This document shows positions 1 to 64,000 of a DNA stretch of 64,000 bases, in pieces (positions within the stretch are counted from its first letter, which is position 1; every line of letters begins with the position of its first letter). The translations under genes were made by a program, and so were the position numbers. This DNA comes from Malania oleifera (taxonomy: Eukaryota; Streptophyta; Magnoliopsida; Santalales; Ximeniaceae). The notes beneath the pieces were generated by a model, which was given only the letters and a program-made list of their open reading frames with translations, made no database searches and was not told where the DNA came from. The DNA is taken from assembly GCF_029873635.1 (NCBI RefSeq), contig NC_080423.1, forward strand, positions 93,911,691-93,975,690, in the 5' to 3' direction.

Positions 1-264
1 CGTCGCAGCGTAGTTGGCACGTGGCAATGTAATCAGGGTGAGATTAGGTGACCTTATGTAGTTGCGTATGTAGCAATGGATTCACTATTGGGCCTGAGTT
101 GTAGATCTTCGTAGTTGCATGTGTAGAAACGTAATCGTTGTGAGACTAGGTGACCTTGTGTAGTTACGTATGATGCAATGGATTCACCATTGGGCCTTGA
201 TCGTCGCAACGTAGTTGCGTATGTAGCAATGTAATTGCTGTGAGACGAGGTGACCTGGTGTAGT
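1..264. repeat. Tandem repeat, period about 100 bp, nearly 3 copies
   Basis: The phrase GTGAGAYKAGGTGACCT recurs at about 39, 139 and 239, an almost exact 100-bp step, and the intervening text (GTAGTTGCGTATGTAGCAATG and variants) repeats with it. The array lies inside the gypsy LTR tail and continues beyond the left edge. Confidence 0.75.
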
Positions 265-288
265 TGCAAACTAGTGTGATGACACTGA

Positions 289-316
289 CCGTATGTATGT
301 ATGTATGTATGTATGT
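289..316. repeat. (GTAT)n microsatellite
   Basis: About seven consecutive GTAT units lie inside the gypsy LTR. Confidence 0.9.
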
Positions 317-999
317 TGGGTATCGTATGAACTGGAATGGTTTTTGTGAAAATACTGGAACTGTATGGAAATGTATGGAACTGTTTTGAAATTGTACGAA
401 TTGTTTCAAACTGTATCGTATGTATAGTGTTTTGAAGTATGTAAAATGACACTGGTATGTCACACACTGATATAAACTATTTTCTCCCTTACTGAGAGGT
501 GTCTCACCCCGAATATATACAAATGTTTTTCAGGTCCTTCGGGTAACCGAAACTAGCATCCTAGCATCCGGAAGCGGGGGTGTGGTTTGGCTACTACTAG
601 TGCCTGGTAGGTACAAGTTTTTGTAACCGGGTTGTCGTAATGGATTTTGTAGACACTTGTAGTATGTATGGTATTCATAGGGATGTTTACCCTAGTATGT
701 ATAGACTTTGGTATGGTACAGTTTTTGTATAGAAAGATCGTTTTCCAATGCGTATTATGGATGAGTATGAATGGTTGTATGTATGTATGTGGACATCCGT
801 CACCCCACGGGGTCGGACCCTTTTTGTATGTTGTATCATGTATGTTTTAATTGATACAGAGACAGGTTAGGATACTTAAATTCACCCCTAGGTCCCATTT
901 CTGGGTTCGGAGCGTGACAGAGTAGACATCAAGAAAGAAAGATCAAATGGACACATACTCGGAATGACCCAAGCACAACCAAATGAAGCTTAATTATAG

Positions 1000-2489
1000 A
1001 ATTATTTGTAATAAGGGTTGTGTGAGGTAGTATGTTTTGTAACTCTTGCGAGTGTGTTACTTGCATGATTTCTGAGTAAGAGTTGAGCAAAACACATGTA
1101 TACTAGGACACATGAGTTTATAGGATTGCACTAAAAATATAAACACAAACTCACATTTCATGGTTTTCAAAGTTGAACTTAAAGAGTCTATTAAATGAAT
1201 CCTAAACTCAAACATGTTTTCGATCTAAAGAGACAAGTTTTCAACTATCTTGGTATTTTGAACATCTTCATACTTAGTCCCGGTTTTATCAAAACGACTC
1301 TTGTGTCCTAAAGGTTTAAAGAAAGTCGAGTATATTTATAAAAGGACATACTAAGCATATAAGATATCAAAATGGGTTTTCAAACGTGTTTTATTAATTA
1401 AGATATCTTATATTCAAAAGGAAACTCATTTGGACAAGTTTTAATTTTCATTAGACTTAATATATTTCATATACTTTTATCCAAGAATGTTTTGAGTCAT
1501 TAAACCGCTTTTTGATAAGGAAAAACAAAGCAATCGTCATTACCATAGTACAGCCTTGAGTCCTAAACACCTTTCAGTATTTTGGGCATAACTTTTGCTA
1601 GAAAAGTCCAAATGAGATGATCTTGGTGTCCCTGGAAATTTAAGACAAAATGCCACAACTTTTATGTTGATGACTTTTTCTAATTCAGTGACCTCATTGA
1701 CAAAAATAGGAGATTCGTCGACGAGTTGTAGTATGTGATTAGTCAACAAGTGTAGGGGCCTAGTCGACGAGTCCAACAGGCAGAATGACGCTAATGGGCG
1801 GAAAATGGCTAGTTTACCAAATAAAATATCTTTTCTTCCCTCCAACGGCTTTTAAGGCTCTTAGTCTATAAACACAAGCTATTGGACTTGTATTAACATG
1901 GTTTTGAAGGTTTTTGATCATTTTTAATGAAAAATATCTTTTTGCACCAAAACCTAAGCACCTAGCACTTTGCATTGTTGTTCTTCATTCACAAGTGCTC
2001 ATTCTCTCTTGCTCTTTAATTGTGTTTGATTCATTGTTTGAGAGATAGTATGAGGTTTGCTTTGTATTTAATATTTGCTCATTTGAGAAGCATCATATTA
2101 TATTTCCATCATCTTCTTGTAAGGTTCTTTGTTGACCATTTGGTGAAGGTTCTTTGTGAACCGAAGAGGCTCTTGGTGAGCGGGTAGGGATTTGTTCCCG
2201 AGTTGTAAGGCTTCTTCGCTGGTGAAGGAGATCGTATAGTGGAATCCTTGAGTTGGTCTCAAGGCATGGATGTAGGCTTGGTGCCGAACCACGTAAAAAT
2301 ACCGGTGTTGATTTTCTCTCCCTATACTATTTATTATTTGTCTTGTGCATGATTTAAATTTCATATATTGTGATATAATTGCTAGCATCTTACCAAGTGT
2401 TTTATTTTGTAGAGAAAGTTTGTAATTCTGCAAAAAGAGTCCATTCACCCCCCTCTGGACTATATACTCCCGGGCTAGGATGTCTAACA
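1000..2489 (+). mobile_element. Copia (SIRE/Maximus-like) LTR, 5' end unclear
   Basis: The segment ends in a CATTCACCCCCCTCTGGACT block followed by GTCTAACA, the arrangement found near the 3' end of the other copia LTRs here. It holds an array of GTCGACGAG-like motifs at about 1715-1770 and a TATA-like box (TCTATAAAC) at 1865-1873. No partner LTR or target duplication was found. The left limit is a guess between 920 and 1100. No coding sequence. Confidence 0.5.
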
Positions 2490-2683
2490 GATCATCTTGG
2501 CAATTGAGTAGTTGGTTTTTCTAGTTCAGTTGGGATAGTTAGTAGTATATTGGCATAGTTGGTAGTAATTTGGCATGACCTTAATTTAGCTTGGAATCTA
2601 AAAATGTTTCATAATTCTTCACTTAGATTCCTTGGAAATTCTCTAACATATGAAGACATGCAACTCTCATGTGCATCCGTTGT

Positions 2684-3025
2684 TATTAATGTACGTCCAA
2701 TCCCACATCATCTCTGTGAGTAGTTCCAAAGCCAGTATAAGATCGTCTTAACTCTCTCTCCTTATTACCTAGGTTTTGAGGATGAGCTCTCTAACATGGT
2801 ATCAGAGTTGGGCCTTAGGCTACTTGGCTCCTCCGTGGGTTGGACTTCTCCTTGTCTCATTTCCCCCCATGGGCTCTTCTTGTCTCATTTCCTTCATGGG
2901 CTCAAGGGAGAGTATTAATGTACGTTTAGACACATATCGTCTCTGTAAGCAGTTCCAAAGCTAGTATAAGATCCTCTTAACCCTCTATCCTTAATATCTA
3001 GGTTTTGAGGATGAGCTCTCTACCA
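2684..3025 (+). mobile_element. TRIM (miniature LTR retroelement) A, 342 bp
   Basis: Two direct repeats of 113 bp (2684-2796 and 2913-3025), about 86% identical by eye, flank a 116-bp core. The core opens with TGGTATCAGAGTTGG (2797-2811), a primer site for initiator Met-tRNA, and closes with the purine run CAAGGGAGAG just before the second repeat. A perfect 5-bp target duplication, GTTGT, lies at 2679-2683 and 3026-3030. The repeats begin TATTAATG rather than the usual TG. No coding capacity, as expected of a TRIM. The LTR divergence suggests an old insertion. Confidence 0.88.
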
Positions 3026-3030
3026 GTTGT

Positions 3031-3994
3031 GGTCTTCTATTGTGAATGTTAAACATCTCAAATGTTGAATTGGAGCATAATTTGTTAAAGACCATGTATG
3101 AATTTTAACTGCAATTATTTGACTAAGTTGGGTTCACAAATACTTCTTCAAAACTAGATATGGTGTGTCCTTCCTAATGGTTTGAGTTTTCTTATAGCTG
3201 ACAAGTTTAGAGTTGTTTTTCCTTTTTCGATGCTTTTGTTATTTGTTTTTTTTTTTTCGATACATTTTGTCTGATAGTTCCAGAACACAAAAAAAAAAAA
3301 AAGATCATTAATCAAATGCAAATTTTTAGTTTGATTTGGTTGGGTTTAATTATTATATTAAAGCAAACCAAATTACAAATTATTTTATTTGTTTATATAA
3401 TTTTTGAGTGACCTATTTTAGCTAATTCAATTTCAATTTTTAGTAGCAATTAAAAAACCCACTCTAATTTTGTTGACAAATACTATTTACCATTGCACAC
3501 AGTCTTTGTCCCCGAACAAACATTTGAATTGTTAAAATTTGAAACTCTTATTCTAGAAGTCGTAGGTTCAAATTCTCTAAAGAGTGAAAAACGGTTTTGT
3601 AGCTCAGACCCATTATGGACAAGTTATGCATGTTCATTCCAAAAAAACAAAACAACTTTCCCTTTCAAACATATTGTTTATATATAGTACTCAAGGAAGA
3701 ATTCTTTTTTTAGAAATACAGATTATTATACTTTAACTATGTAGTATAGATTAAGGGTCTGGAACTAGAATTTTTATGAGTTTGGAGAAATGCAATATGA
3801 AATTGAATATCCTTGCAAAATTTTAAATTCACACCATCAAGTATAACCTAAGATTAGTTGTGCTTAGGTGGCAATATATAGTTTCCAATATATATATTGA
3901 CAAAAAGGCTTTTGATTTAAAAAAAAAAATTAAAGAATGATAGTGATAGGCTGCAAAATGAGTTGAGCCAAACCAAACTAAATTTTGATATGTT
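3031..3994. other. AT-rich intergenic stretch, no gene seen
   Basis: The stretch holds homopolymer A and T runs (for example near 3250 and 3290) and short open frames without recognisable domains. Nothing here supports a gene. Confidence 0.6.
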
Positions 3995-4143
3995 CAAGCT
4001 TAGCTTGGTAGACTAGTAGCTTAGCTTAGGCTCGACTTTAAACGAGATTAGAAATCATAGTTGAAGCTTAGTTGGGTAATTGAATTACAAGCTTGAGCTC
4101 GGGTCTTAGGCTCAAGTCATTTACTTGTTTGAGCTTGGATTGT
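3995..4143. repeat. Direct repeat R1, left copy
   Basis: This GAGCTT/GAGCTC-rich text matches 12590-12740 closely; both contain TTGGTAGAYTAGTAGCT and GTTGGGTAATTGAATTACAA. The two copies flank the copia element and were probably a tandem pair, with a period near 190 bp, before it inserted. Confidence 0.75.
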
Positions 4144-4148
4144 GCTCT

Positions 4149-4346
4149 TGTTAAAATAGTGGTTTTGCTCCTTTTTTTTTCATATCCTTTATAACTTGAG
4201 TACACATATATATATAGATACAAAGAAGAGCTATTTTAGGTTATACACTAATTTCATTTGCTGGAATCATAGTTGATCCTGCAAATATGGGATTTTACAA
4301 TAAATGGATTCCTATAATTTCCCTAATCTAACAGCTCATGCCAACA
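4149..4346 (-). repeat. Left LTR (3' LTR) of the copia element
   Basis: It runs from TGTTAAAATAG to CATGCCAACA on the plus strand and pairs with 12367-12558. The GAGGGGGAG polypurine tract (minus sense) follows it directly inside the element. Confidence 0.85.
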
Positions 4347-4374
4347 CTCCCCCTCAAGTTGGTGCATAGATATT

Positions 4375-6395
4375 TGTTGGCCTAACTAGGTTTTTCAATC
4401 TTGTTTTGATGATAACAAATGAAGATGTTTTAACATGTGTTGTTGAGTGACTTTATTTCAGGGTTTAAGAAAGAGAATGTGTTAAAAGCTTATATTTCAA
4501 AGAAGGATGATCATATGAAGCTTAAAATGGCATGAATTCAAAGACTAAAACTTGAAGATCATGAGAGCATAGATATTAAAGAGAACTCGATGAAAAGCTC
4601 AAAGTATCTTAAAGCTTGAAAACAAGTAGCAGATCAAAGCATGAAGGCTTAAGTGTTTAAGAATGAAGAATGACTTAGAAGTCTTTATATAAGTGCTTTA
4701 AAATTAAAATATCTTTTCAAATATTGTTGAAATTCTTTAAGGGATACATAGACTTAAAGACCTATTTTAAAAATCCGAAAAATGTTTTATGAAATATCAA
4801 AGTAAGAGAGAAAAACTAAATTTAGAAAGAGGACTAGTCAGCCGACTGACCAGAAAAGCACTAGCTTTACTCATCCGACTGATAGAAAATCAACAGCTAA
4901 GTTAACTGCCCAGCTGACCGACACAATGAACTGAAATCATTCAGCCGACTGACAGTGCCCAGCCGACTGACCCATTTTGAACTATGTCGAGCCAGCCGAC
5001 TGACAATTATTCAGGATTAATTTCTAGCAGATAGAAGGTGTCAGCCGTCTGTCCAGCCGACTGACCCTGTGGAAATATCCTACCCAGTTGCCTGTCCAGC
5101 CGACTGACTCCATGGGATTTCAAAATTTTGAACTTAACGGGAATTTCTAAAAATTGGTTTTTGAAATATTAACATTATAAAAAATTCGAGGACACTCCAA
5201 GTAACTTGGGGAATAAGGAAACCATTCTAAAAAAGCCTATAAATACTTCCTTAATCTCAAGAAATTATAACTAAGGCAATTACATAGCACACTTGCATTC
5301 AATCTCTCTATCTCTCTCAAAGTTCCATATTGCTCATACATTTGCTGGAGGGAAATCATCTGAATTGCTGCTAAAACATCAACTAAGGTTCTCATACTGA
5401 GTTTTCTCAATCACAAGGAACCCTTGATGAATTCTACACTTGAACTTCAATTGTATTTCTTATTGGTATTTAAAATGTTGAAGTACTTAAAGCTGAATTT
5501 GTACTAATCTACTATGTTTTGAGAGTGCCTTTGTACGCAGTGATTACTTCATATCTTTTGTAGTACTTGGAAAATTTGAGGTGTTCGGATTGTTGGCTAA
5601 GCGAGGGGATATCGCTTAGAGAGGTTGCTCTAACCTAATTGAAGGAGTGACCGAACGAGGATATATCGATTGAAGAGGCGGACTCTAGCCTACTAAAGGA
5701 GTGTGTAAACAGTGTTGTTCCACCCGGCAAAGGAATTGGTTTTAGTGAATCATTTGGTGGTTTGCCAAAGGCGAGGACGTAGACTGGGTATAAGTCGAAC
5801 CTCGTAAAACTGTGGTCTTACTCTCTCTTTCCCTTACTCTTTTTACTTACAACATATACGAACTGCGTGGATGTTTTAAATTACTTAATCATAAACACTA
5901 CGTGAATTTGAAATTAAGTAAACTTAAGCTTAATTTATTTTTGGGATTATGGAAAGAAAAAGGGAGTATGTTGGTTGATCCATTTTTTGCGGAAATCGTA
6001 AGGGAGTACGTTGATTGGTGAAACACTCAAAGACTCTTTAAACTTAAAGTTTATTTAACGTCTAAGCTTTTAGAAAGAGTATTGGATTTTATATTGCACC
6101 TCATTTTAAGAAAGCAAATTCATTAACTACAAGGCTACCAACAAACACAAGCTGAACCTTCTATCTTAGTTTGAATATTGTGGATGATTGGAAAATTGAT
6201 TGGTTGATTGATTGGTTAAGTACTTTGTTGGGTATGGATTGAATTTTGTTTTTAAGTATTTGTTATTTGAATAAATCAACAAGAAGTAAAGAATTCATTA
6301 AAAGGAAAAAAAGAAGTTAAGGATTCTTGAAAAGAATTAAAAGAATATTTTTAAATCCAATTCACCCCCATCTTGGGACTATACCTTGTTTTTCA
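4375..6395 (+). mobile_element. Solo copia (SIRE/Maximus-like) LTR, 2.0 kb
   Basis: It starts TGTTGGCCTAACTAGG and ends near CCTTGTTTTTCA after a CCAATTCACCCCC block, as do the LTRs at 28224 and 33883. Near-perfect 5-bp flanks (ATATT at 4370-4374, ATATC at 6396-6400) mark the insertion. Both flanks are contiguous copia text, so it landed in the 4149-12558 element. It holds a CAGCCGACTGAC array at 4836-5111 and a TATA box (CCTATAAATAC) at 5237-5247. No partner LTR was seen, so it is a solo LTR. Confidence 0.85.
4836..5111. promoter_or_regulatory. Array of CAGCCGACTGAC motifs upstream of the LTR TATA box
   Basis: CAGCCGACTGAC occurs six times exactly, with variants such as CATCCGACTGAT and CAGCTGACCGAC. 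Each motif is a near-dyad (GTCAG/CTGAC arms) and contains GCCGAC, the core of the plant DRE/CRT element. The array ends about 125 bp before the TATA box at 5237. A regulatory role is inferred from position only. Confidence 0.55.
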
Positions 6396-7698
6396 ATATC
6401 TCTTATGCCCAACTTGTTGAGTGAGTTATAGAAGTCCTTGTGGGTACTGCCTTCGTGAGTATATCCACCAACTAGTCTTCTAATTTGACAAATGGAAGCT
6501 GAATAATTTTGTATTCAATGTTCTATTTGATAAAATGTCGATCCACCTTAACATGCTTGGTGCGATCAAGCTGGATAGGATTATGGGCGATGTCAACTGT
6601 TGTCTTGTTATCACAAAACAACTTCATTTCAGAGCTAGGAGCAAAGCCAATCTCAGCTAGCAACCTTCTAAGCTAGAGAAGTTCACAAAAGACCCTTAGT
6701 CATTCCTCGAAATTCGGCTTTAGCGCTGGATAATGCTACTACTTTTTGCTTCTTGCTTCTCCAAGTAACAAGATTACCTCCTACAAATGTGAAGTAGCCC
6801 GATGTAGATTTCCTATCCGAAATATTTCCTACCCAATCAATGCCCATGTAGCCTTCAACATCAAAATGATTATTTTTTTGAGAACATAAGCCCTTTTTCC
6901 ATGAGAGGACTTTAAATAACGAAGGATCTGAATTACTGCATCCATGTGGTCTTCACTAGGATGGTGCATGAACTAACTCAATACACTTATAACGTAAGCA
7001 ATATCTGGGCAGGTATAAGATAAATAGATGAGATTCCCAACTAACTATTGGTACCTCTCTTTATCTGCTGGCACCTGATCTGAATATCCTCCAAGTTTAT
7101 GATTCTGAACAATTGGAGTATCAGCTAGCTTACACTCTAGTAATCCTACTTCTAACAACAAGTCTAGTACATATTTTCTTTGAGAGAGAACTATGCCTTG
7201 TCTTGACCTAGCTACTTCGATCCCCAGAAAATACTTGAATCCTCCCAAGTTCTTCATTTCAAATTCGGTTGACAATTTCTCTTGGATTCTTGAAATCTCT
7301 TCTGCATCATCCCCGATAATAATCATGTCGTATACATAGACTATTAGAGCTGTCACTTTTCCTAATAGATGTTTTAGGAAGAGGGTATGATCCGAATTGC
7401 TTTTGTTGAAAGCTATACTTTCTCATAGCCAAACTCAACTGACCAAACCTTGCCCGAGGTGATTGTTTCAATCCATACAATGCCCATTGTAACTTACATG
7501 CAACCTTTGCCTCTGAGGAAGCAGTATATCTTGGTGGAATGTCCATGTACACCTCCTTTTCAAGATTGCCACGAAGAAAGGCATTTTCCATGTCAAGCTA
7601 GTGCAATGGCCAATCTAAATTTGCTGCAAGAGATAACAGAACTCTAACAGTATTTAGTTTGGCTACATGTGAGAAAGTTTCTTGATAATCTATGTGTT
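6396..7698 (-). pseudogene. Copia reverse transcriptase/RNase H remnant
   Basis: Minus-strand frames show copia RT phrases: DMENAFLRGNLEKEVYMDIP, KLQWALYGLKQSPRARF, IVYVYDMIIIGDD (the catalytic YVDD-type box region) and GGFKYFLGIEVARSRQGI. Continuation toward 6400 matches the RNase H end of copia pol. It belongs to the 4149-12558 element; text continuing across the inserted LTR at 4375-6395 supports this. It is a fossil with several interruptions. Confidence 0.85.
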
Positions 7699-9020
7699 GT
7701 AATATGGATCGGATAAATAGGATGCACAGCTGAATAAATACAAAACAAGTAAATGAAACACAACTAGAGAATGATAAACAATGAGAACAACAACAACAAG
7801 ATTTACGTGGTTCGGTTGCCTACATCCACGGAAGCAATGACACAAACAATTTCACTAAGGAAATGTCAAAGTACATAATACACTTCACAATGATCTCTCT
7901 CTCTATGTCAATACATGCCCAGAATGACATATATAATAGTCCCTCAGACGTATTCCTCCAATTACCCAACCACTCGAACATGCAAATTCAAAATTTAAAA
8001 ATATTGCTCGCAGCCTAGGCGCACTCGTTGATAAGTAAAGGGGATTCGTCGACGAGCCAAAGAAGCCCACTCGTTGACTAGTCTATCCTCTTGTGAACGA
8101 GTCTTCAATTCTGAGAATTTCTGGCTCTTGGTATCTACTCGTCGACGAGCACAGGGCACTCGTCGACGAGTCCCTGCTACTACACCATACCAAGAAGCAT
8201 CCATATGTTTTTCCTTCCCTTTGTTTATAAACCACCGGTATAAGAGTCATACCATAAACAATAATCTCCACCTTGGTGATTATATGCCCCTTAGGAGAAT
8301 CCTGAAAAATATGTCCAAATGCTCCACCTTAAACTTGAATCGCTCGGTTGGGTTTGTCTCCCTTCTATCAATTGGAGACATGGAGTAAGTCCAAGCAATG
8401 CTTGAACTTCTCAGAAGTAACCAATTTAGTCAGAATATTCGCTGCATTTTTAGACGTGTGAACTTTCTCCAATACAAGCTCAACTAAAGGAATCAATTCC
8501 CGAACCTTATGGAACCTCACATTAATGTGCTTGGTTCTAGCATGATATATTTGATTCTTCGCCAAGTAAATGACACTCTAACTATCACAATGCAGCACCA
8601 CTCCATCTTACTGTAATCCCGGCTCTCTAACTAAACCAGTAAGCCATAAGGCTTCCTTTGCAGTTTCAGCAACTATCATATATCCCACCTCAGTCATGGA
8701 TAATGCTACCAGAGACTGTACCATGGATCTCGAACATACCACCAGACCTCCTACAAGGGTAAATACATATCCCGTTGTAGACTTTCTGGCATCTATATCT
8801 CCAGTATAATCAGCATCTACAAACCTCATGACTAAAGGACAACCCTGTTGCTTGTCAAACATGATGTCATATCTCGAATTACCCCGTAAGTATCTGAGTA
8901 TCCGTTTGATGGCTTCCCAATGCTGCCTTCTTGGATTATAGAGAAACTTACTTACCACGCTCACAACATGAGCCAAATTTGGCCTCGTACACACCATGAC
9001 TTACATCCCATAACTCTAGC
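7699..9020 (-). mobile_element. Truncated copia (Tork-like) 3' end with its LTR
   Basis: An LTR of about 562 bp spans 7699-8260 (plus text TGTAATATGG to ACCATAAACA). On the minus strand an AAGGTGGAGATTAT polypurine tract sits just upstream of it. An RNase H region follows, 8608-8997, with HWEAIKRILRYLRGNSRYDI and FVDADYTGDIDARKSTTGYV, typical of copia RNase H. The 5' two-thirds of the element is absent. It lies inside the older copia RT. The LTR holds a TCGTCGACGAG array (8030-8175) upstream, on its strand, of a TATA-like box at 7929-7938. Confidence 0.8.
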
Positions 9021-9825
9021 TTATTGAAGAAGTGACTGAGCGTGAGGTATCGCTTGGAGAGGCGTTGCTATGACCTATTGAAGGAGTGTCTAAGCGTGGG
9101 GTATTGCTTGTAATGGTTTTTTCCACCCTAAAAGGAATGGTATAGTGGAATCCTTAGGTGGTATTGGCCTAAGGCAAAGACGTAGGCTGAGAATAAGCCG
9201 AACCTCGTAAAACACGTGGTGTCACTCTCTTTCCTTATTCTCTTTAAATTCCAGCCTATATTAACTGTGTGGTTGAATTTAATTTTTGATCATATACACT
9301 ACGTGGATTGGATATTAAATAAACTAAAGATTAATTTTATTTTGGGATTTGCGAAAATCGAAAGGAAGTACGCTGGTTGATCAATACAAATTGCAAAAAT
9401 CATAAGGGAGTACGTTGATTGGTTAACACCCAAGACTCATTAACTGAAAGTTTATTTAAAGTCTAAGTTCTTGGAAGAAGTGTTGGATTTCATATTGTGC
9501 TTGATATTAAGAAATCAAATCCATCAATACAAGGCCTACATTTATCCATAGGGCTACATACAACCAAATATCTTGAGTTCTTGGAAAAGCTGAGAATTGC
9601 CAAAAAGCTATCTTGATTGGGTATTTTGTGATTGATTACTTTGGTTGATTTTTTAAGTTTTGTTTACTTGTGGTGTATTAAGTATTGGTTTGTGGATTGA
9701 TTAAAGTAACTAAGTTCTTGTTGTGTGTCTGTTAAAGTAACAAGAAGTTAAGAATTCATAAAAAGAAATAAAAATTTTAATAACCCAATTCACCCCCCTC
9801 TCTTGGGACAACTCTTTAACTTTCA
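9021..9825 (+). mobile_element. 3' fragment of a SIRE/Maximus-like copia LTR
   Basis: The text parallels 5590-6395: AGCGTGAGGTATCGCTTGGAGAGG, the AACCTCGTAAAAC block, and the CCAATTCACCCCCCTCTCTTGGG block near the end. Only the downstream part of the LTR is present. It directly abuts the Tork-like fragment, so the two may have arrived or been truncated together. Confidence 0.65.
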
Positions 9826-10560
9826 CTTACCAAAGAAAACGTTGTATGACTTAGTTTGATTCACCACAAACTCAGTTCTCACTGTAAATATCCTTGAACA
9901 CACTTTGACAACTGAAGAAGTAATCTGATGTATGTATATGAAAGTGACTTGGGGAGAAGGAAGAGATGGTGATAGAAATGTTGGATAGTTAGTGGTCTCT
10001 CACCGCCTGATCTCTGGAGAGAACGCATAGCCTCTCACTACTCAATCACAAGGATTGAACAAAGCTAAACAAGCTTCACAAAGGAAAGTCCTTTAATTTT
10101 TAATATTCAAACTTAGCTAAATTTTCAGCTCTTACAATAGATATATATGTAAGCTAACATAGTGGAGTGGGAAACAAAGCCATAAACACACTTGCACTTC
10201 CCACACAAGCATGGGAGACAAGCTAATAAAGACTAACAACTTAATAGACACAGACAACCTACTAAGAACAACTTACTAGGAACAAACACATGCATGCAAG
10301 TAAATTGTCTTGTAAGATTACAAATTAAATACAAACATAAGTCAAAAGGGAGGCCCAATTCGTGTGTGACCCAATGGATCCATGTGGGGCCCATATAGGT
10401 CTTGAACTCAGACTTGCTTCAGCATATCAACTGGGGTCTTCTCATACCAAAACCCTTCAAAATACTCTATGTGTACCTACAAGAATTACAACTCAATGTG
10501 GACATCCGAAGGTCATCCACATGTCCCAATGTTGGCGAAGGAAAGGGGTAAGGGTTGCTT
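9826..10560. other. Unassigned sequence within the copia element
   Basis: Copia protease-type text resumes near 10560-10611. The preceding 730 bp shows no recognisable coding motif, LTR pair or terminal repeat. It may be another insertion or badly decayed integrase. Confidence 0.3.
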
Positions 10561-10610
10561 ATCCCCATCAAATTATCTCCTTGGTGAGAATATCCTGAAG
10601 AAAACAGAAT

Positions 10611-11700
10611 TTAGGATATATTAATTAATACCACACAATTGAGACCTGCAATAACTTGACTTACAGACATCAGTTTATTGGTTAAAGATGGAACAAGTAA
10701 CGTATGTGATAATGAGAGAGAAGGAGATAGAGTCACAGTTCCTGCCCCTATAACTGGGAAGGTGACGCCATTAGCATTAGCAGTACATTGTCGTCTTGGC
10801 GAAATTGTATGAGAGAAATCACTGGAATCAAATGTCATGTGGTTTGTAGCCCTAGAGTCGAGAATCCAATCAACATCATCACTGTGATTAGAACTAAGAA
10901 ATGCTTGACTACATTTACCTGGATCATTGAGATGCGTGGAAGCATGTGAAGATTCCACTTAGGGGTTGAGGGATAGCGGAGGTTCACTAGTGACCACGAC
11001 AACTCTCCCCATGCTGTCGGGAGCCTCATGTTTTTTACATGCTTGAAGATCATTCCACCAATCAGGATACCCATGTAACTTGAAGCAGGTTTCATGGGCA
11101 CGTTTGGTATTTCCACAATGAGTACATTTCATACCATTAAATGGGGCCTTGGACTTGTAGGGTAGATTTGGCTTTCTATTGCTCGGAGAAGGAACCTCTT
11201 TTTTCGGCGGTGTTTGATAGTGGCATGCCACGATTCCCTTGGATGCCATAACCACTCCAGGAGTGGCATCTTCACCTGATTTCATTACAGTCTGCCTGAT
11301 ATCTTCTCGTCGGACATGAGCATAGGCTTGTTTAACTGTAGGAAATGATTTTAATTGGAGCACGCCACTTAGAGTCTTATCCAACCAGTCATACAATCCA
11401 TCTAGGAAGGTATAAACTCGATCTTCATGTAGAGTTGAATTGTATTTCTAGATATCAACAGCGCATTCCATCGGGTTGGGATGACGAAAATCGATTTCTC
11501 GCCACAAGCCTCGTAGATCATTGTAATATTTTTCAATTTGCCCGCGGGCTTGTTTCATGTGAGTCAGACGACGCCAAAGATCAATAAAGACGTATCAGTC
11601 CCATCAAAATAAGTTGTAGCCGTAGAGTCCCAAACCTGTTTTCCAGTTGGGAAGCGAATGAAGTTAGTGATCAAGAAGGGGTCCAATGAATTGATCAGCC
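10611..11700 (-). pseudogene. Copia gag and protease remnant
   Basis: Minus-strand frames show a gag segment with SFPTVKQAYAHVRREDIRQ, typical of Ale/Retrofit gag. A CCHC zinc knuckle follows (CTHCGNTKRAHETCFKLHGYP, a C-x2-C...H...C pattern variant). Then comes a protease region with WILDSRATNHMTF, cognate of the WILDSGA active-site block. The order gag, knuckle, protease fits the 4149-12558 element. Fossil. Confidence 0.8.
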
Positions 11701-12366
11701 CTCCCTTGACAATGGCATTTTCAGTTTGCCACCTCCTGAAATATGGATTAGTTTCTTGAGGTTGGGGAGACTCTCCTATATCCTAACTTGTCTTTGCCAA
11801 GATATACATCTCCACGGCCTGGGACCATAAGGCATAGTTAGAGGCATCTAACTTAATGCCGATTGAAGAAGCTGAAAAATTAGAGTCTGTAACTCTAATT
11901 TATGGCCGCAGGGAAGAATGATTGGAGGGTTAAAAAACTATCATGGAAAGCCTGATATGACTGTTTGGAGAGGTAGAAACCGGACCAGCAGATCTTTGTC
12001 GCTGGGTGTGAGCGTGTCAGTGGTGTTGCTGGGTTGATGGGGTCGCGATTCAAGAGGTCGGCGAGCTCATCCGCCGTTGGATCGATGATGGGGAAAAATG
12101 ATGAAGACGAAGCTTCTGCTGGTGAACAAAGCTTCTGCTAGTGAAATCGGGTCTGCTATGGTTCAAGACTAGTCGCGGCCGGAGCAGATTGTTTCTCGAT
12201 CGCGATTCGTCGTCCTCCTCCTCCCCAGATTTCGATGATGACATAGGCGTCGTCTTCCGTGGCGAAATTAAAGATTTATTGCTAGCCAGTGCACACAGCC
12301 CTCAGTTTTCCCTCTCTGGTCACCAAACAGTTGGAGCAGAGGTCCTACGACCTTGCTCTGATGCCA

Positions 12367-12558
12367 TGTTAAAATGGAGGTTTACTCCCTTTTTTTTCAT
12401 ACCCTTTACAACTTGAGTACACATATATTAATACAGAGAAGAGCTATTTTAGGCTATACACTAATTTCATTTGCTGGAGTCATGGTTCATCCTGCAAATA
12501 TGGAATTTACAATAAATGGGTTTCTATAATTTCCCTAATCTAACAGCTCACACGAACA
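12367..12558 (-). repeat. Right LTR (5' LTR) of the copia element
   Basis: It pairs with 4149-4346 over its whole length. The initiator Met-tRNA primer site lies immediately inside, at 12351-12366 (minus sense). Confidence 0.85.
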
Positions 12559-12563
12559 GCTCT

Positions 12564-12745
12564 ATCTTGGGTTCACATATAAAATTCAAGTGAGCTCAAC
12601 TTGGTAGATTAGTAGCTCAGACTCGGCTTTAGTCGAGCCCAAAAATCATAGCTTGAGCTTAGTTGGGTAATTGAATTACAAGCTTGAGCTCAGATCTCAA
12701 GCTGAACTCATTTTCTTGTTTGAGCTTGGGTTGTGCTCAAGATTG
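12564..12745. repeat. Direct repeat R1, right copy
   Basis: This is the partner of 3995-4143, containing TTGGTAGATTAGTAGCTC and GTTGGGTAATTGAATTACAA. It begins a few tens of bases after the copia element's target duplication. Confidence 0.75.
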
Positions 12746-13561
12746 TAGCACTAAAAGAGGAAGACAACGACAACGACTATGATGTCCCTTGTGCCTTATC
12801 ATCCACCATGCATATGACGTTGATGCCTCAACAACCTGGCCCATAATGAAGCCTCTTGTCATTTGCCATTTGCCAATCTCCCAAACGATCAAGGATGGCC
12901 TAGTAAAGGTTTGAATCGTGAATAGAAAATTTGAATACTTGAGAGGAAGTGGTTGAGAGAGAACAAGGATGAGGGTTCGAGATTAGGGATCCAAAGGACA
13001 AAAAAAATAACTAGAGAGGTCAAGAAGGTTAAGTGAGGGTGAGGATTTAGGAGGTGTAACGAAAGTTACTCATTTGCTTCCCCACTCCCTTTGCCACCAG
13101 TGGGTCACCACCCATCACCTGCGTATTCAAATTCTTTAATAAATTTTAAAATCTATGAAAATAAATTTTAAAAAATGTTCACTTGTACTGAGCTAGCTCA
13201 ATGTACTAGGACTATTAGGTCTATTTGTTTAAGGATTCAAAAACATGTATAGGAATTCTTATTTTTGAAAATAAAAATAATAAAGTTGTGTTTTCTATAT
13301 TTGTACTAAAAAATGTATTTGGATAATTAATTAATTTGAATTTAATTTCTCAAAAATAAGAGCAGAGAATGTGCTCGGACAATCCAATAATAACTTCACA
13401 TTCATTTTTTTCTTCTTTCATTTTTTGGTTAATTCGGCTACGATGGTTGTCCATTTCCACGACGATGTCAATGAAAATGGACAGTTGATAATGACTATAC
13501 TTAGTAATGACAATCAACAATTAACTAAGAAAACAATCAATAACAACAACAACAATCTCTA
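12746..13561. other. Intergenic, no gene seen
   Basis: This is mixed-composition DNA without a persuasive coding frame, terminal repeat or RNA gene. Confidence 0.5.
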
Positions 13562-13564
13562 AGT

Positions 13565-13825
13565 CCAGCCGGGTTGACTCAAGTGTAGCCGGGTTGACTC
13601 AAGTGATAAGGGTGATTTGTGGCTTTGGTGACCCCAAGGTCACGGGTTTAATTCACCTTTGAGAGTTTACTTCGATAAATTACCAGGGGCGCGTCAATGG
13701 GCAGACGACTTTCACCCCCCGAGTTTGGTACCGCGCCATATATAGTGTCAAGTGGCGCGATGGTGGCTGGAGTTCCCGGATTATCAAATAATAATAATAA
13801 TTATTATAATAATAATAATAATCAC
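13565..13825 (+). mobile_element. tRNA-derived SINE (Au-like) with AAT-rich tail
   Basis: An A-box-like TGACTCAAGTGATAAGGG (about 13596-13613) is followed 28 bp later by a B-box-like CACGGGTTTAATTCACC (13641-13657), the spacing of a Pol III promoter. The body includes a GGGCAGACGACTTTCACCCC block typical of plant SINEs. It ends in an (AAT)n-rich tail at about 13785-13825. The first 19 bp (AGCCGGGTTGACTCAAGTG) are duplicated at 13567 and 13587. No clear target duplication was found. Confidence 0.7.
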
Positions 13826-14677
13826 TACCAACTAGAAAACATGAAAGGGATGGAGCTTGACCAAATGAAAGGAAAGAAAAATTAGGAATTTTTAATTATA
13901 TTAAAATTAACAAAAAAGTACCTCTTAAGAATCCTCGAGGCAAAATATTTTTTGTACACAATTGTAAAAACCTTTTTGCGAAAATGACTAATCAAATATT
14001 TTATAATGAAATATATGGAATAATCAAATATTTTATAATACGAGTTTTTGCAACAAAAAAAAAATTATAATTGAATATTCAAATTAACAAAAACATAAAA
14101 GGACTATTTTTGGAATTAATTTGTCTAGTGGTAGTCTCAATTATTTTCACAATCTTCTTGCTGTAGTTGAAACTTTTCACTCAATTTTTTTAATAATTTT
14201 TTATTGATAATATTAATAAATCAATAAAATGATTGTTGTATGCTCAATTTTAGTTACGAAAATAATTAATAAATAATATTATTTTATTATTTTCAGTGAA
14301 ATATGTTGTTGTAACAAAAGTAATGACATTATAAAATTAATTTTTTTAATACTATTGGCTACTCACACTTCTACCTACTATGATTGATGAATGATAAAAT
14401 TTAGTATTTTTTATTTATGAATTTTTCATTTTTTGAGGCTATAAATATTATTTTTCAAATATGTTATTTAGGTCGATATACCCTTGAATGCAATCTCCAT
14501 GCCTTGATTTAGTACTTCTATCATTGAAAAAATTATTTTAACACAAGCATTTTTAGTGGAAGAGGACATTTAAAAGTCACATATTACTAAGAATAAGTTA
14601 ATAGTGGTAATTAAATGATGTATAAAATTTATCTACTTAATGTGAGATGGGATAAAATTCATGATTATGTATTTTTA

Positions 14678-15286
14678 GGCTCATTTGGTTCAACAGAATA
14701 GTTATTTATTGGAATAAGATGAGGAATCAAGGGAATATTCATTTTTTATATATTCACAACTATTTGATTCAACATGTAATAAGAAAGGAATAGACATCCC
14801 TATGATGAAATTTAGGAACAGTTGTTTCTTATCTATTCCTTATTATAAATTTATAAAATATTTGTATATTATAATATGTGGCTTATATCGAGTGAAACGT
14901 GTGTACAAAGAAAGCACTTTGATGTACCCCCGTGGTACAGTATAGGGGTATTTGAGGTATTTTCCTAATACCTTTATACGGCTAGGGTTAGTATAAATAC
15001 ATATGATGTAACGCTACTTTCTATAATAGTGAAATTTCACCGCCGCTCGTTCTTATAGATGTAGGCATATTGTCGAACCATGTTAAACCCATGTGTTTTT
15101 CTTGTTTTATTTATCTCTTTATTTTTTTTGTACTATTCATCATAATTGTCACACATTTCTCAACATTTTATATTGTTATCTACTCTATAGTAACAACATA
15201 ACTTCTTGTATAACTAATGTAACTAACCTAACTACTAAAACTGATCTATTCGTTGGAATAGGCATTTCACAAACCGAGCGTAACCT
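14678..15286. mobile_element. MITE-like element split by a copia LTR piece
   Basis: The left end AGGCTCATTTGGTTC and the reverse complement of the right end (AGGTTACGCTCGGTTTGTG at 15268-15286) resemble each other and common plant hAT-like MITE ends. The inner text also corresponds (GGAATAAG / CCTATTCC). No 8-bp target duplication was confirmed. The unrelated LTR text at about 14880-15200 interrupts it. Confidence 0.35.
14880..15200 (+). mobile_element. Copia LTR fragment (R-U5 region)
   Basis: It contains TATAAATACATATGATGTAA, then AGTGAAATTTCACC, then TGTAGGCATATTGTCGAACC. This order (TATA, AGTGAAATT, GTAGGCA...CGAACC) is usual around the transcription start of several plant copia LTRs. 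Boundaries were not resolved. Confidence 0.5.
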
Positions 15287-15289
15287 AAT

Positions 15290-17380
15290 TTGATTTAACA
15301 TCTAATTTCACAGAATGGGATAAAAGTCAAATATTTTAATCTAACCTAGTATAATTGCAAAATAAATAAATATATTATTTATCAAGGAACATATATAATT
15401 ATGCCAGACTTTAGGAATTGTAATTAAGTATTAAAACTTGTATGGTTTTGTACATGCATATCATATTAGTAGTTGAAAAAAAAAAAGTCCTAGAACTCAA
15501 GAAGTGTCAACATAATTTTTTAAAATGCGAGGGGATGCCATTGAATAATTATGTGAACCTTAGGAGAGTTAATATATATAGTAACAGTGTCAATTACTTA
15601 TTCAATTTTTGTATATAGTCGTCTTACTACTATTAGAAGAGATTGAGTTACGACTCAAGAGTGCTTATAGGAACACTATGTGACACTACTAAAACTATGC
15701 TAAGTATAATGTAATCCTGCACATGTTTACAAGTCATGATTTTATAGGAATTGATGCGTACTCCTAAGACATGTAAGTTTTTTATTTTTAATTAAAAATG
15801 GAGAAATCTCACATAAAGTTTTTCAATTTTGCATTTATATCTTGAAAATTGAAATTTTATTACACTAGACCCTTACACATAATTACTTTTATCTTCAATT
15901 CCTTCACTACTAATTGACGGTTCATAAAGTGTTTTTAAAGTTTTCCTAGTTTAAATTATAAATTTTGTTTTAAAAAAGGGTTAATTTCGTTTCAAATTAG
16001 GTAATGTAAACTCCAATCTTTAAATTAATTGTTGGATTATCCCTTGCCACCCGAATGAGTGTTTACATTAATGGTTTAAATGATTTAATTTCTCATCAAA
16101 TTTTAATAAGAGATTATTTTTAATATCCCCCAACTTATACTTCACAAGTTGTACTAAATACTAGCATTATTAAATTTTATCGAACTAAAATAAATGATTT
16201 GGGCTCAAAACTAGGTTCTGCTTATGATAGTCGAAAATTAATAAAATCTAATCAAACATAACGGGACGTTGAAAATGATACTTTGGGAATTAAATTAGAA
16301 TCAAATTATTTAAACCATTACTTAATACTAATTTGTAATTTGATGATTAATTCGAAATTCAGTCATCATTTCTTAATTTCAAATTTTAGGAGAGACTTTG
16401 AAAATGACCCTAGACTTTAGACTTTAGGGAGCAATGAAATTAGCCTAAAATAAAATAACATGTTTGCCCTTGCATACAACAATCAAAAAATGCTTTATTA
16501 ATAGTTGATCAAAATAAAGGGATTGAGTTGATTCATAATAATAAAAACGGCATACATCACATTTGATTCACAGTATAGAGATACTTGAGATACACGATTT
16601 CTAAAAATATAGAATTCTCACATTCAGTTTAGAAATATATTAGTGATTAATTTCTAAGCATTTGGTATTTTTATGTTTGATTTATTCTTGAGAATAATAA
16701 TAATAAAATAATTTTCTAGTATCAAAATATCCTTGTTGAACAAGTGGTATTCCATTTTAATTTATTGTTTTAAAAAAAATGCACGCTTTTACGTAATAGC
16801 AGAAAGATTAGAAAATAAAATACAACATTGGGATTCAAAAATTAAATTCTTCGAGGAAGAATATTTCACTATTGTGGCTACACATTTGTTATTTGCTTTC
16901 TTCACATATACAAAGGATAACAACAACCAAAAGAAATCATTATTAGGGTATGTACACATGACTCCTTAAATATTTAGGGTTTTCTACACCAAACTAAACA
17001 TAGAAACTCATATAACAAAGAAAAACTTCTATATTTTCATATACATACAATTCTAAATATAGAAACCTGAATAATCACTAAAGGAAGCTTGGGTTATTTC
17101 CCACATGGCTTTCCTTAAACAAAATTCTACAAGACCGTCCATCAATTTTTTGAGTTTCAAAAAAGTATTCATTTCTTCATAAAAATATTTGTGCATGAAC
17201 AAAATTTAATTGTAGTTTCTTTGTCATACACTAAGTCTCAAATATAGTTGATACTTGAATCTTTGATGTCGAAATGTATGCTTCTACCATATAAAGTCCT
17301 TTTTAACCTTATCCAAACACACTAAGATAAATAGCTTCATTGTTTCTAGCAATATCCTCCCATAATTACTTCTAGAAGAA
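15290..17380. other. AT-rich intergenic stretch, no gene seen
   Basis: The sequence is very AT-rich with short open frames lacking domain features. The stretch from about 17100 onward may be more of the copia pol remnant at 17650-18240, but I could not confirm that. Confidence 0.5.
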
Positions 17381-17386
17381 CATTTG

Positions 17387-17640
17387 TTTTTTTTTTTTTT
17401 ATTATTACATAGGAACTTCAGCCACCAACAAGCCCTTTGGACCCCTTGGTGCGTACACCAAACCTACGGATCAGCGTCCTCCCCCTAGGTCTCACTGATC
17501 AGGTAAAGTCCGGAATGCGGACATGACTTCCGTGCATCAGTTGGGCGTTCGGTTAACCCGACCCCCGGGACACATCTCCATTACCATCTACGATCCCTGC
17601 TGGCTCATAAAGAACTCTCACCATCCACGGTCCCCACTTT
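17387..17640 (-). mobile_element. GC-rich retroposon-like insert with poly(A) tail, unclassified
   Basis: About 240 bp of markedly GC-richer text (with GACCCCCGGGACAC and CTCCCCCTAGG) sits in AT-rich DNA. Read on the minus strand it ends in ATTATTACAT-like AT-rich sequence and then a run of 14 A. Similar words flank it (ACATTTGTTT on the left, ACTTTGTTT on the right), which could be a decayed target duplication. No clear A or B box was found, so a SINE, a truncated LINE end and a processed transcript all remain possible. Confidence 0.4.
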
Positions 17641-17649
17641 GTTTAAAAC

Positions 17650-18240
17650 ATAAATAGCTCAAGCTACAAATTCCATCCAAAAACCTTTAAGAAAAATTTT
17701 TGAGTGTGGCATCCATTATTGTCCAATTCTTCTTCTTTGTCACTTCATTTTGTTGTGTAGTACATCTAGCTATCAATTGGTGTTTAATACCATTTTCATA
17801 AAAAATAAAAAAATAAAAAATCCATCAAAAACTACTCTTTGCCCCTATCAATTTTTAAAATTTTAATTGAGTTCCCATTTTATGTCTCCGCATAACAATT
17901 CAATCTCTTAAATGCAACATAGGTTTTAGATTTATTTTTTAAAAAATAAGCATATGTCTTCCAACAATAGTTGTCAATAAAAGTAAAAAAATACTTACAA
18001 CCACCATTAAAAGGAACCCCTACATATTTTAATGAATCAATTTTAACGATTTTTACTCTCCAAGAATCAAATTTAGGAAAAGAATATAAAATTTACGAGA
18101 CAAAATTCTTGTGGACAATCAATAAAAGGTAAACCCAAAGTTTTTTTTTTTTTTTTTTCTAGTAAGAAATTTCGAACTACCAAAATTAAAGTGTCCAAAG
18201 TGCATATGCCAAACTAGTTGTCATTGTTGACACCAGATTT
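17650..18240 (-). pseudogene. Copia pre-integrase/integrase remnant
   Basis: On the minus strand near 18230-18190 a frame reads VWHMHFGHFNFGSS, the GAG-pre-integrase LWHxRxGHxNF block. Further along, near 17760-17710, QQNEVTKKKNWTIM matches the QQNGVAERKNRTIM block of copia integrase. It is a short fossil with many interruptions. LTRs belonging to it were not found. Confidence 0.6.
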
Positions 18241-18249
18241 TGTTCAGAT

Positions 18250-19822
18250 GTTAATTCACCAAAAACATGAGACGCATCCTAATTTTCCCCCTTCTTAATT
18301 TTTATCTCAATTTAAGGCATATCAAGGCATTTTCATTCTTGTTAGCCAATTTTGACATTTCTAGATGATCCGGAGTGGTCCAAAATGGTTAGGGGGTGTC
18401 CAATGATGTCTCAACTAGTTTTACATAGAAAAATCGAAACCAAAATCGATTATCTATGTTTTACTGTGTTTCTATTCATTTTTTACCAATGTTGACCATC
18501 TCGGGTGATCTGAAGTGGTCCAAAATGGTTAGGAGGTGTTTGGTAAGGTCTTATGTTTTGCGCATGGAAATCGAGATCAGAACCTATATTTGTGTTTTAT
18601 TGTGTTTCTATTCATTTTTTACCAGTTTTGACCATTTTGGATGATCCGAAGTGGTCTAAAATGGTTAAGAGGCGACCGATAATGTCTCGAGTTTTGTGCA
18701 TGAAAATCGAGATCATAGCCAGTCCTTTGTGCTTTTACTGCATGTAGGTTTGTTTTTTACCAATTTTGATTGTCCCGGGTGATCCAAAGCATTCCAAAAT
18801 TGTTAAAATGTGTCCAATGAGATGTCTTGAGTTTTGTGCATGAAAATCGAGATTAGAACTGAGTTTCTATATTTATTTATTTATTGCTGCGTTTCAAGTC
18901 ATTTTTGACCAATTTTGACTGCCCTGGGTGATTCAGAGCAATTCAAAGTGGTTAGGACTTAGTGGTGGTCTAGGAACATTTTATGTTTTATGTTTTATGT
19001 TTTAGTCATCGTTACTGTTGTAACTTAGTATGGTGGTAGGTCAGTCATGGCTAAGTCCAGTCTTCGGACCGCACATCTCGATCATGCGGGGTCAATTCAT
19101 GATGTTATATGATTATCAATTCAGGTAGGTTCTTTTATGCATAAATGTGAATTTACGTATACAGGGAAATTTATTAAGTCAGAGCATGTTTTGAGAAGAA
19201 AGTAAGTATTTTTAAATATATAAGTGTGAGTACAGTTTTACATGATTTCTCAATTAAAGTTAAGTTAATTATTGGATGTGTTTTTACTACACTAAAACTC
19301 ATATTGCCAGACACTGATAATAATATATCTCGTCTTACTGAGAGGTGTCTCACCCCATCATTGTCAAATATTTTTCAAATGCCATGAGGAGCATAACTGT
19401 AATCAGAATAGAGCAGTGGAAGCGTGAGTGGGATAGAAGATTTTATTTAGAATATATATTTAATTAAATCATGTCTTTTATGTATTCAGACTATTCTTTT
19501 AGGGATATGTAGACTGTGATGTTGGAAATGATATTGTTGTTGTATTAGGATAGTTTAGTACTCTGGTAATTAGTATTTGAGGACTTCCGCTGTCTTTATC
19601 AGTGATTATTATAATATGAAATATTCAGTTTAATATAAAATATTTAATTAAATCAGGTTTTTGATGTATTCAGATTATTCTTTTAGGGATATGTAAACTG
19701 TGATGTTGGAAATGATATTGTTCTATTGGGATAGTTTAGTACTCTAGTAATTAGCATTTGAGGACTTCCACTATCTTTATCAGTGATTATTATAATATGA
19801 AAAATTCAGGTTATTATAGGTG
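18250..19822 (+). mobile_element. Ty3/gypsy-type LTR A with internal tandem repeats
   Basis: The dyad block CTTACTGAGAGGTGTCTCACC is at 19334-19354, and the end near 19820 is followed by TGGTATCATAG, a decayed Met-tRNA primer site. GGCTAAGTCCAGTCTTCGGACC near 19050 is shared with the LTRs at about 20950 and 25015. The left limit is uncertain. No coding part of the element is visible downstream. Confidence 0.55.
18340..18970. repeat. Tandem repeat, about 138-bp unit, 5 diverged copies
   Basis: The phrase GRTGATCCGRAGTGGTCCAAA and variants occur at about 18364, 18504, 18640, 18778 and 18928, steps of 136-150 bp. Between them TTTTGACC and GTGCATGRAAATCGAGAT also repeat. Units are diverged, with some indels. 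Confidence 0.85.
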
Positions 19823-19865
19823 GTATCATAGAAATTGAACAAAATTTTTCGAGTCACGACAAATT

Positions 19866-19945
19866 CCCCCCCCCCCCCTTTTTCTTCTTCAATTTAACTC
19901 AAACAAGCTTGCGATGTGAAACCCCCCCCCCCCCCCCCCCCCTCC
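19866..19945. repeat. Two poly(C) tracts
   Basis: Runs of about 14 C (from 19866) and more than 20 C (from 19922) lie in otherwise AT-rich DNA. Their lengths may be unreliable in an assembly. Confidence 0.85.
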
Positions 19946-20099
19946 CCTTCTTTTCCCCTTGCAATGCCACTTGCATGCAAATTCATGCACCCCCTCCTTT
20001 TTCAATTGCACTCAATTACCCTCTCCTACTTTAAATAAATTTTGACCAACATCCCACTAATTCAAAATCAAATTGACAACCCCCGTTGCAATCTTACGT

Positions 20100-21726
20100 A
20101 CCCCCTTTGCCTATAAATAGGAAAGCTTCCCAACTTTCCTTTACATACAAAATTTTCAAAAGGAAGTGAAGGAAAAGTGAGAGCAAGATTTAGTAGTAGA
20201 AGGAGAATTTTTATACACTTAAAATTCTCACTCTTCCACACTTTTCAATCTCATTTTAAAAGATAAAAATTCATCTTTCATTTTTTAGAGAATTAGATCC
20301 AGTGTAAGTAGGTTGGATTATGTTAGCTTTTTTATAAAATATACATGAGTTAAATTAAAGTAAGTGGGCTAGATTATTTCAATTTTTTTTATAAAATATA
20401 CCTGAGTTAAATTAAAGTAAGCGAATTGGATTATGTTAGTTTTTTTTATATATATAAAATATACCTGAGTTAAATTCAAGTAAGTAGATTTAATTATATC
20501 AATTTTTTTTTTATAAATATACCTGAGTTTATTTTTGTTATTATTAAGAAATATTTTAATTCTCTAAGGTAATTTACAACATTCTGATATTTTATTAAAA
20601 ATAAATATTTTTAGCCACCAAATTGTATTACATGAGCGTATTTTTATTTAAGTACGTTACATATTTTATGATACAATGGTCAATAATGAGATTTTTATGA
20701 TGTTATTTTTATTGCATGAAATATATTAGTACATTTTAAAAACCCTTATGGCTCAGAGATTATAAGGTTACAGATGCTCGATACCGTAGCTTACAGTTTA
20801 CAGTTTACAGAGTGCACCCATACTATTTTACAGAGTGGTTTTACAGAGCTGTGGATTTCTCCTGAATGCACACCTAATTTCAGACCAAGACTTAATAGGG
20901 AAAATATCACTTATAGTTAAAGATAAAGTTTGATTTAATTTGGTAGGCCAGCCAGTTAAGTCCAGTCATCAGACCGCACAATACAGTCATAAAGATAAAC
21001 ATGACTTACATTTAACAGACCTAAGGGATGTTTTCAAATCAAATTATGTTGGTATCAGAGCAAAGAAACAACTAATGTCTCCCAACTCCTGCTTATGAAT
21101 GATTGTGGCAAAGTAGGACTCTTCGCCTGAGGGTTTGCTGGTTTGGGGCCGCTAATGTCCCCCACTCGCAGTGAGTGCTCTGATAGGTGCCCTTTGTTGC
21201 CACAGGCGTAAGTCCCAAAGGAAAAGTTTCAATTGAGTTATCAGAGTAAAGAAATATTTTTACAGAACAAGTATAAGAGAAAGTATATTATATATATATA
21301 GGAGAACATGGCCTACAGTTAAAAGGTCTAAGAGATATTTTCACAAAACAAGTAACAGAGAGTATATATATTAAGTATTACAGTTACAGTTTACAGTTAA
21401 CAATTACAGTAAAAATTTATAAATGGTTGTTTCATTTTTTAAATGCAATTTTAAAGTTATAGTATTAGATATTAATTATTACTAAATTAGGATATAGTAA
21501 GCTCATCTTAACTACACACTGATATAATCTTACTTACTGAAGGTCGTCTCACCCAATTATTCTCCTACGTTACAGATAACTTTGAGGAGCATACTAAGGC
21601 TCAGGATAAGAAAGTATATGGACGGGATTAGAAAGAGATAGCAGTTTTAAATAAATACTAGTATAGTACCAGTTAGAAATGTGTTAGGTTTTATATTTTG
21701 GAATTTTAAAGAATGTTAATTTGGAT
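20100..21726 (+). mobile_element. Ty3/gypsy-type LTR B
   Basis: It has a TATA-like CCTATAAATAGG at 20111-20122, the shared CCAGTTAAGTCCAGTCATCAG block near 20953, and the dyad block variant CTTACTGAAGGTCGTCTCACC at 21533. A second conserved block follows, CAGATAACTTTGAGGAGCAT. The end at about 21726 abuts the opposite-strand copy that starts TGTAACGCCCC. Confidence 0.55.
20300..20530. repeat. Tandem repeat, about 60-bp unit, 4 copies
   Basis: ATAAAATATACMTGAGTTAAATT followed by AAGTAAG and a T-rich tract repeats about every 60 bp within LTR B. Confidence 0.8.
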
Positions 21727-21938
21727 GTAACGCCCCAATTTTCATACATTTTTCTTCAATAAATAATAAATATTAAATCAATAATACTCAACCATCGACC
21801 ACGTCAAAATCGCTGATACCCTTTAAACATAACCCGACCCAAAGTGGGTGTCGGGTAAATAGTCATATAAGTAATCCTAACAGCGGAAGTCATTATTTAT
21901 AAATCATTCAGAATACAAATACTCAGAGTACTAACCAT

Positions 21939-21941
<3 letters not shown>

Positions 21942-21984
<43 letters not shown>
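21942..21984. repeat. (AT)n microsatellite
   Basis: About 20 AT units are followed by ACACATAC. Confidence 0.95.
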
Positions 21985-21989
<5 letters not shown>

Positions 21990-22979
21990 CATAACCAACA
22001 CATTCCCAAAATCAATCAAAAACTCTAGGGGAAACATACATCCCTAGCTCAAAACACTCACCATGTCTATCAAGGTACCAGCTCCCCTCTATCTAGGAGC
22101 TCTATCAACGGGTCTTTCTCGGTTCCCTAAAATATTTAGATATTTGGGTGAGACACATCTCAGTAAGACAAAATAAATTATTTACAGTATGTGACAGTAT
22201 GAGTTTCATTATATCATAATATACATATACATTTCAGTGAACCATCTGAGAAAATACACCAGTTATTCTCATAATCATATAGGTATAAAACACAAGCTTT
22301 CATAAGTTTTATTTCCACTTTTCATCTCATTCACATGTAACCCAAATTTATCAACGAAAGTTCCCGAGGATATGGGAGATTACACGCCTATAGATGTAGC
22401 TCCCCTCAACTCTGATATCGTTTATAACCTTACCCGATTAACTCGGGTATGGCTACAACTGATACTTATCAGGGCACTCACCTTACTCAATAAGCCCTCA
22501 AGCGGAGAGTTTTAATTTGACTTATTTATCTATGTTTTTAAACTCACGCTCTTTCTTTTCATTTTCAATTTCATTTCATCATCTAGCTTATGAGTGTCCT
22601 CGGTAACGAATAGATCCGCGTCTGTAACTCATAGCTGCCCTAAGAATATTCTCCAAGTCATGCTTCACCCCATGGTCGAGGTTATGCTGCCCTGAGGATA
22701 TTCTCCAAGTCATGCTTCCCCCCATGGTCAAGGTTGTTCAGCTCGAAGGCTGGATCTAACCGTGGTTGGCCTACCCGATTAGATCAAAATAAACAATCCA
22801 TATACTCATATATAGTACAAATGGCCTGCCTAACCTTGGTTCAGATTCCATGGGGCAAAACTACCCTTCTCACTGGCTCATTCGACTGCAACACCACACT
22901 CTCCATGAGACCGTGTGGTTGCACTTATCATCTACTAGCATCGATACCGTGCTTTCTATCACGATTCTTCCATCAGGGT

Positions 22980-23330
22980 TCTCATTTCCACATTTACATC
23001 ATTCACATTTCACATTCACATTTCAGTATTCATATTACAGCATTCACATTATAATATTTACATTTTCATATTCTCATTTCAGTATTCACTTTGCAGTATT
23101 CTCATTGCAATATTCCCATTTTTAGTATTCACATTTCAACATCCACATTGTAGTATTCACATTACAATATTCACATTTTCATTTTCACATTCTAGTATTC
23201 ACATTTCAACACTCACATTTCCATATTCGCATTTTCATATTCATATTCTAGTATTCACATTTCAATATTCACATTCCCATATTCACATTTCAATATTCAC
23301 ATCTCATCTCATAATGGTATATATCACATT
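22980..23330. repeat. Minisatellite of TTCACATTTCAATA-like units
   Basis: Units such as TATTCACATTTCA, TTCACATTATAAT and TATTCACATTCC repeat some 20-25 times in about 350 bp. They give frames rich in F, H, I and S that are not genes. Looser copies continue toward 23420. Confidence 0.85.
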
Positions 23331-24032
23331 TCAATGTTCTCATCATTTTCTGTTTCTTTCCCATCTTTTCCATACACATTCCATTCTCATAATAGTATAT
23401 TTCACATTTCGCATAATTCAATATTTCTCAATAAAACATAATTCATCATTTCATAATTTTCAAATTCCAAAACATCACTGGGTTTCTCTTATATTCTTTT
23501 CTGCACAAAAACATTTCAATATATGTTTACTTCATATTCCCATAATTCATCATACAGTTCACACAACCCAGTTTCAAACATATTCTCAGTATAACTCATA
23601 TGCTACATAGTTTTTGTCTAATATTCATATCATAATATATACAATTAACATATCATATCACCATTTTCACATATTTATTCAACCCATAATTTCAAAATAC
23701 AGTTATAATTTATTCCCCTTACCTAATTTACTGATAGGTCCACTAACACCCTAAACCCTACGCTCAACGGCATTCGCAGCTCAAAAGCCTAAAAATCACA
23801 TTTTTCCCAAGTTAAACAACTCATTTCCCAGAACAATTTTCGTTTAACACTTCCTAGGTTTCGAATACTCCAAATAGCCTATTAAACATTAAAATACTTT
23901 ACTTACCCTGATTTTGGGATGGTGCCCTGAAACTCCAAACTAAAAATCTACTATGGCTAAGTTATAGATAATTTCCCCACGAACCTCGTGGTGGTTCCCG
24001 ATCATGAATTTGTGCTATAATGAATCTGGAAT

Positions 24033-24036
<4 letters not shown>

Positions 24037-24069
<33 letters not shown>
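24037..24069. repeat. (GA)n microsatellite
   Basis: About 16 GA units lie inside the minus-strand LTR, downstream of its TATA box. Confidence 0.95.
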
Positions 24070-24077
<8 letters not shown>

Positions 24078-24329
24078 ATCACGCTGAAAATGAGGGTTTC
24101 GCTATTTATAGGTCGGCGTTCGTTGATGAGTTCAAGTGATTCGTTGACAAACCCATGAAGGCACTTCATCGACGAAGAGACTGGTTCGTCGATGAATTTG
24201 AAATTTCTTAAAATTTCCTGACTCTCAGTATCTTCTCGTTGACGAGACACGTGTACTTCGTCGACAAGACCTATAGAGACATTCGTCAACGAAGACCATA
24301 GGTTCGTCGACGAATCCCTACTATTCTCC

Positions 24330-25099
24330 CTTTTAAATTTCCTTCCTTTTTGTTATTCTTTTCCTCCCTCTCTTTCTTTTCTTTTCTTTCTCACTCACCC
24401 ACTTTTTCCGATCTCATTATTAGAGATATTCGTTGTGACTGGCTCACAAGGTTTAGTAAGGGTAAGTAAATTTTGATTATGTTAGTTATTTTTCATAAAA
24501 TTTTTCTGAATTTATTTTTACGCGTATTTAATTATAACAGTTTTATCTTTAGTATACTTGCTTTTATTTTTTTAGTTAAGAAATGTTTTAAACCCTTCGG
24601 GTATTTTACAGCATTAATTTATATTCAAAAAATATTTTTAACATGAAAATCATGTGGCATGAGTTTATTTTACATTACATATTTCAAGAAAATATGAGTA
24701 AAAATTACATGAGTTTATTTTTTTTACATTGCATATTTCATAAAAATATGAGTATAAATGAGATCTTCATGATATTATTTTAATTGCATAAATTATAAAA
24801 TAAGATGTTTTCAAAATCCTTTATGGCTCAAAGGATACAGAAAATTACGAATGTTAGGTACCATAGCCTAAAGTTTAAATGGATCAGAGTGTATTTACAG
24901 AGTGATTATATATGGTAATGAATTTCTCCTAAGCGCACACCTAGTTCCGAGTCAAGATTTAATATGGAAAATCTCATTTAATGATGATATACGTTGATTT
25001 AGTTTGACCGGCCAGCCAGTTAAGTCCAGTTTTCAGGCCACACAACCCAATCATTAGGGTAACCATGATTTACAATTAACAGGCCTAAGGGAGGTTTTT

Positions 25100-25147
<48 letters not shown>

Positions 25148-25776
25148 TGTGAATAGAGCTATTAAAGCTATTAAAGGTTTATGTGAATAGGACCATTTTT
25201 GTGTCTAAATGATGATCTAAAGGAAACATATAAGGAAAAATATATATGTATATAATTGAGTACTATAGTTACAATTTTTAAAGTTAACAAGTTTAGTTTT
25301 ACAGTTGTAGTGTATAGTTATAAAATTTTACTACTATAGTTGATGTTAAAAGTTTTATACAAAATTTTTTAAATTTACATTTATTTTAAATGCAGTCTTG
25401 AAGTTTCAATGTTAAATGTTATTTTACAAAATAAAATTTTATGAAAACTCATTTTGGTCACACACTAATAATAATTTTATTTACTTACTGAACGTCGTCT
25501 CACCCCAATCATTATTTTACATTTCAGATAACTTTGAAGAACATACAAAAAATCAGGAGTAGCAAATGCATGAGTGAGGATTAGAAAAAGTTGTTAGAAT
25601 AAATATTGATGTAATATTAAATGGTTAAATTTTAAATATTTTCTTTTTGTTGATATTGAAAATATTGATGTAATGGGACCAATTAGTACTCTGATAATAA
25701 TAAAATAATAATTGAGTTTTATTTGCTTCTGTTGAAAATTTATATTTAAGAATTCATTCAGGTTCGGGTCCTTACA
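24330..25776 (+). mobile_element. Ty3/gypsy-type LTR C, downstream part
   Basis: It carries the shared CCAGTTAAGTCCAGTTTTCAGG block near 25018 and the dyad block variant CTTACTGAACGTCGTCTCACC at 25484. It also has CAGATAACTTTGAAGAACAT, and a GGTTCGGGTCCTTACA end at 25776. No primer site follows. Confidence 0.5.
25104..25143. repeat. (AT)n microsatellite
   Basis: About 20 AT units lie within LTR C. Confidence 0.95.
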
Positions 25777-26413
25777 ATTTATTTCCTCTTCACAATATAT
25801 TCCTACTAGGTTGTATGTTGAGTGAACCTGATAATGGAACCGCTTTATTGTAAAGATTCAAACTCCCTTAAAGGGAAGGAATTAACAAAACTTTTACATA
25901 ATTAATTATTACGAAACTAATTATATGTACCTTTTAACTCAAGTTAAAAAATTCACTTGTATGTCTACTTACTAATACAAACAAAATATTACTACATTTT
26001 TAAAACTAGAATTAAAGCACATTTTATGAATGTACAAAATAATATGTAGACCCTCATATAGGATAATCATGAATAGAAACATGGATGCTATTTTCTCCAC
26101 AAAATTTGAATTTTAAAAGTAATATAATAAATGTATAAATTATAAACATGGGTAATTAAGTCTCAATTTGGGTCTATTAATTAGTTTCCTAAAATAATCT
26201 AAAGAATATGATATATTGTATTTTTTCACAAAAATAGAAGATATTTTAATATATTAAACTTTTATAGATTAATAGAGATAATACAGATTTGTAACATTAA
26301 ACTATTCATTTAGTTTTAATGCAAGATAATATTTGCATCTCCTCAAAAATATTTTTGATCTCAATCACATTATATAATAGCTTCAAGTGAGGAATTGAAA
26401 CAATGGTTTTTAC
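25777..26413. other. AT-rich stretch, no gene seen
   Basis: No coding frame, terminal repeat or RNA gene is recognisable. Confidence 0.5.
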
Positions 26414-28079
26414 TGTAGACACCCCAAATTGTCCCAAGCCTTATATAGCCAAAATAAACATAATTTTTATTTCATAAAAATACAAATATAGAAAAAAATA
26501 AATACAGGGAAAATAAAAATACAAGGAAACAAATTGTCCATAAAATAAATATAAAAAAAAAAAAAGGAAAAAAAATGAATGGAAGTGGGCCAGCAAATCT
26601 TCAATCTACAGCAAATTTGAACCTACAAAGAAAAAGAAAAGAGAAGTTAGACATGTGAAGAGAAATCATAAGTAAATGTAATTGGCAGGGATGATTTAAA
26701 CTAAAAAATTGATTGATTAAACTGATCATTTGTTAAAGGTTAATTGAGCAAATCAATCAAGCACAATTTAATTTAAATCATTCCTTAAAGCCGATAAATA
26801 GAGGCATTTGAGAGAAAAGAGGGACGGAGAAATTTCACATTGTGAGAAACACATAGTAAGATTTGCACGATGATAATCAAGTATTTTCAGTGAGAAAATC
26901 ATAGCAAATTCTGATTGAAAGTTCAAGGAAACTGTTGGAGAAATTGCTGACTTTAGAGGTTCTAAAAATCATAATTTGGGATTCAAAATTGTAGCCAAAA
27001 TCAAAGGAAAGAGATTTAAATATTGGAAGAGTTGAAGATCAAAGGTAGGTGTTATTTTTAGTTTCGTTTTCTATATTTAATTTGATATGGAAAAATGCAT
27101 TGAAAAAGAACTAGAGAGCCGGATCCAACTAATCGATCCAATCTCCAAGACCCAGGTCCAATATGGACTGGGGTCCATTGTCTTGATTGACTAACACCCA
27201 ATTTCAAAAGTCCTCAGCCCAACTTTGGACTTGAGCCCAAATATATTCTAAATAAAAGGCGCAAATCTCCGTGGCCCATTAGTTAGCCTAAACACAAAGT
27301 CCTTAACCCAATATATGGGCTTGAGCCCAAATTGGTTTTAATAAAATCAAGCCCAACAGTGGATTGGAGCTTAAACAAAACCAAGCCCACAATGGGCCTA
27401 AGCCCAAATTGGTTTTCAATAAAACTAAGCCCAACAATGGGTTGAGCCCAAATTAAAATTCCAAATTCCACACAGTCCAAACAAATTGTGTTTGACCCAA
27501 AAATCAAACAACCCACACATGGCTGAGCTCAGGACTCAACTCGGTGGGTTAGCTCACTCATGAGCCAACCAGGACCCAACTCAGTGGGTTGACTCACCTC
27601 AAACCCAAATGTACCCCAACAAGAATAGAAATTGACTCAAGTTTAAATTTAACTTAGGTTAATTCAAACTAATTTTTTTTGTTCATAATGGGAAATCAGA
27701 GAAAATGAACACTCATTTGTGTGAATTTTTGTTTTGTTTTAATTCGAAAGGCTCAAAGGTGTTTTTTCCTTTGTGTCGACTTGACCTACAAAACAAAAAC
27801 AAAACCAGAATGAAAATCTGAGAGAAATAAGAAAATAAAAATAAGAAATAAAAAAAAAAAAGAAAGAAGGAGAAGGAAAGGCGAAAGAAGAATGGAGAAG
27901 GATATAGAGAGAGAGAGAGAGAGATAGAGAGAGAGAGAAATGTTCGTAAAGGAGAAAAAACAAAAAGAGGAAAGAGGAAGAAGGAAAAAAGAGAGAGGAT
28001 TAAGAGAAGAAGCTGTGAGGAAGAAGAGAGAGAAAAAGGAGAGAAGCAAAGAGAGGAAAAAGAGGAGAAGCTGTGAGGA

Positions 28080-28115
<36 letters not shown>

Positions 28116-28223
28116 AGAGAGGAGAGAGAATTTTTTTTTGGAGAAATGGAAGAGAGAAATAGGATTTTATATGAGGGTTAGTGGGACACATGTCACCTCC
28201 GCATGGTGACATGTGTTGCATTC
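26414..28223 (+). mobile_element. Candidate gypsy LTR or remnant interrupted by the 28224 element
   Basis: TGTAGACACCCCAAATTGTCCC at 26414 resembles the start of plant gypsy (Tat/Ogre-type) LTRs. The body has repeated GGGCTTGAGCCCAAATTGG-like phrases (27290-27460) and a long purine tract (27830-28130). The text at 28150-28223 seems to continue after 36102, across the inserted copia element. No partner LTR lies in the window, so the family call is weak. Confidence 0.35.
27830..28130. repeat. Purine-rich (GA/AAG)n tract
   Basis: About 300 bp is nearly all A and G on the plus strand, with pure (GA)n blocks at about 27907-27938 and 28085-28114. Apparent frames here (K/E/R-rich or S/L/F-rich) are composition artefacts. 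Confidence 0.85.
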
Positions 28224-30325
28224 TAAAAACTAAGGTGTAGTCCCAAGAGGGGGGGTGAATTGGGTTATTTAAAATTTTCTTTTAATTCTTTTTAATATTC
28301 TTAACCTCTTTTAATTCTTTTAATGAATTCTTGACTTTTTTATTGATTTAATAATCACACAAAAACGTAGTTCTTTTTATTCAATCCACAATCACACAAC
28401 AAAACTTAATCAACCAATCAATATTCAAATCAAGATATACTATGCAACTTCTTTTGGCAATTTACAACTTTTCAAGAATTCAAGATATTGAGTTGTAGGC
28501 AGCCCTGTATATATAATTAATTGATTCAAGCCCTCTGGCTAATGTAATTGATCTTTCAATATGATAATTAATATAACATCCACACTCTTTCCAAAATTCA
28601 TATTTCAAATAAACCTTCCGTTAATTGGTTTTGGGTTGTTAACCAATTAACGTACACGCTTAAGGTTTCCGTAAATTATTGATCAACCAACGTACTCCCT
28701 TTCGGTTTCTACAATCCCAAAAACAAATTAAACTTCAGCTTATTTAAAATCCAATCCACGTAGTTTTTATGATTAAGAAATATAAATCATCCACACAATT
28801 AATCTATGATGAAAATAAAGAGTGTATGGGAAAGAGAGTGACTCCGGGTTTTTACGAGGTTCGGCTTATCCCCAGCCTACGTCCTCACCTTAGGCAAATC
28901 ACTTAAGGATTCCACTATACGAGTTCCTTTCCGGGTGGAACAAAACCTTACAAGTGATACTCCACGCTTAAACACTCTTTCACTAGGCTAGAGTAATCAC
29001 CTCTCCAAGCGATACCCCACGCTTGGGTAAGGATCTAAACAATCCTTGAATTGTCAAATCTACAAGAATAAGATCAATAATATGTGTACAAAGAATTACC
29101 CTTAGATAGGGTGGATTAGTACAATTTCAAATACTATATACTTCAATCAAAATATCAATATGAAATACAATTGAAGCTCAAAAGAGATTTCACCAAGTTT
29201 TCCTTCTAGATAAGAATCAACAATTCAGAAACACGGAGAAAGATTGATCAGTTGCTTCTAGAAAATCTTCAGCAATTCAGATGTGCAAAGATGAGAGCAT
29301 AAGAGCTTTAAGAGTATGAGAGTTTCAGCTTTGAGAATTGATTTTCAATTATTTGGTATAATTTGATTTGCAAAACCATGTATTTATAGAGTTTTTAGAG
29401 TGAGTTTCCTTTTTTCCCAAGTTGCTTGAAGTGTCCCCCAAGTTTTTATAATGTTTAAATTTGAAAAACAAATTTTTAGAATTTTCCCGTTAAAGTTCAA
29501 AATTTAAATTCCTATAGGGTCAGTTAGCTAAACAGGCAATTGGGTAAGTGTTTATATAGGGTTAGCCGACTGGACAGATGGCTGAGTCCATTCTATCTAT
29601 CCAAGATTTTCAAAAAATAATTGTCATTTGGCAAACTGAACATAATTCAAATTGGTTAGTCGGCTGACCAGTCAATTGGCTGACAAAACCAAGTTCATCT
29701 TGGTTAGTTGGCTGACCAGTCAGTTGGTCGAGGTGCTGTCAGCTTCGACCACCCTTCAGTATTTTAGTTATAACTTTTTATATATAATTCCAAATTGGAC
29801 ATTCTTAGTATCAACAAAAAACTAAGATAAAATCACATAATTTTTATATTGAACACTCTTTAATATAAAGAGTGTTTGATGTAAAAAAATGTTCCAAGTA
29901 TTTTAAAAGGTATCTAAGTGCAAGTAATTACCCTAAGAACTTCATTTGTCCATATTGAAATCGAATAAAGTACTTACATAAAGACTTCTTAAGACTTTGA
30001 CATTCTAAACACTTAAGGTTTCATGCTTGTCTTTCTTTGACTCCATTTTGTCTTCAAGCTTCAATATAATTTAAGCTTTTAGCAAGTTCTCTTTAATATT
30101 CATGCTCTTATGATCTTCAAGTTTTATTAGACCATCTTTGAATCCATACCTTTTAAGCTTCAGTTGATCATCTTTCTTTGGAGTATAAGCTTTCAATGAT
30201 CCTTGTAAGCACTTAACCTTGTATTCTCATACTTAAGTCTTGAAATATCATCACTTAACCAAATATGTTAAGTTTCTCTGATTTTTTATCATCAAAACAA
30301 GATTTTAAGTTTTGTAAGGTCAACA
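28224..30325 (-). repeat. Left LTR (3' LTR) of the gag-only element
   Basis: It pairs with 33883-36097. On the minus strand it holds a GTTAGTCGGCTGACC-type array (29520-29750) upstream of a TATA box (TCTATAAATA at 29391-29400). Confidence 0.88.
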
Positions 30326-31899
30326 ATCTCCCCATTTTTTATGATGACAAATAAGGAGCAAAAAATTAAGTAAGCCTCAAAAAGGCCCCCCCTTACAATA
30401 AGCATCATCTTAACTAACTTAACAATATCAAGATCAATTTCAAAAACTCTTTTACTATCATGCTCATTACATCATTCAAGTTTAAGATCATTCAATATCA
30501 AATACTTCTCCCCCTTTTGAGATATATATATATATATATCATGTTAAAATTTTTCAATACCATGCTCAATTTTTACTCAAAACTTCTCCCCCTTTTGACA
30601 TCAATCAAAAAGAGTAAGATATCAAAAATGATTAAATTCAAATAAAATCATATTTTGAGCATATGAATATCAAGCAAGTATATCACATGAATACACACTT
30701 CCCAATATATTGCAATATAACCTATGTAGTGTGCTTCAATAGTCAAATAGTCATGCATTTTTCATATTTGTAATTCATATTTCATTTGTGTTGTAACATC
30801 TTTAAATTCACAATCAATTATATGTTGCACAACATTCATATTAGCTAAAACTACTTCAAAAGTCATATCTGTCTTTCATAATTCATCATTCTTTCAACAT
30901 TCTTTCCCTCTTTGACATTAATTCATGATACTAGTTGTTTATTTCATGATACCAATTTGATAATTTCATATGATACCAATTGAAAATTAGGGAAAACCAT
31001 AATACAAGCAATGAGTCATAATACTCCTCCTGAATTTAATATATTTAGATTTGATACCAATTATGTTTTTAAATTTATCATCTCATGCTTCAAATATTAA
31101 TTCATATCATGTATGTGCTCATAGATACTAATATCAAATACCAATATCATGTCAATATCATCAATATCATAACATGCTCATGGATATAATTATTTTGTCT
31201 TGCTCAAATACCAATTGATATATTCATGGATACCAATATACTTCATAGATACTAATGCTAATATTACATCATGCATTGCTTATGGATACCAAATTATTTA
31301 GATGCCAGTTTTTCAATTCAACTTTCTCTAATTTTTGACATTAGTAACATAAAGAAGATTATCAATAAGCACATGTAGTCTAGTACAAGACAAATAAGTT
31401 TATTCATGCGATCCATCATTAGCATGTATGGTCAATAATTAATTTCATATTCATATATCAATATTAGATCAAAATTTATGCTTCAAAATCATGCTCAGTA
31501 ACTTCATGCTTAAATTTTCAATATATAGTGAGTCATAAATCATTAATATAAGTCAAATCATTTTCGTATCTTTGGAACTATCAAGATATCAGCATGTAAG
31601 CATGTAGCATAGAAGTATATAGCATATCAACATTTCATATAAGCATGAAGTATATCATTATTATGTGCATTGTACTACACTTTTACTTAAGTGTTTCTTA
31701 CTCTCAAATGTCTTTTCTTAATAAAAAAACTCATGCAATAAGCTCAAATTTTCTTACTTTTGATTTCGTATAAATTCCTAAAATTCATATTACTCTCCAC
31801 ATCTTTAATACTTTCTAAGTTAAGCCTTGTATGATTCATTCATTGATTAAGGCCAACAATTTTCATTAGTCAAAAACTCATCTTTGAGTTTTTTTTCTT
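30326..31899. other. AT-rich core of the gag-only element
   Basis: No domain is recognisable. Phrases such as CATGCTCATGGATA and GATACCAATT recur loosely. It may be the non-coding stretch that precedes the 3' LTR in SIRE-type elements, brought next to gag by loss of pol. Confidence 0.4.
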
Positions 31900-33840
31900 A
31901 TTTCATCTTGGTACACATACTTTCTTGGGTCCGGATAGTTTAACAAAAGATGTTTCTTTTACTTTCCATGCTTGTTTAGTTTTCACACCCTTTCTTTTTA
32001 ATGGATATTCAAACTTTATATGTCCATTCTTCTTACATAGGAAGCAAGTGGTGTGAGTATAAGCATTTGAAGAGGTGCTAGCATAATCTTTAGAGGCTTT
32101 TGTAAAGTATCTCATGTAGAAATTTTTTTTCTTTGTATTCTCAACCCCATTAAATCTTATGCCTTCTTTATTTAAGGACATTCTTTGTGCCCCAATCATT
32201 TTGTCAAGATTTTCTTTTCCTTTTGTGAAGTTATAGATGATTTTGGCTTGATCCTCAATTTCTCTCTTAAGATCATAAGTTTCTGACTTTTGAATATTTT
32301 TGCCCTTTTCTTGATTTTAAGATATTTTTCTGATTTTATTCTTTAATTCAGAAATATATTGATCTTTCTCATTTTTCATAGAGTATTGAGATCTTAAGTC
32401 TTCTAATTCCTTCATCAACTTTTCATTCTTATTTTCTAATCTTTTGATTTTCAAATCTTTTTATTTTTCAGCAAGATTTTTAGATTCTAACTCTTTTATC
32501 ACAGCTTCATTCTTATTTTCTATTTTTTTTATTTTTAAATCTTTTTCTCTTTCAGCAAGTTTAAGGGATTCCACCTCCTTTATTGTACCTTCATTTTTAT
32601 TTTTTAATGAAGTATATTGTTTAGTTACTTTGACTAGGATCTTATGAAATTTGAATAATTTATTTTGTAAATCTTCATAAGATAACATGCTCTCATCATT
32701 GGATTCATTAGATGAATCACTACTATACTCATTAACCGATTTGGATGAGGAACTTTGTTCTTCATTATTGTCCTATGTCATATAGCAAGCAACCTTTTGG
32801 TCACTTGATTTACTTTCTGAACTACTTGTACTCATGTTATCCCAAGTAGTGGTTTTCAGTGCCTTTTTCTTTTTGGAATCCTTCTTGAGTTGTGGACAAT
32901 CTGGTTTTATGTGTCCATCTTTTTTGCAATTATAACATGTAGGGATTTTATTCCTTAATTTCTTTTTATTGGTTTCTTCTTCATCTGATTCGGATTTTGA
33001 GTTCTAGATTTTTCTTATGAATTTATTCTTATTTCTAAGGATTTTTGCAAGCTTCTTGGATATGTAAGCTATTTCATTTATATCCATCTCATTTTCATCT
33101 TCATCACTAGAGTTTTTATTTGAGGCTTTAAATGCAACAGATTCTTGGGCTTTAGATTTTCCACTTCTTTCGTTCATAGCCATTTCATAGCTGAGGAGAG
33201 AACCTATGAGTCCATCTAGGGAAGTATTTTTAAGATTTCATCCTTCAGTTATTGCAGTGGCCTTAGGTTCCCAAATTGGTGGCAGCCCTCTAAGAAATTT
33301 TCGAATCATTTCATAGGTGCTGTAAGTTTTTCCTAGTGCATTAAGGGAGTTTATAATATGGGTGAACCTAGTGTACATGCTAGTGATTGATTCTTTCGGG
33401 TTTATCCTAAAGGCTTCGTATTCACTAGTTAACATATCAATCCTATTATCCCTTACATCAATAGTACATTCATAGGTTATTTCTAATTTATCTCATATTT
33501 CTTTGGCTGATTTGCAAGTCATGACCCTATTGAATTCATTTATATCAAGAATACAATATAAGACATTCATAGAACTTGAATTTACTTGAAACATCTTATG
33601 ATCATTGTCGGTCCATTCTTTTTCTTCTTTAGGTATTTCTTTACCATCTACAAGTTTGGTAGGGATAAGGTCACCATGTGTGACAACACTCCATGCTTTC
33701 CAATCCATGGTTTGAAGGTAGATCTTCATTTTTTGTTTCCAAAATGTATAGTTTATTCCACGAAAGATAGGAGGCCTGGTTGAGGATTGACCCTCTCCAA
33801 AGGGAGCTACGCCTAAGTGTGTCATATAGATCTTTATGTA
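31900..33840 (-). pseudogene. SIRE-type gag remnant with two zinc knuckles
   Basis: In minus order the N-terminal gag shows PPIFRGINYTFWKQKMKIYL (33780 region) and ESITSMYTRFTHIINSLNAL (33390 region), matching copia UBN2-type gag. A CCHC knuckle, CYNCKKDGHIKPDC, follows near 32940-32890. Then comes a Lys/Glu-rich coiled coil (about 32690-32460, with NKNEGTIKEVESLKLAERE and a near-repeat of it) and a second, altered knuckle, CFLCKKNGHIKFEYP (about 32050). This layout fits SIRE/Maximus gag. Fossil with a few interruptions. Confidence 0.75.
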
Positions 33841-33882
33841 GCTTCTAGTTAGGATTTGCTACAACCCCGCTCCGATACTAAT

Positions 33883-36097
33883 TGAAAACTAAGGTGTAGT
33901 CCTAAGAGGAGGGGTGAATTGGGTTATTTAAAATTTTCTTTTAATTCTTTTAAGATTCTTAACCTATTTTAATTCTTTCAATGAATTCTTGACCTTTTTG
34001 TTGATTTAACAATCATACAAAAACTTAGTTCATTTATTCAATCCACAATCACACAACAAAACTTAATCAACCAATCAATATTCAAATCAAGATATACTAT
34101 GCAACTTCTTTTGGCAATCTACAGCTTTTCAAGAATTCAAGATATTGAGTTATATATAGCCATGTATATATGATTAATTGATTCAAACCCTCTGGTTAAT
34201 GTAATTGATTTTTCAATATGATAATCAATATAACATCCACACTCTTTCCAAAATTCATATTTCAAATAAACCTTCCGTTAATAGGTTTTGGGTTGTTAAC
34301 CAATCAACGTACTTCCTTAAGGTTTATGCAAATTATTGATCAACCAACGTACTCCCTTCCGATTCCTGCAATCCCAAAAAAAAAATTATACTTTAGCTTA
34401 TTTAAAATTCAATTCATGTAATTTTTATGATTAAGAAATATAAGTCATCCACACAATTAATCTATGTTGAAAATAAAGAGAGTAAGGAAAAAAGAGTGAC
34501 ACCGGATTTTTATGAGGTTCGGCTTATCCCCAACCTACGTCCTCGCCTTAGGCAAACCACCTAAGGACTCCACTATACCAGTTCCTTTTTGGGTGGAATA
34601 AAACCTTACAAGCGATACCCTACACTCAAACACTCTTTCACTAAGTTAGAGTAATCACCTCTTCAAGTGATACCCCACGCTTGGGCAACGATCCAAACAA
34701 TCCTTGAATCGTCAAATCTACAAGAACAGGATTAATAATCCGTGTACAAAAAATTACCCTCAGATAGGGTGGATTAGTACAATTTCATATACTATATACT
34801 TCAATCAAAATATCAATATGAAATACAATTGAAGCTTAAAAGAGATTTCACTAAGTTTTCCTTCTAGATGAGAATCAACAATTCAGAAACACAGAGAAGG
34901 ATTGATCAGCTGCTTCCAGAAAATCTTCAGCAATTCAGATGTGCAAAGATGAGAGCATGAAAGCTTTAAGAGTATGAGAGTTTTAGCTTTGAGAATTGAT
35001 TTTCAATTGCTTGGTATAATTTAATTTGAAAAACCATGTATTTATAGAGTTTTAAGAGTGAGTTTCCTTATTTCCCAAGTTGCTTGGAGTGTCCCCCAAG
35101 TTTTTATAACATTTAAATTTGAAAAACAAATTTTTAGAAATTTTCCATTAAAGTTCAAAATTTAAATTCTTGTAGAGTCAGTTGGCTGGACAAGTGACTG
35201 GTAAGTGTTTATACAAGGTCAACCGGCTAGACAGGCGGCTGAGTCCATTTTGTCTGTCCAGGATTTTCAAAAAATAATTGTCAGTCGGCTAACTGAACAT
35301 AGTTCAAATTGGTCAGTCAGCTGACTAGTCAGTTGGCTGACAAAACACAGTTCATCTTGGTCAATTGGCTGACCAATTAGCTAGTTGAGGTCTTGTCAAC
35401 TTTGACCACCCTTTGGTATTTTTATTATAACTTTTTCTATATAATTCAAAATTAGACGTTCTTAGTATCAACAGAAAACTAAGAGAAAATCTCATAACTT
35501 TCATGTTGAACACTTTTTAATATAAGAAGTGTTTGATAGAGAAAAATACTCATCAATACAAATATAAAAAAAATAACAGAATTTGGAAAATCCTATTTTG
35601 GTGCTTTTCATTCCAAAAATAATTTTAATCTTTTTGAAATAATTTTTGACCTTATAAAAATATTTTTCAAGTATTTTCAAAGGTATCTAGGTTCAAATAA
35701 TTACCCTAAAAGTTTCATGTATCCATATTAAAATCGAATGAAGTATTTACATAAAGACTTCTTAAGACTTTAACATTTTAAGCACTTAAGTATTCATGAT
35801 TGTCTTTCTTTGGCTCCATCTTGTCTTCGAGTTTCAATATATTTTAAACTTTTAGCAAGTTCTCTTTAATATTCATGCTCTCATGATCTTCAAACTTTAT
35901 TAGACCATTTTGAATCTATGCCTTTTAAGCTTCAGTTGATTATCTTTCTTTGGAGTATAAGCTTTCAATAATCCTCGTGAGTACTTGACCTTGTATTCTC
36001 ATACTTGAGTCCTGAAATATCATCACTTAACTAAATATGTTAAGTTCCTCTGATTTGTTATTATTAAAATAAGATTTTAAGTATTGTAAGGTCAACA
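33883..36097 (-). repeat. Right LTR (5' LTR) of the gag-only element
   Basis: It pairs with 28224-30325. It has the same motif array at about 35170-35400 and a TATA box at 35039-35047 on the minus strand. Confidence 0.88.
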
Positions 36098-36102
36098 CGT
36101 TC

Positions 36103-36930
36103 TAGTTCAAGTATTTTAGGAGTGACATGGCCTAATCTCAGTCGTCCAATTTGTGTTTTCTTTGACAATTGGATTGCTGTCACGTCAGCGATCCCTTTCA
36201 AATGATTTAAGCCACTCGAAAGATGCCACATGATAGGATGATGTCATGTTGTCATCACTCTATTGTAGATTTTTTTTTTTTTTTAAAAAGGAATTGGGCG
36301 ATGCCACGTCCTAGAGTGACTACAGCTAATTTAAAAAAAATAAATAAATACTATAGAAAAATTATTAAATCCTATAGAAAATCACATCTATACACACACA
36401 CACACACACACATTACATATACATATTATTAATTAAGAAAAGAGTAAACAATTTTTTAACTTACATATTTTTTTCCTTATTCTTTCTAAAATACCTTTTT
36501 CTAAAAGATCCTTATTTTAATTGCTACTTATCTCTTACTTAAAATACATTAAGGGTATTTAAGTAATTTAACATAATAATTTTAATTTCAATATTAATTA
36601 AAAAAAGTCTTATAACTTGTAAACTCACCTTCCTAACCTCGCAAAACTATTAATACGTATATAACTTTTACCTACTCGTCTATACCATGAGAAGTAGGGG
36701 CAATTTTTAACTTACGTATAATTTTTTTTGTCTGCTTCCTAAAATGTTCTTCGTTTTACAAACTAAAATATTTACTAACCACAGTATATATGTAATTTAA
36801 CAGAATATATTTTAAATTTTTAATAATTTATTAATTTTTTCAATTTCTCTTCCAACTCTCTGTCTCTTAAATGAATTTACCGAAGTGTCAATGCTCTATT
36901 TTTTTAACAAAAAAAACTAGTAACCCCTTT

Positions 36931-36976
<46 letters not shown>

Positions 36977-37110
36977 GTATCAACATTCATACCTGACCAT
37001 ACATACATACATATAGAAAACACATTTTAACACGTGTTAAGCACCTGAACTGCGCCGGGGGGAAGGGAGCCAATGGCGCGGGCAGGGGGGTTGGGCGCAA
37101 ACAGATTAGT
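36103..37110. other. Intergenic region upstream of the RING gene's possible first exon
   Basis: The first 200 bp look like the continuation of the LTR remnant at 26414-28223. Then follow AT-rich DNA, a (CA)n run (36392-36411), an (AT)n/(GTAT)n block (36930-37015) and a GC-rich patch with CCAAT and GGCGCGGGC (37050-37100). The GC-rich patch could be promoter-proximal. Confidence 0.4.
36930..37015. repeat. (AT)n and inverted (GTAT)n/(ATAC)n microsatellites
   Basis: An AT run leads into TGTATGTATGTATGTAT. After an 18-bp spacer comes ATACATACATACATA. The two blocks are reverse complements and could form a hairpin. Confidence 0.85.
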
Positions 37111-37119
37111 GCTAGACTT

Positions 37120-37484
37120 TGATTATATTATGTCTTCGCAAACATACCGTTATCTTTAAAATACGTCGGCGCACATTTTATGCTCCATTCCACAAATTTC
37201 TACTTCCAGCAGGTGGATCCTTCTCCCAAACCCTAATTTGGTTCTTGTTGAACACTTTCAGGTTCCCATTCATGATTCTTTACTAATCCTATTCGTTGAT
37301 TAATGATCATCTTTGCGTTATCTCGATTCATTGTCCTGCTCGCTTTTATGCCGAAACGCGAGCTGCATTTTTTATTTTAAGGTTGGAATAGTGAAGCGGA
37401 AAGTTTAATCTTGCGTATTGAACCTTTGCGTTTGATCTTGAGCACGGCTGACTCGACTACGTCAAGTTGACTCCTACGACTTTG
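37120..37484 (+). promoter_or_regulatory. Possible promoter and 5' non-coding exon of the RING-H2 gene
   Basis: Non-repetitive text with CCCAAACCCTAATTTGG and C/T-rich patches looks like a plant 5' UTR, and ACTTTG|GTAATT near 37484 could be a splice donor. The RING coding exon at 52114 begins right after an intron-like acceptor, so an upstream non-coding exon must exist somewhere. That it is this one is inference. Confidence 0.3.
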
Positions 37485-37777
37485 GTAATTTCCTCGAACC
37501 CTTCAAGATTTAGGTCATGCGTTCTCTATTTTAGGCTGATTTTGGCAGTGGAGGTGTTTCGATTTTGCATTCTGTATTAGTTTGTGATTCAGATGCTCAA
37601 TGTAGCCTTGTATGTAGTCTGGATCTTGCCTACAGCTACTGCTATTATTATTATTTACTTTAGGGATATTGTGAAATTGACCGATGCTAGACTCTTTATG
37701 TTGTGATGTGGATTTTATATTGGAATGTGGTGGGCTAGCAAGGTGGATTCTTGAGTCTAGAGTTTGTTCTTGATGTG

Positions 37778-38515
37778 TGCTATGGGCCAAACATGAATAA
37801 GATTAGAGATACCAAACCAGAGGGGAATCCGAGTAGATCGAGGGGCTCGGACAAGGTAACTTGTTACAGGGGAGCTCGAACAAAGGGTTCCGAGCTGATC
37901 GTCAGATTGAAGATGATGAGCAGGTTGAAGGGCTCGGACGAGGCGGTTCGTTGCAGGGGAGCTCGAGCAGAGGACTTGAGCGGCTCGAACGAAATGGCTG
38001 GTCGCAGGGGAGCTCGGACCGAGGGTTCTGAGCTGAGGTCGTCAGAAGAGGCCGAACTGAGTGGGGGGTTTGGGCGGGTCGGCCATTTCGCAGGTTACCT
38101 CTTCGCAGCCCGAGTCGTTGTGGGCCAAGGTGTGGATCACGTGGCAGCTAGGTCGAACTCCCTTAACGACTCATTATTTTCTTAAGTGTTAAGGGGCAAC
38201 TGTAGTAGAGCGCATGGGGTATTCTAGAATAGTTAGTTAGAGTTTGTTATGTATAAAGCTAGGGGTCAGCGGGAATACAACGGAGTAGAAAATTGGGAAT
38301 CAATTTGTTTTCTATTTCTGGAGAGTGGCTCTCTCGAACCAGCCAACCTGTTCTTTCTTATTTCCATTTCTTTTGTATGCATTGCAGTATTAAATTCAGT
38401 TCATCTCTGTAATTTCATTCTCTTGCAAGTAATTCATTCAATCAAGGCATTATCACTCGCTTGAGTCCATTACAAATTGTGTTGAGTTAATTCCATTTCA
38501 AGTGGGTTCATTACA
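37778..38515 (+). repeat. Left (5') LTR of the gene-capturing element
   Basis: It starts TGCTATGGGCCAAACATG and ends TTCATTACA. Its U3 holds GC-rich repeats with GGGGAGCTCGRAC and GGCTCGGACGAGG phrases (about 37835-38040). A TATA-like TATGTATAAAG follows near 38248. Confidence 0.93.
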
Positions 38516-38544
38516 ATTGGTATCAGAGCCAAACTCCTATCACC

Positions 38545-38740
38545 ATGGGAGAGGGAACTCGCATGAACCAGATGTTAGAGTCCATCGTTGCCCTGAAGAG
38601 ATCACAAGAAGAGCAACAAATCACTCAAGCCGAATAGCAGAAGCTACTCATCACCATGACTCAATAGTTGGGAGCTCTCTCCGATGCTGTGAAGCTTCTC
38701 AGCAAGCAGAAACTCGACCAGGAAGGGCCAGGAGAGACAT
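38545..38740 (+). pseudogene. Short gag-like leader of the gene-capturing element
   Basis: The first frame after the primer site reads GEGTRMNQMLESIVALKRSQ and then LGALSDAVKLLSKQKLDQ, like the N-terminal coil of plant gypsy gag proteins. No capsid domain or zinc knuckle of a gag follows; text of the STOP1 type begins near 38740-38800. The gypsy origin is an inference from this leader. Fossil, with more than one interruption. Confidence 0.4.
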
Positions 38741-38799
38741 CGAGCCACAACTTCGGATACCAACACCGTGAGAGCTTCAATGGGGAGCAACACATTATA

Positions 38800-39290
38800 G
38801 ACAGAGCGGAGACCTTGCTTGGCAGCGATCAGAGACAAATGGTGTCCTCGGAGCTCGTCTCTGCAATTCATCAAATCATCATCAACAACGCAGCTTTACT
38901 TGCTTGCACCCAGAATCTGGGAGTATCAAGCCCATCGGATCTGGTCAAGGCACTTGCTAATCAACAGCTGGTTGCTGGAATCAGCGTTCCTGATGCAAAG
39001 ATTTTGATGAAAGGCGAGGTGGTCGACGAGGAGGCGGTTGATGAGATGGACGGTGACGATCAGTGCAAGATCGTGGAGCTCGACGCTATGGAGTCGCTTG
39101 CCGAGCACATCCACTTCTGCGGGATCTGCGGAAAGGGGATTAAGCGAGATGTCAATCTGAGAAAGCACATGCAAGCTCATGAAAATTAGCTCACAACCCC
39201 AGAAGCGCTCACCAAATCACTGAGCTACGTTGAGACCAAGAAGACAAGGTTCTTGCGCCCGTTCCAGGGTTGCAATCATATAAAACCTCA
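38800..39290 (+). pseudogene. Captured fragment of a STOP1-type C2H2 zinc-finger gene
   Basis: STOP1 is a plant transcription factor for proton and aluminium tolerance. The frame reads QMVSSELVSAIHQIIIN, then an acidic linker, then HIHFCGICGKGIKRDVNL with RKHMQAH, a C-x2-C-x12-H-x3-H finger of the STOP1 kind (family consensus HFCxICGKGFKRDANLRMHMR). TPEALTKS and a KTRFLRPFQGCN segment follow, matching the start of the second STOP1 finger (PFxGCNRNK). After that the similarity stops. Only the middle of the gene is present, uninterrupted by anything intron-like. It sits inside an LTR element and is not expected to make a working factor. Confidence 0.75.
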
Positions 39291-39560
39291 CTATCTTGTG
39301 TTTGGTTTGATTTCCTTGATGAAGTCATCGGCGGGTGTCTCGAAAGCGAGTTCTATGGGGGCTTTCGAAATGTCTTTGTTCAAGGGTCCTCCTACAATGG
39401 AGTTTTTGCAAGGGTCAAAGTCGCTTCCTGCTAGCGGGGTCTCGGTAGCCGAGGAAATGGATAAAAGGGGAACAATGTGTTATGAGGATGAAGATGATGA
39501 GAAATATGTGGAGGTTTCTAAGCAGTTCTGTGTACATGGGGATTTGTCAATGGCGCCAGA
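39291..39560 (+). other. Unassigned captured segment
   Basis: An open frame (SSMGAFEMSLFKGPPTMEF, then MCYEDEDDEKYVEVSKQF) lies between the STOP1 and synthase pieces. It may be the N-terminal leader of the synthase gene, or a piece of a fourth host gene. I do not recognise it. Confidence 0.35.
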
Positions 39561-40060
39561 ATGGCAGATCGTGGTCGTGAACTAGCTTTTGGTGCGGGCT
39601 TTTCTCGATCCCGAGAGCAAGAAGTGGTGCTTTGATGGGGACATAGATGACTTGGTGTTGCAGCTAAAGGATAGGTTTCCACCGGAGGTTGAGGTCTTGT
39701 ATGTGGGGAGTTTGAAGGCGGAGATCGAACCGGCGGAGCGGAAAGAGGTTGCCCAATTCTTGTTGAAGAAGTTTGGGTGCGTGCCTACTTTTTTGTCCAA
39801 TGAAATTCAGGACAAGTTCTACCATGGATTCTGTAAGTATTACCTTTGGCCTCTGTTTCATTATATATTGCCTGTTTCACCAATCAATGATGCCCAGTTC
39901 AACCTGTCTCAGTGGCATGCCTATGTAAGAGCAAACCAGATTTTTGCCAATAAGGTCTTGGAGGTGCTAAACAACCCTTATGAGGACTTCGTCTTGATAC
40001 ATGATTATCACCTCATGGCTATGTCATCTTATCTGCGGAAAAAAATTCACCAAGCAATAA
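39560..40060 (+). pseudogene. Captured N-terminal fragment of a class II trehalose-phosphate synthase (TPS)
   Basis: Class II TPS proteins have a glycosyltransferase-20 domain followed by a phosphatase-like domain and act mainly as sugar-signalling regulators. The frame here reads RAFLDPESKKWCFDGD, EVEVLYVGSLKAEIEP, FGCVPTFLSNEIQDKFYHG, YLWPLFHYILPVSP and LIHDYHLMAMSSYLRKK. These line up in order with the first part of the GT20 domain of plant TPS8-11-like proteins. The match stops at about YLRKK, where ATPase sequence begins in the same frame. The synthase resumes only after 41196, with its phosphatase-like part. Confidence 0.85.
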
Positions 40061-41195
40061 TGATAAAAGCAAGGGTAGAAGGTTCTGGTTTTCAAGTTGA
40101 TGAGTTTTCAGAGTCAAGTATAGCAGCATGCCGGCTAAAAATTAAAGGAATGACATGCACCGGCTGTGCTGAGTCTGTTGAACGTGCCCTTTTAATGGTT
40201 GATGGAGTGAAAAAAGCTATGGTTGGTCTTGCCCTTGAAGAAGCAAAGGTCTATTTTGATCCAAATGTCACTAATACTAACCACATCATTGAAGCAATAG
40301 AAGATACTGGCCTTGAAGCCGATCTTATAAGCTCTGGCAATGATGTTAACAAAGTGCACCTAAAACTTGAAGGAGTGAGTTCTCTGGAAGAAATGAATTT
40401 TGTTCAATCCTCTCTTGAGTTTGTTGAAGGTGTGAATCAAGTTGAAATGGACATGGAGGGAAGTGCAGTAACTGTTAGTTATGACCCGAACCTCACTGAC
40501 CCAAGATCTCTTTTGCATTGCATTCAGGAAGCTGGGCGTGACGCCAAAAGGTATAATGCAACCTTGTTCCATCCTCCTAGACGAAGAGAAAGAGAGCAGG
40601 AGCATGAAATACAGATATATAGAAACCAGTTCTTCTGGAGCTACCTATTTTCAGTTCCTGTTTTTGTTCTTTCTATGGTACTTCCAATGCTTCATCCTTA
40701 TGGCAACTGCTTAGATTATATGGTGTACAACACGCTCACTGTTGGCATGCTTCTAAGATGGATCCTTTGTACACCAGTGTAGTTCATTGTTGGCCGAAGG
40801 TTTTATGGGGGATCGTACCATGCTCTGAGACGGAGATATGCTAATATGGATGTTCTAGTTGCATTGGGAACCAATTCTGCTTATGTCTATTCTCTGCATA
40901 TAGTTATTAAAGCATTGACTTCAGAGGAATTTTAGGGTCAAGATTTCTTTGAGACTAGTGCCATGTTAATATCCTTTATTCTCCTAGGAAAATATTTGGA
41001 GGTGGTGGCTATGGGGAGGACATCTGATGCATTGGCAAAACTGACAGACCTTGCCCCTGAGACAGCTTGTCTGCTTATATTGGACACTGATGGAAATGTT
41101 GTCTCAGAGATGGAAATCAACACTCAATTGATACAAAGGAATGATATAATTAAGATTTTTCCAGGAGCAAAAGTTCCTGTTGATGGGGTTGTTGC
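40061..41195 (+). pseudogene. Captured fragment of a copper P1B-ATPase (HMA5-type)
   Basis: HMA5-type pumps export copper. The piece starts near GFQVDEF and has a metal-binding domain with GMTCTGC (C-x2-C), then VHLKLEGVSSLEEMNFVQ, a second domain without the cysteine pair. Next comes the membrane region (QFFWSYLFSVPVFVLSMVLP, NMDVLVALGTN, DFFETSAMLISFILLGKYLE) and the start of the actuator region (NDIIKIFPGAKVPVDGVV). It stops before the phosphorylation DKTGT motif. No intron-like sequence interrupts about 1.1 kb, pointing to a spliced RNA source. It is broken in a few places and lies between two TPS pieces. Confidence 0.88.
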
Positions 41196-41725
41196 CACTA
41201 ACTTCAAGAAGCTTTCCGTTGATCACATTATTAGTGCCTATGTGAATACAAATAGCCGGTTGATACTTTTGGACTATGATGGGACTATGATGTGAGAATC
41301 TTCAGTGGACAAAACTCCCAGCAATGAAGCTATTACTGTGTCGAATGCTTTGTGCAGTGATCCCAAGAACGTTGTTTTTGTTAGCAGTGGTAGAGGGAAG
41401 GATTCTCTCAACAAATGGTTTTCTACATATGAAAAATTGGGAATTTCAGGAGAGCATGGCTCCTTTAACAGGTGGACTAAGGATTTTCCATGGGAGTTTT
41501 GCCCATTAATGATGGAATTTGATTGGAAAAAGATGGCAGAACCTGTGATGGAGCTTTACACTGAAACAACTGATGACTCTTCTGTAGAACAGAAGGAAGG
41601 CGCGCTTGAAGGTGATCTTACTAATGAGCCTGTAGTTGTTAAAACAGGTCAACACCTAGTGGGAGTGAAGCCACAGGGTGTTAGCAAAGGCTTGGTAGTG
41701 GAAAACCTTATATCGACCATGCGAA
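41196..41725 (+). pseudogene. Captured C-terminal (TPP-like) fragment of the class II TPS
   Basis: The frame reads NFKKLSVDHIISAYV, then RLILLDYDGT (the DxDGT box of the HAD phosphatase-like domain), ALCSDPKNVVFVSSGRGKDS, GISGEHGSFNRW, MAEPVMELYTETTDDSS and VGVKPQGVSKGLV. These follow the order of the phosphatase-like domain of plant class II TPS. A stretch of the family between the SS and NEP blocks seems shortened. Probably the same TPS copy as at 39560, with the middle replaced by the ATPase piece. Non-functional. Confidence 0.85.
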
Positions 41726-41958
41726 GTAGGGGAAAGACCCTAGAGAAACATCTTTTCGTGAAACTTAATTCTCTTATCCAAAGCTACTGTTGGTTTGTGC
41801 GTGTGAGAGGGGAGAGAGAAGACAGATGGCGTTGTTTAGAGAAGCACCGCGAGGAAATCCTGCAGCAGGAGAAGGAAGATGCGACGTGGGAGTGGTATCA
41901 CATGTTGAAGGAGCAGTTTTCTCACCTTGTGGGCAAGGTGCTCTCAAGCGGAGGGTAT

Positions 41959-42709
41959 TGCTATGGGCCAAACATGAATAAGGTCAGAGATACCAAACCA
42001 GAGGGGAATCCAAGTAGATCAAGGGGCTCAGACAAGGTAACTCGTTACAGGAGAGCTCGAACAGAAGGGTTCCGAGTTGATCGTCAGATTGACAATGCCG
42101 AGCAGGTTGAAGGGCTCGGACGAGGCGGTTCGTTGCAGGGGAGCTTGAGAAGAGGACTTGAGGGGCTCGAACGAAATGGCTGGTCGCAGGGGAGCTCGGA
42201 CTGAGGATTCTGAGCTGAGGTTGTTAGAAGAGGCCGAACCGAGTGGGGGGTTTGGGCGGGTTGGCCATTCGCAAGTCAGCTCTTCGCAGCCCGAGTCGTC
42301 GTGGGCCGAGGTGTGGATCACGTGGCAGCTGGGCTGGGTGCTGGGCCGAACTCTTTTAACGGCTCATTATTTTCTTAAGTGTTAAGGGGCAACTGTAGTA
42401 GAGCGCATGGGGTATTCCAGAATAGTTAGTTAGAGTTTGTTATATATAAAGCTTGGGGTCAGCGGGAATACAGGGGAGTAGAAAATTGGGAATCAATTTG
42501 TTTTTTGTTTCTGGAGAGTGGCTCTCTTGAACCAGCCAACCTGTTCTTTCTTATTTCCATTTATTTTTGTATGCATTGCAGTATTAAATTCAGTTCATCT
42601 CTGTAATTTCATTCTCTTGCAAGTAATTCATTCAATCAAGGCATTATCACTCGCTTGAGTTCATTACAAATTGTGTTGAGTTCATTCCATTTCAAGTGGG
42701 TTCATTACA
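41959..42709 (+). repeat. Right (3') LTR of the gene-capturing element
   Basis: It pairs with 37778-38515 end to end. The TATA-like TATATATAAAGC is near 42441. Confidence 0.93.
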
Positions 42710-42714
42710 ATGTG

Positions 42715-43817
42715 CACGGTGTAGGACCACCAGATTCTATGGTATTGGAATTATGTGGGTTCTTGCATCCATAACTGAATCGCTGGTTGGCTCGGTTTGA
42801 CTCCATTTGCGCGCCTATCTGATTTCTTTATTTTTGTGTTGCTTCTAGGGCCTTGCTGTTTCCCTGTTACTAGCTAAAACCTGTGTGCACAGGGTCTTTT
42901 CGTCATTAATATTTTGTTAAAAATGTTGCTAGATGGTTAAGGATGACTTGGTGCTTTGGACGGGTCAGATGGTATGGTTTTTTTTTAGATAAGTGGATAA
43001 CTATAAAAGTGGCATCATCAAATTGAATTTTGGAAGAGGAGGTGAAGGGAAGGGGCCCATGGGGGATAGGCGACCTTGAAAATATCAGTTGATATGTTTG
43101 TGTGTAATCCGTGACTAGTTTCAATAAGATGATAAGATCATTGCTAATGTTGTATAATAAATTTCACAAAGACTTGGTAGGGTGGCATTTTCTCGCGAAA
43201 ACACTTCCGTAGCGTGTATACAAGTTGTTGCTTTCTTTGTTCTACGAGATGGAACTTTCAAGGTTATTTGGAAGGTTGACCTTGGAATTTTCTTTTCCAA
43301 ATATTCTTGGATAAGTGCATATTCATTATGGTTGAGTGGTGTGCATTGGGGTGTTTATAAGGGTTTGAGATGAACAATTCTTTATCTCGTTAATGTTTTA
43401 TTGTTGGTTATGGATGCTTTGGGCTTGCTATTTGATGGGGAGGTGAGTGGTGGTGTTATTGAAGGTGTGAAGTTGGGATGTAACTTAGTAAGTATGAGGT
43501 CTTCTCCTCTCTCTCTCTTTGGTTTTTTTTGGGTACATGAAATTATTTTGTGGAGACTCAAAAAAGCATCTTAGTTTGCATAATTTTTTTTCCCAACTAT
43601 TTTAAGGGAGGAAATATCATTGAACATTTCATCCATTTTTATGCTCTATTTTTGTTCTTTTGAGTTTCTTTTCAAAAATATAATCTATTCTTTTGCTCCC
43701 CACCCCCTTTTTTTCGTATGTGATCCCTCAATCTTTTGTTGAAACAATGCTATATTTACTAGTCTTAGGCTGCCTTAATGCCATTACCTTTTTAATGCAT
43801 TGTTTTCCTGACAATTA
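42715..43817. other. Putative intron of the RING gene, no gene seen
   Basis: The sequence is T-rich with no coding features, consistent with a plant intron or intergenic DNA. Confidence 0.45.
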
Positions 43818-44277
43818 GTCTACTGCTACCTCCATTGCTGCCATCCCCACCACTATTATCATTGTTGCTATGATGCCTTTGTCATGGTCCCACAAAATCT
43901 AAAAAATAGAAAAGGTGCTCTCCATGTGAGGCCACCAAAGAAGCACATGGCATATTGGCACTATCAGGTTTTGGATTTCAAAACCTGAGTTGGTTCGAAA
44001 TTTTCTTTTGTTTTTCTTTTATCCTTCTTTTTTCTTTTGTTGGGGCATGTTGGATGTATGTCTGGTACTTTTTAATTTCCTCATATCTTATTTTTTTTTT
44101 CCTTTTTATAATTATTTTTTGAATTTTTTCAAGCAGATAAATGCTAATAGGAGATGTCGGATTTAATTATGCACAAAAATTAGTTTTTGATTTATTAGGA
44201 GGGTATTGTGGGAGTAGTCGCATTCTTCTTCGATTTGATGTAACTTGGTAGTTTGAAAAGTTCGTTCAGATTAAAAT

Positions 44278-44699
44278 TGTCATGGTCCCACATTAGATGC
44301 CTACTAGGGAGATCATGAATTTATAAGGATGGTTTGGGCTCGAACTATGTGAGGTGTCTTTTATAGGACAAAATTGTAAAGCCAATGGTCCAAAGCGGAC
44401 TATACCTCACTGGAGTTAGACCCAAGATCATTACATTTGGTATCAGAGCCACCTTGGGGGTACTTTCAAGTGGGTGGATCCTACACAGAGGTGTAAGCCA
44501 CGCCACTTTAACAAGAGCGTCAGAAATTGGACAAAAAAGCACATCACGGTCCCACATCAGATGTGTACTAGGGAGATCTTGGGTTTAGAAAGATGGTTTG
44601 GGCTCCAACTATGTGAGACGCTTTTTGTAGGAAAAAACCGTCAAACTAGTGGACTGAAGCAGACAATACCTCACTGGAGCTGGACCCAAGACCATTACA
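44278..44699 (+). mobile_element. TRIM B, about 422 bp
   Basis: Direct repeats 44278-44435 and 44542-44699 share GGTCCCACATYAGATG, TACTAGGGAGATC, and ATACCTCACTGGAG. TGGTATCAGAGCC (44438-44450), the Met-tRNA primer site, follows the first repeat. It belongs to a widespread plant TRIM type whose LTR has a CAAAGCGGAC-like block. No convincing 5-bp target duplication was found. Confidence 0.8.
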
Positions 44700-44821
44700 T
44701 CAGTGTAGTCAATCTACCACCTCCTGTCATTGGTGCTTCCAAAAATAGCTGCTGCTGCCATTTTCAATAATATGATTGTTCCCACAATCAAATCCATTGC
44801 CAACCACCCTTTTTGTTCCCA

Positions 44822-47235
44822 ACAACAACAACAAAACCAAGTCTAAAATCCTACTAGGTGGAATCGACTACATGAATCATTTTTTGGCAATTTATGTGAT
44901 CATGGACAATTTATTTCGACAAATTTAGGGCTATTATATCCTTACTTAGTGTCTCATTACTAGTTATTTTAAGTCTACCCCTACCCCTTCTACTACCCCT
45001 CACAATAACTCACTCACTCTTCCTCACTGGCGCACTATGTGACCTACGTCACAAGTGCCCAAACCATCTGAGTCGTCCCTCTCTTATCTTATCTTCTACA
45101 GGCGTTATGCCTAACTTACTGTGAATATATTCATTTTTTAATTTATCTTTAAATGTTATACTATTTATCCAAACATTCTTATTTCGACAACTTTCACTTT
45201 TTGGATATGTTATTTCTTAGTTGCCTAACATTTTGATCCATATAGCATAGCTGGTCTTATAGTCATCCTATAAAATTGTCTTTTTACTTTTAATGATATT
45301 CTATGATCACAAAGCACACTTGAAGTATTTCTTCATTTTACCCGACCTACATTAATTTTATGCATTACATCCTCTTCAATTTCTCTTTCAGCTTGCATAA
45401 GATCCAAGGCATTGAAATCTACAAGTGCTATTTATTTCTACATCATCAGTTTAACTTTATCTCCAATATTCCTCCTACTATTATTGAAATTACATTTCAT
45501 ATATTCTGTCTTATTTCTACTTATCCTAAAACCTCTAGATTCTAAAGGTTCTCTCTATAATTCTAACTTAGCCTCTACTCCAATCTAGTTTCATCAATCA
45601 ATACAATATCATTTGTAAACATATATACCATGGAACTTCATTTTGAATACTCCCAGTCAGTTGATCCATCACTAAAGCAAAAAGATAAGTACTCAAAGCA
45701 AATCCTTGATATACACCTATTGTGATTGGAAATTCTTTAGTCTCTCCACCTATAGTCTTTACACTAGTCATTACTTCATCGTACATATCCTTAATGACAT
45801 TAGTATACCTACTACATACACTCTTTTTTACTAAAATCTACCATAGAACTTCCTTAGGTACCCTATCAAACATGTTCTCCAAATCAATAAATATCATATG
45901 CAAGTCTCTCTTTTTTCCTTAAACTTTTCCATTAATCTTCTTTAAAGATATATAACTTCTATAGTTGATCTCCAAGGCATAAAACCAAATTGGTTTTGTG
46001 AGACCTTCTTTTCTAGTCTCAACCTTTGTTTAACTACCCTTTCCCACAGTTTCATCATATGACTCATAAGTTTAATTCCACGATAGTTATTACAATTTTG
46101 ATTATCTCCTTTATTTTTGTATATAGTTATTAAAGTGTTTTTCCTCCATTCATCTGACATTTTCATAGTTTTTATAATTGTGTTTAATAAATTAGTTAAC
46201 CATATAATTCCATTATCACTTGAGCATTTCCAAACTTCAATTGAGATGTTATTTGGTCCTATAACTTTTCCATTTTTCATCTTTTTTATTGCAAATTTAA
46301 CTTTGCTAACTCTAATCTTGCGAATAAATTTCATATTTTTAGTTGTTTCCTCATTTGTCAATTCTAAGTTTAAGCCTTTTATTTGGTTTTCATTAAATAG
46401 CTTACTAAAGTAACTTCGCCATCTTTCTTTTATGTCTTTTTCCTTAACCAAGACAATATCATCTTCACTTTTTATACATATTACATTACCGAAGTCCTTA
46501 CTTTTTCTTTCTCTAGCTGTAGCAAGTTTAAATATATCTCTTTCCCTATCTTGTGTATCAAATCTATCATACAAATTATTAAATGATATGTGTTTAACTT
46601 CACTAACGACTTTTTTTGCCTCTTTTCTCGCCTTTTTATACTTTTCAAAGTTATCCATGTTTCTGCATATTTTCCATGTTTTATACCAAATTCTTTTTTT
46701 TTCTTTACAACTTTTTGAACATCTTGATCCCACCACCAACTTTTTTTGCTATTTGAGAATCTTCTTCTTGACTCATCTAAAATATCTTTTGCCATTTTTT
46801 TTTATAGAGCTAGCTATCATACTCCAAAGATTGTTTGTGTCTACACCATCCTCTATAGTCCAATCACAATCTTTGATCATTTTATCTTTAAATTTTATCA
46901 TATTTTCTCCCTTTAGGTTCTACCATCTAGTTCTCTTATACTGATTTATTTTATCCTTTCTCTTCCATTTTTTAATACATATATCTAACACTAAAATTCA
47001 ATGTTGTGTGGTTAAGCTTTCATCTAGGATAACATTACAATCCTTACATGATAAACGATCTACCCTCTTGGTTAAGAAAAAATATATTTAACTTTTATTT
47101 TGTCCACTTTTGAAGGTTATTAAGTGTTCTTCTCTCTTCTTAAAACAAGTATTCATTGCAATAAAATCATATGACATAGTGAAGTCTAAGATCATCTCTT
47201 CAGGCTCATTTTTGTCTCCATATCCATATCCTCCA
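44822..47235 (-). mobile_element. RTE-clade LINE, 5'-truncated, 2.4 kb
   Basis: A 10-bp target duplication TTTGTTCCCA lies at 44812-44821 and 47236-47245. On the minus strand the element opens inside the endonuclease (YDFIAMNTCFKKREEHLITF near 47165-47105). It continues through the linker and RT: LVKEKDIKERWRSYFSKLFN, NCNNYRGIKLMSHMMKLWER, VSQNQFGFMPWRSTIEVIY, then MYDEVMTSVKTIGGETKEFP and ALSTYLFALVMDQLTGSI. The 3' end has the family's typical GTCGATTCCACCTAGTAGGA block and a (TTG)n tail. Frames are broken between about 45940 and 45790. The FADD catalytic box is not readable, since its position reads CLQMILY. Inactive. Confidence 0.92.
45942..46739 (-). pseudogene. RTE LINE RT, N-terminal part, longest surviving frame
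   Basis: A 265-aa open frame covers the endonuclease-RT linker and the RT fingers of the LINE at 44822-47235. It contains KMKNGKVIGPNNISIEVWK (the A-PGxD-like region with substitutions), KNKGDNQNCNNYRGIKLMS and SQNQFGFMPWRST. A shifted frame around 45598-45786 holds the next RT blocks. Confidence 0.85.
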
Positions 47236-48240
47236 TTTGTTCCCACCCCTACCATAATTTCTAACATGAGTAGTGTCTTTATTTACAGACACTGCCACAA
47301 ACTTTGTCATCATGGATACCTTCATTATGGTACCATCAATGCCATTGTTGTTACCTTCATGCCCATCATCGGATCATCCTTCCAAATAATTTAGATGACA
47401 CCAGTTTAGTAAGTATTTTTTTAGAGACTGATGATGTGATTTTGGATTTTACAATGGGATGCCATAATTTTTCCTTAGTTCCAGAAAAGATAGTTTCTTT
47501 GAAAGGCTCATTTTTAAATATCATTAACTAGTTAATCCGTGAAAAACTGAATTATAAAAACTCATTCTATGATTTCCTACTCTTTTCTGGTTTTCGCATT
47601 CTCGCTCCACCCTTCCTGTCAAATACAACTGGTAACTTACTATGCTAATATTCTTCAAACCATTCTAGAAATATTTTTCTTGTTTGTGGCTTAAAACTTG
47701 TAGGCTTCTTCTTTTTCTTTTTCATCATCGTCTTCTTCTTTATCTATTGTGTCTATTTGGCATTTGGATCAAGGAGCTACTAAGTTTGTGGATAATTCAC
47801 CAATATTCTAATTCACTTGTCCTTAGTTTGGTGTGTCACTATGTCATAGACTCACAAATTGTTGTAATTGAGAATTCCATACACAATATATATTTATATG
47901 ACATCAGAATGCTTCATCTTTGCATTATTTATGTTGTAAATCATTTAGTTTCCTCATAAGAAATTAGATGGATGAGGAAATGTTAAAAATATTAATCTTC
48001 TATAGATTAATTTTTTTGAAGGCTCAATCAAGGCTCACATTGAGGTTTGCCTCAAGATGAAGCATGCCTAAGGTGCCTCGAGGCTCATTCTAAAATACCA
48101 AATCCCAAAAAGGTCAATGCATTATACACCGAGGTTTACAATCCACAAAAGGTCACCTTGTGCACATTTTTAGTTGAGACATACATTTTTGCTGTGAATC
48201 TCAAGTTAGAATTGGCTAAAAAATTTTAACTACATGTGCT

Positions 48241-48595
48241 ACATGAAAGGTGCTAGATTAGATTCAAAAGAAGGGGGAAGAGACGTATTTAAACTTGTTA
48301 GAGCTAGAGAAAGAAAGAGCAAGGACTTAGGTAATGTAAAATGTATAAAAATTAAAAAGTGATGATGATATTGTCTTGATTAAGGAAGAACACAAAAAAG
48401 AAAGGTGGCAAGGTTACTTTAGTAAGCTATTTAATGAAAACCAAGTATAAGACTTAAAGTTAGAATTGACAAATGAGGAAAAAGCTAAAAATATGAGATT
48501 TATTCGTAAAATTAGAGCTAATGAAGTTAGCATTTAAAAAGATGAAAAATGAAAATTTATAGGATCGGATAAAATCCCAATTGTTTTACTGTGGA
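48241..48595 (+). mobile_element. RTE LINE fragment
   Basis: Plus-strand frames resemble the linker region of the 44822-47235 LINE: ARERKSKDLGNVKCIK, ERWQGYFSKLFNENQV, LELTNEEKAKNMRFIRKIRA. Stops and frame changes abound. It separates duplication copies A and B. Confidence 0.8.
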
Positions 48596-48630
48596 AGTGT
48601 TTCAATTTTGCATTCTATATTATGGTCAAT

Positions 48631-49836
48631 AGACTCGATACTGCTACCACCTCTGCTGCCATCCCCGATACTATTAACATTGTTGCTACCAGTGCCTTTG
48701 TCACGGTCATTTTAGTCAATCTACTACTCTTTTGTCATTGGTGCTGCCAAAAAGCAGCGCTGCTGCCATTGTCAGCAACACGATCGTTCCCACAACCAAA
48801 TACACCACTAACCACCATTGTTGTTCTATTACTATTGTAGTAAATCCCACCCTTACCATAATATTTAACACCCTTACTGTCATTTACAGACACTGCCACC
48901 AACTTTGTCGTCATAGGCACCTTCATTATGGTACCATCAACACCATTGCTGTTACCATTATGCTCATCATCCTTCCAAATAATTGAGATGCCACCAGTTA
49001 GTAAGTTTTGTCTTTAGAGACTGATGATATAGTTCTGAATTTTTATAATGGGACGCCAGAATTTTTCCTTAGTTCCACAAAGACAATATTCTTTGAAAGG
49101 GCTCATGTTTAAGTACCTATAACTAGTTAATCCATGCATACAAACTCAATATAATAACTCATCCTACGATTTCCTACTCCGCTACCCCCCCCCCCCCTCC
49201 TACCAACCCCCAAAATACAACCTGGACTTATTATGCTAATACTCTTCAAACCATTCCACATATTTTGTTACATGTCTCTAGCTTAAAACTTGTATGCATC
49301 TTCTTTTTCCTTTCCATCATCATCTTCTTCTTCTTCTTCTTCCTCTTCATCTGCTGTCTCTATTTGGCATTTGCATTAAGGAATTGGCAAGTTTGTGAGC
49401 AATACACTAATAATACACTTGTTTGTTTGGCGTGTCATTATGTCACAAATTGCTGTGATTGAGAAGTCCATACACAATACGTATTTGTATGACATTGGAA
49501 TGCTTCATTTTTGCGTCCTTTATGTTATAAATCATTTAATTTCCTCAAATGACCATTAGATGGATGGGTAATTGTCGAAAATATTAATCTTTTATAAATT
49601 TTTGTTTAGAAGGCTCAATCAACAGTCAAATTAGCCTCAAGGCAAAGCATGCCTAAAACTCCTTGAGGCTCATTCTAAATACCAAATCCCAAAAGGTCAA
49701 TGCATTATAGTGATTATACATAGATAATTACACATTTGTACAAACGGCCACTTTGTGGGCATTTTAAGTTGAGACATGCATTTTAGGTGTGTGAATCTCA
49801 AGTTTGAATTGTCTAAAAAATTTTAACTATATGTTT
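48631..49836. repeat. Local duplication, copy B
   Basis: This is the uninterrupted copy of the duplicated intron segment; see copy A. Short His/Thr/Ile-rich frames here appear in both copies and look non-coding. Confidence 0.8.
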
Positions 49837-50073
49837 ATGTCTAAGGAAGAATGTCATAATATGAGTTAATCTCTAAAACTTTTGAACCTCAACCTTTCCA
49901 AAATAATTGAGAGTTTGCATCTTAAATCTTGAAAACAATTTGAACTTTGTGATGTTATACCTATCTCTTTGTGTGATTCACTTAATGAATTCACGTTAAT
50001 ATTTTTTTGACTGGCCTACAAGTAGTTCACATATTATATGTGATTTTTTTTACATTTTATTTGTAATTTTATT
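49837..50073. other. Putative intron, nothing recognised
   Basis: AT-rich, no coding or repeat feature. Confidence 0.4.
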
Positions 50074-51163
50074 AGGGTCTGTTTGGTATCGATGCTGTTT
50101 TCTGTTTTTGTTCAATGAAGAAATAGATTAAAAAAACACATTTTTTTAGGGTTTGTTTGGTATTATTGTTGTTTTCTGTTTTCTATTTTCTGTTTGTTAT
50201 TTTTGCATAAAAAAGAAACAGAATATAAAATTGCATTTGTTTAGGGCCTGTTTGGTATTGTTGTTATTTTTTATTTTTTTTGTTTTTGTTTTTGCATAGT
50301 GAAGAAACAGATTATAAAAATGCATTTGTTAGTCAGTTTTTTGTTTTTGTTACTAGTTTTCAATTGTTTGTGAAAAACTGAAAACTAGATTTTATAGTTT
50401 TCAGTTGTTTTGGCATCCTGTCACCAGAAATTTTAGTATGTAGAAATAATTTTTTGGATTAAATCATTCATTTTATACACTTTTAAATTAAAATTAAAAT
50501 AAAATGATTATATGAATTAACTAGAATTAAATTAAAATATACATAAATTTCAAAAAATAATAATAAAGCCAATTACAAAATATTTTTAAATTATCATGTC
50601 CAATAAAATTTTTATCTGAAGTAAATTTTGATAGTATAACAATTAAGCAAAATAATTATAATAATTTCTATATTAATTATAGTAATTTTTAATGTATATT
50701 ATTTGTAATTTTATTATTTTATCATATTTTTACAATATTATTTGATTTAAAGATGAAAATGATCATATGAAATTATGAATTAAATATAATTAAAATAAAA
50801 ATATACGTAAATTTCAAAAAATTATAATAAAGCCAATTACAAATACTTTTGCTATTTCCCAATAGTCATGTCCAATAAAATTTTTATTGTAAAGTAAATT
50901 TTGAAAATATAGCAATTGAGTAAAATTATCATAATATATTTTTTAATATGTAATATTTGTAATATTATTATTTTATCATATTTTTATAATATTATTTGAT
51001 TTAAAGATGAAATTGAGAGTTTTTTAATTAAAATTTTAATTTGTATTGTTTTTATAAATATTACCCACACAGAAGGTTGGTTTCTGGTTAATTTCTGTTT
51101 CTGGTTTTTGGTTGTCATTTTTGGTTTTTGTAATTTTTTACAGTGACACTAAATGGCCCCTTA
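50074..51163. mobile_element. Candidate non-autonomous hAT-like element, 1.1 kb
   Basis: The left end GGGTCTGTTTGGTATCGATG and the reverse complement of the right end, GGGCCATTTAGTGTCACTG, agree at about 13 of 19 positions. The GGGCCTGTTTGGTA-type end is common in plant hAT-like MITEs. The left end is repeated three times (about 50078, 50150, 50248). The body is an AT-rich tandem duplication (50505-51012). No clean 8-bp target duplication was seen and there is no transposase. Confidence 0.5.
50505..51012. repeat. Tandem duplication, about 250-bp unit, 2 copies
   Basis: Both units contain AATAAAGCCAATTACAAA, then TCATGTCCAATAAAATTTTTAT, then ATTATTTGATTTAAAGATGAAA, separated by about 250 bp. 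Confidence 0.85.
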
Positions 51164-51803
51164 TATATTATGATTTAATGGATTATTACATTATCTGAAA
51201 TTAGTGTATATTTTACCCAAAAGTTAGTCCTATCTCTGATACACGGCCAAGTTATGCCAATCTGTTCTGGAACCAATGTTCATTGGTAGATTTACACATC
51301 TATCCTTCTGAAGCAAACCTGCCCCACCTTTTCCACTGCATGCCCAACTCCATGGGGCATGTGTGCCAATATGGAACTTTAATCTGGATTGAAACTATTT
51401 TCTTGTCGCCTTATCAATATTTGCCAGATTGTTTGCTGGAATCAGCCATGGAATGTCTTTCTTAACTACACTATTTACATAAATTCTTTAGCAAATTTTT
51501 TGCTCAAATTTTGGTGAACTTTTCTGTCTATATTTTCAAGTATCGAAGGGTTGAATTTTCACCTTTTCTTTAGGTGAAGAGTGAGGTCAACATTCATTGA
51601 ATTGGTTGCCTTATTCAGGCATTAATTTTCCTGGACCATTTAGGCAAGTTTTTTAAATTATGCTAGTAAATAACATATCTGTGATTTTATGCTGGCACCT
51701 TTTAGGTATTCATCACGGTGAAGTTGCTGATGTTGATTCTTTTTTACCATATTGTACCCTTTTATCTTGTCAGTCAAATTTGTTACTGTTGGTCATTTTG
51801 CAG

Positions 51804-51921
51804 ATTTTAGTTGCCTACTTCATCAGCAGTGGCATGTGCCTTCAGCAGCATCATAGAGGGACTATCAAAACTGTATGTGGCAGGATTTCTGTGATTGTTA
51901 CTGCTTACTATCCTTCCACTG
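51804..51921 (+). other. Possible second 5' non-coding exon of the RING gene
   Basis: The segment is preceded by a T-rich stretch and TTTTGCAG, followed by CCACTG|GTTAGT, and is less AT-rich than its surroundings. It has short upstream ATGs but no domain. This rests only on splice-like borders. Confidence 0.25.
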
Positions 51922-52113
51922 GTTAGTGCTGTCCCATGCACTGATTGATTCTCTAGTTGCCACTTAGTTCAGTCTTGCTGTGCTGGTGTTTTGGTAATCA
52001 TTATCAGTTTTATGCCCCTTATTTATATGCAAGTCTGATGTTATGATTCTTGTTTCTTTGGTGCTTTGTTTGTCATTGTGTTGACTTTCTGCTTGCCCTG
52101 GGTCCAGTTCCAG

Positions 52114-53835
52114 ATGGATGAAGAGACGCAGAGTACCTCCCAGAACTTGGCTCAGTTCACTGTGAATAGCAATAGGAATGGTGATTTAGGAGTTGACTGT
52201 TCTGACTTATTGGCAGCATGTGCTCTTTGTAGAAGAAATTTTTCACCTAATAATGAGGCAGCTGGTGATCTTGAAGCTATATGTGGGGACTGTAAATTCT
52301 TGTTACTTGAAGATCATGGAACCCCTGTTCAGGACCCTAACCAAATGCTGTCTGGAAGAAGAAGAAGAAGCAGAAGGTACAGTAGTTCCGAGTCAATTGA
52401 GGATCATTTCTCACAGCAGTTCTCGCAAATGATTAATCTGGCGAGACAAAACGAATCCACGGTCTTTGGACATGAGAATCTACCTGTAAATGGTGATGCC
52501 GCTGCTGCAAGGCTATTCCAGCGCACAAGTTCCCATACTACCCCTAGTGGGTCTAGGAGATGGTCACGGGTGTTGTCTGATACTGAAAGTGAGGGCTTTG
52601 ATAATTTGGACTCTATTTATGGAGAGAGTGAATCAAGTATAAGCTTTAGTGGGTACAGGGTATTTCATGGTGAGAGTGATGTTATTTCTTTTAGTGCTTA
52701 TGGAGGAGATTCTGATGCTTCTGTGGATGGACATAGTTTTCTGGATACCGAAATATTTACCCATCCAGATGAGGGAAGTGATCTTGATAGTGATACTGAT
52801 ATTGACCCAATGCATGCTGGTCCCAGTGAATGGAACTTAGATGAAGAAGAGGATGGCGAGGATGACGACGATGATGGTGAATGGGAAGAAGCTGATACTG
52901 AGGAAAACGCAGTTGAATCAGCAACAACTGGAGTCCGGCTCCCAAATTTTCTCACTTCAGGCCTTGGTGAAAGCATTGGCCATGAAATTTGGCGCAGTCT
53001 TTTTGGTGTTCCTGAATTTGAACGTGTACGCTGGGGAATTAGGGAAGGCGCACAGACTGCTAGCATCTTTGCTGGTTCAGAGGGATCAAGGTTATCTCGT
53101 TATGTTGGGAATTCTGGGGATTACCTTGATGGTAGAGGCTTTGAGGAACTGCTAGAGAATCTTGCAGGGGCAGACAGCTTGAGACGAGGTTCACCTCCTG
53201 CGTCTGCATCTTTTGTTAATAATATGCCGCGCATGATTGTTAAGGAGGAACATTTGAAGCATGATGGTTTGGCCTGTGCAATCTGCAAGGATCATCTTTC
53301 TGTTGGGACCGAAGTGAACCAGCTTCCCTGTTTTCATATCTATCACCCTTCCTGCATCTTGCCGTGGTTGAGCGCACGAAACTCATGCCCCCTTTGTCGG
53401 TACGAGCTTCCTACTGATGACAAAGACTATGAAGAGGGTAAGCAGAGGGCTAGTCTTCAAATGGAAAGCCGGGAAATCCAGTCACAGGGTGTGAATGAGG
53501 ATGGTTACTCTGATGTGACTGATGGAGGTGAAGTCGATGAAGCCGGTGAATATAGTCAAGGTAGACTGCTGCTGGGAGAGCCCATGGATGTAGATCCCGC
53601 CGAAAGTGACTCCTCTGGCAGGGATGGTAGAAGAGGGAGATGGTTTTTTCTCGCTGCTGCAGCTCCAATTGTCTCACTTGTGGGTATGGTTCTTGTGTTG
53701 TGGTTGGGCAATCCTCTGGCAGAAGGAAGAGGGTCTAGAGGCCGTCCTGGCTTTGCTGAGCAGGGCCAGCGTCAAAATCAAAGTTCCCCACACCGAAGGG
53801 AGAACCCGAGCAGGAGGTGGTGGTATCTATTCTAA
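52114..53835 (+). CDS. RING-H2 E3 ubiquitin ligase (At5g60820-like), 573 aa
   Basis: Likely an E2-recruiting ubiquitin ligase. The RING-H2 is complete at about residues 388-429: CAIC, 14 residues, CFHIYHPSC, then SCPLC (C3H2C3 with all eight ligands). The block around it (NQLPCFHIYHPSCILPWLSA, YELPTDDKDYEEGKQ) is typical of plant proteins like At5g60820. A zinc-ribbon-like N-terminus has C36-x2-C39 and C57-x2-C60. A Ser-rich middle and a D/E-rich stretch (about 240-265) follow. A hydrophobic segment at about 510-533 (FFLAAAAPIVSLVGMVLVLW) suggests a C-terminal membrane anchor. I chose the ATG at 52114 because GGTCCAGTTCCAG immediately before it looks like a splice acceptor. The 16 residues readable upstream would then be intron. 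The coding exon is intact and intronless. Substrates are unknown. Confidence 0.95.
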   Translation: MDEETQSTSQNLAQFTVNSNRNGDLGVDCSDLLAACALCRRNFSPNNEAAGDLEAICGDCKFLLLEDHGTPVQDPNQMLSGRRRRSRRYSSSESIEDHFSQQFSQMINLARQNESTVFGHENLPVNGDAAAARLFQRTSSHTTPSGSRRWSRVLSDTESEGFDNLDSIYGESESSISFSGYRVFHGESDVISFSAYGGDSDASVDGHSFLDTEIFTHPDEGSDLDSDTDIDPMHAGPSEWNLDEEEDGEDDDDDGEWEEADTEENAVESATTGVRLPNFLTSGLGESIGHEIWRSLFGVPEFERVRWGIREGAQTASIFAGSEGSRLSRYVGNSGDYLDGRGFEELLENLAGADSLRRGSPPASASFVNNMPRMIVKEEHLKHDGLACAICKDHLSVGTEVNQLPCFHIYHPSCILPWLSARNSCPLCRYELPTDDKDYEEGKQRASLQMESREIQSQGVNEDGYSDVTDGGEVDEAGEYSQGRLLLGEPMDVDPAESDSSGRDGRRGRWFFLAAAAPIVSLVGMVLVLWLGNPLAEGRGSRGRPGFAEQGQRQNQSSPHRRENPSRRWWYLF

Positions 53836-54200
53836 CTGATTTTGTTGTTGGATTCAAATTGAAAACTAGTAACCTCTAGTGATTATGTTTGATTGCTTTG
53901 TTTTGTATCTATATTATGGTGTATCTTTGATGTCTCCAATGAGCGAGTCTGCGTGCTTACTTCATGGCATTTGGCATTTTTCAAACTCAGCATGTCACTT
54001 TCTGTTTTTGTTGAATGAGTAAGCATCTGAGCGTGCATACATGTATATGATAAGAACCTGTTCCTGAACCAGTTAATGTATGCTTGGAACTGGTTTGGTT
54101 CTGGTCTTAACTTGTAATAAGATGAATGATGAATGATTTTTTTTTTTTGCTTATTTAACACTAGTTGTGGGACACCCAATGGAGTGCTCAACAATTTTCT
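53836..54200 (+). other. 3' UTR and downstream region of the RING gene
   Basis: Unique T-rich sequence follows the TAA stop. AATAAG near 54116, followed by a T run near 54137, could serve in polyadenylation. Beyond 54200 the DNA becomes AT-rich and repeat-like. Confidence 0.45.
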
Positions 54201-54879
54201 ATAGTTATATGCAATTATTTTAAAATAATGACAACTAGTTGTAAATAATTTTTAAAAAATAACAATTTAATAATTTATCCTCTATTTTTAGAAAAAGAAT
54301 CAGTTTATAGCCATCCCTTAATTAATAATTTAATTTTAATTTTAAATTTGAAGAAAAAACTATATTTTGGTAATAAGGAGAAAAAATTACATCATAAAAC
54401 TTTTTGGGAGGGAAGTTTGTTTTCTTGTGTTAGCAACCATGGAAACAAATGACCTTGAATCTGGGTTTGTATGGATTTGGATAGAACTTAGTATAATTTT
54501 ATATTATATTTTGTTTAAATTTACGTAAATTCAAATCTAAGGTTCGAATTTCAGATTTCTAAATGCATGGTTAGTGTTAGCAATCTTGAGCTTAACATGT
54601 GCCTAATCTTGATTCCACAATTTTGATCTTAGATTTCGTGTGTTGGTCCTTCTGCATGAGTAGCATAATCAATCTTTGATCCTTTTGCCCAATGTTAACA
54701 TCATAATGGACTGATGAGAATTTCAAGAGAAGCAGCTAAGGTAATGGAAATTCAATCAAGGGTGAGAATATGAACCGGAGCAGTTTGACATCAAGGTGAT
54801 TTTTTTTTTTCTTTTTCCTTAAATTCTAAATTGGACAAGTAAGCATTTCATAGACAGCATCTAAGCCAATGGAAACTCA
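54201..54879. other. AT-rich intergenic stretch, no gene seen
   Basis: No coding frame or terminal repeat is recognisable. The 5' end of the downstream L1 may lie here. Confidence 0.45.
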
Positions 54880-54904
54880 ATCAAATGGCAAGAATAGGAC
54901 TTAG

Positions 54905-55930
54905 AGCAGCTTGCTCTAATTTGAATGACAACCAATTGCAATTCTTTGATCCTATTAGAAAAGATGGAAGAATCTTGTTGAATCCTCCTACGGAAATTAT
55001 GAGGTCATTGATAATGGAAGAATGACCTAATCAGACAATTCCTTGACTAAAAAAAAAAACTCCCATTTACTAGTATGTTGGAAATGTTATTGATGAACTC
55101 TGCAGAAGGGCTGCAAATATGACGATGTATTCCCTCTCAAATGGTTCTTATATTTTCAGATTTCATAATCAGGATGATAAGGAATGGATTCTAGATGATG
55201 GGTCTTGGTTTATTGGGAAATATCCTTTATTTTTTTATCAAATTGGAATCCTCTTGCTAAAACAAAGAATATGCAAATGGAGAGAATCAATTTGGGCAAA
55301 GCTTTATGGTATACCACTTGTCTATGCTATTGGTGGTTTTAACTACATTGCTAGCATTATAGGTACTCCTTTGCACTTGAACTCTTGCACAAGATAGGTG
55401 AAGAAATTGACTTGTGCAAAAGATTTTGTTGAAATTGACTTACAATGATGATCTGCTAGAATTTTTTTTATGTAATGGATTCGGATGGGCATATAGATAC
55501 TATAGAGGTTGAGTACGCTTCGAAACCCCTTAAATGTTCTTTTTTTTTTTTTTCTCAATTTGGTCATCTTTAGGAGTATTGTAGATCAAAGCAAAAATAG
55601 GTAGAAAAGAAGCATCATGTGGAGACTTCCTTGCCCATGTCTAACTCTTTTGATGTTCTTAATGATGTGGATAGTAGATTTGATCAAAGGGTTAATAATG
55701 AGAAAGATTTCTTACTAAATCCTAAAAATGTTTTTAAGGATTTTGCTCTCAAAATGAATGAGGAATGTTTTTCTAATGTTGCAACTATAGGTAAAAATGT
55801 AATGGAAAATGTGATCCTAATGAAGCGTCTACTAGTAAAAAGTAGACTAAAAATTTTCTTCCTCGCAAGAGTTGCGGAGGACCATCCTTTATGTATGTAT
55901 TTGTATGACATGAACATACCATAAGTGATT
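54905..55930 (+). pseudogene. L1 ORF1 remnant (DUF4283-type)
   Basis: The open frame at 55119-55397 reads SYIFRFHNQDDKEWILDDGS, WFIGKYPLFF, and WAKLYGIPLVYAIGGFNYIA with SIIGTPLHL, matching the DUF4283 domain of plant L1 ORF1 proteins. Text before it (FDPIRKDGRILLNPP) and after it (55619-55924) appears to be the rest of ORF1 in other frames. Several stops lie between. Confidence 0.7.
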
Positions 55931-56316
55931 GAATGATTAGTGATAAGTATATATATTAATATAATAATAATGATGTGATTTTTCATTGACGGTTCAATCA
56001 CTCATGATAGACAAGTGTCATATGAATATGTGTACCGAGATGGTTCTGTACAGTAAGTTTGCACCCCCTACTTAAGAGGGAATCATTGGTCATAAAAGTA
56101 AAGTAAGAAGCCTATTGAAAATGGAGAGTCCTAGTTGAAATGTCCATTTCTTGAGTATGCTCTTATGAGTAGAGTTAAATAAGGATTTCTAATATTGAAG
56201 AGTAATTCTTTGAATTTTCCTAATTAGAAAAAAGCTCTTTCTTCAATAATAAGGGAATCTAATACGAAATGTTGGTTGATGAATTAATTATGATTTAAAG
56301 ATTGTTCTTGTAGTAA

Positions 56317-58237
56317 ATGTTGACCTTATAGGTCACACCCGGTTTTGATAATGATAAATACTTAAGTATTTGATGGTTTTCAAGTATATGTGCAGGCTTA
56401 GATGAGCATCTCAAGGAATGACACTTGAAGTAAGACATGAAAATCCTGAAGATTTTAATTCATATTGTAAATTCAATTAATGTAATATGGGTCTGTAATA
56501 GTAACTAGGGATATGGTCTGTAATAATTACTTGCATATCATGCATATAGGATATATGATATGCTCAGTAAGACCTTAGTATAACTCTAGGTCCCAACACT
56601 CATGTACATATATCATATAAAATTCAGGAGTGTTAAAAATACATTAAATTGAATATTATTAGGGAGTTTGAGAGAGCTCGGGTGACCAAACCCCAGGAGT
56701 TCAAAACTCCTCGTTAGTCGAACTGTTGAAAAGTCAACAGTTGACCTAAGCTCTCGGGCGACCGAACTATTTTATGCATACCTTCCACGGGCGCCCGAAC
56801 CTTTTGAAAGAGACTCTTCACCAACTCGAGCTACCGAGAAATTTAGTTCAAATTAAGCCCCGAGCGACCGAATATGTGCGTTCGGGCTACCGAACCTAGG
56901 ACTGGGCACCCGAAATTCCGCAGAAATGTTACTGACTTTTGTTCAGGCCATTGAATTGGGACTCGAGCTGCTGAACTGATTTAAAGGATTTTTATAATTG
57001 TGTCTATTCAGGTGACTGAACCACGGTTCAGCCACCCAAACCTCGCCGGGTTAAAAATATTTTAACTGAGGTAAATACGGGTTAATATGGGTTAATTGTG
57101 TTTAAACATTTTGAAACTTTTCTAAGAATACCCAACAAGTCTCAAACGGTTATAATTTTTACCTTACTTATAAATATAGGCTCATTTGTGAGGATTTGCA
57201 ATTAATTAGCAAATTCATTAGCCAAGAATCTTCTCTTTTGCAAATATTTTTTTTGTCCAAATACTCTCAAATTTCCATTCCCTTGATATATTTTGAGATT
57301 GTGAGAGCATATATAGTGTGCTTTTGATTGCTAGATTGTGCTAAAAAACCCATTTGCTTGTGTGATTATTGATATTCTTTTTGGGGAGTTTGGCTTAGTT
57401 TTATCCCACTAATTTCATATTATAAATTTTTGTTTGGATAGACTAGCAAGCTTTGGGGTCTTTGCATAGTTGTTGTAAGACTTCCATAACTTTGATTTTT
57501 GTTATGCAAAATTTTTTTTCAACAAGCAAAAATAATTTTCAAACTAATAGTATGCTTATTTCATTGAAGAAAATATTTTTGAGATAGTTTGAATATCTTA
57601 TTAGTATCTTTCGAATCTTGATTTGTTATTGAAATGTGTTTTTCTTAAATTCCAAGATATTACTTGTATTGAACACTCTTAAGCATTTCATTGATTATAC
57701 CCTATTGAGTGTTGTTTGCACAACCATTTGCATCACTGAGCTTACACTATATCCATATTGTTGATGTGTATGTGATTGCACATATTGGGTACATATTTGC
57801 TTTACATGAAAGCATAATCAGTGTACCAGTATTATTGAGAAAAATATTATTGTATTCCAAGCATGGCTTGAGGGGGCGGTAATCTAGTCCGGTAAAGATT
57901 ATGTGTAAAGGTTGAGGTCAGCTTTGTGCTAATTGACTTGATTTGTTTAGATGCCACTCCACCTGTTTAAGTGAGCATTATAGTGGTAATCCTAGTACTT
58001 GTTAGTCAAGGCGGGGACGTAGGTAATTTTCCGAACCTCGATAACACTTATGGATGTCACTTACATTTTACTACTTTCTGGTGCATGCTTAGTTGATTAG
58101 ATTGTGCTATTTAATTTCTGCTACATATTGCAATTGATTTATTTTACTTGCACTAGATTGTTGTTAGGATATTGACCTAAGACATCAATTTTAAAATACC
58201 AATTCACCCCCCTCTTGGGATTACGATAAAGCTAACA
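56317..58237 (+). mobile_element. Solo copia (SIRE/Maximus-like) LTR, 1.9 kb
   Basis: It starts TGTTGACCTTATAGGTC and ends GCTAACA after AATTCACCCCCCTCTTGGGA. Flanks GTAAA (56312-56316) and GTAGA (58238-58242) are a near-match target duplication. A GGGCGACCGAA-like array occupies about 56676-57050 and a TATA box (CTTATAAATATA) 57167-57178. It sits inside the L1. Confidence 0.82.
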
Positions 58238-58460
58238 GTAGATACTTTTGTGAAGAAAATTTTAAGCTTGGAGGTGAAAAAATGAATAGAGAATATGGTA
58301 GATCCCAAAAGAGTCCAGCCAAGCTTGGAAAAATATACTAGTTTTATAAATTTCAAATGATGAGGGCTTATGCTACAAGAGAGGAGACTAGACTCATTGG
58401 TGACCTTGCTAAAGAAAGAGTGATTAGAAGACTTAATTAGTAACTCTTCTTTTATCATGG

Positions 58461-58880
58461 TTGATGTTGTCGAGGCAAAGATTAAAATTATATCTCATTT
58501 TGAAAGTTATTATTGAGGATTCCCCTACCTGCAATATCACTTTCCTTGATGTCAAATTCCTTTTCAGGAGAGGATTGCTTGGCTTCTCCAACAATGTAAA
58601 TGATGTTTGTTGGATGGTTCTTAGGGATTTTAGTACAACAAAAAATCAATCTGAAAGCACTTGCCTCATTTTAGCTACTAGTATTTTGGGTGTTGGATAT
58701 TCTTTCGTGTGTGTGTGTGTGTGTGAAGTCTAGCTTGGATGTCTTCCCATACCCAAGCCCTCATTTTACTTGGCCAAATATGAGGAAAGATGGTTTTATT
58801 CTAAGGAAATCAAACAAGGTTACTTTCCATATCCACAACCAATCCTTTTCCTATCTTGTTGACTTCCTTCTTCTTGGAGT
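58461..58880 (+). pseudogene. L1 ORF2 endonuclease remnant
   Basis: The frame has VCWMVLRDFSTTKNQSESTC, cognate of the PWxVxGDFNxI block of L1 endonucleases with D-F kept and N lost. Then, in another frame, it has SPHFTWPNMRKDGFILRKSN, cognate of the FTWSN...LDRV block. A (GT)n run at 58709-58726 lies between them, where the frame changes. Confidence 0.7.
58709..58726. repeat. (GT)n microsatellite
   Basis: Nine GT units lie within the L1 endonuclease remnant. Confidence 0.9.
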
Positions 58881-59193
58881 TTCTTATCACTACTTGCTTT
58901 AGTCAATCTTAGCTTCAATGTTTCTTACAAAGGTTCTACATTCCCTTTCTAATTCTTGAATTGATGGATTTATCACCCCAAGCTCCTTGGCATCGTTAAG
59001 CTTGCTTAAGGCACATCATATTCATGTAATCCTATGTACAGTTTATGTTAAAATATGAAAATTTTCAAATAAGAACTACAAATTTTTCATAAATATTACT
59101 TCTCTAATTTGAGTGGAATATTCAAACTATTAAAAATGATTTGAACAAGTTCAACTTTATATGCTTAATACGCAACAATATGTCGGTCCTATT

Positions 59194-59531
59194 TGTTAGG
59201 TGGTTTAGGGCCTTCTCAATCTCAAAAGTTAGCTCAAGGGGTGAGGCTTTCCCTCACATTTAATAACTGACTTCCAGCCCCTTTTACAACCGACATGGGA
59301 TAACCCAACAATCTCCCCCTCACACATCAGGATCTCTCTCGGCAAGGCAACCATCGGGATCTCCCCCGACACGGCATACAAGGGTGAATGTTGGTGAACC
59401 AAGGCTTTGATACCAGTGTTAAGTGGTTTAGGATTTTCTCAACCCTAAAAGTTAGCTCAAGGGGTGAGACTCCCTCACATTTAATAACTGACCATCAATC
59501 CCTTTCACAACCAATTTAAGATAACCAAACA
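59194..59531 (-). mobile_element. TRIM C, 338 bp
   Basis: Direct repeats 59194-59310 and 59417-59531 share GTTAGCTCAAGGGGTGAG and CCTCACATTTAATAACTGAC. On the minus strand the primer site TGGTATCAAAGCC (59403-59415) lies 1 bp after the right LTR. A GAGGGGGAGA polypurine tract precedes the left one. A perfect target duplication CTATT lies at 59189-59193 and 59532-59536. It is inserted in the L1. Confidence 0.92.
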
Positions 59532-59605
59532 CTATTTTCAAAGCTTCTTAGAAATTAGAAGGCTGCTTGCATTTTCTAAAAATTGAGCAATGTGGACAAA
59601 GAGCT

Positions 59606-59710
<105 letters not shown>

Positions 59711-59739
59711 GAAATCAAAGATAAGCTTCTAGGATTTTA

Positions 59740-60870
59740 CTCTTGGCTTGCAAAACCTTCTAATAAGGATATTATTTCTTGAAATCTTGACTTTTAGTCT
59801 TTTTTCAAATTTTCTTAATTCAAGTTAGACAAAAGTCTCCTTGCTAATCTAGTTTATGATAAGAAATAAGAAAAAGCCATCTTTTCATTTTCCAATGACA
59901 AGGTTTCTGGCCCTGATGGCTTTAATGCCAATTTCTACAAGTTATGTTGATTTATCATTGAATAAGATGTTGCTATTGTTATATTAGAATACTACTTTAC
60001 CTAAAAGTTTAAATTGTTAGTTTGTAGGCAAACAATGTATATTAAGATTTAATACTCCCCCACACATGCAACTTGATAGCACATGGAGAGAAAAACACGC
60101 AATAAATAACATCAATGATAGGGAACACAATAATTTTTTAAACACCACACAATAAATGTAGGCAACAAGACTAGAGCCCAAACCCTCTTGGTAATTAACT
60201 CTGATACTATGCATCTTTCTTTGAAGACTTTAAGCTCTTGAAGCAAGTAAGCCACAAAGTTGGCTCCTAAGATGGGAAAAAAAAAAATTCTCTCCTTCAG
60301 ATTTTAGACCTATTGTTTGTTGCTATGTCATATACAAGTGTATCACAAATATTTTAGCTAATAGACTCCTAAGGTGCCTAACTTCTTTAATTTGAAAGCA
60401 AAGGATTGTGCATCCAAGATAACGTTTCTTTAACTTGAGATCTTCTGCATAATTACAATACTATTGGGATCATCTAAGGTTGTGTTTGGTTTGCGGAATG
60501 TCTATTCCTAGTAATAGAATGGAAAGGGATAAATTGGAAGCAAAATTGTACAAGATTATTATCATTTAGAATGGGAATGTCTATTCTTGCAAAGTCTTGA
60601 TCAAGTCAAGCATGAAATTGACCAGGGATTTCTAAAGGTCATTTACTTTTTCAGTATCTTGGCCTTCCTTTGACTACCAAGAAAGTTAACAAGTATGATT
60701 GTGCCGTTTTAGTTGAAAGAATCTCTTCAAAGATGCATGATTCATCTCATTCTTCCCTCTTATGTTGGTCGTCTTCAACTCATAAAATCACTCTCCCAAG
60801 TATATATGGATATTGGAGTCCTAGTATTCGACCTTGTTCATTCATCAAGTTGTGATTAAAGTTAAAGAGT
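59740..60870 (+). pseudogene. L1 ORF2 reverse transcriptase remnants
   Basis: EKAIFSFSNDKVSGPDGFNA with NFYKLC (about 59870-59945) is the AxxxKAPGPDG block. Text near 60290-60450 resembles the ISxCNVxYKxxxKxxxNRL block. KYDCAVLVERISSKM and SIYGYWSP at 60690-60830 match the downstream L1 region. All are separated by stops and frame changes. Confidence 0.7.
60478..60600. mobile_element. Possible MITE fragment in the L1
   Basis: GGTTGTGTTTGGTTTGCGGAATGTC with a later GGGAATGTCTATTC resembles one end of common hAT-like plant MITEs. No matching opposite end or target duplication was found. Confidence 0.25.
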
Positions 60871-61460
60871 AAATTTTTTAAGGCTTGCTTTGAAAGCGTA
60901 ATGACTAGAATGCATGGAGTTGTAAGGTTAACAGGTAGAAAACGTCTTTAAGACTCTTTTCATTCCTAAATAAAAGAAAGAAATCAGTGGTCGGATGATG
61001 CTTTGTTCTATGGTTCAAGCACCTCATTCCTAGGCCGTCTTTTATTTGTTGGTCGGCTGTATTGGACATGCCAATATTGATGACAATGGATATGCTTCTG
61101 CTAATCAGTGAGACTTAATTATTCTTCTTGCCTAGTTTGCAATGACTTAGTTGAAGCAAGGATCACATTTTTTTTGTTGGTTGCAGCCCTCAAGGATTCA
61201 CAGCAAGATTTCAAGATCCTTGGAATCTCATTGGAACGAGGACTGGAACAAGGTTTCTTCTATGGGCTCAAACTTTGCTGCTACAGTTCGCAAGTTAGCT
61301 TAGGCCGCATTACTTAAATCACATTTGAAAAGCATCGAACTCTCCTCTTCGAGCATATGCCTTCCGCTATTAATTCTATGAGAAAATTCTATTTGATGTC
61401 AGAAAGGAGTCTTTCTTTCGGGCTTATGATAGATATATTTTCTCCTTCATGTTTTGGATG

Positions 61461-61951
61461 GTTGTTTTCTAAATGATTGTGAAAAGTTCCATAGGTTGAC
61501 TCAGGTTTAAGCTTTTCCAAACTAGACCAGACCAGACCAAACCCAAACACACAACCCTAACCCCCCGCCCCCTAAAAAAAAACATGGTTGAAAGTGGATC
61601 CTCAAAGTGGAAACCTTCATTATTTCATTAGAGATAAATAATTCAAAGCCTTATGGAAGGCTAATATAGTTTTTGATGATGATGACAAGCTGAAAGCTTT
61701 GAAAAGAAAAGAAAATTTACTCGAGGTAAGGGAACTGGGGTGCCTCTTTACAGCTCTTCATTAACAATGCCATGACTCAGATGCTCACAGGGCAGGCAGG
61801 CAGGCCATAAATATTTCCATGCTCTCTCATTAACCAAAACTAATACATTTTACCTATCAACAGGATCGATTGAACATTTCAATAAGAAGTGAGAGCTGAG
61901 GGAAAGTAAATGGTCAGTCATCTGGCTCGGCTAGAACACGTTGCCATTCTT
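61461..61951. other. Intergenic, probably including the 3' UTR of the PILS gene
   Basis: No separate gene was seen. The 3' UTR of the minus-strand PILS gene should lie just below 61952. Confidence 0.45.
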
Positions 61952-63114
61952 CTAGAAGAGTACATGGAGATAGAGAACGACCCATCCAGCCATGGAGATG
62001 ACTGCAAAAATATGAACCCAGAACAGGATAGCAGCAGCCTCCCTACCACAACCTCTTAAACTGGCAACCGCACCTACAAAGAAGCAACAAGTTAACAGTG
62101 CAGTAATACACATGGTATTAAACTTGGAACATTGATTTAGAACTTTGATATATAAAATGTTTTTGATGAAGCTGGAACTGATCATTTAGTTGCTCAAAGT
62201 CTTATAAAAAATTGTAATGGAATAAATGGCACATGTAATCCTTTTCTAGGCCAACACTTGACTGAATGTGCAACATGATAATTCAAACATCTTGTCATAG
62301 CATCAAAAGAGAGAACAAAATTGAGCGTAACAGCAAGGCCCAAAGTCTCTTCGTCATATTTGATTTGCAGAATGGAATGGGTTAGGAATGGAAAGGAATG
62401 AAAATATGAATGGTAAGCATGATAAAATCAAGCAATAAATTCAATTCCATTTCATTCCTATATACCAAATGTGTAGTTAGGACGAGAGACCTAGAACTGA
62501 ATACACCTGATTTTTTTTTTTTAATACATACAATTCCTGCATGCGCAGGCATATTATAACATGTATTTTCAATCTGAATCATATAAGTAAAATCAGGCTT
62601 ACCAGCAAGCACAGATGTGGGCATTGAATGCTGAAGAAGTAAGACAAACCGGAACATCTTATCGCCAGGGGGAAGGAATCCAAGTTTATCGGCTAACATG
62701 ACAATGCCAAGTCCAGCAGGAGGAACCAAAACCAGCCGGCCAAAAATAATAGCAGCTGTTGTCCGTAGATCAAGTTTCGAACTTCCTGGTCCTACAAGCA
62801 ACCAAAGCATAGAAAAGCATCCTTCAGTTAAATGCAATCCAAAAGTGCAACAACAATTGATGGTATCCCCCCTCCCCCACCCCTGTGCTTGTATGTGTAA
62901 ATGCAATTCAAATGTAATGATACATGTTTTTCAAGTTCCCTGCTAAAAAAGTTTGTGGGGCTACTACTAGTAGGCCGAAACCGACAGATAAAGCACAAGT
63001 GGAAGTGACCTACGAAAGGGAAAAGAAAAAAAGTGAGACAATTATCGAGAAATAAACTCACCATCCACAAGGTTGCCTCCTAATGCCAACAAAATGCATG
63101 GAATCATGGCCTCC
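61952..63114 (-). CDS. PIN-LIKES (PILS) auxin carrier, last three coding exons
   Basis: PILS proteins are ER-membrane carriers that limit nuclear auxin. Three minus-strand exons join in phase with GT-AG borders: 63114-63062 (EAMIPCILLALGGNLVD), 62791-62603 (GPGSSKLDLRTTAAIIFGRL, then LADKLGFLPPGDKMFRFVLL and LQHSMPTSVLAG) and 62073-61952 (AVASLRGCGREAAAILFWVH to VLYLHVLF, stop at 61954-61952). The sequence matches the C-terminal transmembrane half of plant PILS proteins, probably the PILS2-like clade. The N-terminal exons lie beyond the window. The upstream intron is over 880 bp and contains a copia LTR from 63505. The penultimate intron has a MITE-like repeat. The exons look intact. Confidence 0.88.
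62355..62473. mobile_element. MITE-like inverted repeat in a PILS intron
   Basis: The left arm CATATTTGATTTGCAGAATGG and the reverse complement of the right arm, CACATTTGGTATATAGGAATG, agree at most positions with one gap. The whole is about 119 bp and could fold into a hairpin. No clean target duplication. Confidence 0.45.
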
Positions 63115-63504
63115 CTGATGGTAACCAACATTGTTAGATATTCATAAAAATCTAAAAAAATCATGTGAAAAAACCAACCAGACATTAAAAAACACTACTA
63201 GCATGCAATAAATATATAGAAGTATTATCTCTAAAATGAAAAAACAACCGTTCACACCCCATCCACCAACAAATGGGGAGACGGATTTGGTAAAAACATT
63301 CTGAACTATGCAAGTCAAATATTAAAAAAAGAAAAATTCTTACCCATGCTATATCATTGGGATCTACCAAGTACAAAGTGACATGTGATGAGGAAAAGTG
63401 AATCAAGATTATTGAGAATAAATTATGAAAATAAAAAATGGTGCACCATGGTACAAAACACCTAATTATGTTTTACTCTAGCAACAAGATTGTGAAGAAG
63501 AATA
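63115..63504. other. PILS intron sequence
   Basis: AT-rich, no exon recognised between the 63062-63114 exon and the LTR start at 63505. Confidence 0.5.
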
Positions 63505-64000
63505 TGTTAGTCTCAAGGTTTCATTAACCTAATTTGATGATAATAAACTATTTGATACTAATGACTTTGTGCTTTAGTTTTTTGTGATAGGATTAAGCCA
63601 TTGAAGTTGAATATTTGAAAGACGATTTGAAGGCTTTATTTGTTTTATTTGTACACATTTCTTGTAATGTTTTCAATCTTGTATATCTCTAAGAATATGA
63701 AGGTCATGACACTAGGATACTTAAACATGGAAAAACACACAAAATGAAGAAACTGTTCCAGGCAGCCTTACCAGAAAGGGGGAGGGACTGTCAACCAGTT
63801 TAGGCAGTAGCTAGGGGCAGTTCACCGATCCCCAGGAGGCAGTCAACTGATCCACCCAGATTTGCCTACAATGATCTGATTTTCTCAAACGGCTAGTGCT
63901 AGGTTGACCAGCCTCTGTAAGTGGTCAACCAGCCTGATCTGTATTAGATCCCAACGGATAGAGAACGGCTAGTTTTACTCTAATCTCTATATATATATGC
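63505..64000 (+). mobile_element. Start of a copia (SIRE/Maximus-like) LTR, cut by the window edge
   Basis: TGTTAGTCTCAAGG is followed by TTTGATGATAATAAAC, like the openings of the LTRs at 4375 and 56317. A GGCAGTCAACTGATCC / GGTCAACCAGCC motif array lies at about 63760-63950, and a TATA-like CTCTATATATATAT at 63985 onward. It is inserted in the PILS intron. Confidence 0.7.

Follow-up and report, generated by a model that had tools for sequence, protein, structure and literature searches.

The element at positions 37778-42709 of the window (the whole 64,000-nucleotide stretch of Malania oleifera DNA analysed here) is an LTR retroelement in which pieces from five or more ordinary plant genes stand in place of the protein-coding core. 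Our data suggest, with a probability that we put at roughly 0.87, that it belongs to a non-autonomous Ty3/gypsy-type LTR lineage that works like the maize element Bs1, in which template switching brings in mRNA pieces and recombination between RNAs reshuffles them. The layout of the element is as follows:

37773..37777, no strand: left target-site duplication ATGTG, directly outside the 5' LTR
37778..38515, + strand: 5' LTR, 738 bp, TG...CA ends (LTR pair alignment)
38518..38530, + strand: primer binding site TGGTATCAGAGCC, read in the sequence
38545..38811, + strand: the element's own gag N-terminal leader, ~267 nt, start codon at 38545
38812..39291, + strand: STOP1/STOP2-like zinc-finger piece (match to host gene L051)
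39294..39527, + strand: signal peptidase I type piece (match to host gene L043)
39536..40051, + strand: class II TPS, N-terminal part (Pfam and host gene L040)
40052..41193, + strand: HMA5-type copper ATPase piece (match to host gene L035)
41186..41735, + strand: class II TPS, phosphatase-like C-terminal part (Pfam and host gene L040)
41736..41768, + strand: 33 nt without an assigned source
41769..41865, + strand: cytochrome c mRNA piece, 5' leader plus ~16 codons (match to locus L053)
41866..41958, + strand: the element's own 3' tail, ~93 nt, containing the purine tract
41959..42709, + strand: 3' LTR, 751 bp (LTR pair alignment)
42710..42714, no strand: right target-site duplication ATGTG, directly outside the 3' LTR

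The two LTRs (37778-38515 and 41959-42709) are identical at 695 of 737 aligned bases (94.3%, K2P 0.060), and the LTR pair with TG...CA ends, the ATGTG duplication adjoining both LTRs and the primer site are those of an LTR retrotransposon, in agreement with an initial annotation that had reported the matching LTRs and the duplication. That annotation also named a Met-tRNA primer site and a purine run: TGGTATCAGAGCC is present and is of the initiator Met-tRNA type, and the purine tract AAGCGGAGGG lies upstream of the 3' LTR (~41946-41955) but is interrupted and short. No protease, integrase or RT had been visible in the core, and Pfam detected none in the six window ORFs submitted to it. Between the gag leader and the 3' tail, all sequence to which a source can be assigned is host-derived.

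The core was originally described as pieces of three or more host genes, with STOP1, class II TPS and HMA5 named. All three are present, and the element also contains sequence from a signal-peptidase-type peptidase and from cytochrome c. The STOP1-like piece is 86% identical to an open STOP2-like host gene (L051, C7:8.57 Mb), which is perhaps not the very donor. The peptidase piece is 90% identical to L043 (C8:90.60 Mb) and derives from one exon, upstream of the S26 domain of its gene, presumably a thylakoid processing peptidase. The N-terminal TPS part is 90.5% identical to L040 (C6:61.66 Mb), and Pfam identified Glyco_transf_20 (E 7.8e-36) and Trehalose_PPase (E 2.3e-35) in the core. The HMA5 piece is 95% identical to L035 (C2:144.41 Mb) and matches rice HMA4 at E 1.3e-177; it starts exactly where a host exon starts, a feature that the proposed mechanism does not explain. 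The cytochrome c piece is 88% identical to L053 (C9:48.69 Mb) and is not in its own frame. TPS is present as two pieces, with HMA5 nested between them and replacing 1035 bp of TPS, and the C-terminal part has a 69-bp in-frame deletion at 41605/41606. The initial annotation understated the number of donors, the order of capture, recombination among elements and the kept frame, and it requires correction in that HMA5 lies inside TPS and that ~267 nt of gag leader and ~93 nt of own tail remain. Adjacency of the pieces, without LTRs, in the ancestral locus of related species had been named as a finding that would refute gene capture; the closest host genes found are on five different large contigs (C7, C8, C6, C2 and C9), so that within this genome we reject descent from one fused ancestral locus.

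The proposal that spliced host RNAs were copied was upheld by comparison with the intact genes. Two GT-AG introns of L040 (86 and 456 bp) and one GT-AG intron of the HMA5 gene (164 bp, at ~40800) are exactly absent from the element, as read in letters, and alignment coordinates alone indicate intron gaps in cargo of other family members (five in nucleoporin, at least five in DEAH helicase, two in VARLMGL and three in NADH dehydrogenase). The host pieces therefore appear, at least in part, to have been copied from spliced mRNAs. Helitrons and MULEs often carry gene fragments (PMC13317346; PMC2774510), and such an element could have captured the pieces as DNA and been caught between LTRs afterwards. 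We give this almost no credence: exact removal of the introns rejects DNA-level capture for the intron-bearing donors, the element as a whole sits between LTRs and 5-bp duplications, and inverted repeats of at least 25 nt are absent from 36500-44000 except for an AT palindrome outside the element. A Pack-type DNA transposon was rejected too, with no terminal inverted repeats of at least 25 nt around the whole element. Read-through transduction, in which one transcript runs from the element through adjacent genes and is reverse transcribed after splicing, would likewise leave no introns, and a 2026 review places Bs1 under this label, describing three transductions in it (PMC13317346). However, the matching host genes do not share a contig and a piece from one donor is nested in that of another, and read-through would therefore need an insertion beside each donor at every step, making it very unlikely.

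The TPS-HMA5-TPS chimera is present in five genomic places, the window and four others, each with its own target duplication. The four further copies therefore indicate a mobile family, and the differing duplications argue against an assembly artefact, the other possibility that had been raised. The mobility proposed in the initial annotation thus stands, and its label "Pack-type" holds as an analogy alone, since true Pack elements belong to the DNA transposons. The match tables contain at least 36 chimeric places, 15 of which were read in letters, and perfect 5-bp duplications were seen by eye at 11 of the 12 loci with both LTR ends readable (16 loci looked at). Further cargo includes nucleoporin, DEAH helicase, PPR, RING, NADH dehydrogenase, VARLMGL and a scrap of HSP90, giving about twelve donor genes for the family, which adds, swaps and fuses host pieces, mostly keeping one continuous reading frame.

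Some members (L036, L042 and L034) are mosaics of other elements. The LTRs of L036 are 99.3% identical, and its single open frame runs for 1193 codons from one stop to the next. Among the 40 of 203 candidates scored, the best match to its LTR elsewhere in the genome was 90% (93% over LTR end plus leader), and no near-identical relative of this young element was found. The STOP1 tree does not allow the five chimera copies to be grouped as one clade (rejected with p-AU 0.006). In the HMA5 tree from all columns, L036 (which covers just 32% of the longer alignment) falls inside the elements at 99/96, with L034 and the host gene outside; no branch has strong support when the 363 shared columns alone are used. 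Seven of seven sites also join the HMA5 piece of L036 to the elements, a pattern that is weak alone because changes on the host-gene branch would produce it as well, and the tree is the better test of placement. The TPS tree, rooted on one host gene, cannot show a single origin of the element copies.

Two gag-RT kin that we read, L049 and L050, have the same LTRs, leader and 3' tail as the window element, whose gag leader is common to such kin as far as ~38794-38807. Retrotrans_gag and Ty3_capsid are present in L049 and RVT_1 in both, and from these gag and RT domains next to matching ends we assign the lineage, by sequence, to the Ty3/gypsy type. An integrase-like stretch was recognised by eye in L050. 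Both kin are broken up, with LTRs 6-7% diverged, and neither of the two is an intact enzyme donor.

At the joins between pieces, the matches to the two donors overlap by 8 bp at HMA5/TPS (41186-41193), 6 bp at HMA5/nucleoporin, 2 bp at the TPS deletion and 16 bp, with mismatches, at PPR/HMA5. Among nine informative joins, the overlap is at least 6 bp in three, 2 bp in one, 1 bp in one and 0 in one, and in the remaining three 8-16 unmatched bases take the place of an overlap. The native frame is kept at 18 of 21 scored joins (binomial P 1.1e-6), or at 14 of 17 (P 4.7e-5) without four element-element crossovers, the joins being labelled by hand (with the nucleoporin frame checked separately) and not randomly drawn. 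The three exceptions are TPS/cytochrome c, TPS/VARLMGL in L041 and gag/STOP1 in L052. Outside the scored set, gag/HSP90 joins are in frame in L037, L039 and L041 and not in L038. The result is a hybrid reading frame of intronless host pieces between LTRs, as in Bs1, although in the window copy it is now broken by seven stops. These joins also bear on whether LINE-made processed pseudogenes, which would lack introns too, inserted successively into an LTR element that then copied itself. A seven-A run lies immediately left of the TPS/HMA5 join, where host TPS has five A, but this run sits inside TPS sequence and is the sole exception among ten places checked, the other nine having no A/T run of at least 6 within 40 bases. 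HMA5 replaces TPS sequence instead of interrupting it, internal target duplications were not seen by eye at the joins, and insertion would have to account for the 18 joins in frame; we consider the LINE route highly improbable.

Stops are significantly few relative to simulation in four of 11 elements (observed versus expected: L036, chosen because of its openness, 0 versus 6.1; L032, 1 versus 6.3; L033, 2 versus 6.9; L037, 2 versus 6.8), and the other seven, including the window copy (5 versus 5.9), L038 and L039, have no significant deficit. NG86 ratios relative to the donors are mostly between 0.3 and 0.75, but a neutral simulation that used the observed transition share comes close to them, weakening the case for protein-level constraint. 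The nonsynonymous share is under expectation in all 11 elements, significantly so in L034, L037, L039 and L044 and not in the other seven, a deficit that partly reflects the donor genes' own branch; an earlier simulation on six of the 11 had looked more neutral. Openness may never have been selected, the family being ordinary decayed gene-capture elements with frames inherited from coding donors. This explanation bears on the frame alone and would not conflict with template switching, and it gains from the seven elements without a stop deficit, from the choice of L036 and from the non-random set of joins. Coding donors alone do not put joins in frame, however, and four elements do have a deficit, so we regard unselected openness as possible but unlikely.

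In the Bs1-like lineage that we propose, the element has kept its LTRs, primer site, 3' tail and gag leader, the last probably being a packaging region, and gag-pol kin with the same ends would provide the enzymes in trans. While making cDNA inside the particle, the reverse transcriptase would jump to spliced host mRNAs packaged alongside and then return, and gag-pol would in this way be replaced stepwise by host pieces. In the TPS branch, STOP1 and peptidase would have come first, then TPS, and HMA5 last in place of the TPS middle. Switching between co-packaged chimeric element RNAs may then have reshuffled the pieces, yielding L036, L042 and L034. The forms that spread would mostly be those with the gag frame open across joins, either because such RNA may escape the decay of early-stop transcripts or because a fusion protein may favour the RNA that encodes it.

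The family carries further the kind of gene capture seen in Bs1, the standard example of several-gene capture by one LTR element, in which segments of proton ATPase, xylan endohydrolase and beta-1,3-glucanase genes form a chimeric gene (PMC13317346). Both have host gene segments in a hybrid gene inside an LTR retroelement, a likeness of description that carries no claim of common descent. Unlike Bs1, with three genes, there are here at least five donors in one element and about twelve in the family, along with element mosaics, intermediates in one genome, a nested piece and one young open frame. Host gene pieces between LTRs are also described in PMC3726574 and PMC2774510, the latter a maize-wide survey in which, under the conditions applied, elements carried at most a single standard gene. 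In pepper, spliced mRNAs of NLR genes, described as NLR retrogenes, were likewise captured between LTRs, with steps supplied in trans, and ~72% of the retroduplicates are in elements that lack coding potential for gag or pol; two or three genes per element are mentioned, and the in-frame patchwork found here differs from the pepper case as described (PMC5664825). The products of the Veju TRIM and BARE-2 are attributed to abnormal template switching between unlike RNAs in one particle (PMC13317346), the added sequence there either coming from another retroelement or having no known source, in contrast to host mRNAs here. No like family was recognisable from the titles and abstract openings of the papers surveyed.

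One genome appears to keep the successive steps, from gag-RT kin through STOP1 plus peptidase, TPS and HMA5 to mosaics. The route of host mRNA into retroelements (joins, microhomology, donor choice) and the needs of a persisting non-autonomous RNA, with or without an open frame, become testable by counting, and the family points to an RNA route for exon shuffling. We tentatively suggest that host mRNA could be interchangeable building material for a long-lived lineage, any coding piece serving as long as the gag frame stays open, with selection mainly on an open frame (for RNA survival or packaging) and little on protein, and that recombination within particles may provide the plant with an RNA-level pool for exon shuffling.

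The LTR retroelement with an ATGTG target duplication that the initial annotation had placed at 37778-42709 was borne out: its LTRs (37778-38515 and 41959-42709) are identical at 695 of 737 aligned bases (K2P 0.060), and ATGTG immediately flanks both outer ends. At an assumed and uncertain substitution rate of 1.3e-8, this copy would be ~2.3 My old. It sits on contig C7 of an assembly of 1.49 Gb in 510 contigs. The STOP1-like zinc finger (STOP1), class II TPS and HMA5-type copper ATPase (HMA5) sequences proposed for its core are all present, and the list proved incomplete, as signal-peptidase-type (peptidase) and cytochrome c pieces accompany them:

Primer site, first in order, 3' of the 5' LTR
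Gag leader, start codon at 38545
38812-39291, STOP1-like piece
39294-39527, peptidase piece
39536-40051, TPS, first part
40052-41193, HMA5 piece
41186-41735, TPS, second part
33 nt, unassigned, between the second TPS part and the cytochrome c piece
41769-41865, cytochrome c mRNA start
The element's own tail, last in order

HMA5 replaces 1035 bp of TPS. The copy is broken by seven in-frame stops inside matched stretches (gag leader two, STOP1 one, TPS one, HMA5 two, TPS one). At 40051-40054, the HMA5 piece starts within ~3 nt of the host gene's apparent exon start.

The window also holds ~2.1-kb direct repeats (28226-30325 and 33885-36097; 89-90% identical), perhaps another LTR pair; a tandem array of degenerate 14-bp repeats (22993-23315); a 598-aa open frame (52039-53835, +) that encodes a RING-H2 finger and looks like an ordinary gene of the host; and, at 45942-48529, a weak RVT_1 match, below cut-off, with a 190-nt inverted repeat (86% complementary), which may be LINE remains.

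Nine source genes were placed in the genome as closest host matches:

L051, C7, STOP1/STOP2-like gene; STOP2 zinc-finger models, 86% identity
L043, C8, peptidase gene; Peptidase_S26 and signal peptidase I models
L040, C6, TPS gene; Glyco_transf_20 and Trehalose_PPase
L035, C2, HMA5 gene; rice HMA4 match
L053, C9, cytochrome c locus; Cytochrom_C above cut-off
C5:5.78 Mb, nucleoporin
C9:46.3 Mb, DEAH helicase
C6:95.8 Mb, VARLMGL
C5:35.1 Mb, NADH dehydrogenase

The last four are named after element ORFs. Because its identity is just 86%, L051 is perhaps not the very STOP1 donor. What was captured from L043, which we take to encode a "thylakoid processing" peptidase, is sequence upstream of its S26 domain. 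PPR, RING and an HSP90 scrap (~21 residues, E about 1e-5) were recognised without a placed source gene. As the initial annotation had anticipated, parental introns are absent: the element precisely lacks two TPS introns (86 and 456 bp) and one HMA5 intron (164 bp), each of them GT-AG. The STOP1 and peptidase pieces are uninformative on splicing because their matched parts are intronless, L051 being a single open frame there and the peptidase piece lying within one exon. By coordinates only, the genes for nucleoporin (5 intron gaps), helicase (at least 5), VARLMGL (2) and NADH dehydrogenase (3) match as (nearly) abutting exon pieces, and the matches of element copies are unbroken.

The same chimera does recur elsewhere in the genome, TPS-HMA5-TPS occurring at five places: the window, L031 (C2), L032 (C4), L033 (C3) and L034 (C13). 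L037, L038 and L039 carry TPS without HMA5; L036 (C9) and L041 (C10) are additional variants; and L042, L044, L045 and L046 hold nucleoporin pieces (DUF3414 matches in elements with E 1.7e-64, 1.5e-70 and 1.3e-55). DEAH helicase and PPR account for 12 additional places, and a separate subfamily at 10 places, represented by L052, combines RING, NADH dehydrogenase, PPR and mostly also STOP1; its NADH dehydrogenase piece is of the alternative type. Chimeric places total at least 36 by hand count from match tables, of which 15 (the window and 14 loci) were read as sequence; the others rest on match coordinates, with LTRs checked at only some of the places. Among 16 loci inspected, 12 have both LTR ends readable (a readable pair was not found in L037, L041, L045 or L046), and 11 of these have perfect target duplications: nine chimeric elements (the window, L031-L034, L036, L039, L042 and L044) and L049 and L050, gag-RT elements related to the chimeras. 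The sole exception is L038. The VARLMGL-motif piece was found in one element copy (L041:4456-6246, +), its host gene having two intron gaps there (C6:95.82 Mb). By eye, hAT-type transposon-like ORFs lie inside or beside L041 (~7564-9001) and L046 (~5132-6996).

HMA5 was evidently captured after TPS, since TPS flanks it on both sides and some elements carry TPS unbroken. With the host gene as root, a TPS tree places the five HMA5 carriers on one branch (88/96, not starred). Identities of the window copy to host genes (HMA5 95%, TPS 90.5-93%, peptidase 90%, STOP1 86%) fit that order, but such a gradient depends on gene-specific rates. The five do not group in the STOP1 tree (p-AU 0.006), and L034 carries the other kind of STOP1. 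L036 is a mosaic (in oriented-locus bases): L038-like to 5032, L042-like at 5033-5340, HMA5 at 5325-5687 and L044-like from 5682. Its HMA5 piece falls inside the element group (99/96) when all columns are used, of which L036 fills 32%; the 363 shared HMA5 columns alone gave no strongly supported branch. L042 joins the nucleoporin type to the DEAH type, with match ranges overlapping by 8 bases.

The window copy is an LTR retroelement, and spliced sources, unlinked source genes, multiple copies and mosaics are likewise established. L049 and L050 have the LTR, a ~290 nt leader and a ~93 nt tail in common with the chimeras, and elements of this type would supply enzymes in trans; host mRNAs would be co-packaged and then captured by template switching. 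Of ten joins between pieces that were inspected, nine are informative on overlap: single joins overlap by 16 bp (including mismatches), 8 bp, 6 bp, 2 bp and 1 bp, one has no overlap, and the remaining three have 8-16 unmatched bases.

The native frame is kept at 18 of 21 distinct joins scored, two being inner deletions (P 1.1e-6), at 14 of 17 without four crossovers (three in L036, one in L042; P 4.7e-5) and at 6 of 7 in the window (P 0.007), in a non-random sample with frame labels assigned by hand, where later frameshifts may mask or imitate a kept frame. For L042, the ORFs of the element itself served as reference pieces, with the native frame resting on separate matches, and the NADH dehydrogenase-PPR join of L052 contains an unassigned stretch. 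A further gag-HSP90 join of a different kind, excluded from the 21, is in frame in L037, L039 and L041 and out of frame in L038; frameshifts occur in L031 and L034 at joins kept in frame elsewhere. Stops were counted in STOP1, peptidase, TPS and HMA5 stretches against host genes:

Stops observed/expected in 11 elements
L036, 0/6.1, P 0.002
L032, 1/6.3, P 0.015
L033, 2/6.9, P 0.026
L037, 2/6.8, P 0.029
L031, 3/6.7, P 0.09
L034, 3/6.3, P 0.12
Window copy, 5/5.9, P 0.46
L038, 6/6.4, P 0.53
L039, 5/5.8, P 0.46
L042, 0/1.9, P 0.13
L044, 1/2.3, P 0.33

Stops are fewer than expected in all 11, significantly in four, with P values flattered by the common ancestry of the copies and by divergence that accumulated partly in the host genes, which do not tolerate stops. 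The nonsynonymous share is likewise below the neutral value in all 11, significantly in L034, L037, L039 and L044. L036, picked for its openness, has a share of 0.690 against 0.721 expected (P 0.17). It holds an uninterrupted frame at 2723-6301 (-), 1193 codons long between stops and 1107 when counted from the start codon of gag, which links gag leader, HSP90 scrap, STOP1, peptidase, TPS, DEAH, PPR, HMA5 and nucleoporin pieces. This element is young, its LTRs differing at 5 of 695 positions (99.3% identity); a near-identical copy was not found among the 40 of 203 candidates scored, LTR kin reaching 90%. We read these patterns, with moderate confidence, as a frame that is kept and a protein that can mostly drift; this frame part is bolder and less certain than the rest of our account.

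Among published cases, a review describes three transduced genes in maize Bs1, whereas the window copy alone has at least five donors; the review also attributes abnormal template switching to Veju and BARE (PMC13317346). A second paper describes retroduplicated NLR genes and some LTR elements with two or three genes (PMC5664825). In literature searches that covered few subscription papers, no comparable family was recognised by title or opening of the abstract. As far as these analyses tell, the gene capture is real, neither chance nor artefact, and the family takes Bs1-type capture much further.
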